Part shown: positions 1 to 64,000 of the stretch, in pieces | How positions within the stretch are numbered: position 1 is the stretch's first letter | Layout: each line of letters opens with the position of its first letter | Assembly (NCBI GenBank): GCA_963921825.1 | Contig: OY997589.1 | Coordinates: forward strand, 22,651,482 to 22,715,481 | Reading direction: 5' to 3' | Length of the DNA: 64,000 bases | Source of the DNA: Erodium maritimum | Taxonomy: Eukaryota; Streptophyta; Magnoliopsida; Geraniales; Geraniaceae | Notes under the pieces: model-generated | Database searches by the model: none | The model's input: only the letters and a program-made list of their open reading frames with translations | What the model was told of the DNA's origin: nothing | Position numbers and translations under genes: made by a program

Positions 1-73
1 GGTTTACCCTGCGGGGATTGATTTCATGTTATTTCACCCAAGCGTATGCATCTTGCGGGAGTATTACCTTGGT

Positions 74-475
74 TCCCTATGACATATGATCCTTTGGAGA
101 CGTTTCCGAGAATCCCGAAGATATGCGTCCTCCTAGGGACGTTTCTGGCATTCTCGACGTTACACGTCTTTGCAACGTTATGCGTCTCCTCTGGACCGAG
201 GGAAAATCCGATATGACACAGAGAGTGTTGTGAATCGGATGGTGGCGACTACATGTCCCACGGCATTATTCTACTTGTCCCGATGACATATGGCCCTTTG
301 GATACGTTTCCGAGAATCCCGATGATATGCGTCCTCCTAGGGATGTTTCCGGCATTCTCGACGTTATACGTCTTTACGACGTTATGCGTCTCCTCTAGAC
401 CGAGGGAAAATCCAATGTGACGCAACGAGTATTGTGGATCGGAGGGTGGCAACTTCATGTCCCACGGCATTACTG
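74..475 (+). repeat. Two tandem copies of a ~204-bp unit inside the LTR relic
   Basis: The block beginning TCCCTATGACATATG at 74 recurs as TCCCGATGACATATG at 278 and continues in parallel (CCGAGAATCCCGA, GCGTCCTCCTAGGGA, ACGTTATGCGTCTCCTCT) to about 475. The array LTRs carry a single equivalent block, so this looks like an internal LTR duplication. Confidence 0.8.
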
Positions 476-685
476 GAACGTTCTATCTTCTATTGAGTAT
501 TTAAGAAATGCATTGATTTCCCTTATTTTCCTACGATCATTATTGACTCTTTGAAATTGTTAAACATTCAGTTGGCCTCCGTATTTCATCATCGGTTTGG
601 TTTCTCGTTTTATTAAGATTTGAATGAACTTGTGAACTCCTGTTTATTAAACTAAAAGGGTGACCTGGTTATGCATTTTCCCTAC

Positions 686-699
686 TGAGCGTAAGCTCA
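686..699 (+). other. LTR hairpin TGAGC-GTAA-GCTCA
   Basis: A perfect 5-bp stem closes a GTAA loop, which is a GNRA-type tetraloop in RNA. The same structure recurs in every other LTR of this superfamily in the window (3243, 13584, 22540, 31432, 40325). It is followed by CCCC and, some 25 bases later, by TTTCAGGTG. Confidence 0.65.
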
Positions 700-964
700 C
701 CCCTCATGTCTTTGTGGTGTTTCAGGTGTTGAGCGGGAGCAGTATTAGCCGGACTCTCGGGGCTTGGGAGCTTGAGGGTTTAGCTAGTTTTAGAGACGTG
801 TACTCTTTTAAGTTGGTTATTGTGTTTTACCGTTGAGCTGTGACTCATTACATTTTGAAGGATTTATATCATTTGAAAACTTTATTTTATGTCATTATTT
901 TTGTTTTACTGTAAATCTTTAGTCACGTCTCGAGTCTGGGCAAAACCGGATTTGGGGCGTGACA

Positions 965-1389
965 TCAATTTTGGGCCATGCACTTGTATCCTATTGTTGG
1001 CCCAGGAAATTGAGCCCAAGCCTTGTCCTTGGCTGTTTTAATACATCAGGAACGGTAGGGTTTTGAAAAATCAAAAAAAAAGAAAAAAAACACTCCTCTT
1101 CTCATGCGTCTCCTCTCTACTGTTGCGAGTCTGCGACTTTCAGACTCCGAGGAGCTAAGAAATGGCGATGGTTTCCTCAAACTTACCTGCTTTTCAAAAG
1201 GCTCAGGGACTGCGAGTTTTCTGCAGAAAGAAGGATCGGGAGAGACCCAATAACTACCCCTAAAGTCGTCGAAATTACGCCTCCGCCCAAGAGCCTCGGC
1301 GTCCGCTGCTTCGCCTCCGCCTTTACCCCGAGCACGGAGAAGACCGGAGGTAGGCCCGGATGTCAGCAGCTAGGAGACGCAGCTGTGGT
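965..1389 (+). other. Unassigned stretch with a possible broken gene start
   Basis: After an A-rich tract there is a pyrimidine-rich stretch and an ATG at 1162 followed by a short frame (MAMVSSNLPAFQ...) that stops at about 1263. A second frame from about 1242 reads TPKVVEITPPPKSLGV and runs to about 1434. A one-base shift near 1240-1250 would join the two. The composition resembles a plastid-targeted protein start cut off by the LTR relic that follows, but I cannot name it and it could be part of that relic. Confidence 0.25.
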
Positions 1390-2198
1390 TCTTCAAGAGG
1401 TAGGGAAAGTAGCGAATACCGCTTTAATTACGGAAAGTTACTAGCGTGCATGATTAGGGTTTAATAATAAAACCGGAAAGATCATAGTTTGGCATGTAGG
1501 ATACGAACAACTAGCGTAGACGTATGAACTGTGAACATTTACGTTTTCTGTCTTGGTAATTGTCGTGCTGGTAGATTCGGGCCATGTCGTGCCCATAGGG
1601 TTGTTTGTTGTGTGTATCTGTTTGATGCTATGTGGTTTTTGAACGGATAATAAACGATGAACATGAAAAAGAGTAAAATTGAACTAGTGATGCGTGTTAA
1701 TGACCTGTGCGGTTATTGCCTGTTTATTCGATATGTTGAACTGTGGGATGGTTGGGGATTTGATATCAGTTAAGCCGGTGGGGTTACCACGTTGAGCGTG
1801 GTATCGGTAAGTGTTGGTAAGTACGTGACGGTTTGAGTGTGCTTAATGGTTTAATAAGATTATTGCTCGGTGTTGCATGATTGTGGTGACTGTATGTGGG
1901 CAAGTGTGCCATGTTTGATGATGTGAATATTTGGTTGTGATATGACCGTGTGAGTGATAGACCGGCTGTGTGCTATGTTAAGATGGTCCGGTGGGTATAT
2001 TGAGACCATCAGTGATTTGTGTTGTGTGTTAAACCCTGATTGTGTGTTCAAAGAGACGGCGTAGCCGGAGTAGTACCTACACCGAGGGATAGTTCCAATG
2101 TAGGGTACCGAGGCCAAGGATGGCGTGATCACTACCCCGATGACTTGTAGTCGGGTACGGTGTTGACCGAAGTGTGTCCCGGTCCTGTACGTGTTGTG

Positions 2199-2632
2199 AG
2201 TAGTGCCCTTCGTCTGTGTGAAGGAGGAAGACATCGGACTGAGTGATTTCCGGTCGAGGATGTTACCCTTCGTCTGTGTGAGGAGGAAGATATCGGGACT
2301 GATGCTGTGTGTTCCAGTACGATATAAGTGGATGTGTGCATCCGGTGGTGTGGGCTTATGCCGTTTTATGCTATCTGTGTGTGTCTTGTTGTGTGTCGGT
2401 TCGGTACGTATGTTGAGTAGTGCCCTTCGTCTGTGTGAGGAGGAAGACATCGGACTGAGGGATTTCCGGTGGAGAATGTTACCCTTCGTCTGTGTGAGGA
2501 GGAAGATATCGGGACTGATGTTGTGTGTTCCAGTACGATATAAGTGGCTGTGTGCATCCGGTGGTGTTGGTTTATGCCGTTTTACGATATCTGTGTGTAT
2601 CACGTTGTGTGCCCTTTCCTATCTGTGTGTAA
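2199..2632 (+). repeat. Two tandem copies of a 217-bp unit, each with an internal duplication
   Basis: AGTAGTGCCCTTCGTCTG starts at 2199 and again at 2416. Within each unit the block CCCTTCGTCTGTGTGAGG occurs twice, giving four related blocks. The open frames over this region come from the repeat and are not genes. Confidence 0.85.
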
Positions 2633-3242
2633 TTCGATGTGTGCCTTTTCTTGCTGTTTAGCTTTGTGCAATTCTTTTATGTACGATTTGACTTGTGAAA
2701 GTGATCGGTAACCGGGTGTCGGACCGATGCTTTGTGTACCGGTGCGAAATAAGTGGACGGGTTGTGATGGTCGAAAACGTTGGAAATGGTTAAACTATGT
2801 GTTAGGGTGGATCTGCTGTGTGCGATGTGCGTGTTGTTGGTCTTTATGCGTTGTTCTATGTGTGTGTCGTGCGGGTGGTATAGCTTTGCGCCTTGGTTTA
2901 AGTGTGACCTTGGGCTCGTGAGAGTGTTTGGTGACTCGAGATGGTTGTACTTAATTTCTGTGTTGCAGTGCGAGTTCGCACGTGTGGTCGGTTGTGAGAT
3001 AACCGTAGGCGTTGTTCTTTGAGAATTGTAGATGTTGGGTGTCAAGAGCTCTTGTGTTGGAAAGGGGTATGAGTCGGCTCGCTGTGAGCTTGTGTTACGG
3101 GTTGTGCCTGATGGAAGGTTAAGTGTTGTCTTGGAGTATTTGGTTAAATTAACTGTTAATAGTGGTGTTTACTGGTTTGCCATAATTGGACGGCTACCCG
3201 TGTTGTTGAACTGTGGTTCAGATCTTTAACTACTTTTCCTAC

Positions 3243-3256
3243 TGAGCGTAAGCTCA
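3243..3256 (+). other. LTR hairpin TGAGC-GTAA-GCTCA
   Basis: Identical stem and GNRA-type loop to the one at 686, at the equivalent place in the second LTR relic. Confidence 0.65.
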
Positions 3257-3530
3257 CCCCCTGCTTTGTTGTGTTTCAGGTGTTGAGCGGGATCCGTACT
3301 AGCAGGACTCTCGGAGCTTGGGAGCTAGCGAGGGTTTAGCTAGTGTCTAGCGACGTACCTTTTTCTACTGATTTATTTTTTTACCGATGTTTTATCGAGC
3401 TGCGACTCGCGGTATTGTTTAAAGTTTTAAAAATTATGAATTGAGGCTTGTTGGTTTTATTTTTGACGAAAATCCTTATTGTTTTTGCTCACGTCTCGAA
3501 TTCGGTCAAAACCGGATTTGGGGCGTGAAA

Positions 3531-3983
3531 ATTGGCTCGAACAACGACATCAACGTCCTTAACAACATCCACTTATTCCAAGACGCTTACTACGGCCGTG
3601 ATCTGGGAGTGGAGTACTGTATCAACGGGCATATGTACGAACGACCTTATTACTTGGTGGACGACATTTACCCAACATGGGCACGGTTCGTGAAGACTAT
3701 TCGACATCCCTACTCGTCCAAAGAGAAGTTGTTTGCTAAATGCCAAGAAGGTGCTCGGAAAGATATTGAAAGGTCTTTTGGAGTAATTCAAGCAAGGTGG
3801 CACATCATTTCTCGTCCCGCTCGTACTTGGAGCCAACACACTTTGGCTGATATCATGCACACTTGCATCATTCTACACAACATTATTCTAGAGGATGAGC
3901 GCGACCGTTACAAGTATGAAGATGACGAGTTGTTTTACGAGCATCCTCCAGAAATGCCGAATTGGACACCACCGGAACGATGA
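3531..3983 (+). pseudogene. Harbinger-type transposase, C-terminal fragment
   Basis: The frame gives about 150 residues: SNNDINVLNNIHLF, then INGHMYERPYYLVDDIYPTW, KDIERSFGVIQARW and HTCIILHNIILEDERD. These are the characteristic blocks of the plant PF04827-like (DDE, Harbinger) transposase, including the aspartate of YYLVDDIYP and the acidic ILHNIILEDE end. The family normally exceeds 350 residues, so the N-terminal helix-turn-helix and first catalytic aspartate are absent. In life it would cut and reinsert the transposon DNA; here it is dead. The frame upstream of 3531 is LTR sequence read through by chance. Confidence 0.85.
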
Positions 3984-4468
3984 CACTAAGGAGGGCCATT
4001 GGAATATCAGCAACGAGTGGGTGCTCAACATAGTATCACAAGTCATCAGACCCACATGCAACTACAGAATGATCTTGTGAAGCACTTATGGGGTCTATAT
4101 GGAGTTGGTTTCCATGACGACGAGTAGTCTTTTGTACTCTTGGAGTTGGTTTTTGGGTTGTATTAAAAAGGGATGAATAAAAGTTCACGTTCACTTTTAT
4201 TCGTGTTAAATCTATTTCTTATTTTTTTATTGTCATTAATTATTTTTTTCACATTTTTTATATTTTATATAATTTAAACGGTTTCTAATAAAGAATTAAA
4301 TAAAACAGTAAAATGTCAATTAATTAACAACTCAACATCCACTAAAACAGTGAGCCTCTCATTGCAAAACACCCACTATTCTGAGTCACAGGTCCCACTA
4401 TTTTGTTCAATCAACATACGGGACTCAAGACTTAGGATTCATTAAGGGCTTTTCCATTGTACATGCTC
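3531..4468 (+). mobile_element. PIF/Harbinger DNA transposon, 3' part
   Basis: Transposase coding sequence (3531-3983) is followed by about 480 bp of AT-rich tail ending in TTTTCCATTGTACATGCTC, then TAA. A terminal repeat of that kind with a TAA target duplication is typical of PIF/Harbinger and Tourist elements. The 5' part, including the other terminal repeat, is missing because the LTR relic lies against the coding sequence. Confidence 0.6.
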
Positions 4469-4471
4469 TAA

Positions 4472-5411
4472 TCGGACGGGTGAGTCGGATGTCCGCCTTG
4501 GAACCTAAAAATCGGATGGATCGGCACCTAGGCGGCCGGGTCGGAGCTAGTCAGCCGGTCAAAAATTACAGATCTGAACAAATATGATCCCATGCAGACA
4601 TGGACGAACATCACCCTTCAGATGACAGAGAGGAATAGAGATTTAGATCCGATATTTACTTTTCTTCGTGAGGAAAGATGGGAAAGTTATCTGACTGGCG
4701 AGAGATTGACAACGCAAGAGAAAAATAGAGGTCGAGAAAAGAAACAAAATAGACTGAGAAAGGATTCTGATTTCAAGGCTGAAGAGAGAGAAGTATTCCT
4801 GGGAAAGAGAGAGAATTTAAAAATTAATACCGGTTACTTTTTTTGATTAAATATACACGGTTTCTATTTTTCTATACACAAATGATATTAAAATAGATTA
4901 TAATTTATCACTGGTTTTAATATTCAAGATGGTTTTAGCACACAGTTTTAATTTTTGTTTATTGTAGTTATATTGGCAGCTTGTTGGAAATTGTTAGGCA
5001 TTTAAGATGATTAGTTCAAAAGTGTGAGGCATTTAAGATGTTTAGTTCAAAAGTGAAATTGGTTGCTGGTAAATTATAAACGTTAATTGTTTTTAATCTT
5101 ACACAATAATTTTTTATTATATATCTAATATATATTGATAAATAATAGTAAAAAATAATAAAAAAACCGACTAGTCCCCGCCTCACGCTTGGAGACCCTC
5201 ACCGTTCGACTAGCGCATTTTACAATCTTGACCCCAATTAGTCGCAAGAAAAGGGGGCTTGGCAACAAACATATATAGACCGTTCCAATCAAAATGACAC
5301 CAGCAATAATGACTTGTTTACCATATAATAAAGTAGTAAGACTTTAAAGACTAAACTTGTATAAATGGAGGACCAAGATTGAGGTATTGAATTGTCAAGA
5401 AAGAGAAGAAG
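4472..5411. other. AT-rich intergenic region upstream of the P450
   Basis: I see no convincing gene here. An 84-codon open frame at 4592-4846 has no recognisable features and is rich in charged residues. Two TTTAGTTCAAAAGTG copies near 5000-5060 form a short direct repeat. Confidence 0.5.
5272..5366 (+). promoter_or_regulatory. Candidate TATA boxes of the P450 gene
   Basis: TATATAG at 5272 lies 140 bp before the ATG and TATAAAT at 5360 lies 52 bp before it. The first leaves a more usual plant 5' leader. This rests on motif and position only. Confidence 0.35.
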
Positions 5412-8318
5412 ATGGAGATTTCAGTGAGCTCGGTAGTAGGAACCATAATTGTCGTGACATTGATGTCATGGACACTGAAGATGGTGAACTGGTTGTGGCT
5501 GAGGCCGAAGAAGCTCGAGAAGTATTTGAGGAAGCAAGGCTTCAAAGGCAATGGTTACAGGTTTCTCTATGGAGACTTGAAAGAGAGCTCTTTGATGACT
5601 AATGAAGCCTACTCCAAACCCATCGGCCTCTCCGAAGATATTGTGCCTCGCATACTTCCCTTTGACTGCCAGAACATTGAGAAATATGGTACATAAACAA
5701 CAACTACCTCATTTCCATAGTTTATGTTAATTTAATTAGTATCTTTGTAAGGAGTTGGATCTAAACCCGTGTCCATAAGGGGACAGCATCTGATATCATA
5801 TTAAAGAACCAACTCAACTAAAAGTTTAAACTAATGTAATACCTATTGTGAAGCTTAGGACTTAGGTTAGTATGGTTTAGGGGTTGTCTCAGCATTTAGC
5901 GGTGCTGGCCGCAGGCTTTTAGTCTTGACACTTCTCATTCGTGAGGACTGTTAGACTCTTGAGATGGGTTAGGTCGCTTTTCTCGTTAGGTTAGGGGTTA
6001 GAATTGATCTGGTGTTATTTTGGTACAGTTGGGTCTGCTCTCTCAATGTGTTTAATAGTTGTCAAACTTCGGTTTTTAGACCTTCTTTTTTGAAATTGGG
6101 CTTTAAGGTAGTTAAATTTAGGTTGCAGACCTGGTGTTTCTTTGGGTAGGTTTTTTGTTGCTGTTTGCCTGGTGGTGTTGTTCTTGTAGTTCTGTTGGTG
6201 TTCGGTTGTAAGTTGAGTGATTGTTGTTCTGGTAGTTCAGTTGGTGTCCTATAGTAAGTTGCATGGCTTTGTTGTTGTTTCAATTGTTGTTTTCTTCATC
6301 CCGTTGTTTGGGGCTCTGGTTTCTTGAGGTTCCCGAGACGAGAGTGATACTCGTAGGTTGTACTTGTTTCATCTCCGCATTCTTCATTTCAAAGAACCAG
6401 AGTTTTTAAATATGCCTTTGCCGATCAAAAAATAATAATTGAAAATCAATTGTAGGTTTGCATTCTAACAGATTCTTGAACGTGTAGGTAAGGATTCGTT
6501 TACATGGTTTGGTCCAGAACCGAAGTTGAACATCACGGACCCTCAGCAGATGACGGAAGTCCTCCGTAAGTATGATGAGTTCCGAAAGCCTTATGCAATC
6601 CCACTGGTGAAATTATTAGCATATGGAGTTGCGAACATGGAGGGCGAGGAATGGGCTAGGCGTCGGAAGATTGTCAACCCGGCCTTCCATGTAGAGAAAC
6701 TGAAGGTTATCTTTTAATTACAAGACTTGCTTAAACTAACTTGGCTAATAAGTATGAATATGATACGTTAATGCTGTATCATTGTTGGCAGCTTATGTTG
6801 CCTGCTTTCGAGCTGAGTTGCAGCACGATGATTAACAAATGGGAGAATTTGGTTAACGAAAAAGGATGGTGTGAGTTAGATGTTTGGCCATTACTTGAGA
6901 ACTTGACGGGCGATATGATCTCCCGAACAGCCTTTGGTAGTAGCTATGAAGAAGGCAGAATCATATTTCAACTCCAAAAAGAACAAGGCCGCCTTGTACT
7001 GCTCAAAGCCATGAAGTCATTCTACATCCCGGGATCCAGGTATTATTAATTCAAGGATAAACGACATTTCCATACTATAAAATGATTTCTTTTTTTGCAC
7101 GCATATACTGTAAGCCATCTTCGTTTTCATGTATTGCCAATGATTTCTTAAAAAATTTAAGTCTTGCCAGTAACTTTGAGTTAATTTTCAAAAAATGACT
7201 CTCTAACAAATTTTGTCATTTTCGCTGATAGAACTTGAAAATAAAAGTTGCACACAATCATAAAGTGAAAAATGACATTTATCCTTTACTTCAAATACAA
7301 CCTAGTCTTGATTTTTCTAATCTGAGACCTACTACATATATACTTCAGGTTTTTACCCACGAAGACGAACAAGAGGATGAAGGAAATAGAGAAGACTGTC
7401 GACTCTGTGTTGAAGAGCATAATTAATAAAAGAGAGAAAACAATGAAGGCGGGAGAGGCTGCAAATGATAACTTATTGGGCATATTGTTGGAATCCAACA
7501 TGAAAGAGATCGGAGATCATGGAAACAACAAGAATGTTGTATTGAGTCTTGATGATGTGATTAAGGAATGCAAGCTGTTTTACTTCGCCGGACAAGAAAC
7601 CACCTCAGCTCTACTTGTCTGGACTATGCTTCTCCTGAGCCAGCACCGGGATTGGCAAGATCGTGCCAGGGACGAGGTCTTGCAAGTTTTCGGGGACAAC
7701 CAGCCTAATTACGAAGGGATAAGCCACATGAAAGTCGTAAGTGTAAATCCTAAGCTTTCAAAACTTATAAACATTCGAGTTTTACATAACGTGGATCTTT
7801 TCTCTTTTTTTTGATAAGCTCAAAAATTTATTAATAACACCGAATCCAAAAAAGAATCGAAATGTCCTGATTTCTGGTTTCTTATTGGACAGATGACAGC
7901 GATTCTGTATGAGGTGCTACGATTGTATCCACCAGCCCCTTGTCTTAACCGAATTGTATCCAAGGAGACTAAACTGGGAGAGCTGACCCTTCCAGCGGGA
8001 GTGCAGGTTCAATTGCCGATAATAGTTGTGCACCATGATCAAGAGATTTGGGGTGATGACGCCAAAGAGTTCAACCCGGAGAGGTTCGCAGAAGGAGTTT
8101 CCAAGGCGACGAAGAATCAGTCATCGTTCTTCCCTTTCGGCGGGGGGCCTCGGGTATGCATTGGACAGAACTTTGCTTTGATTCAATCAAAACTTACAAT
8201 GGCAATGATTCTACGGCACTTCTCGTTTGAGCTTTCCGAGTGTTACGTGCATGCTCCTTGGACAGCCATGCCCCTTGAACCTCAGCATGGATGTCATCTT
8301 GTTCTTCGCAAACGTTGA
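5412..8318 (+). CDS. Cytochrome P450, CYP72A type, five exons
   Basis: A membrane-bound haem mono-oxygenase of the endoplasmic reticulum. CYP72A members oxidise terpenoids, gibberellins or other lipophilic molecules; this one's substrate cannot be read from sequence. Exons 5412-5688, 6488-6705, 6792-7039, 7349-7736 and 7893-8318 join with GT/AG borders and matching phases into 518 residues, the usual family length. An N-terminal anchor (about 8-28) precedes the CYP72-like [17 protein letters not shown]. The I-helix motif AGQETT is at 328-333, EVLR of the ExxR motif at 384-387, PERF at 439-442, and the haem loop [12 protein letters not shown] has its cysteine ligand at 466. No frameshift or internal stop is present, so I infer a functional gene. 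Intron 1 (799 bp) shows no clear insertion. Assignment to CYP72A is firm; the subfamily number is not. Confidence 0.93.
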
Positions 8319-8539
8319 TTTTAGAATCAACGTGTATATCAATATCAAGGATGAATAAATCTTTTTACTATGTGTGCCTCCACATATTTATGTTGTTGGA
8401 TGCCTTTAATGGATGTGTTTCCATCTCCCAAGCTTCTATTTCTATGTGAACATTGTAGAATTTGGCTCAAATTTAAAAGCCCGACAGTTCTTATTTTGGG
8501 CCCATGATCAAGGTCCACACTAAAGCCCATATCCTATTG
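8319..8539 (+). other. Downstream region of the P450
   Basis: This holds the presumed 3' UTR, with AATAA-like signals near 8353. No other gene is seen. Confidence 0.4.
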
Positions 8540-9240
8540 TGTTGATATAAAAGGAGAATAGCAGGGTTAAGTTGGACATAAGGTGAGTATTGTTGGTTGT
8601 ATTGTGGGGTAAGATCAAACAATATTCTATTTTCTCTGTCAAGAAGTGGTAACCGATCCAAAGGGTATGGGAGTACTGTATGTTTCTTGGTATATTCTAT
8701 AAGTTAAGGTGTGTTCTCGGGAGCTATTTATCGGTAACAAAAGATATGTTAATTTCTTTTGTGGATTATCGATTTATATTGAGAAATAGGGAATTATGGT
8801 TATAGTTCTCGGATTGTTTCTTGGATAATATAAGGAGCTCGTCGTTGTCCCGTGGATGTAGGCACATTGCCGAACCACGTATATCGTTGTCTCTACTTAT
8901 ATTTCTGCACTTTATTATTTGTTCCGGTAATTTCCGCGTATCAGACATTTAGATTTTATCGACTGGGTCTTAGGATCGGGGGTTGAAAAATCAGGTTATT
9001 GGTGTCCGTTGTGGATTGAATCGCGTCGATTCTTTTCCACGGATCCGATTGATTTTCGGGGTGAGTCTCGTATTCAAAATAATCCTCCTGATCAACCTTC
9101 TTCGTGAGTAGTGTCTCTCGAAAATCAAAATAATCCTCCTGATCAACCTTCTTCATGAGTAGTGTCTCTCGAAAATCAAAATAATCCTCCTGATCAACCT
9201 TCTTCCTTTCCGATGCCTGAGCAACAAACAAATAATGCCC
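8540..9240 (+). repeat. Possible degenerate Ty3 (Tat/Retand-like) LTR and leader
   Basis: A TATAAAAGG-type box occurs near 8545. About 450 bp later comes ATTGGTGTCCGTTGTGG (8997), a degraded match to the TGGCGCCGTCTGTGG block seen just after the 5' LTR of Tat-type plant elements (tRNA-Asp primer site). No coding domain is recognisable downstream. This is inferred from two motifs and their spacing. Confidence 0.35.
9075..9205 (+). repeat. 51-bp tandem repeat, about 2.5 copies
   Basis: Units start CAAAATAATCCTCCTG at 9075, 9126 and 9177. The first two are nearly identical and the third is partial. Because 51 is divisible by three, the minus strand shows an apparent 17-residue repeat (KKVDQEDYFDFRETLL). 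I regard that as a by-product. Confidence 0.85.
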
Positions 9241-10023
9241 ACAAAGTTTGGTACCATTGAACTTAGAAACGATCCTCGTCTGTCTCGAATTTGAACCTCA
9301 CAAACGCATAGAAATGGCCCCTCTCGTTTGGATATTATATATGTTATTACTTGTATCTAGAAAGCTTTTTTTTTTAAATTTAAATCCCTTGATTTACGTA
9401 ATCAAAAGATCTTATCTTGATTTAGTTGGAGTAGTCCATTTTGCGTAGCAGTTAAGGTTTGTCGCGGAAGGACGTAGTGAATGAAATAGAAAGTGTATAA
9501 ATAGAGGTTGAAGACCTTATTTGTAATCATCCATTCGATTCAAAGCTCTTATTTGAGCAATCTTTCATCTTCTTCTTTTCTTATGTTCCGTTTGTGTTTA
9601 TGCTTTCGTAAGTGGTTAGGCTGATCACAAGACTTGTTAAGCTCGGAAAAAAGACTTGAACAATGTTTTAAACCGCACTAATCTGTTGAAGAATTTGGCA
9701 TCGTTTAGCTTGATAGTTTTTCTCTATTTGTGGGGAGAATTATTTGATCCCGTTTGGTTGATCTTCGACCTCCGTGTTCAAAAGCTAACGATTCATTATC
9801 CATTGCACGTGTTATGTATAATATGGTGTTGATCATTTCAATCCGACACGATATGAACATCCTAAGACCTCCACCTATCATCATAATATTTTAGGTGATC
9901 AGAATTTTGACGCAGAAGAGCATGTAATTAAAGATTGTTGCCGTAATCATAGTCTGGTGTATTACAAGAAAGCCGAACACATGAAGCCCACAGCTTCTTG
10001 AACATCCTAAGACCTCCACCTAT
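9241..10023 (+). other. Non-coding region with a promoter-like relic
   Basis: TATAAATAGAGG at 9496 is followed by pyrimidine-rich DNA, as in the R/U5 part of a small LTR. The phrase GAACATCCTAAGACCTCCACCTAT occurs twice (about 9853 and 10000). I find no open frame with recognisable content. Confidence 0.35.
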
Positions 10024-12158
10024 TCATGGATCCGCATGATTCTTGATTAATCTGGAGAAAACAATGCACAATGCGAATATGACCGGAACGATGCATAACT
10101 TGATAGGATTACTGGCATGCCGAACAAAAAAAGCATACTCGACTAGGGAGAAAATGCATTGAACTACAGCACAAGCCAATCCGAAGCAATCAATAAGGGA
10201 ACCAAATGGCAAGTCGCGAGGGAAAGGATAGTATAACCAACATATTCTCCCCTTGCGCCTCCAAGTGACTCCCCCACTTTTCGCCTTATAAGCAATCTCT
10301 CCCACGCAAATGGCAAGAGCGAGTAAGGACATGATCACACCAATGAGGGCATAAAAAGGTTTACTTGGAGAAGAAACTTGGTCGAAAACTGCTGACAACG
10401 CCTCCAGCGACAGGGCTGTGAGTAAAATAGTCCACTCCACACTATCCTGCACCAATCAAGTAATTTCATCAGAATTTACAAAATTTTAGCAGGAATTGTA
10501 ATATGTGTTGTATGAGTTAAGTACAAAAGTAAGGAATAGTTACCGTTTTACTTGATTCCTCGCCTTGGTCTATCCTGTAGTTGATGGTAATGACATGATC
10601 TCGACCCTGAGGAAAGAGGTCTGCCTGTCTGATACCATTTTGCTGGTTGTGGTCTTGTGACAAAAGATGTTCACTTGAGCTCTTCAGCTTTCGCTTTTCG
10701 TGAAGAGCACGTTGGTTGGAGTACCTCTTAGCACGACTGACTTGGGCTGAACTCGAAAATTTTCTCTGTCTTGCTGATATTTGTATCACATGAACAAACA
10801 CAATATCACTTGGAATACAATTGTTTGATGCTCATTCCATTCCACACACAAAAGAAAAGATGTATATATGCACACCTTTGCTGATACTGCTATTGGCTGC
10901 GCCCATTACAAACCCAAGCCCCGCCAGCCCAAGCGCTTCATCCTCGAGCGACTTCACATGCTCTCTGTTGAATCTCTTGAACCTCTTTCTCGAGTGTAAC
11001 TTGTCTATCCATGCCACTGCTGCCTCGTCTAGCGGATTGGCATCGAGTGTCTCAAGCTTCTTGTTTATCTTCCTGGACTTTGCCTTTTCTGCACTCTCAT
11101 ATAGGTTTATCCTATCTAGCCTACACTCTTCACTACAATAACTTCTATCCCTGCACTTTGGTTACCCAATACTCAGTTACATAAACAGCGAGGGGGATAG
11201 GAGGCATGGTGCAAGGAAACTCATACACATCCATGTTTCTGACTATCAAAACGTGTAAGAGTTATAGTGACTTACAACTCTTACCATTTATATTGGTTTA
11301 CAAGAATTACAGTAAACAGAAACCAAAATTCAAGAGCAATGGCAAGGCTGTGCAAAAGTAAAAAGTTCCAAACTAGTCCTTAAAGTTTATGTGATTTGTT
11401 ACTATTTAGTTCTAAATTTATGTGTTTTTATTCAAAAGGGAAAACGTCATTTCTTAGCCCAGTTAGAAAGGTCATTTGCACATCCTAACTGTGCTCCACC
11501 TTTTGTGACAGATCCTAACACAAATGTGGTTTTTTGTTGCAAAAGGTAACATAAAGGTGGTATTTTGTTACAAAAAGTAGCATAAAAGTGGTACTTTTTT
11601 ACAAATCTTAGCCCTCTTTTTCATAATTATTTTACACATGATTGGTATTTTTTTGTAAACGTGTACCATCTTTGTGTTAAGATCTGTCCCAAAAGATGGA
11701 CCACGGTTGTATATGCAAATGACCTTTCGGACTATCCCTATTCAAAATAGTTCTAAATGTATCCCTTGTATTCCAAAATAGTATGTGTTTGTGTTCCAAT
11801 TTAGTCTTAAACTTCTGCCAAGTTTGGAGAAATTATTCCGAGAGACTAAATTGATACCTTTACTCTATAGTAATTAGGGCTTAATTAGATCAGATCGGTA
11901 GAAAATGATGAAGCTATACCAAATTCAGCAACATCGAAACTGCGGGGAAAGGGAAGGACGACAAGCTAGTATATAGAATGAAATAGCATAAATAATTGAA
12001 AACAATACGAGTACGTACCTGTACATATAGACATCTTTACCATGAAGCAGAGTGCGGTTACACAAGTTACAAGCCTTTATTGAACAAATAGGTGTTGTTG
12101 TTGTTGTTTCATCTTCTTCTACTGATATCTCGAAGCTAATCCTCTCAGGTGAGTCCAT
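10024..12158 (-). CDS. FLZ zinc-finger gene, apparently continuous with a four-helix membrane protein
   Basis: Exons 12019-12158, 10876-11150, 10544-10773 and 10024-10446 join on the minus strand with GT/AG borders and matching phases into 355 residues. Residues 30-57 form an FCS-like zinc finger: CNLC, then GKDVYMYR, then YCSEECR (cysteines 30, 33, 52, 56). Such domains bind the kinase SnRK1. A basic helical stretch (60-170) follows. Residues 216-355 hold four hydrophobic segments (about 220-236, 246-268, 298-322, 330-349) with TWRRKGRICWLYYPFP between the second and third. Known FLZ proteins are short and soluble, so this layout is odd. Alternative: two genes, a two-exon FLZ protein of about 152 residues stopping at 10832, and a 226-residue membrane protein starting at an ATG at 10801. 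The FLZ domain and the last splice (KT/DSVEW) are well supported; the junction AAAG/GTGTGC to CAG/CAAGAC decides between the models. Confidence 0.7.
11467..11728. mobile_element. Foldback MITE in the FLZ intron, 262 bp
   Basis: The left end GAAAGGTCATTTGCA is an exact inverted match of the right end TGCAAATGACCTTTC. The inverted homology continues imperfectly for about 80 bp on each side (CTTTTGTGACAGATCCTAACACAAA against TTTGTGTTAAGATCTGTCCCAAAAG). No transposase lies inside. I could not find a convincing target duplication. Terminal repeats this long suggest a Mutator-type MITE. Confidence 0.7.
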
Positions 12159-12490
12159 GATTCTTCAAGTATTTGCCCAAAATTAGTACCCAACTCCAAC
12201 TTTATAGTGAAAAGGGACCGAGGACGAAGAAAGTGAGATTCTTTGGGGACTTTCGGTTGTGTCTTTCTTCCTGGAAACTTCTATGGTGCCACTAGGAAAT
12301 TTGCTCCACGGTTCTCAACTAAAGAGAACATTTGGAGCCTTCATTGTACTTCATGTAAAATGTAATTTTTTACATGAAAATTATATTGAACTAGTGCACA
12401 TTGTTTTCACTTGGTTACAGTTAATTTTTTCTTCTAATATACCTTCAAGTCCAAAATCTTTCACTAAACTCAATTTCAAATAATGACCCT
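12159..12490. other. Upstream region of the FLZ gene
   Basis: This is the presumed promoter of the minus-strand FLZ gene, bounded on the right by LINE sequence. No TATA box stands out. Confidence 0.4.
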
Positions 12491-13289
12491 TTCAAACTAG
12501 TGCGAGAGATTGGGGCAGAGTCACGACTAGGGTTAGGGCTAGGGCTTCTTCATCTTCTTCTAAGATTTCTCGTTGACAACAATAGCAATGGACCGGCCTC
12601 CGCCTCTCACCACTAACATGGGTACACTCTGCCTTTTCTTTTGCATCTTTTCTCTTGTCTGCAGTCGATCGCAACGCTTGCGTGCGTGCAATGCTTCAGA
12701 TTTCGGCTTGAGTTTTCACCGATGATTTCGTTCTTGACATGGAACTGTCGAGGTCTCGGATCTGATAAGAACATACGATAGTTGAGAGACCTTGTTGGTA
12801 GATTACAGCCTGATGCAGTGTTCCTCACTAAAACGTACCACTGGGACGCTCGTCAATCTCGGTCACTTCTTGCACTACTCTGGTGTACTCTTGGGTATCA
12901 TGGAGGACTAGGTTGCCTTTAGAGGGACGGAAGGGAAGTATTTCCACCTTTTGTTCAGAGAGATGCAGGGTAGTGATAGAGGACCAAGAACATACGCATA
13001 TTGATGCCCACATCTGGGTGGGATAAGACCCCGTCCTTCGTTTCATTAGTGAGTATGGTGGACCGGCACAGGATCGCAGGCATCGGACTTGGGAGCTTCT
13101 TCGCAAGTTGGGTCGCACCCATTAGACTAAGGACTAGGTTCTTATGGGAGATTTTAACGACATACTCCATCTTTGGGAGAAGAGAGAAGGGAGTCCGTAT
13201 CTGGTGGCCCTTATCCAGGATTTTTGTCATGCCCTCACAAACATTGGGGTCGAGGACCTACCATTGGAGGAGTATCAGTGTACTTGGAT
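12491..13289 (+). pseudogene. L1-type LINE, 5' part with endonuclease domain
   Basis: From 12722 the frame reads MISFLTWNCRGLGS, then LRDLVGRLQPDAVFLTKT, the start of the apurinic-type endonuclease of plant LINEs, which nicks target DNA to prime reverse transcription. In another frame MGDFNDILHLWEKREGSP (from 13144) and DLPLEEYQCTWI give the second half. An internal stop after NIR and at least one frameshift show it is dead. It breaks off at 13289, where the Ty3 LTR starts, in the middle of the endonuclease. The matching reverse transcriptase part resumes at about 58717 in the same orientation. The true 5' end is uncertain. Confidence 0.8.
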
Positions 13290-13583
13290 TGTCACGCCCC
13301 AAATCCGGTTATCGCCCGAACTCGAGGCATGACGAGTAATAGAAGACAATAAAATAATAGAACAACATTTAAATCCTGAAAACCTCCAATAGAAAAGCTC
13401 CAATCCACATGATCTAGTTTAAAACAAGAATAACCCTCAAGGGGTGTAATAATATATCTCCACAAAATCTGGTTCAACAGAAATAAAGATAAAAACGAAG
13501 TCTCTAAGGACACCCACACCGAGAAGCTCCCGAGCCTCTACTCCTCTATCAAGCCTGTAAACACAACAATAAACTCGCAGGGG

Positions 13584-13597
13584 TGAGCTTGCGCTCA
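13584..13597 (-). other. LTR hairpin TGAGC-GCAA-GCTCA
   Basis: In sense this is the same stem as at 686 and 3243 with a GCAA loop, again of GNRA type. Equivalent copies are at 22540-22553, 31432-31445 and 40325-40338. Confidence 0.65.
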
Positions 13598-14814
13598 GTA
13601 GGGAAAACACATAACAAGATGGACCTTCAACTCAATAAGATCAACAATAAAGTCAACCAAAAACATCTTAACAAATACAGGTAATAGATAAATCAACCAA
13701 TGCCGTGGCACATGAAGTCTCCACCCTCCGATCCACATAATGTGTCCTCTCGGATTTTCCCTCAAATCCAGAGGAGACGCATAACATTGAGGCGACCGGA
13801 AACAACCCTTCGGGGCGCTTATCATCGGGATTCTCATAAACGTCTCCAAGGGATTTTATGTCCTCGGGAACCAAGGTATTACTCCCATAGGGAGCATACA
13901 CTTGGACAATTTAATAATAAGCAGTTAATAATTGAATACGCACTCAACCGAACATGAAATAATACAAGCTCAACAACCATCAATTCAATTCCACACATGG
14001 CTCACACATCACCAATTCACCACAACAAGCAATACATGTATCACGCAAACATAGCACACCAATCACACAATCCCAACTTACCGTTCACTTACCAGTTTCG
14101 AACCACCGGGGCATCGATCACCTGATTGTACCGCTCGGTACAACCAGTCATAATCGATGCTCCAAACAACCCTTCAAGTAAATCAAGCAATCATTCGAAT
14201 GCAATCAACGAGCAAGTACGAGTATAATCAACTAAACATAAAAACCTTCAAAAGAGCATTTACACATGCAAATCCACTAGTTTCATTAGACTCTTTAGCC
14301 TATCCACTAAGCAATCAACAACCAAGCATGTGATCCTAACACGCAACTAATCCGAGGGCTTTGCCAAGGCTCCTCTACCAGACAATCAAATCCCAAGTAT
14401 TGAAAGCGAATTACACTAGTGCATGGCATCCTAATCGGTCACCACTAGACACTTCCGGTTATTAGAAATTGAAAGACGATTATGCTAGTTATTCGCATCC
14501 TATAGGCATTTCTAGGACCTTTTCCAATTTTATTAACCTAACATGCATACTAAGCATCATAAACGAGAGGTTAAGGCTTTCCCTACCTCAAGGTCCTCCT
14601 CTTCAACACTTTGATGAAGCCCGGTGATCACCACTTCGCTCTTCACTCGGGTCCCGGCGTGATCCTTGCTCCTCTAGCTCGATCCCCAAAGTCTTGGACA
14701 CAAAGAAACGATAATTAGACTCCACTTAAACAGCAAGAAAGTCTCCCAAAACCCTTCCAAAGTTCAGCTCAAAACCAAGATGCAAAACCCTCAAGAAACC
14801 CTCACCCTGGTCTG

Positions 14815-14945
14815 CCACGGACCTGGTCACGGATCCATGAGGCTAACCATCACGGTTACCATCACGGAGCCGTGACGAGTGTCGTCACGGACTCCCTCAC
14901 GGAGCCGTGACGTCGCCCGTCACGGGATCCGTCACGGATCCGTGG
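14815..14945. repeat. Cluster of CACGG/CCGTG inverted repeats in the LTR
   Basis: About ten copies of CACGG or CCGTG in both orientations lie within 130 bp, including GCCGTGACG and TCACGGATCCGTGG, with a TGACGTC bZIP-type core. Equivalent clusters are at 23771, 32663 and 41556. It could be an enhancer with repeated factor sites or a strong RNA structure in the transcript. Confidence 0.7.
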
Positions 14946-15833
14946 CGCACCAGAGCAGTTTCGCCCTTCTTCAACCTCCAGCTCCAAATCTCCGAAAAAC
15001 CACCTTCAAACCCAGAATTTTACCCCTTCCAACTCCCAAAACAGTCCAAATCCTTCAATACTCCTCTACCCATGGTAGGAATCAACACACAAACAAGTTT
15101 CCAATGATTCATCAAATCAAACCCAACTCAAAAGCTCCAACAAACCAATGATTTCTCAACACAAATCCAACAAAGCTTCTCATCAACAATATCTCCCACC
15201 ATTTCTACTCAAACCCAACAACATCTAGCAATTTTCACCCAAAACCCATGAAAATAGATGAAGAGAAATGAGGATTAGAGAGTTCCATTACCTCTAGAAT
15301 GTTGAGATGAAGAAGATGGTAGAGGTCTTGAGGAGGGATGGCTAGAGGAAGACTTCAAGTGGCCTCTTCTTCCTTGATTCTCCTTCAAAGCTCCATGGGA
15401 GCTCTTCTCCCTTGCTCCTCCTCTAAATTTCGGCTACACCAATGTAAAAAATGAATTGATTTTGCTTCTCCAATCCCATATAATACCTAGATGTAGCAAA
15501 GACCTAAAAGCCCTTGAGCTAGATTCCCTTGTAGTAGCTTTTGGGAGGGTAAAAGGGACTACGACTATCCCTTTTTCTCTCTTTCAACCAAAAAAAGACA
15601 AGTGTCCACCTAGGTCATTTAATTTTCCAAAATAATTTCCAGCAATTTAAAAATAATGATTTTAGTCGATAAAAAGTCTCGTTTTGACCAAAATTGACTT
15701 TATCCAATATTATACTCAAACGAAAGGGATTTCTCCCCTGAAGCCAACCGTGATAATGGCTAATTAGTTTGGGTTTCGGAAAAGTCCCGAGTGACTTCTT
15801 GAGTCATCGGTTCGACCGGAAGCGGGTCTTACA

Positions 15834-15845
15834 ATCTACCCCCTT
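15834..15845 (-). other. Polypurine tract of Ty3 unit 1
   Basis: In sense AAGGGGGTAGAT ends exactly at the LTR start (TGTAAGACC), the position where plus-strand DNA synthesis is primed. The same tract lies at 24790, 33682 and 42575. Confidence 0.8.
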
Positions 15846-15866
15846 AAAGAAATTTCGTCCTCGAAA

Positions 15867-18800
15867 TTAAAAGCAAGGTACCTCAATGTCGAACAGGTGG
15901 GGATACTTCACGCGGATCTCATCCTCGCGCTCCCAAGTGGATCCTGCTCCCTGATGTCCCCACTGTACTAGTACCAACGGAATCGTCTTGTTCCGCAGGA
16001 TCTTCTCCTTCGTACCCAAAATCTCAACGGGCTGCTCCTCATAGGTGACATCATCTGCTACCTCGATGTCTGACCACTCAATGATGTGCGAAGGGTCTGC
16101 TATGTACTTCCGCAGTTGGGACACATGGAAAACGTTATGCACGTTCCCAAGCTACGGTGGCAAGGCCAAACGATAGGCTACAGTTCCAATCTTCTCTAAC
16201 ACCTCAAATGGTCCAACAAAACGTGGTGCTAGCTTGCCTCCACTGCGTCTAAACCGCACTAGACCCTTCTTTGGGCTCACCTTCAGAAACACATGCTCTC
16301 CGACAGTGAACTCAAGTGGTCTGCGACGCCTGTCTGCGTAGCTCTTCTGCCGAATCTGTGCGGTCTTCAGCCGCTCTCTAATCAAAGTGACCTTCTCGGT
16401 CGTCTCCCTGATCATGTCTGGCCCAAGTAAGCTCCTGTCCCCAACCTCAGCCCAACATACCGGCGATCTACAGGGTCTGCCATACAAGGCCTCAAATGGT
16501 GCCATACTAATGCTGGACTGGTAACTGTTGTTGTAGGCAAACTCTGCCAAAGGCAAATGATCCTCCCATGATCCCTGAAAGTCAAGCACACAAGCCCGAA
16601 GCATGTCCTCAAGAATCTGAATGGTGCGCTCTGACTGTCCATCTGTCTCAGGATGGTAAGCTGTACTCAACAAGACCTCAGTGCCCAAAGCCTTCTGTAG
16701 ACTCTTCCAGAACCTGGATGTGAAACGAGGGTCTCTATCCGATACCACTGACACTGGTACACCGTGCAGACGAACAATCTCCCTGACGTACAAACGACCC
16801 AACATGTCCACCGAATCAGTCATCCTCATACCCAGAAAGTGGGCCGACTTGGTCAGTCGATCAACCACCACCCAAACAGCGTCATGCCCCTTCGACGATC
16901 TGGGCAACCCACACACAAAATCCATAGTCACATGCTCCCACTTCCACTCGGAGATCGGAAAAGGTTGTAGCAATCCTGCGGGACGCATGTGCTCGGCCTT
17001 CACCTGTTGGCAGGTGAGGCATCGAGAAACGAAATCTGCAACTGCCTCACGCATCCCACTCCACCAAAACTGTCGTCGCATGTCTCTATACATCTTGTTG
17101 CCACCGGGGTGCACAACCAGACGGGAGTGGTGGCACTCACGCAATACAGTGTCTCTGCACTCACTGGGTACAAACAGTCGTCCTCTAAAGCGGATTCCCT
17201 GATCGGTGCCCATCTCCCAACCCTCGAGCTCGGCACCCTCCATCAATCTCTCACGTAGCCCTGCTGTCTCGGCGTCCTCGGTCTGTGCCTCTAACACTCG
17301 AGCAAAAAGTGTGGGCTGAGCCACTAAGGCACACAAGGCCATACTCTCTGTGACCTCCTCCAACTCCAGTCTGAATAAGCTCAACTGCTCCAGCATGTCC
17401 CACTCTCGGACTGCAATGCTGGCAACGCAGTGACTCGACTTCCTGCTCAAAGCATCGGCGACCACGTTCGCCTTGCCCGGATGATAGAGCAACTCGAAGT
17501 CGTACTCCTCAAGTAGCTCCATCCATCGCCTTTGGCGCATGTTCAGATCACGCTGCGAGAAGATATACTTGAGGCTCTTGTGGTCTGAAAACACCCTGAA
17601 CTGCTCACCGTACAGATAATGTCTCCAGCTCTTCAGCACAAATACTACCGCTGCTAGCTCGAGATCATGGGTGGGGTAGTTGCGCTCATGCACCTTCAAC
17701 TGCCTCGAGCCGTAAGCAACCACCTTCCCTCCCTGCATCAGAACATAACCTAGCCCTTCGCCTGAGGCGTCACAATACACGTCATAGCCCACTCCCCGTT
17801 CCGGAACAATCAACACTGGGGCGGTAGTCAACCGAGCCTTTAGCTCGCAAAAAGAACGCTCACACTCATCCGTCCAAATGTACTCCGCTCCCTTGCGGGT
17901 CAAAGCTGTCATAGGTGCTGCAAGGCGGGAGAAATCCTGAACGAAGCGCCGGTAATAGCCTGCCAACCCGAGGAAACTCCGAATCTCAAAAACGTTGCTG
18001 GGTCTCGCCCACTTCGACACTGCCTCAACCTTGGATGGATCGACCAAGATGCCCTCCCGAGATACCACGTGCCCGAGGAACTTCACCTCTGTGAGCCAAA
18101 ATTCGCACTTCTCCATATTGCCGTACAACTGGTGAGTGCGTAAGAGCGCCAAAACGGTCCGCAGATGCTCCGCGTGCGCCTACTCACTGGGCGAGTAGAT
18201 CAAGATGTCATCGACGAAGACTACCACGAACTGGTCTAGATAAGGTCTGAAGATGCCATTCATCAAGTCCATAAAGGCGGCCGGCGCGTTCGTCAAACCG
18301 AACGGCATCACCAAAAACTCGAAGTGTCCATAACGGGTGCGGAACGCTGTCTTCTCTACGTCCTCAGCTCGGACCCTCAGCTGGTAGTACCCCGATCGAA
18401 AATCGATCTTCGAGAAGTACTTTGCTCCCCTCATCTGGTCGAATAAATCATCAATCTTTGGCATCGGGTAGCGGTTCTTCACCGTCGCCCGGTTCAGCTT
18501 CTTGTAATCTATGCACATCCTCAAGGCTCCACCCTTCTTCTTCACGAAAAGGGCGGGCGCTCCCCACGGAGATACGCTCGGGCGGATGAACCCCTTCTGC
18601 TGCAGTTCCTCGAGTTGTCGCTTGAGCTCGACCAACTCAGCTGGTGCAAACCGATACGGCGTCATCGAGATCGGCGTCGTACCCGGGATCAGATCGATCC
18701 TGAACTCCACCTCTCGCGCTGGTGGCAAGCCTGATAGTTCCTCCGGGAAGACCTTCGGGAACTCCCGCACTACCCTCGGTAGCTTACCGCTACTCCGTAC

Positions 18801-20732
18801 GACCTCTGCCTCAGACCCCGAAGTCAAAGCGGATAAGAGGACTCCGCTCTTGCTACTCAAGACACACGTGATCACCCTATCACCTGACCTCACTGTCACC
18901 TGACGTCTGTAGCAGTCGATCGTCGCTCGGTACCTCGCGAGCCAGTCCATACCAAGAATCACGTCAAAGGCGTTCATGTCAAGAACGAGTAAGTCGCCAA
19001 GAAAAGGGCAATCTGTCACCCTAATCGCACAGTCCCTACAAACGGTGCTCAACACCACCGCACCCGTAGCCGGGGTCTCCAAACAAAGGGGTTGACTCAA
19101 AGTCTCCACCCGTAAACCCAAAGAAGAAGCAATAGACGAAGATATGAACGAATGGGAAGCTCCCGTATCAAACAAAAATGAAGTCCACGCATTATAAAGT
19201 AAACACGTACCCTGAGTGGCCTCATGGCCGGCGTACGGCCTCTCAATCCTGGAACCGGTAACTGCAAAGACTCGGCCTTGCCGTGTCGGCGGTCCTCCTC
19301 TAGGTGGTGGGGGAAGTGCCACCTGCTGCTCAGCTCTCGGCTGGTGTCTCTGACCTGCTGCTCCCGCCGCCTGACGCGGAGCTCTCTGCTGCGGTGCCTG
19401 ACGTGGTCTGCCAGGTGGTGATGGGCGAGTCTGAGCCTGCTGGGGCCTCGGTGCAGGCGCTCTGCCAGCTATCTCAGGGCACGCCCGGATGAAATGATCA
19501 GAACGACCACACTGGTAGCATCCTCTCTGTCCTCCCTGCTGTGCTATCTCAGGACACACACGCATGAAGTGGTCGGCGCTGCCGCACTAGTAACATCCCA
19601 TCGGCTCGCTAGGCTGTCTAACACTGGTCCCCTGGGGACGCCCATCATGACGCTCTACAGGTCCATTGCCCCTCAGGCAGTCTCGTGCCAGGTGACCCTG
19701 CTGTCCACACCGAGGACACAGCTGTGCCACCGGAGCGGGTCCAACTGACGCGACGGCCCCTGCTCGGCGTATGCCATCCTGCTGAAACTGAGGCTGAAAG
19801 TGTCCTGCAACTCTCTGTCTGCGTCGGTCTCGATGGTCAGACGGCTGCAAAAAGCCACTCGGTCTAGGCCTGGTCTCTCGCACCCTGACAGTATCTCTGA
19901 AGTGTCTCTCCATGGCTAAAGCCTGATCCAAGAGTGTGGAGTAATTTGTGGTCCTAAAAGCGATAGCCCTGTCGGCTATCGACGGGATGAGCCCGTTCTC
20001 AAACCTCCTGCAACGGTCATCCGCAGTCTGCACCAACTCCGGCGCGAAGCGGGCCAAAGAAGTGAACCTCACTGCATACTCAGAAACACTCAAACCCCTC
20101 TGACGTAAGTCTAGAAACTGCTGACGCCGGTCATCCCGAATGGAGCGAGGGAAGTACTGCTCCAAGAACAGCCTGCTGAACAACTGAAAATCACTGCCAA
20201 CCCTCTCCTGCACTGACTGCCACCAGTAGTAGGCCTCTCCCTCAAGCTGAAAAGTAGCGAACGAAACCCTCAAGCGCCCCTCCGATACTCCAGAGGTATC
20301 GAGGTTGCGGGTGACCCGCTCCAACCAGCCCGAAGCTGCCTCGGGGTCCGCTCCCCCGGAGTAGGTCGGCGTGCCAAGTCTACGGAACTCTCTGAGTGAC
20401 TGGGCCGTGAGGCTATCAAACTGTCCTGGCCTCTCCCCAAAATCTACTGAAGCAACAGGCACGGGCTCTGGTGCCGGTGTTGTAGTCCCCTGCTGCGCAC
20501 TCAAGGCTGCTAGCACAGCACGAACCACCTCCTCGAGAGGGGTTGCCTGAGTCGGCTCTACGACTGGAGATGTCTTGGGTGGCGACCCTGTTGGTCCCCC
20601 CTCAGAGTGCTGATGCTCTGTAGAAACAGCATCCTGGGCATCAGCTGCCCCCTCCTGCTCAGCTGCAGGTGTCTGCCTCGGACCCCCAGCTGGGCGGCTC
20701 CGGGTACCTCTAGGAACATACGTACGAGCCAT
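15867..20732 (-). pseudogene. Ty3 gag-pol, unit 1
   Basis: A single 1622-codon frame starts at MARTYVPRG (20732). Gag covers the first ~380 codons and ends in CCHC knuckles (CPRCGQQGHLARDC). Then come the protease ([11 protein letters not shown]), RT with FVDDILIY, RNase H ([11 protein letters not shown]), an HHCC zinc site and DDE integrase ([25 protein letters not shown]), and a chromodomain-like tail. The frame is broken by UAG at 19587 (inside a second knuckle, after CY), by UAG at 18180 (ten residues after FVDD) and, only in this unit, by UAG at 16152 near the integrase end. Gag would form the particle and pol would copy and insert the element. This copy cannot make pol without reading through three stops. 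Confidence 0.9.
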
Positions 20733-20833
20733 GTCGCCTATCCGCCTGCACGGATAACGCACATGTTCAGTACTCAGTTCAACACCGGTTCTCACACGCC
20801 ACAAGGCCGAACACACACGAGCTTACAAGTCAC

Positions 20834-20834
<1 letters not shown>

Positions 20835-20886
<52 letters not shown>

Positions 20887-20887
20887 C

Positions 20888-20934
<47 letters not shown>
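20835..20934. repeat. TA/TACA microsatellite, unit 1 only
   Basis: About 100 bp of (TA)n with TACATA interruptions lies between gag and the leader. Units 2 and 3 have only GATATATATATAC at this site (29815, 38708), which explains why unit 1 is about 64 bp longer. Confidence 0.95.
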
Positions 20935-21460
20935 CTCATATAATATAGCACACAAGTTCGCATCTCTATGCGTCACACAGCAACAACCAGCGATTTAGCA
21001 ATCAACCACCAACTCCCACAGGAGGGTTCAACCAAGTCAAAGAAATCCACTCCCACAGGAGGATTCAAACTCAAGCACAACACACAAGGCACAACGCAAC
21101 AGGCACACCCCTTGCTCGGGTATCCTTCCACAAAGATGGGTTTAGTACTTAACACAATTCAATTCAATAATCACCCTTAACCTTTCCTTCCCTTCCATGA
21201 ATTCCCATTTCTTAACTTTTACTCAAACCTTTTCATGTCGATCTCATGTTGTTACAACCTGATTCAGGCGTCCCCGAACCTCATTGTAACAACTGGACAT
21301 CGAACCATCATGCTCAACTACAGTGACGCCCCTGAGTCAACCAGTGATGGTGTAAACATTTTAGTTCTACTGAAAATTCGGCATGACCCCTTCGTATTTC
21401 CCTTAACCCTCCGTTTAAACGGGACAACCATCAATGCCAATTCAAAAGGTAAAAGTACAC

Positions 21461-21880
21461 AGAGTTCTCATGCTCTTCCAAAGACATCACACAGTCAAAA
21501 AGGGAGTTCTCATGCTCCTAAAGTACACAACGAAAACAATAAACGGAGTTCTCGTGCTCCCAAAATATTACGGGGTACTCGTGCCCCAAACTCGCCACCT
21601 CCACGGGCTTACGGGATTCTCGTGTCCCAAATTCGCCACCTCCACGGGCATAGGGGATACTCGTGTCCCAATTTCGCCACCTCAGCGGGCATAGGGGATA
21701 CTCGTGTCCCAAATTCGCCACCTCAGCGGGCATAGGGGATACTCGTGTCCCAAAATCGCCACCTCAGCGGGCATACGGGATACTCGTGTCCCAAAACAAA
21801 GTTCTCACACAACGAAATACGGGGTCCTCGCGCCCCAACCAAAACACTCAATAACAGCATACATGGAGTACTCATGCTCC
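21461..21880 (-). repeat. Leader hairpin array, Ty3 unit 1
   Basis: Eleven 16-nt inverted repeats have a 4-bp stem and an 8-nt loop, at 21461, 21503, 21545, 21572, 21613, 21654, 21695, 21736, 21777, 21821 and 21865. Plus-strand stems are AGAG/CTCT, GGAG/CTCC, GGGG/CCCC or GGGA/TCCC, and the loop is close to TWCTCRTG. Six are spaced exactly 41 bp apart inside a minisatellite with the constant spacer TCGCCACCTC. The array lies in the ~1.5-kb leader between primer-binding site and gag. All four stem pairs are kept in every copy listed; a degenerate one near 21801 is not counted. Confidence 0.8.
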
Positions 21881-22229
21881 AGACCAACAGTCAATCACCA
21901 GTCAAAACTTGAACAGGACCAAACTACAACTTGAAAATTTTCGAAGTAATACGCCAAAGGGCAGCACCACCAACTGTTGGCTCACCCTACCATGTATGCA
22001 TATCGGGTCGGTCATTGACCATTAATCCAATTCCGATCTCAACCATTCGGCTTCACCGATCATTAGGGAGAGGATACCAATCGAGTAATGCAAACATTGT
22101 AGTGTAAGGTTTCATTTAGGACAACTCTTAAAGCACTTAAGACTCAGACTTCCTAACTCTACCCACCTAATTGACTTCGGTCCGAGGTTTGAAAATCAGT
22201 TCATAAGACACCTGTTTCAAATGAAACCA

Positions 22230-22242
22230 GGCTCTGATACCA
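22230..22242 (-). other. Primer-binding site, Ty3 unit 1
   Basis: In sense TGGTATCAGAGCC begins three bases after the LTR end. It is complementary to the 3' end of plant initiator tRNA-Met, the minus-strand DNA primer. Confidence 0.9.
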
Positions 22243-22245
22243 AAT

Positions 22246-24789
22246 TGTCACGCCCCAAATCCGGTTATCGCCTGGACTCGAGGCATGACGAGTAATAGAA
22301 GACAATAAAATAATAGAACAACATTTAAATCCTGAAAACCTCCAATAGAAAAGCTCCAATCCACATGATCTAGTTTAAAACAAGAATAACCCTCAAGGGG
22401 TGTAATAATATATCTCCACAAAATCTGGTTCAACAGAAATAAAGATAAAAACGAAGTCTCTAAGGACACCCACACCGAGAAGCTCCCGAGCCTCTACTCC
22501 TCTATCAAGCCTGTAAACACAACAATAAACTCGCAGGGGTGAGCTTGCGCTCAGTAGGGAAAACACATAACAAGATGGACCTTCAACTCAATAAGATCAA
22601 CAATAAAGTCAACCAAAAACATCTTAACAAACACAGGTAATAGATAAATCAACCAATGACGTGGCACATGAAGTCTCCACCCTCCGATCCACATAATGTG
22701 TCCTCTCGGATTTTCCCTCAAATCCAGAGGAGACGCATAACATTGAGGCGACCGGAAACAACCCTTCGGGGCGCTTATCATCGGGATTCTCATAAACGTC
22801 TCCAAGGGATTTTATGTCCTCGGGAACCAAGGTATTACTCCCATAGGGAGCATACACTTGGACAATTTAATAATAAGCAGTTAATAATTGAATACGCACT
22901 CAACCGAACATGAAATAATACAAGCTCAACAACCATCAATTCAATTCCACACATGGCTCACACATCACCAATTCACCACAACAAGCAATACATGTATCAC
23001 GCAAACATAGCACACCAATCACACAATCCCAACTTACCGTTCACTTACCAGTTTCGAACCACCGGGGCATCGATCACCTGATTGTACCGCTCGGTACAAC
23101 CAGTCATAATCGATGCTCCAAACAACCCTTCAAGTAAATCAAGCAATCATTCGAATGCAATCAACGAGCAAGTACGAGTATAATCAACTAAACATAAAAA
23201 CCTTCAAAAGAGCATTTACACATGCAAATCCACTAGTTTCATTAGACTCTTTAGCCTATCCACTAAGCAATCAACAACCAAGCATGTGATCCTAACACGC
23301 AACTAATCCGAGGGCTTTGCCAAGGCTCCTCTACCAGACAATCAAATCCCAAGTATTGAAAGCGAATTACACTAGTGCATGGCATCCTAATCGGTCACCA
23401 CTAGACACTTCCGGTTATTAGAAATTGAAAGACGATTATGCTAGTTATTCGCATCCTATAGGCATTTCTAGGACCTTTTCCAATTTTATTAACCTAACAT
23501 GCATACTAAGCATCATAAACGAGAGGTTAAGGCTTTCCCTACCTCAAGGTCCTCCTCTTCAACACTTTGATGAAGCCCGGTGATCACCACTTCGCTCTTC
23601 ACTCGGGTCCCGGCGTGATCCTTGCTCCTCTAGCTCGATCCCCAAAGTCTTGGACACAAAGAAACGATAATTAGACTCCACTTAAACAGCAAGAAAGTCT
23701 CCCAAAACCCTTCCAAAGTTCAGCTCAAAACCAAGATGCAAAACCCTCAAGAAACCCTCACCCTGGTCTGCCACGGACCTGGTCACGGATCCATGAGGCT
23801 AACCATCACGGTTACCATCACGGAGCCGTGACGAGTGTCGTCACGGACTCCCTCACGGAGCCGTGACGTCGCCCGTCACGGGATCCGTCACGGATCCGTG
23901 GCGCACCAGAGCAGTTTCGCCCTTCTTCAACCTCCAGCTCCAAATCTCCGAAAAACCACCTTCAAACCCAGAATTTTACCCCTTCCAACTCCCAAAACAG
24001 TCCAAATCCTTCAATACTCCTCTACCCATGGTAGGAATCAACACACAAACAAGTTTCCAATGATTCATCAAATCAAACCCAACTCAAAAGCTCCAACAAA
24101 CCAATGATTTCTCAACACAAATCCAACAAAGCTTCTCATCAACAATATCTCCCACCATTTCTACTCAAACCCAACAACATCTAGCAATTTTCACCCAAAA
24201 CCCATGAAAATAGATGAAGAGAAATGAGGATTAGAGAGTTCCATTACCTCTAGAATGTTGAGATGAAGAAGATGGTGGAGGTCTTGAGGAGGGATGGCTA
24301 GAGGAAGACTTCAAGTGGCCTCTTCTTCCTTGATTCTCCTTCAAAGCTCCATGGGAGCTCTTCTCCCTTGCTCCTCCTCTAAATTTCGGCTACACCAATG
24401 TAAAAAATGAATTGATTTTGCTTCTCCAATCCCATATAATACCTAGATGTAGCAAAGACCTAAAAGCCCTTGAGCTAGATTCCCTTGTAGTAGCTTTTGG
24501 GAGGGTAAAAGGGACTACGACTATCCCTTTTTCTCTCTTTCAACCAAAAAAAGACAAGTGTCCACCTAGGTCATTTAATTTTCCAAAATAATTTCCAGCA
24601 ATTTAAAAATAATGATTTTAGTCGATAAAAAGTCTCGTTTTGACCAAAATTGACTTTATCCAATATTATACTCAAACGAAAGGGATTTCTCCCCTGAAGC
24701 CAACCGTGATAATGGCTAATTAGTTTGGGTTTCGGAAAAGTCCCGAGTGACTTCTTGAGTCATCGGTTCGACCGGAAGCGGGTCTTACA
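22246..24789 (-). repeat. Ty3 LTR 2 (shared by units 1 and 2)
   Basis: It serves as 5' LTR of unit 1 and 3' LTR of unit 2, with identical termini to LTR 1. It is followed on the left by a PBS and on the right by a polypurine tract. Confidence 0.95.
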
Positions 24790-24801
24790 ATCTACCCCCT
24801 T
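24790..24801 (-). other. Polypurine tract, Ty3 unit 2
   Basis: Same AAGGGGGTAGAT block in sense, abutting LTR 2. Confidence 0.8.
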
Positions 24802-24822
24802 AAAGAAATTTCGTCCTCGAAA

Positions 24823-27800
24823 TTAAAAGCAAGGTACCTCAATGTCGAACAGGTTGGGATACTTCACGCGGATCTCATCCTCGCGCTCCCAAGTGGATCC
24901 TGCTCCCTGATGTCCCCACTGTACTAGTACCAACGGAATCGTCTTGTTCCGCAGGATCTTCTCCTTCGTACCCAAAATCTCAACGGGCTGCTCCTCATAG
25001 GTGACATCATCTGCTACCTCGATGTCTGACCACTCAATGATGTGCGAAGGGTCTGCTATGTACTTCCGCAGTTGGGACACATGGAAAACGTTATGCACGT
25101 TCCCAAGCTGCGGTGGTAAGGCCAAACGATAGGCTACAGTTCCAATCTTCTCTAACACCTCAAATGGTCCAACAAAACGTGGTGCTAGCTTGCCTCCACT
25201 GCGTCTAAACCGCACTAGACCCTTCTTTGGGCTCACCTTCAGAAACACATGCTCTCCGACAGTGAACTCAAGTGGTCTGCGACGCCTGTCTGCGTAGCTC
25301 TTCTGCCGACTCTGTGCGGTCTTCAGCCGCTCTCTAATCAAAGTGACCTTCTCGGTCGTCTCCCTGATCATGTCTGGCCCAAGTAAGCTCCTGTCCCCAA
25401 CCTCAGCCCAACATACCGGCGATCTACAGGGTCTGCCATACAAGGCCTCAAATGGTGCCATACTAATGCTGGACTGGTAACTGTTGTTGTAGGCAAACTC
25501 TGCCAAAGGCAAATGATCCTCCCATGATCCCTGAAAGTCAAGCACACAAGCCCGAAGCATGTCCTCAAGAATCTGAATGGTGCGCTCTGACTGTCCATCT
25601 GTCTCAGGATGGTAAGCTGTACTCAACAAGACCTCAGTGCCCAAAGCCTTCTGTAGACTCTTCCAGAACCTGGAAGTGAAACGAGGGTCTCTATCTGATA
25701 CCACTGACACTGGTACACCGTGCAGACGAACAATCTCCCTGACGTACAAACGACCCAACATGTCCACCGAATCAGTCATCCTCATACCCAGAAAGTGGGC
25801 CGACTTGGTCAGTCGATCAACCACCACCCAAACAGCGTCATGCCCCTTCGACGATCTGGGCAACCCACACACAAAATCCATAGTCACATGCTCCCACTTC
25901 CACTCGGAGATCGGAAAAGGTTGTAGCAATCCTGCGGGACGCATGTGCTCGGCCTTCACCTGTTGGCAGGTGAGGCATCGAGAAACGAAATCTGCAACTG
26001 CCTCACGCATCCCACTCCACCAAAACTGTCGTCGCATGTCTCTATACATCTTGTTGCCACCGGGGTGCACAACCAGACGGGAGTGGTGGCACTCACGCAA
26101 TACAGTGTCTCTGCACTCACTGGGTACAAACAGTCGTCCTCTAAAGCGGATTCCCTGATCGGTGCCCATCTCCCAACCCTCGAGCTCGGCACCCTCCATC
26201 AATCTCTCACGTAGCCCTGCTGTCTCGGCGTCCTCGGTCTGTGCCTCTAACACTCGAGCAAAAAGTGTGGGCTGAGCCACTAAGGCACACAAGGCCATAC
26301 TCTCTGTGACCTCCTCCAACTCCAGTCTGAATAAGCTCAACTGCTCCAGCATGTCCCACTCTCGGACTGCAATGCTGGCAACGCAGTGACTCGACTTCCT
26401 GCTCAAAGCATCGGCGACCACGTTCGCCTTGCCCGGATGATAGAGCAACTCGAAGTCGTACTCCTCAAGTAGCTCCGTCCATCGCCTTTGGCGCATGTTC
26501 AGATCACGCTGCGAGAAGATATACTTGAGGCTCTTGTGGTCTGAAAACACCCTGAACTGCTCACGTACAGATAATGTCTCCAGCTCTTCAGCACAAATAC
26601 TACCGCTGCTAGCTCGAGATCATGGGTGGGGTAGTTGCGCTCATGCACCTTCAACTGCCTCGAGCCGTAAGCAACCACCTTCCCTCCCTGCATCAGAACA
26701 TAACCTAGCCCTTCGCCTGAGGCGTCACAATACACGTCATAGCCCACTCCCCGTTCCGGAACAATCAACACTGGGGCGGTAGTCAACCGAGCCTTTAGCT
26801 CGCAAAAAGAACGCTCACACTCATCCGTCCAAATGTACTCCGCTCCCTTGCGGGTCAAAGCTGTCATAGGTGCTGCAAGGCGGGAGAAATCCTGAACGAA
26901 GCGCCGGTAATAGCCTGCCAACCCGAGGAAACTCCGAATCTCAAAAACGTTGCTGGGTCTCGCCCACTTCGACACTGCCTCAACCTTGGATGGATCGACC
27001 AAGATGCCCTCCCGAGATACCACGTGCCCGAGGAACTTCACCTCTGTGAGCCAAAATTCGCACTTCTCCATATTGCCGTACAACTGGTGAGTGCGTAAGA
27101 GCGCCAAAACGGTCCGCAGATGCTCCGCGTGCGCCTACTCACTGGGCGAGTAGATCAAGATGTCATCGACGAAGACTACCACGAACTGGTCTAGATAAGG
27201 TCTGAAGATGCCATTCATCAAGTCCATAAAGGCGGCCGGCGCGTTCGTCAAACCGAACGGCATCACCAAAAACTCGAAGTGTCCATAACGGGTGCGGAAC
27301 GCTGTCTTCTCTACGTCCTCAGCTCGGACCCTCAGCTGGTAGTACCCCGATCGAAAATCGATCTTCGAGAAGTACTTTGCTCCCCTCATCTGGTCGAATA
27401 AATCATCAATCTTTGGCATCGGGTAGCGGTTCTTCACCGTCGCCCGGTTCAGCTTCTTGTAATCTATGCACATCCTCAAGGCTCCACCCTTCTTCTTCAC
27501 GAAAAGGGCGGGCGCTCCCCACGGAGATACGCTCGGGCGGATGAACCCCTTCTGCTGCAGTTCCTCGAGTTGTCGCTTGAGCTCGACCAACTCAGCTGGT
27601 GCAAACCGATACGGCGTCATCGAGATCGGCGTCGTACCCGGGATCAGATCGATCCTGAACTCCACCTCTCGCGCTGGTGGCAAGCCTGATAGTTCCTCCG
27701 GGAAGACCTTCGGGAACTCCCGCACTACCCTCGGTAGCTTACCGCTACTCCGTACGACCTCTGCCTCAGACCCCGAAGTCAAAGCGGATAAGAGGACTCC

Positions 27801-29687
27801 GCTCTTGCTACTCAAGACACACGTGATCACCCTATCACCTGACCTCACTGTCACCTGACGTCTGTAGCAGTCGATCGTCGCTCGGTACCTCGCGAGCCAG
27901 TCCATACCAAGAATCACGTCAAAGGCGTTCATGTCAAGAACGAGTAAGTCGCCAAGAAAAGGGCAATCTGTCACCCTAATCGCACAGTCCCTACAAACGG
28001 TGCTCAACACCACCGCACCCGTAGCCGGGGTCTCCAAACAAAGGGGTTGACTCAAAGTCTCCACCCGTAAACCCAAAGAAGAAGCAATAGACGAAGATAT
28101 GAACGAATGGGAAGCTCCCGTATCAAACAAAAATGAAGTCCACGCATTATAAAGTAAACACGTACCCTGAGTGGCCTCATGGCCGGCGTACGGCCTCTCA
28201 ATCCTGGAACCGGTAACTGCAAAGACTCGGCCTTGCCGTGTCGGCGGTCCTCCTCTAGGTGGTGGGGGAAGTGCCACCTGCTGCTCAGCTCTCGGCTGGT
28301 GTCTCTGACCTGCTGCTCCCGCCGCCTGACGCGGAGCTCTCTGATGCGGTGCCTGACGTGGTCTGCCAGGTGGTGATGGGCGAGTCTGAGCCTGCTGGGG
28401 CCTCGGTGCAGGCGCTCTGCCAGCTATCTCAGGGCACGCCCGGATGAAATGATCAGAACGACCACACTGGTAGCATCCTCTCTGTCCTCCCTGCTGTGCT
28501 ATCTCAGGACACACACGCATGAAGTGGTCGGCGCTGCCGCACTAGTAACATCCCATCGGCTCGCTAGGCTGTCTAACACTGGTCCCCTGGGGACGCCCAT
28601 CATGACGCTCTACAGGTCCATTGCCCCTCAGGCAGTCTCGTGCCAGGTGACCCTGCTGTCCACACCGAGGACACAGCTGTGCCACCGGAGCGGGTCCAAC
28701 TGACGCGACGGCCCCTGCTCGGCGTATGCCATCCTGCTGAAACTGAGGCTGAAAGTGTCCTGCAACTCTCTGTCTGCGTCGGTCTCGATGGTCAGACGGC
28801 TGCAAAAAGCCACTCGGTCTAGGCCTGGTCTCTCGCACCCTGACAGTATCTCTGAAGTGTCTCTCCATGGCTAAAGCCTGATCCAAGAGTGTGGAGTAAT
28901 TTGTGGTCCTAAAAGCGATAGCCCTGTCGGCTATCGACGGGATGAGCCCGTTCTCAAACCTCCTGCAACGGTCATCCGCAGTCTGCACCAACTCCGGCGC
29001 GAAGCGGGCCAAAGAAGTGAACCTCACTGCATACTCAGAAACACTCAAACCCCTCTGACGTAAGTCTAGAAACTGCTGACGCCGGTCATCCCGAATGGAG
29101 CGAGGGAAGTACTGCTCCAAGAACAGCCTGCTGAACAACTGAAAATCACTGCCAACCCTCTCCTGCACTGACTGCCACCAGTAGTAGGCCTCTCCCTCAA
29201 GCTGAAAAGTAGCGAACGAAACCCTCAAGCGCCCCTCCGATACTCCAGAGGTATCGAGGTTGCGGGTGACCCGCTCCAACCAGCCCGAAGCTGCCTCGGG
29301 GTCCGCTCCCCCGGAGTAGGTCGGCGTGCCAAGTCTACGGAACTCTCTGAGTGACTGGGCCGTGAGGCTATCAAACTGTCCTGGCCTCTCCCCAAAATCT
29401 ACTGAAGCAACAGGCACGGGCTCTGGTGCCGGTGTTGTAGTCCCCTGCTGCGCACGCAAGGCTGCTAGCACAGCACGAACCACCTCCTCGAGAGGGGTTG
29501 CCTGAGTCGGCTCTACGACTGGAGATGTCTTGGGTGGCGACCCTGTTGGTCCCCCCTCAGAGTGCTGATGCTCTGTAGAAACAGCATCCTGGGCATCAGC
29601 TGCCCCCTCCTGCTCAGCTGCAGGTGTCTGCCTCGGACCCCCAGCTGGGCGGCTCCGGGTACCTCTAGGAACATACGTACGAGCCAT
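24823..29687 (-). pseudogene. Ty3 gag-pol, unit 2
   Basis: Same domain order as unit 1. The shared UAG codons are at 28542 (gag knuckle) and 27135 (RT). Its own lesion is a one-base deletion at about 26564 within RNase H: after HYLY the frame shifts and stops, so RNase H and integrase are uncoupled from RT. The integrase part (24823-26550) is intact and keeps the glutamine codon that is a stop in unit 1. Its gag shares variants with unit 3 (AALRAQQG) against unit 1 (AALSAQQG). Confidence 0.9.
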
Positions 29688-30352
29688 GTCGTCTATCCGC
29701 CTGCACGGATAACGCACATGTTCAGTACTCAGTTCAACAACGGTTCTCACACGCCACAAGGCCGAACACACACGAGCCTACAAGTCACCCACAGATACGC
29801 CCCTCACACTAGTAGATATATATATACTCATATAATATAGCACACAAGTTCGCATCTCTATGCGTCACACAGCAACAACCAGCGATTTAGCAATCAACCA
29901 CCAACTCCCACAGGAGGGTTCAACCAAGTCAAAGAAATCCACTCCCACAGGAGGATTCAAACTCAAGCACAACACACAAGGCACAACGCAACAGGCACAC
30001 CCCTTGCTCGGGTATCCTTCCACAAAGATGGGTTTAGTACTTAACACAATTCAATTCAATAATCACCCTTAACCTTTCCTTCCCTTCCATGAATTCCCAT
30101 TTCTTAACTTTTACTCAAACCTTTTCATGTCGATCTCATGTTGTTACAACCTGATTCAGGCGTCCCCGAACCTCATTGTAACAACTGGACATCGAACCAT
30201 CATGCTCAACTACAGTGACGCCCCTGAGTCAACCAGTGATGGTGTAAACATTTTAGTTCTACTGAAAATTCGGCATGACCCCTTCGTATTTCCCTTAACC
30301 CTCCGTTTAAACGGGACAACCATCAATGCCAATTCAAAAGGTAAAAGTACAC

Positions 30353-30772
30353 AGAGTTCTCATGCTCTTCCAAAGACATCACACAGTCAAAAAGGGAGTT
30401 CTCATGCTCCTAAAGTACACAACGAAAACAATAAACGGAGTTCTCGTGCTCCCAAAATATAACGGGGTACTCGTGCCCCAAACTCGCCACCTCCACGGGC
30501 TTACGGGATTCTCGTGTCCCAAATTCGCCACCTCCACGGGCATAGGGGATACTCGTGTCCCAATTTCGCCACCTCAGCGGGCATAGGGGATACTCGTGTC
30601 CCAAATTCGCCACCTCAGCGGGCATAGGGGATACTCGTGTCCCAAAATCGCCACCTCAGCGGGCATACGGGATACTCGTGTCCCAAAACAAAGTTCTCAC
30701 ACAACGAAATACGGGGTCCTCGCGCCCCAACCAAAACACTCAATAACAGCATACATGGAGTACTCATGCTCC
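30353..30772 (-). repeat. Leader hairpin array, Ty3 unit 2
   Basis: Same eleven hairpins as unit 1, shifted by 8892 bp. Confidence 0.8.
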
Positions 30773-31121
30773 AGACCAACAGTCAATCACCAGTCAAAAC
30801 TTGAACAGGACCAAACTACAACTTGAAAATTTTCGAAGTAATACGCCAAAGGGCAGCACCACCAACTGTTGGCTCACCCTACCATGTATGCATATCGGGT
30901 CGGTCATTGACCATTAATCCAATTCCGATCTCAACCATTCGGCTTCACCGATCATTAGGGAGAGGATACCAATCGAGTAATGCAAACATTGTAGTGTAAG
31001 GTTTCATTTAGGACAACTCTTAAAGCACTTAAGACTCAGACTTCCTAACTCTACCCACCTAATTGACTTCGGTCCGAGGTTTGAAAATCAGTTCATAAGA
31101 CACCTGTTTCAAATGAAACCA

Positions 31122-31134
31122 GGCTCTGATACCA
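31122..31134 (-). other. Primer-binding site, Ty3 unit 2
   Basis: TGGTATCAGAGCC in sense, three bases from LTR 3. Confidence 0.9.
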
Positions 31135-31137
31135 AAT

Positions 31138-33681
31138 TGTCACGCCCCAAATCCGGTTATCGCCTGGACTCGAGGCATGACGAGTAATAGAAGACAATAA
31201 AATAATAGAACAACATTTAAATCCTGAAAACCTCCAATAGAAAAGCTCCAATCCACATGATCTAGTTTAAAACAAGAATAACCCTCAAGGGGTGTAATAA
31301 TATATCTCCACAAAATCTGGTTCAACAGAAATAAAGATAAAAACGAAGTCTCTAAGGACACCCACACCGAGAAGCTCCCGAGCCTCTACTCCTCTATCAA
31401 GCCTGTAAACACAACAATAAACTCGCAGGGGTGAGCTTGCGCTCAGTAGGGAAAACACATAACAAGATGGACCTTCAACTCAATAAGATCAACAATAAAG
31501 TCAACCAAAAACATCTTAACAAACACAGGTAATAGATAAATCAACCAATGACGTGGCACATGAAGTCTCCACCCTCCGATCCACATAATGTGTCCTCTCG
31601 GATTTTCCCTCAAATCCAGAGGAGACGCATAACATTGAGGCGACCGGAAACAACCCTTCGGGGCGCTTATCATCGGGATTCTCATAAACGTCTCCAAGGG
31701 ATTTTATGTCCTCGGGAACCAAGGTATTACTCCCATAGGGAGCATACACTTGGACAATTTAATAATAAGCAGTTAATAATTGAATACGCACTCAACCGAA
31801 CATGAAATAATACAAGCTCAACAACCATCAATTCAATTCCACACATGGCTCACACATCACCAATTCACCACAACAAGCAATACATGTATCACGCAAACAT
31901 AGCACACCAATCACACAATCCCAACTTACCGTTCACTTACCAGTTTCGAACCACCGGGGCATCGATCACCTGATTGTACCGCTCGGTACAACCAGTCATA
32001 ATCGATGCTCCAAACAACCCTTCAAGTAAATCAAGCAATCATTCGAATGCAATCAACGAGCAAGTACGAGTATAATCAACTAAACATAAAAACCTTCAAA
32101 AGAGCATTTACACATGCAAATCCACTAGTTTCATTAGACTCTTTAGCCTATCCACTAAGCAATCAACAACCAAGCATGTGATCCTAACACGCAACTAATC
32201 CGAGGGCTTTGCCAAGGCTCCTCTACCAGACAATCAAATCCCAAGTATTGAAAGCGAATTACACTAGTGCATGGCATCCTAATCGGTCACCACTAGACAC
32301 TTCCGGTTATTAGAAATTGAAAGACGATTATGCTAGTTATTCGCATCCTATAGGCATTTCTAGGACCTTTTCCAATTTTATTAACCTAACATGCATACTA
32401 AGCATCATAAACGAGAGGTTAAGGCTTTCCCTACCTCAAGGTCCTCCTCTTCAACACTTTGATGAAGCCCGGTGATCACCACTTCGCTCTTCACTCGGGT
32501 CCCGGCGTGATCCTTGCTCCTCTAGCTCGATCCCCAAAGTCTTGGACACAAAGAAACGATAATTAGACTCCACTTAAACAGCAAGAAAGTCTCCCAAAAC
32601 CCTTCCAAAGTTCAGCTCAAAACCAAGATGCAAAACCCTCAAGAAACCCTCACCCTGGTCTGCCACGGACCTGGTCACGGATCCATGAGGCTAACCATCA
32701 CGGTTACCATCACGGAGCCGTGACGAGTGTCGTCACGGACTCCCTCACGGAGCCGTGACGTCGCCCGTCACGGGATCCGTCACGGATCCGTGGCGCACCA
32801 GAGCAGTTTCGCCCTTCTTCAACCTCCAGCTCCAAATCTCCGAAAAACCACCTTCAAACCCAGAATTTTACCCCTTCCAACTCCCAAAACAGTCCAAATC
32901 CTTCAATACTCCTCTACCCATGGTAGGAATCAACACACAAACAAGTTTCCAATGATTCATCAAATCAAACCCAACTCAAAAGCTCCAACAAACCAATGAT
33001 TTCTCAACACAAATCCAACAAAGCTTCTCATCAACAATATCTCCCACCATTTCTACTCAAACCCAACAACATCTAGCAATTTTCACCCAAAACCCATGAA
33101 AATAGATGAAGAGAAATGAGGATTAGAGAGTTCCATTACCTCTAGAATGTTGAGATGAAGAAGATGGTGGAGGTCTTGAGGAGGGATGGCTAGAGGAAGA
33201 CTTCAAGTGGCCTCTTCTTCCTTGATTCTCCTTCAAAGCTCCATGGGAGCTCTTCTCCCTTGCTCCTCCTCTAAATTTCGGCTACACCAATGTAAAAAAT
33301 GAATTGATTTTGCTTCTCCAATCCCATATAATACCTAGATGTAGCAAAGACCTAAAAGCCCTTGAGCTAGATTCCCTTGTAGTAGCTTTTGGGAGGGTAA
33401 AAGGGACTACGACTATCCCTTTTTCTCTCTTTCAACCAAAAAAAGACAAGTGTCCACCTAGGTCATTTAATTTTCCAAAATAATTTCCAGCAATTTAAAA
33501 ATAATGATTTTAGTCGATAAAAAGTCTCGTTTTGACCAAAATTGACTTTATCCAATATTATACTCAAACGAAAGGGATTTCTCCCCTGAAGCCAACCGTG
33601 ATAATGGCTAATTAGTTTGGGTTTCGGAAAAGTCCCGAGTGACTTCTTGAGTCATCGGTTCGACCGGAAGCGGGTCTTACA
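31138..33681 (-). repeat. Ty3 LTR 3 (shared by units 2 and 3)
   Basis: 2544 bp with the same termini, almost identical to LTR 2 and LTR 4 on reading. Confidence 0.95.
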
Positions 33682-33693
33682 ATCTACCCCCTT
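33682..33693 (-). other. Polypurine tract, Ty3 unit 3
   Basis: Same block, abutting LTR 3. Confidence 0.8.
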
Positions 33694-33714
33694 AAAGAAA
33701 TTTCGTCCTCGAAA

Positions 33715-36700
33715 TTAAAAGCAAGGTACCTCAATGTCGAACAGGTTGGGATACTTCACGCGGATCTCATCCTCGCGCTCCCAAGTGGATCCTGCTCCCT
33801 GATGTCCCCACTGTACTAGTACCAACGGAATCGTCTTGTTCCGCAGGATCTTCTCCTTCGTACCCAAAATCTCAACGGGCTGCTCCTCATAGGTGACATC
33901 ATCTGCTACCTCGATGTCTGACCACTCAATGATGTGCGAAGGGTCTGCTATGTACTTCCGCAGTTGGGACACATGGAAAACGTTATGCACGTTCCCAAGC
34001 TGCGGTGGTAAGGCCAAACGATAGGCTACAGTTCCAATCTTCTCTAACACCTCAAATGGTCCAACAAAACGTGGTGCTAGCTTGCCTCCACTGCGTCTAA
34101 ACCGCACTAGACCCTTCTTTGGGCTCACCTTCAGAAACACATGCTCTCCGACAGTGAACTCAAGTGGTCTGCGACGCCTGTCTGCGTAGCTCTTCTGCCG
34201 ACTCTGTGCGGTCTTCAGCCGCTCTCTAATCAAAGTGACCTTCTCGGTCGTCTCCCTGATCATGTCTGGCCCAAGTAAGCTCCTGTCCCCAACCTCAGCC
34301 CAACATACCGGCGATCTACAGGGTCTGCCATACAAGGCCTCAAATGGTGCCATACTAATGCTGGACTGGTAACTGTTGTTGTAGGCAAACTCTGCCAAAG
34401 GCAAATGATCCTCCCATGATCCCTGAAAGTCAAGCACACAAGCCCGAAGCATGTCCTCAAGAATCTGAATGGTGCGCTCTGACTGTCCATCTGTCTCAGG
34501 ATGGTAAGCTGTACTCAACAAGACCTCAGTGCCCAAAGCCTTCTGTAGACTCTTCCAGAACCTGGAAGTGAAACGAGGGTCTCTATCTGATACCACTGAC
34601 ACTGGTACACCGTGCAGACGAACAATCTCCCTGACGTACAAACGACCCAACATGTCCACCGAATCAGTCATCCTCATACCCAGAAAGTGGGCCGACTTGG
34701 TCAGTCGATCAACCACCACCCAAACAGCGTCATGCCCCTTCGACGATCTGGGCAACCCACACACAAAATCCATAGTCACATGCTCCCACTTCCACTCGGA
34801 GATCGGAAAAGGTTGTAGCAATCCTGCGGGACGCATGTGCTCGGCCTTCACCTGTTGGCAGGTGAGGCATCGAGAAACGAAATCTGCAACTGCCTCACGC
34901 ATCCCACTCCACCAAAACTGTCGTCGCATGTCTCTATACATCTTGTTGCCACCGGGGTGCACAACCAGACGGGAGTGGTGGCACTCACGCAATACAGTGT
35001 CTCTGCACTCACTGGGTACAAACAGTCGTCCTCTAAAGCGGATTCCCTGATCGGTGCCCATCTCCCAACCCTCGAGCTCGGCACCCTCCATCAATCTCTC
35101 ACGTAGCCCTGCTGTCTCGGCGTCCTCGGTCTGTGCCTCTAACACTCGAGCAAAAAGTGTGGGCTGAGCCACTAAGGCACACAAGGCCATACTCTCTGTG
35201 ACCTCCTCCAACTCCAGTCTGAATAAGCTCAACTGATCCAGCATGTCCCACTCTCGGACTGCAATGCTGGCAACGCAGTGACTCGACTTCCTGCTCAAAG
35301 CATCGGCGACCACGTTCGCCTTGCCCGGATGATAGAGCAACTCGAAGTCGTACTCCTCAAGTAGCTCCGTTCATCGCCTTTGGCGCATGTTCAGATCACG
35401 CTGCGAGAAGATATACTTGAGGCTCTTGTGGTCTGAAAACACCCTGAACTGCTCACCGTACAGATAATGTCTCCAGCTCTTCAGCACAAATACTACCGCT
35501 GCTAGCTCGAGATCATGGGTGGGGTAGTTGCGCTCATGCACCTTCAACTGCCTCGAGCCGTAAGCAACCACCTTCCCTCCCTGCATCAGAACATAACCTA
35601 GCCCTTCGCCTGAGGCGTCACAATACACGTCATAGCCCACTCCCCGTTCCGGAACAATCAACACTGGGGCGGTAGTCAACCGAGCCTTTAGCTCGCAAAA
35701 AGAACGCTCACACTCATCCGTCCAAATGTACTCCGCTCCCTTGCGGGTCAAAGCTGTCATAGGTGCTGCAAGGCGGGAGAAATCCTGAACGAAGCGCCGG
35801 TAATAGCCTGCCAACCCGAGGAAACTCCGAATCTCAAAAACGTTGCTGGGTCTCGCCCACTTCGACACTGCCTCAACCTTGGATGGATCGACCAAGATGC
35901 CCTCCCGAGATACCACGTGCCCGAGGAACTTCACCTCTGTGAGCCAAAATTCGCACTTCTCCATATTTCCGTACAACTGGTGAGTGCGTAAGAGCGCCAA
36001 AACGGTCCGCAGATGCTCCGCGTGCGCCTACTCACTGGGCGAGTAGATCAAGATGTCATCGACGAAGACTACCACGAACTGGTCTAGATAAGGTCTGAAG
36101 ATGCCATTCATCAAGTCCATAAAGGCGGCCGGCGCGTTCGTCAAACCGAACGGCATCACCAAAAACTCGAAGTGTCCATAACGGGTGCGGAACGCTGTCT
36201 TCTCTACGTCCTCAGCTCGGACCCTCAGCTGGTAGTACCCCGATCGAAAATCGATCTTCGAGAAGTACTTTGCTCCCCTCATCTGGTCGAATAAATCATC
36301 AATCTTTGGCATCGGGTAGCGGTTCTTCACCGTCGCCCGGTTCAGCTTCTTGTAATCTATGCACATCCTCAAGGCTCCACCCTTCTTCTTCACGAAAAGG
36401 GCGGGCGCTCCCCACGGAGATACGCTCGGGCGGATGAACCCCTTCTGCTGCAGTTCCTCGAGTTGTCGCTTGAGCTCGACCAACTCAGCTGGTGCAAACC
36501 GATACGGCGTCATCGAGATCGGCGTCGTACCCGGGATCAGATCGATCCTGAACTCCACCTCTCGCGCTGGTGGCAAGCCTGATAGTTCCTCCGGGAAGAC
36601 CTTCGGGAACTCCCGCACTACCCTCGGTAGCTTACCGCTACTCCGTACGACCTCTGCCTCAGACCCCGAAGTCAAAGCGGATAAGAGGACTCCGCTCTTG

Positions 36701-38580
36701 CTACTCAAGACACACGTGATCACCCTATCACCTGACCTCACTGTCACCTGACGTCTGTAGCAGTCGATCATCGCTCGGTACCTCGCGAGCCAGTCCATAC
36801 CAAGAATCACGTCAAAGGCGTTCATGTCAAGAACGAGTAAGTCGCCAAGAAAAGGGCAATCTGTCACCCTAATCGCACAGTCCCTACAAACGGTGCTCAA
36901 CACCACCGCACCCGTAGCCGGGGTCTCCAAACAAAGGGGTTGACTCAAAGTCTCCACCCGTAAACCCAAAGAAGAAGCAATAGACGAAGATATGAACGAA
37001 TGGGAAGCTCCCGTATCAAACAAAAATGAAGTCCACGCATTATAAAGTAAACACGTACCCTGAGTGGCCTCATGGCCGGCGTACGGCCTCTCAATCCTGG
37101 AACCGGTAACTGCAAAGACTCGGCCTTGCCGTGTCGGCGGTCCTCCTCTAGGTGGTGGGGGAAGTGCCACCTGCTGCTCAGCTCTCGGCTGGTGTCTCTG
37201 ACCTGCTGCTCCCGCCGCCTGACGCGGAGCTCTCTGCTGCGGTGCCTGACGTGGTCTGCCAGGTGGTGATGGGCGAGTCTGAGTCTGCTGGGGCCTCGGT
37301 GCAGGCGCTCTGCCAGCTATCTCAGGGCACGCCCGGATGAAATGATCAGAACGACCACACTGGTAGCATCCTCTCTGTCCTCCCTGCTGTGCTATCTCAG
37401 GACACACACGCATGAAGTGGTCGGCGCTGCCGCACTAGTAACATCCCATCGGCTCGCTAGGCTGTCTAACACTGGTCCCCTGGGGACGCCCATCATGACG
37501 CTCTACAGGTCCATTGCCCCTCAGGCAGTCTCGTGCCAGGTGACCCTGCTGTCCACACCGAGGACACAGCTGTGCCACCGGAGCGGGTCCAACTGACGCG
37601 ACGGCCCCTGCTCGGCGTATGCCATCCTGCTGAAACTGAGGCTGAAAGTGTCCTGCAACTCTCTGTCTGCGTCGGTCTCGATGGTCAGACGGCTGCAAAA
37701 AGCCACTCGGTCTAGGCCTGGTCTCTCGCACCCTGACAGTATCTCTGAAGTGTCTCTCCATGGCTAAAGCCTGATCCAAGAGTGTGGAGTAATTTGTGGT
37801 CCTAAAAGCGATAGCCCTGTCGGCTATCGACGGGATGAGCCCGTTCTCAAACCTCCTGCAACGGTCATCCGCAGTCTGCACCAACTCCGGCGCGAAGCGG
37901 GCCAAAGAAGTGAACCTCACTGCATACTCAGAAACACTCAAACCCCTCTGACATAAGTCTAGAAACTGCTGACGCCGGTCATCCCGAATGGAGCGAGGGA
38001 AGTACTGCTCCAAGAACAGCCTGCTGAACAACTGAAAATCACTGCCAACCCTCTCCTGCACTGACTGCCACCAGTAGTAGGCCTCTCCCTCAAGCTGAAA
38101 AGTAGCGAACGAAACCCTCAAGCGCCCCTCCGATACTCCAGAGGTATCGAGGTTGCGGGTGACCCGCTCCAACCAGCCCGAAGCTTCCTCGGGGTCCGCT
38201 CCCCCGGAGTAGGTCGGCGTGCCAAGTCTACGGAACTCTCTGAGTGACTGGGCCGTGAGGCTATCAAACTGTCCTGGCCTCTCCCCAAAATCTACTGAAG
38301 CAACAGGCACGGGCTCTGGTGCCGGTGTTGTAGTCCCCTGCTGCGCACGCAAGGCTGCTAGCACAGCACGAACCACCTCCTCGAGAGGGGTTGCCTGAGT
38401 CGGCTCTACGACTGGAGATGTCTTGGGTGGCGACCCTGTTGGTCCCCCCTCAGAGTGCTGATGCTCTGTAGAAACAGCATCCTGGGCATCAGCTGCCCCC
38501 TCCTGCTCAGCTGCAGGTGTCTGCCTCGGACCCCCAGCTGGGCGGCTCCGGGTACCTCTAGGAACATACGTACGAGCCAT
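33715..38580 (-). pseudogene. Ty3 gag-pol, unit 3
   Basis: Same domain order. The shared UAG codons are at 37435 and 36028. Its own lesion is a UGA at 35371 replacing a tryptophan codon after NMRQRR at the end of RNase H. It shares a threonine-to-methionine change (RYRAMIDC) in the protease/RT spacer with unit 4, but gag variants with unit 2. Confidence 0.9.
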
Positions 38581-39245
38581 GTCGTCTATCCGCCTGCACG
38601 GATAACGCACATGTTCAGTACTCAGTTCAACAACGGTTCTCACACGCCACAAGGCCGAACACACACGAGCCTACAAGTCACCCACAGATACGCCCCTCAC
38701 ACTAGTAGATATATATATACTCATATAATATAGCACACAAGTTCGCATCTCTATGCGTCACACAGCAACAACCAGCGATTTAGCAATCAACCACCAACTC
38801 CCACAGGAGGGTTCAACCAAGTCAAAGAAATCCACTCCCACAGGAGGATTCAAACTCAAGCACAACACACAAGGCACAACGCAACAGGCACACCCCTTGC
38901 TCGGGTATCCTTCCACAAAGATGGGTTTAGTACTTAACACAATTCAATTCAATAATCACCCTTAACCTTTCCTTCCCTTCCATGAATTCCCATTTCTTAA
39001 CTTTTACTCAAACCTTTTCATGTCGATCTCATGTTGTTACAACCTGATTCAGGCGTCCCCGAACCTCATTGTAACAACTGGACATCGAACCATCATGCTC
39101 AACTACAGTGACGCCCCTGAGTCAACCAGTGATGGTGTAAACATTTTAGTTCTACTGAAAATTCGGCATGACCCCTTCGTATTTCCCTTAACCCTCCGTT
39201 TAAACGGGACAACCATCAATGCCAATTCAAAAGGTAAAAGTACAC

Positions 39246-39665
39246 AGAGTTCTCATGCTCTTCCAAAGACATCACACAGTCAAAAAGGGAGTTCTCATGC
39301 TCCTAAAGTACACAACGAAAACAATAAACGGAGTTCTCGTGCTCCCAAAATATAACGGGGTACTCGTGCCCCAAACTCGCCACCTCCACGGGCTTACGGG
39401 ATTCTCGTGTCCCAAATTCGCCACCTCCACGGGCATAGGGGATACTCGTGTCCCAATTTCGCCACCTCAGCGGGCATAGGGGATACTCGTGTCCCAAATT
39501 CGCCACCTCAGCGGGCATAGGGGATACTCGTGTCCCAAAATCGCCACCTCAGCGGGCATACGGGATACTCGTGTCCCAAAACAAAGTTCTCACACAACGA
39601 AATACGGGGTCCTCGCGCCCCAACCAAAACACTCAATAACAGCATACATGGAGTACTCATGCTCC
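39246..39665 (-). repeat. Leader hairpin array, Ty3 unit 3
   Basis: Same eleven hairpins, shifted by 17785 bp from unit 1. Confidence 0.8.
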
Positions 39666-40014
39666 AGACCAACAGTCAATCACCAGTCAAAACTTGAACA
39701 GGACCAAACTACAACTTGAAAATTTTCGAAGTAATACGCCAAAGGGCAGCACCACCAACTGTTGGCTCACCCTACCATGTATGCATATCGGGTCGGTCAT
39801 TGACCATTAATCCAATTCCGATCTCAACCATTCGGCTTCACCGATCATTAGGGAGAGGATACCAATCGAGTAATGCAAACATTGTAGTGTAAGGTTTCAT
39901 TTAGGACAACTCTTAAAGCACTTAAGACTCAGACTTCCTAACTCTACCCACCTAATTGACTTCGGTCCGAGGTTTGAAAATCAGTTCATAAGACACCTGT
40001 TTCAAATGAAACCA

Positions 40015-40027
40015 GGCTCTGATACCA
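40015..40027 (-). other. Primer-binding site, Ty3 unit 3
   Basis: TGGTATCAGAGCC in sense, three bases from LTR 4. Confidence 0.9.
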
Positions 40028-40030
40028 AAT

Positions 40031-42574
40031 TGTCACGCCCCAAATCCGGTTATCGCCTGGACTCGAGGCATGACGAGTAATAGAAGACAATAAAATAATA
40101 GAACAACATTTAAATCCTGAAAACCTCCAATAGAAAAGCTCCAATCCACATGATCTAGTTTAAAACAAGAATAACCCTCAAGGGGTGTAATAATATATCT
40201 CCACAAAATCTGGTTCAACAGAAATAAAGATAAAAACGAAGTCTCTAAGGACACCCACACCGAGAAGCTCCCGAGCCTCTACTCCTCTATCAAGCCTGTA
40301 AACACAACAATAAACTCGCAGGGGTGAGCTTGCGCTCAGTAGGGAAAACACATAACAAGATGGACCTTCAACTCAATAAGATCAACAATAAAGTCAACCA
40401 AAAACATCTTAACAAACACAGGTAATAGATAAATCAACCAATGACGTGGCACATGAAGTCTCCACCCTCCGATCCACATAATGTGTCCTCTCGGATTTTC
40501 CCTCAAATCCAGAGGAGACGCATAACATTGAGGCGACCGGAAACAACCCTTCGGGGCGCTTATCATCGGGATTCTCATAAACGTCTCCAAGGGATTTTAT
40601 GTCCTCGGGAACCAAGGTATTACTCCCATAGGGAGCATACACTTGGACAATTTAATAATAAGCAGTTAATAATTGAATACGCACTCAACCGAACATGAAA
40701 TAATACAAGCTCAACAACCATCAATTCAATTCCACACATGGCTCACACATCACCAATTCACCACAACAAGCAATACATGTATCACGCAAACATAGCACAC
40801 CAATCACACAATCCCAACTTACCGTTCACTTACCAGTTTCGAACCACCGGGGCATCGATCACCTGATTGTACCGCTCGGTACAACCAGTCATAATCGATG
40901 CTCCAAACAACCCTTCAAGTAAATCAAGCAATCATTCGAATGCAATCAACGAGCAAGTACGAGTATAATCAACTAAACATAAAAACCTTCAAAAGAGCAT
41001 TTACACATGCAAATCCACTAGTTTCATTAGACTCTTTAGCCTATCCACTAAGCAATCAACAACCAAGCATGTGATCCTAACACGCAACTAATCCGAGGGC
41101 TTTGCCAAGGCTCCTCTACCAGACAATCAAATCCCAAGTATTGAAAGCGAATTACACTAGTGCATGGCATCCTAATCGGTCACCACTAGACACTTCCGGT
41201 TATTAGAAATTGAAAGACGATTATGCTAGTTATTCGCATCCTATAGGCATTTCTAGGACCTTTTCCAATTTTATTAACCTAACATGCATACTAAGCATCA
41301 TAAACGAGAGGTTAAGGCTTTCCCTACCTCAAGGTCCTCCTCTTCAACACTTTGATGAAGCCCGGTGATCACCACTTCGCTCTTCACTCGGGTCCCGGCG
41401 TGATCCTTGCTCCTCTAGCTCGATCCCCAAAGTCTTGGACACAAAGAAACGATAATTAGACTCCACTTAAACAGCAAGAAAGTCTCCCAAAACCCTTCCA
41501 AAGTTCAGCTCAAAACCAAGATGCAAAACCCTCAAGAAACCCTCACCCTGGTCTGCCACGGACCTGGTCACGGATCCATGAGGCTAACCATCACGGTTAC
41601 CATCACGGAGCCGTGACGAGTGTCGTCACGGACTCCCTCACGGAGCCGTGACGTCGCCCGTCACGGGATCCGTCACGGATCCGTGGCGCACCAGAGCAGT
41701 TTCGCCCTTCTTCAACCTCCAGCTCCAAATCTCCGAAAAACCACCTTCAAACCCAGAATTTTACCCCTTCCAACTCCCAAAACAGTCCAAATCCTTCAAT
41801 ACTCCTCTACCCATGGTAGGAATCAACACACAAACAAGTTTCCAATGATTCATCAAATCAAACCCAACTCAAAAGCTCCAACAAACCAATGATTTCTCAA
41901 CACAAATCCAACAAAGCTTCTCATCAACAATATCTCCCACCATTTCTACTCAAACCCAACAACATCTAGCAATTTTCACCCAAAACCCATGAAAATAGAT
42001 GAAGAGAAATGAGGATTAGAGAGTTCCATTACCTCTAGAATGTTGAGATGAAGAAGATGGTGGAGGTCTTGAGGAGGGATGGCTAGAGGAAGACTTCAAG
42101 TGGCCTCTTCTTCCTTGATTCTCCTTCAAAGCTCCATGGGAGCTCTTCTCCCTTGCTCCTCCTCTAAATTTCGGCTACACCAATGTAAAAAATGAATTGA
42201 TTTTGCTTCTCCAATCCCATATAATACCTAGATGTAGCAAAGACCTAAAAGCCCTTGAGCTAGATTCCCTTGTAGTAGCTTTTGGGAGGGTAAAAGGGAC
42301 TACGACTATCCCTTTTTCTCTCTTTCAACCAAAAAAAGACAAGTGTCCACCTAGGTCATTTAATTTTCCAAAATAATTTCCAGCAATTTAAAAATAATGA
42401 TTTTAGTCGATAAAAAGTCTCGTTTTGACCAAAATTGACTTTATCCAATATTATACTCAAACGAAAGGGATTTCTCCCCTGAAGCCAACCGTGATAATGG
42501 CTAATTAGTTTGGGTTTCGGAAAAGTCCCGAGTGACTTCTTGAGTCATCGGTTCGACCGGAAGCGGGTCTTACA
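40031..42574 (-). repeat. Ty3 LTR 4 (shared by units 3 and 4)
   Basis: 2544 bp with the same termini. It is the last LTR of the array; the 5' LTR of unit 4 is missing. Confidence 0.95.
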
Positions 42575-42586
42575 ATCTACCCCCTT
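42575..42586 (-). other. Polypurine tract, Ty3 unit 4
   Basis: Same block, abutting LTR 4. Confidence 0.8.
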
Positions 42587-42607
42587 AAAGAAATTTCGTC
42601 CTCGAAA

Positions 42608-45600
42608 TTAAAAGCAAGGTACCTCAATGTCGAACAGGTTGGGATACTTCACGCGGATCTCATCCTCGCGCTCCCAAGTGGATCCTGCTCCCTGATGTCC
42701 CCACTGTACTAGTACCAACGGAATCGTCTTGTTCCGCAGGATCTTCTCCTTCGTACCCAAAATCTCAACGGGCTGCTCCTCATAGGTGACATCATCTGCT
42801 ACCTCGATGTCTGACCACTCAATGATGTGCGAAGGGTCTGCTATGTACTTCCGCAGTTGGGACACATGGAAAACGTTATGCACGTTCCCAAGCTGCGGTG
42901 GTAAGGCCAAACGATAGGCTACAGTTCCAATCTTCTCTAACACCTCAAATGGTCCAACAAAACGTGGTGCTAGCTTGCCTCCACTGCGTCTAAACCGCAC
43001 TAGACCCTTCTTTGGGCTCACCTTCAGAAACACATGCTCTCCGACAGTGAACTCAAGTGGTCTGCGACGCCTGTCTGCGTAGCTCTTCTGCCGACTCTGT
43101 GCGGTCTTCAGCCGCTCTCTAATAAAAGTGACCTTCTCGGTCGTCTCCCTGATCATGTCTGGCCCAAGTAAGCTCCTGTCCCCAACCTCAGCCCAACATA
43201 CCGGCGATCTACAGGGTCTGCCATACAAGGCCTCAAATGGTGCCATACTAATGCTGGACTGGTAACTGTTGTTGTAGGCAAACTCTGCCAAAGGCAAATG
43301 ATCCTCCCATGATCCCTGAAAGTCAAGCACACAAGCCCGAAGCATGTCCTCAAGAATCTGAATGGTGCGCTCTGACTGTCCATCTGTCTCAGGATGGTAA
43401 GCTGTACTCAACAAGACCTCAGTGCCCAAAGCCTTCTGTAGACTCTTCCAGAACCTGGAAGTGAAACGAGGGTCTCTATCTGATACCACTGACACTGGTA
43501 CACCGTGCAGACGAACAATCTCCCTGACGTACAAACGACCCAACATGTCCACCGAATCAGTCATCCTCATACCCAGAAAGTGGGCCGACTTGGTCAGTCG
43601 ATCAACCACCACCCAAACAGCGTCATGCCCCTTCGACGATCTGGGCAACCCACACACAAAATCCATAGTCACATGCTCCCACTTCCACTCGGAGATCGGA
43701 AAAGGTTGTAGCAATCCTGCGAGACGCATGTGCTCGGCCTTCACCTGTTGGCAGGTGAGGCATCGAGAAACGAAATCTGCAACTGCCTCACGCATCCCAC
43801 TCCACCAAAACTGTCGTCGCATGTCTCTATACATCTTGTTGCCACCGGGGTGCACAACCAGACGGGAGTGGTGGCACTCACGCAATACAGTGTCTCTGCA
43901 CTCACTGGGTACAAACAGTCGTCCTCTAAAGCGGATTCCCTGATCGGTGCCCATCTCCCAACCCTCGAGCTCGGCACCCTCCATCAATCTCTCACGTAGC
44001 CCTGCTGTCTCGGCGTCCTCGGTCTGTGCCTCTAACACTCGAGCAAAAAGTGTGGGCTGAGCCACTAAGGCACACAAGGCCATACTCTCTGTGACCTCCT
44101 CCAACTCCAGTCTGAATAAGCTCAACTGCTCCAGCATGTCCCACTCTCGGACTGCAATGTTGGCAACGCAGTGACTCGACTTCCTGCTCAAAGCATCGGC
44201 GACCACGTTCGCCTTGCCCGGATGATAGAGCAACTCGAAGTCGTACTCCTCAAGTAGCTCCTTCCATCGCCTTTGGCGCATGTTCAGATCACGCTGCGAG
44301 AAGATATACTTGAGGCTCTTGTGGTCTGAAAACACCCTGAACTGCTCACCGTACAGATAATGTCTCCAGCTCTTCAGCACAAATACTACCGCTGCTAGCT
44401 CGAGATCATGGGTGGGGTAGTTGCGCTCATGCACCTTCAACTGCCTCGAGCCGTAAGCAACCACCTTCCCTCCCTGCATCAGAACATAACCTAGCCCTTC
44501 GCCTGAGGCGTCACAATACACGTCATAGCCCACTCCCCGTTCCGGAACAATCAACACTGGGGCGGTAGTCAACCGAGCCTTTAGCTCGCAAAAAGAACGC
44601 TCACACTCATCCGTCCAAATGTACTCCGCTCCCTTGCGGGTCAAAGCTGTCATAGGTGCTGCAAGGCGGGAGAAATCCTGAACGAAGCGCCGGTAATAGC
44701 CTGCCAACCCGAGGAAACTCCGAATCTCAAAAACGTTGCTGGGTCTCGCCCACTTCGACACTGCCTCAACCTTGGATGGATCGACCAAGATGCCCTCCCG
44801 AGATACCACGTGCCCGAGGAACTTCACCTCTGTGAGCCAAAATTCGCACTTCTCCATATTGCCGTACAACTGGTGAGTGCGTAAGAGCGCCAAAACGGTC
44901 CGCAGATGCTCCGCGTGCGCCTACTCACTGGGCGAGTAGATCAAGATGTCATCGACGAAGACTACCACGAACTGGTCTAGATAAGGTCTGAAGATGCCAT
45001 TCATCAAGTCCATAAAGGCGGCCGGCGCGTTCGTCAAACCGAACGGCATCACCAAAAACTCGAAGTGTCCATAACGGGTGCGGAACGCTGTCTTCTCTAC
45101 GTCCTCAGCTCGGACCCTCAGCTGGTAGTACCCCGATCGAAAATCGATCTTCGAGAAGTACTTTGCTCCCCTCATCTGGTCGAATAAATCATCAATCTTT
45201 GGCATCGGGTAGCGGTTCTTCACCGTCGCCCGGTTCAGCTTCTTGTAATCTATGCACATCCTCAAGGCTCCACCCTTCTTCTTCACGAAAAGGGCGGGCG
45301 CTCCCCACGGAGATACGCTCGGGCGGATGAACCCCTTCTGCTGCAGTTCCTCGAGTTGTCGCTTGAGCTCGACCAACTCAGCTGGTGCAAACCGATACGG
45401 CGTCATCGAGATCGGCGTCGTACCCGGGATCAGATCGATCCTGAACTCCACCTCTCGCGCTGGTGGCAAGCCTGATAGTTCCTCCGGGAAGACCTTCGGG
45501 AACTCCCGCACTACCCTCGGTAGCTTACCGCTACTCCGTACGACCTCTGCCTCAGACCCCGAAGTCAAAGCGGATAAGAGGACTCCGCTCTTGCTACTCA

Positions 45601-46061
45601 AGACACACGTGATCACCCTATCACCTGACCTCACTGTCACCTGACGTCTGTAGCAGTCGATCATCGCTCGGTACCTCGCGAGCCAGTCCATACCAAGAAT
45701 CACGTCAAAGGCGTTCATGTCAAGAACGAGTAAGTCGCCAAGAAAAGGGCAATCTGTCACCCTAATCGCACAGTCCCTACAAACGGTGCTCAACACCACC
45801 GCACCCGTAGCCGGGGTCTCCAAACAAAGGGGTTGACTCAAAGTCTCCACCCGTAAACCCAAAGAAGAAGCAATAGACGAAGATATGAACGAATGGGAAG
45901 CTCCCGTATCAAACAAAAATGAAGTCCACGCATTATAAAGTAAACACGTACCCTGAGTGGCCTCATGGCCGGCGTACGGCCTCTCAATCCTGGAACCGGT
46001 AACTGCAAAGACTCGGCCTTGCCGTGTCGGCGGTCCTCCTCTAGGTGGTGGGGGAAGTGCC
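42608..46061 (-). pseudogene. Ty3 pol, unit 4, cut by the copia insertion
   Basis: The frame from 44893 to 42608 (RT end, RNase H, integrase, tail; 761 codons) is open, the longest uninterrupted stretch of any unit. The shared UAG in RT is present at 44921. The protease and RT part (up to 46061) is intact until it runs into the copia LTR at 46062, where GGGGGAAGTGCC meets TGTTGGG. The frame continues by chance into the LTR. Gag resumes only as the fragment at 58317-58716. Confidence 0.9.
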
Positions 46062-47749
46062 TGTTGGGTCTCGAGGTAGGGTTGGAGATGAACCAACTCG
46101 CAGCGGAAAATCAATGAAAACCAAGAGACAATTAAAACCATGAAACAACTAACAAAGAATGGATTAACAAGAGAAAAATTCAGCACTAGTTCTTACCAAA
46201 ACAAGAACACCGGTTAACGAATGATTGGCTTGAGTCTCCAAGACGCCTACGTATCCACATGGGAATCAAAGCCACGTAGTTCTTCTCTTTGAGGACTCAA
46301 GAACACAAACATGGAGGTGGAAACTAGCCAAACCCGAAATGGCCATGGAAGAGGGAGAGAAAATGTGTTTCCTATTCTTGTCTTGTCTTTGTTATGTTGA
46401 AAAAAGATGACTTAAACATAACAAAACCCATACTTGTCCAACTAAAGGCATGGGACAAGTATGGTGTCAAGTAAGGTGTAAATAGGACAAAGTATGGCAA
46501 GACAAGATTGGGTTAGGTGGTGAATCACCAACACCTTAATCCTTGTCTTGCTTACTTAGTACTAATTAATCAAGACTTGATTAATTAGTTCCATGGGCCT
46601 TGGTTGCATGGGCCTTTCATGGGCCTCTTGGAACATGGCCCGTGGCCATTTCCAACGAGGTCCCGTGATTCGCTCATCGCCTCCAAGCCTTCCATACCGG
46701 AAATGTCCAACATTATCCGACGCGATCAATCCCAAGACTCCAAGCCTTGTCTCGATCCGTAAAGTCCTATTCACTTACGGGCACATGACCCAAAACCCAG
46801 TTTTGGTCATGTCCCGAGACAACTCCCTTTTGGCCATTCTCCATAAATGTGTCAATGAGTTTCATCCTCCGGTGTGACCCTTAGGTTTATGCATGTCAAT
46901 AGATCAACGTAAAATCCCATTTTACTTGATCCTATTTAAGTGGCAACTAACGAGACTTTAGTATTGCCTGACACTGCATAACGAATCGACCCTGTCGATT
47001 CTAACCTTTCCGTCATCCCTGTCATTATCCTTTTATCTCCGATATCCTGATTGAGATAAGGCATAGAGCCGTCATCCTTATTATTCTCAATCACCGTTCC
47101 TTGATATGTGAGATGACTGAAGATATGATACCCAGTATCATGTGCATGGCCATGCTATTCTTCCAGTCACTCTCGATCAAGCGGCCGAGAACCGATATCT
47201 TTCCCATACCTTAGTATGAGGGATAAATCCCTTAGCCGTCTTTCGTGTCACTCATGTAGCCCGTCCCCAAGCCAATCCTGGCCGTTATGGAAGCCCTGTT
47301 ACGGACAACGTTAGGCTCAGGTCAAACTCAGTTGTTGACTACATAGCGATCACAAAGACTCCTTGGTCTAAGGATACATGACAAGCTACAACACTGAATA
47401 TGTTCATGACTTAATCTATGGCACATATTCAGTGCGGGTCGTCCAATATCATGTCCCACATGATATCTATGATCAGACTCCGGAATCCCATTCCAATGAC
47501 TAACAGAACGTAAGCCATAAAGAGCCATCTTTCATACTAGTCGCTTCTAGTGAAGCTTTGTTGACTAGGGACCCATCGAGTGTGATCTATCTCGATCTAT
47601 GGTTCTATTCGCATGGTGGGCATAGATCAGAGCACACATCGATATATTACTCCAACACATAAGTAATATAAAGCCGCTTTAATTTTATTGCTAACGATGA
47701 TATATACATTTGGACATTTAGGATTGAACTACGGGCACTAAGACTAACA
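46062..47749 (-). repeat. Copia LTR 1 (3' LTR)
   Basis: The plus strand begins TGTTGGGTCTCG and ends AGACTAACA. I found one difference from LTR 2 near the left end (CCAAGAG for CCACGAG). Confidence 0.93.
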
Positions 47750-47760
47750 ATCTCCCACTT
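47750..47760 (-). other. Polypurine tract of the copia element
   Basis: AAGTGGGAGAT in sense, directly before the LTR start TGTTAGTC. It is repeated at 54523 and 58026. Confidence 0.75.
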
Positions 47761-47900
47761 GCCCTAGTTCCAATCTAAACTCCAATATGTCCCCATCGAC
47801 TTTACATGTCTAACATGTTCAGGCAGTGACACTGCCTTAGTCAAAGGGTTGGCTATGTTATCATCTGTTGCAATATCGGTTATCTTCACTTCACCTCAGT

Positions 47901-50900
47901 TCAGTATTTATCTGATGAGGTGGATACGCCGCAGTACATGTTTGGATTTGTTATGCGATCTAGGCTTTTAGCTTGCGCAATGGCCCTTGTGTTGTCGCAA
48001 AATGGATTCACCGGACTGGATGGGTTTTTAATTACACCCAGCCCTGCCATGAATTTCCAAATCCACATAGCCTCCTTAGCTGCCTCTGCAGCATCCATGT
48101 ACTTGGCCTCTGTCGTAGATTCGGCAATGGTATCTTGCTTTACGCTTTCCCAGCTAAAGCTCTGCCATTCAGCGTAAACACATATCCTGATTGACTTCTA
48201 AAGTCATCTGGATTTGTCTTGGAAAACTAGCGTCTACTCATCCTTCGACGACTAGTTCAGCATCATCTTTCCCCCGGGTTAGAATGATGTCTACTGGTAC
48301 AACATAAGGCTTACGAGACGTCTGGTCTCATACATGTCATGGCATATATGATCGATCCTGCCCCCAGGCGCATAGGATTCTCATCATCCTTTTCAGCTCA
48401 TCAGGTGTCTTAGGACACTGAGTCTTGCTGAGATGAATGCCATGACTAGTGGGTAAGAGTCCTTTCTTTGAATCGAGCATTAAGAACCTACTCAATGCCT
48501 TGTTCACATAGGTTCCCTGACTTAAATCCAAGACCCTCTTGGTGCGATCTCTACATATCTTAATCCTTAAGATATGAGAAGCATCGCCTAAGTCCTTTAT
48601 TGAAGAACACTTCCTCAACCAAGCTTTAGTCTCGTGCAAGGTTGGGATGTCGTTTTCAATGAGAACCAGAAAGGTAATATTGCTCCCACTAGCCTTCTTA
48701 TAAACGCAAGATTCATCCTCGTTCTTGATTAAGCCAAATCCAATTACAGCTTCATCAAAACGAAGGATCCAACTCCGAGAAGTTCGTTTCAATCCATAAA
48801 TGGATTTCAACAACTTATAAATCTTTCCTTTATTCTTCGGATCGTCAAAACCTTTGGGCCGAGACATACAAACGTACTCAGTCAAATTTCCATTTAGGAA
48901 AGCGGTTTTGACATCCACTTGCCATATCTCGTAATTATGATACGCAGTTATGTCAAGAAGAATTTGGATCGATTTTGACCATAGCCACTAAGGAGAAGGT
49001 TTCCTCATAGTCAATCCATTGGATCTGCCTATAACCTTTCGCCACCAGTTGAGCTTTGTAGGTCAGAGGGTTGCCGTCCATGTCCATCTTCACCTTGAAG
49101 ATCCATTTGCATCCTATGGTCCTCACACCATTGATGGGATCAACCGGTTCCCAGACTCGGTTGTCCGACATGGATTGCATTTCCTCCCTCATGGCTCCCA
49201 GCCATAACTCAGAGTTGGGCCCATACACGACTTCCTGAAAGGTGGCTGGATCATCGTGATCCACCATGACTTCATTGTCACCTCCGGATACCATATCTTG
49301 GAGGTGGAAGATTGATCCTTTCAAATCGCCTTGGACCTTCCGGAATTGTAACAGGAATTGGTTCTTACTCTACGACAATCTCTGGCTCCTTTCTACTGGG
49401 TTGCCAATTGGTTTAGACAGATCTGTACCATCCTGAATTTCTTCGAGATGCACAGTCCTCCCAATGACGTCTTTGGAAACAAAACTTCTTTTCCATAAAG
49501 ACCCCACCCCAAGCGACGAACACCATGTTCTCACTGGGATTGTAGAAATAGTATCCCCTTGTTGCTTTGGGATACCACACGAAGGTGCATATCTCAGATC
49601 TTGGTTCGAGCTTAGTCGAAACCAAATGTTTCACATAAGCCTCGCAACCACAAATCTTTAGGAAGGACAAAGCGGGCATCATCCCGTACCATTTTTAAAA
49701 TGGTGTCCATTCCACACCATTCGTCGAAGCCCGATTCACTATGAATGCGGTCGTCTCTAGAGCAAAACCCCTAAAAGAGATTGGGAGATCAGTCCAACTA
49801 ATCATGGAACAGACCATTGTCTAACAATGTCCGATTTCTCCGTTTGGCTACACCTTTCAACTACAGTGACCTAGGAGGAGTCCATTTCAAAAGGATCCCA
49901 TTCTCTTTTAGATGATCTAATAACTCTGTGGTCAAGTATTTTCCACCTCGATCCAATCGAAGTGCCTTAATACCTTTGTCGAGCTGGTTTTCTACTATAG
50001 TCTTAAACTCTTTGAATTTATCAAAAGCTTCAGACTTATGTCTCACCGAATAGACATAACCATATTTACTGTAATCATCAGTAAATGTGATAAAGTAGCT
50101 AAAACCCCTCCTGGCAAGTGAACTTATTGGTCTACACACATTCGAGTGTATCAGCCCCAATAATTCACCCGCCCTTTCATCGCGATCGATAAAGGGCACT
50201 TTAGTCATTTTGCCCATCAAACAAACCTTGCACCTATCGATCGAATGGAATTCGAATGAACCTGAAAGCCCGCACTTCTGAAGTGCTGATAGGCGCTTCT
50301 TGTTTATGCGACCCAAATGACAGTACCATAACAGAGTTAGGTTTAAATCGTTGGATTTAGACCTCTTGGTATTAACGGAATATATAGAACTTGAGGCATT
50401 GTTACCCATATCTAATATGTACAATCCTCCAACCATGTCAGTACTGGTATAAAACATATCATTGCATAGAACATTGAAAACTCCATTTCCAATATTAACA
50501 TTATATCCTTCCTTGTCAAACACGGATACAGATATAATATTCCTACTAAAGTAGGTATGCAATATACATTATACAATACTAAGACAAGGCCTCTTGGCAA
50601 AGCAAGACTCATGGATCCTACAGCAGTTGCCACAACTCTGAGGTCCATTTCGTGCTTTCCAAATCTCTCCTACTTTCAGCCACCATATATTAGTGCATGT
50701 GTGAGATTCAGTCATGGTATCTAATACCCATGAATCTTTGGAAGTAGAGAGATGTAGCTCTATAGAGTTAATACCGAATGAAGGCACGGTCCCACCGCCC
50801 TTCCTTAGATCATCCAGGTTTCCTGATGAAGGCGCAGTCCTACTGCCCTTCTTCAGATCATCCAGGCTATTTGATGAAGGCGCAGTCCCACTGCCCTTCT

Positions 50901-51147
50901 TCAGATCAGCCGTGAACTTCCTGTAATCCCGGTTCCAATGACCAGGCTGTTGGCAGTAGAAGCAGACATTCTCAAGTGTCTCATCTTTCCTGCCAAGTGC
51001 GCATGGGCCCAGCCCTTGCCACTTCCAATTCCCTTGTTGACCATCAGAATATCCTTGGATCCCAGATCCCTGAGATATTCTTCTCAGCAGCTGATGACAC
51101 TTCATGTAACTCTGATATGGTCTTAGAGACAGCCTTGTCAAGGACAT
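47901..51147 (-). pseudogene. Copia gag-pol, degenerate
   Basis: Recognisable pieces in sense order are: a gag end with a knuckle lacking its last cysteine (CFYCQQPGHWNRDY), a protease site altered from the usual DTG (SWVLDTMTES), the integrase zinc region (WYCHLGRINKKRL...CKVCLMGK) and core (FITFTDDYSKYGYVY), the RT start (GCKWIFKVKMDMDG, MDVKTAFLNGNL) and RNase H (CDNTRAIAQAKS). These sit in several frames separated by stops, and the RT YVDD site reads IENDIP. The element cannot encode working enzymes. Between 50775 and 50912 the gag linker carries three 16-residue repeats (DDLKKGS.TAPSS). The leader from 51148 to 52820 has no gene. Confidence 0.85.
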
Positions 51148-52820
51148 ATTCTTTGCGTTCAGACTTGAGGACTATCCTCAAAAATTCTGTACCAGTCCAA
51201 ATAGTTTGTCCTATTTAGCTTGACCCTGTCAAGAATGGTTTTTAATGACAAACTATTAATGTTCGCTGAATTTGCCATTTGATCTACAACAGATAAAATT
51301 CAATCAGTAAACTGAATAAATTTTATGAAGATCAAGCTTAAACACCAACAATCAATTCTAAACCTTTAGAATCTGAAACCAAGATCCTTGATTCACTCGA
51401 TTAAGCTGAACTAATGCTCACCACTTAATCGAGCTATGTAGGTAGGACTCCATCCAATCACATCCAATGTGACTCCTGGCTAGGGTATGTACTTATGTAC
51501 ACGACTTACCCTATCTGTTACCCTAGCTCAACCTCAGGCTGAGAATCGTAGTCGGGTCCACCAATTTTCAACTATGGCTCGTCACTATGTAGGTGCTCCG
51601 CTAATGCGCACGACACCCACATATGTCGTCCAAACCTACTACCCCGCTTTCCCATGGATGCTCCGCTAATGCGCACGACACCCATAGGACGGGGAGGTAG
51701 TAAGGTGTTGATGATTGGGAGGTATCGGACATGACCCGCTTTTACTTGTCCAGTTGTGTTCAAAACTTTGGCACATCCTAGATGCGATGAGCACATCAAC
51801 TACATTCCAAATGCAATGATGCCTCAAATTACATCCAATGTAATTCTTCCTTTGAACCCGTCAACTACATCCAATGCAATGACGGTTCTAAGGGTTCACA
51901 CACAAGGATTAAAATTCCAATTTTATCTTTGCATGTGAGGTGATATGCTCGGTAAATAAAGTTAGGCATGCAATTCTAAAGCACATAGAATTAATCATGC
52001 ATAAACTAAACCAAGCATAAAGCGATAAATGTGCACATAATAGCCCCCTAAACTAACTCCCACTAGCTTCTTGAGCTCCACCGACTCCAAGCCGATGCCA
52101 ACACCCGAAAAGCCACCAAATGACCTTTTCGCCCTTTCTTCATCTTGAGTAAAATATTACAATTTAATACACGACTCGCAGGTCGGGAATAAATAAATAT
52201 TACAAACAAGTGGTTCGACGACCACACCTTGAAAGAATAATTACACGCTAACACTAACGGCTCGCAGGCCGTGAAAAGCGATAAATAATTAAATCGAGCT
52301 CGGGGCTATTATGTACACCATGCCAACATCACATCACACATCGTGTTATCAAACAAGCATGTTATCAAACATCATGTGATTTTCCGGTTTTAATTAATAG
52401 CCAAGTTTCGAAATTTTTTGATGCTCGGTTTATCGAAACCGTTCAAAAATGAAACTTTTGAACATTTGATCTTCGAGTTCATCATGACGGTTCCAAACTC
52501 GTCATAACTAACAAAACGGTTTAGCCTTGGCATATCAACCATCCAATGGTCATGCTTGGCCTAGCTCCGTCCAACGGAGCCCCGTTCGGTCCCGGTTTCG
52601 GCTCCCCGAGAGTCCCGCTCCCGAGACCCGAAAAATCAAATTTTTTTCAAAATTTCCAGATTTGAAATAATTTTCAAAAAATCATTTTACATGTATTAAA
52701 TCCATAAACAATAATTTAAAACATGTTATCAAACAATTTAGCAAAACAACATGCCAAAAACTAAACTTTCAAGCAAAACCGAAACTTTGAACACCGTCTT
52801 GTGAATCCCGAAGGTAGCAC

Positions 52821-52833
52821 GGCTCTGATACCA
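52821..52833 (-). other. Primer-binding site of the copia element
   Basis: TGGTATCAGAGCC in sense, one base from LTR 2, again matching initiator tRNA-Met. Confidence 0.9.
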
Positions 52834-52834
52834 C

Positions 52835-54522
52835 TGTTGGGTCTCGAGGTAGGGTTGGAGATGAACCAACTCGCAGCGGAAAATCAATGAAAACCACGAG
52901 ACAATTAAAACCATGAAACAACTAACAAAGAATGGATTAACAAGAGAAAAATTCAGCACTAGTTCTTACCAAAACAAGAACACCGGTTAACGAATGATTG
53001 GCTTGAGTCTCCAAGACGCCTACGTATCCACATGGGAATCAAAGCCACGTAGTTCTTCTCTTTGAGGACTCAAGAACACAAACATGGAGGTGGAAACTAG
53101 CCAAACCCGAAATGGCCATGGAAGAGGGAGAGAAAATGTGTTTCCTATTCTTGTCTTGTCTTTGTTATGTTGAAAAAAGATGACTTAAACATAACAAAAC
53201 CCATACTTGTCCAACTAAAGGCATGGGACAAGTATGGTGTCAAGTAAGGTGTAAATAGGACAAAGTATGGCAAGACAAGATTGGGTTAGGTGGTGAATCA
53301 CCAACACCTTAATCCTTGTCTTGCTTACTTAGTACTAATTAATCAAGACTTGATTAATTAGTTCCATGGGCCTTGGTTGCATGGGCCTTTCATGGGCCTC
53401 TTGGAACATGGCCCGTGGCCATTTCCAACGAGGTCCCGTGATTCGCTCATCGCCTCCAAGCCTTCCATACCGGAAATGTCCAACATTATCCGACGCGATC
53501 AATCCCAAGACTCCAAGCCTTGTCTCGATCCGTAAAGTCCTATTCACTTACGGGCACATGACCCAAAACCCAGTTTTGGTCATGTCCCGAGACAACTCCC
53601 TTTTGGCCATTCTCCATAAATGTGTCAATGAGTTTCATCCTCCGGTGTGACCCTTAGGTTTATGCATGTCAATAGATCAACGTAAAATCCCATTTTACTT
53701 GATCCTATTTAAGTGGCAACTAACGAGACTTTAGTATTGCCTGACACTGCATAACGAATCGACCCTGTCGATTCTAACCTTTCCGTCATCCCTGTCATTA
53801 TCCTTTTATCTCCGATATCCTGATTGAGATAAGGCATAGAGCCGTCATCCTTATTATTCTCAATCACCGTTCCTTGATATGTGAGATGACTGAAGATATG
53901 ATACCCAGTATCATGTGCATGGCCATGCTATTCTTCCAGTCACTCTCGATCAAGCGGCCGAGAACCGATATCTTTCCCATACCTTAGTATGAGGGATAAA
54001 TCCCTTAGCCGTCTTTCGTGTCACTCATGTAGCCCGTCCCCAAGCCAATCCTGGCCGTTATGGAAGCCCTGTTACGGACAACGTTAGGCTCAGGTCAAAC
54101 TCAGTTGTTGACTACATAGCGATCACAAAGACTCCTTGGTCTAAGGATACATGACAAGCTACAACACTGAATATGTTCATGACTTAATCTATGGCACATA
54201 TTCAGTGCGGGTCGTCCAATATCATGTCCCACATGATATCTATGATCAGACTCCGGAATCCCATTCCAATGACTAACAGAACGTAAGCCATAAAGAGCCA
54301 TCTTTCATACTAGTCGCTTCTAGTGAAGCTTTGTTGACTAGGGACCCATCGAGTGTGATCTATCTCGATCTATGGTTCTATTCGCATGGTGGGCATAGAT
54401 CAGAGCACACATCGATATATTACTCCAACACATAAGTAATATAAAGCCGCTTTAATTTTATTGCTAACGATGATATATACATTTGGACATTTAGGATTGA
54501 ACTACGGGCACTAAGACTAACA
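52835..54522 (-). repeat. Copia LTR 2 (shared)
   Basis: It is the 5' LTR of the full element and, to its right, is followed by the polypurine tract and 3' end of a second internal region. It therefore also acts as 3' LTR of that truncated unit. Confidence 0.93.
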
Positions 54523-57352
54523 ATCTCCCACTTGCCCTAGTTCCAATCTAAACTCCAATATGTCCCCATCGACTTTACATGTCTAACATGTTCAGGCAGT
54601 GACACTGCCTTAGTCAAAGGGTTGGCTATGTTATCATCTGTTGCAATATCGGTTATCTTCACTTCACCTCAGTTCAGTATTTATCTGATGAGGTGGATAC
54701 GCCGCAGTACATGTTTGGATTTGTTATGCGATCTAGGCTTTTAGCTTGCGCAATGGCCCTTGTGTTGTCGCAAAATGGATTCACCGGACTGGATGGGTTT
54801 TTAATTACACCCAGCCCTGCCATGAATTTCCAAATCCACATAGCCTCCTTAGCTGCCTCTGCAGCATCCATGTACTTGGCCTCTGTCGTAGATTCGGCAA
54901 TGGTATCTTGCTTTACGCTTTCCCAGCTAAAGCTCTGCCATTCAGCGTAAACACATATCCTGATTGACTTCTAAAGTCATCTGGATTTGTCTTGGAAAAC
55001 TAGCGTCTACTCATCCTTCGACGACTAGTTCAGCATCATCTTTCCCCCGGGTTAGAATGATGTCTACTGGTACAACATAAGGCTTACGAGACGTCTGGTC
55101 TCATACATGTCATGGCATATATGATCGATCCTGCCCCCAGGCGCATAGGATTCTCATCATCCTTTTCAGCTCATCAGGTGTCTTAGGACACTGAGTCTTG
55201 CTGAGATGAATGCCATGACTAGTGGGTAAGAGTCCTTTCTTTGAATCGAGCATTAAGAACCTACTCAATGCCTTGTTCACATAGGTTCCCTGACTTAAAT
55301 CCAAGACCCTCTTGGTGCGATCTCTACATATCTTAATCCTTAAGATATGAGAAGCATCGCCTAAGTCCTTTATTGAAGAACACTTCCTCAACCAAGCTTT
55401 AGTCTCGTGCAAGGTTGGGATGTCGTTTTCAATGAGAACCAGAAAGGTAATATTGCTCCCACTAGCCTTCTTATAAACGCAAGATTCATCCTCGTTCTTG
55501 ATTAAGCCAAATCCAATTACAGCTTCATCAAAACGAAGGATCCAACTCCGAGAAGTTCGTTTCAATCCATAAATGGATTTCAACAACTTATAAATCTTTC
55601 CTTTATTCTTCGGATCGTCAAAACCTTTGGGCCGAGACATACAAACGTACTCAGTCAAATTTCCATTTAGGAAAGCGGTTTTGACATCCACTTGCCATAT
55701 CTCGTAATTATGATACGCAGTTATGTCAAGAAGAATTTGGATCGATTTTGACCATAGCCACTAAGGAGAAGGTTTCCTCATAGTCAATCCATTGGATCTG
55801 CCTATAACCTTTCGCCACCAGTTGAGCTTTGTAGGTCAGAGGGTTGCCGTCCATGTCCATCTTCACCTTGAAGATCCATTTGCATCCTATGGTCCTCACA
55901 CCATTGATGGGATCAACCGGTTCCCAGACTCGGTTGTCCGACATGGATTGCATTTCCTCCCTCATGGCTCCCAGCCATAACTCAGAGTTGGGCCCATACA
56001 CGACTTCCTGAAAGGTGGCTGGATCATCGTGATCCACCATGACTTCATTGTCACCTCCGGATACCATATCTTGGAGGTGGAAGATTGATCCTTTCAAATC
56101 GCCTTGGACCTTCCGGAATTGTAACAGGAATTGGTTCTTACTCTACGACAATCTCTGGCTCCTTTCTACTGGGTTGCCAATTGGTTTAGACAGATCTGTA
56201 CCATCCTGAATTTCTTCGAGATGCACAGTCCTCCCAATGACGTCTTTGGAAACAAAACTTCTTTTCCATAAAGACCCCACCCCAAGCGACGAACACCATG
56301 TTCTCACTGGGATTGTAGAAATAGTATCCCCTTGTTGCTTTGGGATACCACACGAAGGTGCATATCTCAGATCTTGGTTCGAGCTTAGTCGAAACCAAAT
56401 GTTTCACATAAGCCTCGCAACCACAAATCTTTAGGAAGGACAAAGCGGGCATCATCCCGTACCATTTTTAAAATGGTGTCCATTCCACACCATTCGTCGA
56501 AGCCCGATTCACTATGAATGCGGTCGTCTCTAGAGCAAAACCCCTAAAAGAGATTGGGAGATCAGTCCAACTAATCATGGAACAGACCATTGTCTAACAA
56601 TGTCCGATTTCTCCGTTTGGCTACACCTTTCAACTACAGTGACCTAGGAGGAGTCCATTTCAAAAGGATCCCATTCTCTTTTAGATGATCTAATAACTCT
56701 GTGGTCAAGTATTTTCCACCTCGATCCAATCGAAGTGCCTTAATACCTTTGTCGAGCTGGTTTTCTACTATAGTCTTAAACTCTTTGAATTTATCAAAAG
56801 CTTCAGACTTATGTCTCACCGAATAGACATAACCATATTTACTGTAATCATCAGTAAATGTGATAAAGTAGCTAAAACCCCTCCTGGCAAGTGAACTTAT
56901 TGGTCTACACACATTCGAGTGTATCAGCCCCAATAATTCACCCGCCCTTTCATCGCGATCGATAAAGGGCACTTTAGTCATTTTGCCCATCAAACAAACC
57001 TTGCACCTATCGATCGAATGGAATTCGAATGAACCTGAAAGCCCGCACTTCTGAAGTGCTGATAGGCGCTTCTTGTTTATGCGACCCAAATGACAGTACC
57101 ATAACAGAGTTAGGTTTAAATCGTTGGATTTAGACCTCTTGGTATTAACGGAATATATAGAACTTGAGGCATTGTTACCCATATCTAATATGTACAATCC
57201 TCCAACCATGTCAGTACTGGTATAAAACATATCATTGCATAGAACATTGAAAACTCCATTTCCAATATTAACATTATATCCTTCCTTGTCAAACACGGAT
57301 ACAGATATAATATTCCTACTAAAGTAGGTATGCAATATACATTATACAATAC
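54523..57352 (-). pseudogene. Second copia internal region, truncated
   Basis: It repeats 47750-50579 with no difference I noticed, including the same broken RT (55110-55691), the 55726-56097 piece and integrase (56634-57335). Gag, leader and primer site are missing. At 57352 it jumps into the middle of an LTR. Confidence 0.9.
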
Positions 57353-58025
57353 CTTATTATTCTCAATCACCGTTCCTTGATATGTGAGATGACTGAAGAT
57401 ATGATACCCAGTATCATGTGCATGGCCATGCTATTCTTCCAGTCACTCTCGATCAAGCGGCCGAGAACCGATATCTTTCCCATACCTTAGTATGAGGGAT
57501 AAATCCCTTAGCCGTCTTTCGTGTCACTCATGTAGCCCGTCCCCAAGCCAATCCTGGCCGTTATGGAAGCCCTGTTACGGACAACGTTAGGCTCAGGTCA
57601 AACTCAGTTGTTGACTACATAGCGATCACAAAGACTCCTTGGTCTAAGGATACATGACAAGCTACAACACTGAATATGTTCATGACTTAATCTATGGCAC
57701 ATATTCAGTGCGGGTCGTCCAATATCATGTCCCACATGATATCTATGATCAGACTCCGGAATCCCATTCCAATGACTAACAGAACGTAAGCCATAAAGAG
57801 CCATCTTTCATACTAGTCGCTTCTAGTGAAGCTTTGTTGACTAGGGACCCATCGAGTGTGATCTATCTCGATCTATGGTTCTATTCGCATGGTGGGCATA
57901 GATCAGAGCACACATCGATATATTACTCCAACACATAAGTAATATAAAGCCGCTTTAATTTTATTGCTAACGATGATATATACATTTGGACATTTAGGAT
58001 TGAACTACGGGCACTAAGACTAACA
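57353..58025 (-). repeat. Partial third copia LTR
   Basis: It corresponds to 47077-47749 of LTR 1 (the sense 5' part), ending AGACTAACA. The sense 3' part is deleted at the junction with the internal region. Confidence 0.92.
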
Positions 58026-58316
58026 ATCTCCCACTTGCCCTAGTTCCAATCTAAACTCCAATATGTCCCCATCGACTTTACATGTCTAACATGTTCAGGC
58101 AGTGACACTGCCTTAGTCAAAGGGTTGGCTATGTTATCATCTGTTGCAATATCGGTTATCTTCACTTCACCTCAGTTCAGTATTTATCTGATGAGGTGGA
58201 TACGCCGCAGTACATGTTTGGATTTGTTATGCGATCTAGGCTTTTAGCTTGCGCAATGGCCCTTGTGTTGTCGCAAAATGGATTCACCGGACTGGATGGG
58301 TTTTTAATTACACCCA
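58026..58316 (-). pseudogene. Third copia internal scrap
   Basis: It begins with the polypurine tract and repeats 47750-48040 (RNase H end), then breaks at CACCCA/GC into Ty3 gag. Confidence 0.9.
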
Positions 58317-58716
58317 GCTCGCTAGGCTGTCTAACACTGGTCCCCTGGGGACGCCCATCATGACGCTCTACAGGTCCATTGCCCCTCAGGCAGTCTCGTG
58401 CCAGGTGACCCTGCTGTCCACACCGAGGACACAGCTGTGCCACCGGAGCGGGTCCAACTGACGCGACGGCCCCTGCTCGGCGTATGCCATCCTGCTGAAA
58501 CTGAGGCTGAAAGTGTCCTGCAACTCTCTGTCTGCGTCGGTCTCGATGGTCAGACGGCTGCAAAAAGCCACTCGGTCTAGGCCTGGTCTCTCGCACCCTG
58601 ACAGTATCTCTGAAGTGTCTCTCCATGGCTAAAGCCTGATCCAAGAGTGTGGAGTAATTTGTGGTCCTAAAAGCGATAACCCTGTCGACTATCGACGGGA
58701 TGAGCCCGTTCTCAAA
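58317..58716 (-). pseudogene. Ty3 gag fragment of unit 4
   Basis: It corresponds to unit 3 from 37452 upward (zinc-knuckle part of gag). About 283 bp of Ty3 sequence between 46061 and this point are missing compared with unit 3. It ends at CCCGTTCTCAAA, where LINE-like DNA follows. Two changes near the end (GATAACCC, GTCGACT) are not in the other units. It is in frame with the copia RNase H scrap, giving a chimeric open frame 58177-58644 that I regard as fortuitous. Confidence 0.9.
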
Positions 58717-61700
58717 TCTAGGAGGCCAGCATATTAAGCATCATATTAGCAGCATTGGACGTTTATTGGATGTGTGGAGGGAAGAAGTGTACTAGAGAAC
58801 CATGAACAAAATCACGCTTGCTAGTGTCTCTTAGGTGAACTAAACAGCTGGTGGGACTGAGCGCGGATTCGCCAGAGACTTTCCATCCAACAGTAGTATG
58901 AGACAGCAGTATCACGACATGAGACTGTTTTGAAATAAAGGGCAAAGGAACATTGGTTGGTCGATGGGGATCACAATAAAAAAAATTCATGCAACGAAGA
59001 CAAAAAAGAGGCAACGCCGGAATGGGATTCGTGCACTAGAAACAGACGAGGGCGTGAAAGTAACATGGGACACAGGCATTAAAGATATGCTTTTGCGATA
59101 TTTCAAGAAGATTTTGATGGAAAAGGAGGTGGACCTGCAAGAGCTTCCTATGTTGGTTCCTACTTTGATCTCAGGGGAACAAAACCTTGTACTTATGGCT
59201 AAGGTTTTGGACGAGGAGGTTCGACACGCGGTGTTTCAGATGGGTTCTAACAAGGCCATGTGGCCAAATGGTCTGAACCTGTTGTTCTTTCAGTATTATT
59301 GGTCGACCCTCCACAAGGAGATTACAACATATGTTCGTGAGGCCATTGACACTGGGGCCACTGATGGGAATGTCAACACAACCACACTGATGTTGATCCC
59401 TAAGAAGTCATCGCGAAGGAAGATTTGGGATCTCGCCCTATAACATTATACAACGTTATATTTCAGATTCTTTCAAATGTCTTAGCCAACCGGCTAAAGC
59501 CCTTACTTAACCCTATTATTGTAGTAAACCAAGGGGCCTTTGTGCCCGGAAGGAGGATTTAGGATAACGTCTTCATCTTATACGATATTATCCATTCCCT
59601 CTTGCGTCGTGCACAAGGGGTGAATGGATTCATAGCCTTGAAACTCAATATGAGCAAGGCGTACGATAGAGTCAAGTGATCGTTCATCCTGGCTATGATG
59701 GGGGCATTTGGATTTAGTCCCTATTGGAGGACCCTCATTTTGGCATGTCTATAATCCATCTAATACTCGGTTAGCTCAGGTGGGAAAAGGAAATCATCTG
59801 TTACAACTGGTCGAGGAATCAAATAAGGGGACCCTCTATCTCCATATCTCTTCCTTTTATGTGTGGAAGGACTATCTAGGATGTTGGGGAAGGTAGAGAG
59901 GGATTGGAATCTACATAGATGTTATGTGGCCCGAGGGGCACGAGTGATCTCCCATATCTTTTTCCTTGATGATTTCTGCATCTTCTGTTCATCGAACGAC
60001 AGGGAAACTGAACACATACAGCCGATTCTTACCAGTTTCAACACGCTCTCAAGCAGGAAATAAACATGGCTAAATCCTATGTTTTTGAGTACAAATACTA
60101 CTCCTGCATCTCGCCTGGTTTGTTGTGTTACCCTTTGTATTCAGGATATTTCATAGGGATCCATGTATCTAGGGGTCCTTAATATGTTGTGTAGGAATCG
60201 TGGTAACGACCTCAATTTCTTTTGTGATCGGTTGACGAATATTAGAGCTTGGTATGGTTATATGTTGTCAGCAGGGGGCAAGGAAGTTATCATTCATTCA
60301 ATTTTACAAGCATTACCAATTTATGTTATGAGCTTGTTCCTACTTCAAAATGGTGTGGTGGCCAAAATCCATGTCGCTTTGGCCCGGTACTGGTGAGCGG
60401 GTACGCCACGGGCCATGAAACCGGTAATTTGATAGGACTGGAAAAAGATGTGTCAACCAAAAGAGGAAGGCGGGTTGGGATTTTGAGACATGTTTGACAT
60501 GAATCTGGCTATTCTGGCCAAAATGGGGTGGTAGTTTCTATGACAATCGGATAGCTTGGTGGCTAGGGTTTTCAAGGCACGGTACTATCCGAAAGGATAT
60601 TTCCTCACAGAAAAGAGGGACTAAATTCGAGCTACGTTTGGTCGGGGGTTCAGGACACTAAGTCAGGACACTAAGTCTCTCCTTCGCTAGGGCCTTCGGA
60701 GGACGATAGGGGACGAGAACGCCATTCTGGTCGAATGGGTCCCTTGATTGTTGGGGGACATCCCATACATCACGAAAAACACGGTTGGGATGGATGGCAT
60801 GCTGGTTCAATAGCTGACAGTGTAGGATGGGGAAAACTGGGACACGGCCCAGTTAAGAACACTACTACCCCCATACTTAGTGGGGGAGGTTTTATAGGTT
60901 CCACCCCCCCCCCCCCCCCCCCCCCCGTCAGTGGTCAACCGGACAGGTGGTATTGAACATATAACACGTAGGGTACATACATCGATCTATAAGGAGGGGT
61001 ATATGGAGCTGGCTCGAGTGAATGGCGGATGGGCACCCACGAAGAGTGCTATGGTTTGGATAGCTATTTGGGACCTTGATGTTTAGCCTCGGATCAAGGT
61101 CTTCCTTTGGAGGTCAATCTCTGGACAAAAATGGTTCCAATCTTAGAGGAGTTCTCGGTGTGTAAACGGGGAAAAGAGTATGTGTCCCACCTCCTTCTTC
61201 ATTGCTTGTTCGTCACAAAAGTTTGGAGGAGGGAAAGATTGGTCATCTCTATTCTCCCTAAGCACACGTTTTTGGATTGGTGGAGTCTTATCATGGCTCA
61301 TCCCGATATGCCTTTTAAAGCCCTACTTGCTTTGATAGTTTGGAAAATCTAGAAGGCGCGGAACGGGATAGTTTGGGAGCAAACCCTACAATCTACAGAC
61401 TCCCAGGATGTTATCGTTCGTAGTCACCTTCACAACTGGCGCTCGGCCTATCTAGACCACGTCGCACCTCCCCTATCCCATCCCCGTCATATGGAGGTCT
61501 GATGGTCCCATCCACCACCCTAATGAGTAACGATCAATGTGGATAGGGTAATCTTTGCAGACACATATCAAATGGCATAGAGAATGATCTACAGGGATGA
61601 CCGAGGGAGAACTATGGAAGGTAGGAACTACATACTTCTTGTGGTTATAGGGGCAGAATTTGCGGAAGCCACTGCCATCTTGAGGGCCCTACGGTGGGTA

Positions 61701-62004
61701 CAGCACAACGACCACACTTAGGTGCTTATTCAGAGTGATGCCCATTACATTATGGGATTATCTACATGAAGATTTTCCCTTTTCTCGCTTGTGGTATGCA
61801 TTTTGGATGAATGTTGATCCATCTTATTGTCTCTCGAGGATGTTAAACTCTAGTATGTGATTAAGACAACGAACGGTGCCGCCCATTGGCTAGCCAGGGA
61901 GGCTCATTCTATGTATGTTCTAACGTGGCCTGGTTTTAGCATACTGAATGCACTTTTATGTATTCTGAGTGCTTTTAAATAAAATACCTGCGTCTTCACG
62001 TTTC
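58717..62004 (+). pseudogene. L1-type LINE, 3' part with RT and RNase H
   Basis: It picks up shortly before reverse transcriptase: RAKEHWLVDGDHN (about 58935), then after a frameshift in an A-run KIHATKTKKRQRRNGIRAL. RT blocks follow in shifting frames: LANRLKPLLNPII, VNQGAFVPGRRI, ALKLNMSKAYDRV, the catalytic block as FLDDFCIF (about 59963), then a zinc-binding RT-associated region (61107-61352, YVSHLLLHCLFVTKVW) and an RNase H-like end (TNGAAHWLAREAHS, about 61869). Many stops and frameshifts show it is dead. Orientation and domain order continue the fragment at 12491-13289. The linker between endonuclease and RT is missing. Confidence 0.82.
60904..60926. repeat. Run of 23 C
   Basis: An uninterrupted homopolymer inside the dead LINE. 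Its length is unusual and may be inexact in the assembly. Confidence 0.9.
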
Positions 62005-62012
62005 AAAAAAAA
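62005..62012 (+). other. Short poly(A) tail, probable LINE 3' end
   Basis: Eight A follow an AATAAAATACC stretch and the end of the RNase H frame, as expected for a LINE 3' end. I could not identify a matching target duplication near 12490. Confidence 0.5.
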
Positions 62013-64000
62013 TTGACTATTTCTAATAGTAATTAAAAGGTTGAACACTTTTTGGTACCCTTATCTTTTGCTCATGTGTCTTATAGTCTTATATTTTGAA
62101 TCTCAAATACAGTACCTATATGTTTTGGTTACAGACATCTGTTAGAAAAAACTAATAAAGGAAGGTGAAATGATTGGTTTACCGTTTTAAATTTCAAATG
62201 AAGTTATGTTATGAGTTAAATGACTATTTTACGCCTATTCATCGTTAATTCCTTAATAATTTGTTCATGTTTTGACATTTTTTAGCATACAGGGAACTTT
62301 ATTGATAACTTGAAAACTGACAGACCCCACTCCAAGAGGGTAATATTATGAAAGAAAATGTAAAGTAGCGAGACAAAATAAAAGGGTGAGATTTGAGTCG
62401 TAACCCATAGGTACCCGGCGCTAACCCTATAACAATATACCCAACTATTCCAGGGATGGGCTAAGCATGGAATATATCCATACCTAATGCTACTTAGTTG
62501 TAGGTCATTGGACTAATTGTCTAACTCGACCTGAAGCTTCCTACACCGAGGGATCCGCGATTGTTGAACGGATAAGGGGTAACTAGGAAGAACTCTAAAC
62601 AATGGTGAAACATGGTCATCGGACTTGGACCGATTATGGCAGGGCAAGGCGTGCATCCCCATACACGCTTCAATGCTCGGTGGACTGCTCATTTTCCCAG
62701 GCGAAGCCGTATAATAGTCCTTGCCCTTGAGATGCCTAGGTAGTCTAATGCCCTACTCCACGACACGTTCAGGCACTAAGGATACTCAAGATGCTTCTAT
62801 TGATTAGGTAGGAGGTCTTGGGGTACACCAGACTAACTTGGTCCTAACTCCCTTGGGATGTGGCAAAGTGGTATCGAGCAGAGGCAGACATGCTTTCAGC
62901 TCCAAGGACGCGTTGTCGGCATAGGTAGGAGATCTTGGGTTGGGGTCCCGGTTGTCCTTCCCCCCGGGCTAGAAGGCCAAAGATCGGTTATATGAGGTGT
63001 CCGGGAGGCCTATGTTGGTTGTGGTGATTGTATATCCATCCTACTAGATTGGATTCAGCTTGGATAATGCCCAAACTTGCGAGAGTCTTCTATTGGAGCC
63101 TTCGTGGGGCCTCGTGGGAGGTCTCGTCGGTAGGTTAGGTGACAGACCATGTAAGGAGGCCATATTGAGTTGCCTAGAGAAGGGGCCATTACCAGCATGC
63201 TGAGGGTTAGGAACGATGCTCCGTTACTCCCTCCCCTTTGTATCAGGGAAGGTAGTTCATGTGCAGTAGATCCAACGGTGGTCCTCAATGACCAGGACGC
63301 AGGATTTGAGAGGTGGGCAATGGTCGAGATTGGTGGGTAGATTACCGGCAGGTTGAGGTAGAGGTTAACCCTAGAGTAATTCTCCTCGGCAGCGATGGGA
63401 GTGGGGATCATAGAGATCCCTTCAGAGATCTTCAACACAGGCAGGGTGGGGCAGATATTCTCTTTCATCATCGTGGTAAGGGGAGGCTTAGGGCTGGAAG
63501 GTAGAGGTCGTGTTGCATTCAGAGGGCGAGGTGGACGGTCTCTCGTCTTCTTTGGTCAGATTGGCTTGATGAATTCATGGGACGGAGCCGACGACTTGAT
63601 ACGCAGAGTGATTGGTAGCGAATGGTCCTGGGGCAACATCGGGTTTATAGTGGTAGAGAGAGGGACAACAAATCCCGACATGTGAGGTGGGGGCACGAGA
63701 GCGTCTTTGGTAGAATGGTTGGGAAGAGAGATTTTCATGTCCCGAGAAGGCGGATGGTGAAGGCGGTACGACGACGACGGAGCATGCTAAAAGTAGAGGA
63801 GGAGGGGAACCCTAGTTCCAGAAAGCAGATTCGTATTTGAAAGTATTTATTTTTTTTCATATTAATGTTTTGATTAATTTTTAATAATATCATTAATTTT
63901 ATAAATAATTTATAATAAGTATTTTTTTTAATTTTGATTAAAAATATTAACTTTCACTATTTCTTAAAAATTCAATAATTAAATTATATATTTAAAAATA
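62013..64000. other. Unassigned DNA
   Basis: I recognise no gene. A TGGTATCGAGCAGAGGC stretch at about 62870 resembles a damaged tRNA-iMet primer site and could mark an old LTR element. Open frames between 63055 and 63840 on both strands show no domain I know. The last 160 bp are strongly AT-rich. Confidence 0.4.

Follow-up and report, generated by a model that had tools for sequence, protein, structure and literature searches.

The window, the whole stretch of 64,000 nucleotides of Erodium maritimum DNA analysed here, contains three tandem LTR retrotransposon units on the minus strand, each about 8.89 kb long and 99.7-99.9% alike in aligned blocks. They have the features of Ty3/gypsy elements: LTRs (as direct repeats), a tRNA primer-binding site (PBS), and gag followed by protease, reverse transcriptase, RNase H and integrase in that order (Pfam domains). 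In the first unit the PBS, TGGTATCAGAGC, was located by exact motif search at 22231-22242 (minus), and we take it to be of the tRNA-iMet type. The motif has four exact matches in the window, against a mean of 0.00 in shuffles. A hairpin seen by eye, CCTGGTTTCATTTGAAACAGG, lies immediately 3' of the PBS (22211-22231, minus) and is also present in locus L083. A leader of about 1.5 kb (20733-22230, minus) then extends to gag, which was identified from its ORF and Pfam domains (Retrotrans_gag and zf-CCHC; 19587-20732, minus, ATG at 20732). Three CCHC zinc-knuckle motifs start at 19718, 19595 and 19520 (19479-19718, minus), and in the window copy the stop of the gag ORF falls inside the middle knuckle. 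Loci L064 and L066 also have three such motifs, and L083 has two. The pol region (16152-19565, minus; ORFs 18180-19565 and 16152-18152) encodes RVP_2, RVT_1, RNase H, integrase and SH3_Tf2-1 domains, as identified with Pfam. A chromovirus (Tekay/Del-like) would carry a chromodomain at the integrase C-terminus. The 94-aa tail resembles one by eye and gave no Pfam chromodomain match at E<=0.1. Also present are TCACGG/CCGTGA-rich tandem repeats of 35, 23 and 12 nt, one block per unit (14862-14944, 23818-23900, 32710-32792 and 41603-41685).

A hairpin array at 21461-21880 on the minus strand lies between the PBS (22231-22242) and the gag ATG (20732). It comprises eleven hairpins of 16 nt, in which a 4-bp stem closes an 8-nt loop (sense CRYGAGDA). 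The same eleven hairpins occur in unit 2 (30353-30772, minus) and unit 3 (39246-39665, minus). Because these are tandem copies about 99.9% identical to the first, they are not independent evidence. Loops start at 21465, 21507, 21549, 21576, 21617, 21658, 21699, 21740, 21781, 21825 and 21869, giving start-to-start spacings of 42, 42, 27, five times 41, 44 and 44 nt. Read along the window strand, the stems are AGAG, GGAG, GGAG, GGGG, five times GGGA, GGGG and GGAG, and all four pairs are Watson-Crick in 11/11. The sense (minus-strand) loops are CATGAGAA, CACGAGAA, CACGAGTA, CGCGAGGA and CATGAGTA, with YGAG at loop positions 3-6 in every one of the eleven. An earlier note on this DNA had described eleven such hairpins with four stem types and all pairs kept, placed between PBS and gag in each Ty3 unit. 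Its coordinates proved exact, and the observation is confirmed. The near-constant loop that it proposed, CAYGAGWA, fits ten loops but not CGCGAGGA (21825).

No further perfect 4-bp/8-nt hairpin was found in the 451 nt from 21450 to 21900. The motif YGAG occurs 17 times in the array, against 7.1 in shuffles, with eleven of these supplied by the loops themselves. Hairpins 4-9 lie within a 41-nt tandem repeat of 5.5 copies (21569-21795, minus); hairpins 5-9 share one stem within this repeat and are thus probably copies of one unit. Rfam gave no match to the array above gathering score, and five sub-threshold miRNA/RUF21 matches near a TA repeat (20831-20950). At 46061-57352 the window carries a second LTR element, which has repeated blocks and a PBS of its own (52822) and in which no array-type loop with a 4/4 stem was found. 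Other features of the leader were seen by eye. A second hairpin class, CTCC-TGTG-GGAG, is present in two copies (21013-21024 and 21050-21061; minus). In the form CTCC-TGYG-GGAG it occurs in 2-3 copies in the window (21013-21061), L084 and L090, and family B has something similar. A perfect 10-nt inverted repeat, GTTGTTACAA/TTGTAACAAC, lies at 21248-21293.

We scanned one genome of 763 Mb for the array. Triple loops with short gaps gave 2,878 matches (1,494 + 1,384; overlapping triples counted), against 5 (2 + 3) in a reversed-letter control, which shows that the array is not due to chance. A set of 47 loci was assembled from 30 array-similarity matches and 20 loop-pattern loci, minus three redundant ones; it omits L005/L006 (tandem copies) and L031 (the L064 locus) and retains the neighbour pairs L016/L017 and L021/L022. 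Hairpin number differs between loci. An exact PBS was identified in 33/47 loci, upstream of the array in 33/33, and because loci were oriented by loop count, the sense orientation rests on these 33 sites. Of the 455 clustered loops in the 47 loci, 402 sit on stems with 4/4 pairs. The Watson-Crick share at pairs 1-4 is 98.5, 98.2, 97.1 and 94.1%, and at a fifth pair it is 12%, so the stem consists of four pairs. Loop position 3 is C in 326/455 loops (mostly CACGAGWA) and T in 129/455. The search pattern fixed loop positions 1, 4, 5, 6 and 8 in this set and in both tree sets described below, so their invariance there is no finding; YGAG at positions 3-6 in 455/455 loops was likewise imposed by the pattern. 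Across 64 distinct hairpins, 81% of the pairs are formed, compared with a mean of 59% and a maximum of 66% in 1,000 column shuffles, and sliding by one drops pairing to 45-46%. Related hairpins are not independent, so the shuffle test proves little alone; the tree test is meant for that.

In viral contigs, a triple-loop control with the pattern CACGAGWA only gave 41 stretches (58 overlapping matches) and 4/4 stems in 0/187 loop readings. A 17-mer from the array matched three viral contigs, with one unrelated-looking match in each, and a protease/RT query gave no match in them. Arrays with a Y-R inner pair (two loops, each then followed by R) showed no excess, with 90 matches against 106 in the control. 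Among these chance-level matches, repeats resembling CATGAGTAAT and separated by CG-rich spacers form a short cluster (G000:C3:2844481-2844610).

The earlier note had proposed that stem substitutions be counted against those in loops and spacers. We did this in alignments without search-pattern bias inside the array. Among 23 copies of the window subfamily (omitting L005/L006, L017, L020, L022, L025 and L033), shared substitutions occur at 1/88 stem, 2/88 loop, 54/244 spacer and 43/150 flank sites, and singletons number 14, 9, 60 and 40, respectively. Shared changes are strongly depleted in hairpins relative to spacers (p=6e-11). Hairpins also have fewer singletons (23/176 vs 60/244, p=0.004), so part of the contrast may reflect mutation or alignment rather than selection in active elements. 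Even so, hairpin and spacer differ in the ratio of shared to single changes (p=0.0007). A set of 16 copies with type-1 gag further omits L007, L009, L014, L016, L029, L030 and L032, which have no usable type-1 gag start or are rearranged. In this set, inherited changes fall at 0/88 stem, 1/88 loop and 73/394 spacer and flank sites, and at 19/230, 17/230 and 54/230 sites of gag codon positions 1, 2 and 3. Hairpins (1/176) are more conserved than second codon positions of gag (p=0.0005). Thus, we conclude that most of the conservation arose while the elements were active.

Changes in the stems were placed by parsimony on a tree that was built from loop and flanks without the stems and that comprised 336 distinct units (484 instances in 57 loci). 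Inherited changes (those on internal branches) number two at pair 1 and four at pair 2, and 6/6 are matched doubles, against 7/69 at flank positions paired alike (p=9e-6). Pair 3 has no inherited change. Pair 4 has seven: one matched double, one other double and five one-sided changes. This looseness is mostly in the gag-proximal hairpin, which in many copies lacks its outer pair (CGAG/CTCT, or U-G in TGAG/CTCG). In total, seven matched double changes lie on internal branches. An earlier tree of a smaller set, without family B, gave four, as 4/4 matched doubles at pairs 1-2, with two one-sided changes and one other double at pair 4. All 31 one-sided changes at pairs 1-3 are on terminal branches, as expected of decay after insertion. 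Because each unit is only 48 nt long and units may undergo gene conversion with one another, the event numbers are approximate.

Other stems were also identified. AGGG/CCCT is present in 4/10 family-B loci, and four others have TGGG/CCCT at the same place, with the outer pair broken. The stem GACG/CGTC has 640 exact copies in the genome, against 1 in the control. Listed on C1 below 104.19 Mb are 57 GACG hairpins, and for 16 of them an exact GGGG/CCCC hairpin lies on the same strand, 794-1007 nt upstream; the upstream regions read for this comparison were those of these 16. None of the 57 listed has a GGGG/CCCC hairpin downstream, and one has such a hairpin nearby on the opposite strand.

These results bear on whether the array is an ordinary minisatellite, in which units copied by slippage would pair because the ancestral unit was palindromic. 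Hairpins 4-9 do lie within a tandem repeat, and hairpin number does vary among loci, as such an origin would predict. Inherited changes, however, spare the hairpins and not the spacers and flanks, pairs 1 and 2 change on internal branches as matched doubles only, and other copies carry the same loop on another stem some 800-1000 nt beyond. We therefore consider the minisatellite reading largely refuted and very improbable. The earlier note had named two findings that would count against selection on structure. One, stem arms that change independently, does not describe pairs 1-2 (none of six inherited changes is one-sided) or pair 3 (no inherited change), but does describe pair 4 in part (5/7 inherited changes one-sided). 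The other was slippage from one or two units with no extra compensation; hairpins 5-9 look copied in this way, yet there are seven internal matched doubles and further stems elsewhere. Its claim of selection on structure rather than plain minisatellite drift is thus supported by the matched doubles and by hairpin conservation, and the array is very probably a selected, base-paired cis element.

Which strand forms the pairs is less clear. Folded in full, the array is no more stable than its shuffles (z +1.48; 94/100 shuffles at least as stable), and those hairpins that were folded have predicted energies of -2.0 to -6.2 kcal/mol. Modelled mean pair probabilities of the sense hairpins range over 0.00-0.68 without restriction and 0.01-0.99 at a 30-nt pair limit. 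The antisense hairpins are mostly predicted to be more stable (0.00-0.99 and 0.25-1.00, respectively); on that strand, loop positions C1 and A8 read as a U-G closing pair. The hairpin might work on the other strand, as antisense RNA or minus-strand cDNA, or the dyad might be a DNA site. The stem intermediates speak in part for the sense strand. In the GGGR/YCCC class genome-wide (1,329 GGGG/CCCC), 21 intermediates at pair 1 are sense G-U, against 9 sense A-C (p=0.043), although at pair 2 there are 11 sense-wobble intermediates against 12, so these counts do not discriminate between the strands. For a DNA-binding dimer, one would expect conserved half-sites rather than a conserved centre, and here the half-sites vary. 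On balance, action on the other strand or as a DNA site appears unlikely. A structured element between PBS and gag, as expected of a packaging signal, is indicated by position and by conserved pairing. The weakness of that reading is physical, as the sense hairpins are predicted to be formed for part of the time only.

The same leader is found in a second family in which gag is defective (L016, L029, L030, L067, L074, L075, plus L017, which is tandem to L016). Window-like leaders were identified in 6/6 copies tested, with 83-95% nucleotide identity in aligned blocks. The gag-like DNA is only 53-65% identical, with differences across all codon positions, and has 3-9 stops per copy. One stop, at residue 127, is shared by 6/6 copies, and stops at residues 199 and 223 by 5/6. 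These common stops suggest that the source copy was probably already defective. Type-1 copies also carry some stops (two in L064, three in L066, none in L083). No CCHC motif was found in the part covered of the non-autonomous gag-like loci examined. Three probes of the pol region (L094, L096 and L097, from two elements) showed no similarity to pieces of the window pol (tblastn, E<=1), and the probed sites may hold a nested insertion. The 3' segment of this family has 2,318 candidate places in the genome, of which 40 were scored. The family looks like an abundant non-autonomous one whose leader module was exchanged near a TA-rich stretch. In its six copies, which align poorly over the array, the frequency of shared changes in hairpins does not differ significantly from that in the dead gag (9/192 vs 40/684, p=0.6), and no selection on the hairpins after the loss of gag was detected.

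The array is thus retained in 6/6 copies with stop-bearing gag-like DNA. Because it is carried by elements without an intact Gag from that gene, a cis role is favoured and control of gag translation is disfavoured. The array does lie in the leader upstream of gag, where it might recruit ribosomes, cause shunting or repress translation. The family that keeps it, however, has a stop at the same residue of its gag-like DNA in 6/6 copies, and an AUG is possible in the minority of loops with T at position 3 (129/455) only. We consider translation control improbable.

The role that we put forward, by analogy and with somewhat less than even confidence, is that of a multi-site Gag-recognition (packaging) signal in the genomic RNA. 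The repeated hairpins would present the near-constant, single-stranded loop C-A-Y-G-A-G-W-A on short stems, the sequence of which would matter little provided that pairing holds. Several copies of Gag might bind the exposed GAG-containing loops via their CCHC knuckles, with the repetition of hairpins adding avidity, and such binding could select full-length RNA for particle assembly. Elements without working proteins might then ride along by keeping the array. Packaging would fit the near-constant loop, the exchangeable paired stem, the many copies, the leader position and a Gag with CCHC motifs. Location and analogy are what lead us to prefer it, with due reserve, over nuclear export or a different RNA function.

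A host RNA-binding protein that governs nuclear export or splicing is a rival reading to be taken seriously, although we rate it as rather unlikely. On this explanation, the array would keep the long leader RNA unspliced or export it, and a repeated weak hairpin would suit a host protein. CAG/G was seen by eye just 5' of the gag ATG in the window (20745, minus) and likewise in L083. If used as a 3' splice site, it would make the leader an intron. The evidence obtained does not separate export or splicing from packaging. Dimerisation of the RNA by kissing loops is another role that hairpins in a leader might have, and the 4-nt palindrome CAUG is present in a minority of loops. Most loops, however, are CACGAGWA (position 3 is C in 326/455) and not self-complementary, and no T.CTC[AG][CT]G site is found on the sense strand of the element; kissing dimerisation is accordingly very unlikely. 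Among the roles raised in the earlier note (packaging, translation control, dimerisation and protein binding), packaging is tentatively favoured, kissing dimerisation is unlikely and translation control is weakened.

The packaging region psi of retroviruses (HIV-1, MMTV and others) consists of stem-loops downstream of the PBS, with CCHC domains as the candidate ligand. The array resembles psi in its stem-loops 3' of the PBS and its candidate CCHC ligand, but psi of HIV-1 comprises four distinct stem-loops in the section used here (PMC3902901), whereas the window has eleven units with one loop. Closer in form are the packaging signals of HBV, which are stem-loops with an RGAG loop motif; the signal PS1 has a predicted energy of -3.7 kcal/mol (PMC8677749; see also PMC7612645). 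Shared with HBV are several stem-loops, a common loop motif, differing stems, short stems of similar predicted energy and a reverse-transcribing element. The HBV sites, with their RGAG motif, are scattered across the genome; the present hairpins form a dense leader array in an LTR retrotransposon with a CCHC Gag, and all eleven window hairpins have YGAG, not RGAG, at positions 3-6.

The defective-gag family recalls BARE2 of barley, which cannot make Gag, is parasitic on BARE1, outnumbers it and keeps its dimerisation and packaging signals (PMC3735527, in the part considered). The same logic, a parasite without Gag keeping the signals of its partner, is proposed here. BARE1 and BARE2 differ in belonging to another superfamily (Ty1/copia), in that the part considered describes no hairpin array with a constant loop, and in that packaging was demonstrated there (PMC3735527) and is inferred here. 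The cis-acting sequences of yeast Ty3 map to the ends of its RNA, and nt 429-4979 can be dispensed with if the proteins are supplied in trans (PMC4974528). For yeast Ty1 and Ty3 alike, 5' plus 3' sequences suffice for mobilisation in trans, as may hold here; the portion of that source used describes no hairpin array in them (PMC4974528).

Two kinds of repeat in plant LTR retrotransposons are superficially similar. Sireviruses carry many copies of a dyad motif in non-coding DNA. These repeated palindromes, with hardly any loop or none, are found in the LTRs and upstream of env, and the passages used discuss them as DNA regulatory sites (PMC2829016). Most of them keep their arms (CGG-CCG) and not the centre (PMC2829016), whereas in the leader array the arms vary and the loop is conserved. 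The array is thus not a palindrome with conserved arms in an LTR or linker. The 3'UTR tandem repeats of Tat/Ogre elements, also within plant Ty3/gypsy elements and including elements without pol, are hypervariable and lie downstream of gag-pol, according to the relevant part of PMC7004042. The array lies upstream of gag and its hairpins are conserved, so it does not have these features.

We regard the array as a leader RNA signal of unusual form. No element of this form, and no RNA packaging signal that has been defined in a Ty3 element of plants, was found in the open-access literature (subscription papers fell outside the scope of the search). Packaging signals are mentioned for the Ty1/copia element BARE (PMC3735527, in the part considered), and the phrase "packaging signal" is absent from the portion consulted of a recent plant review (PMC12786077). 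More tentatively than for the packaging role as such, we suggest that this may be an undescribed kind of plant LTR packaging signal. In such a signal, the hairpins would be densely arrayed and interchangeable, many Gag molecules would read their one constant loop, and autonomous elements would exchange the whole module with an abundant non-autonomous family parasitic on them.

In many plants, Ty3 elements account for a large part of the genome. The array, with its conserved loop and exchangeable stems, is a compact, testable candidate for a packaging signal, and it could explain how defective elements stay mobile. It also allows one to ask whether multi-site packaging, as proposed for HBV, works in LTR retrotransposons. 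Some leaders contain further hairpins. GGC-CATGAGA-GCC, with a 7-nt loop, was identified together with repeats in inserted blocks of L071 (1800-1900), L073 (1830-1900) and L079 (1700-1900), and the block in L079 contains repeated CCTCGAGGAGG.
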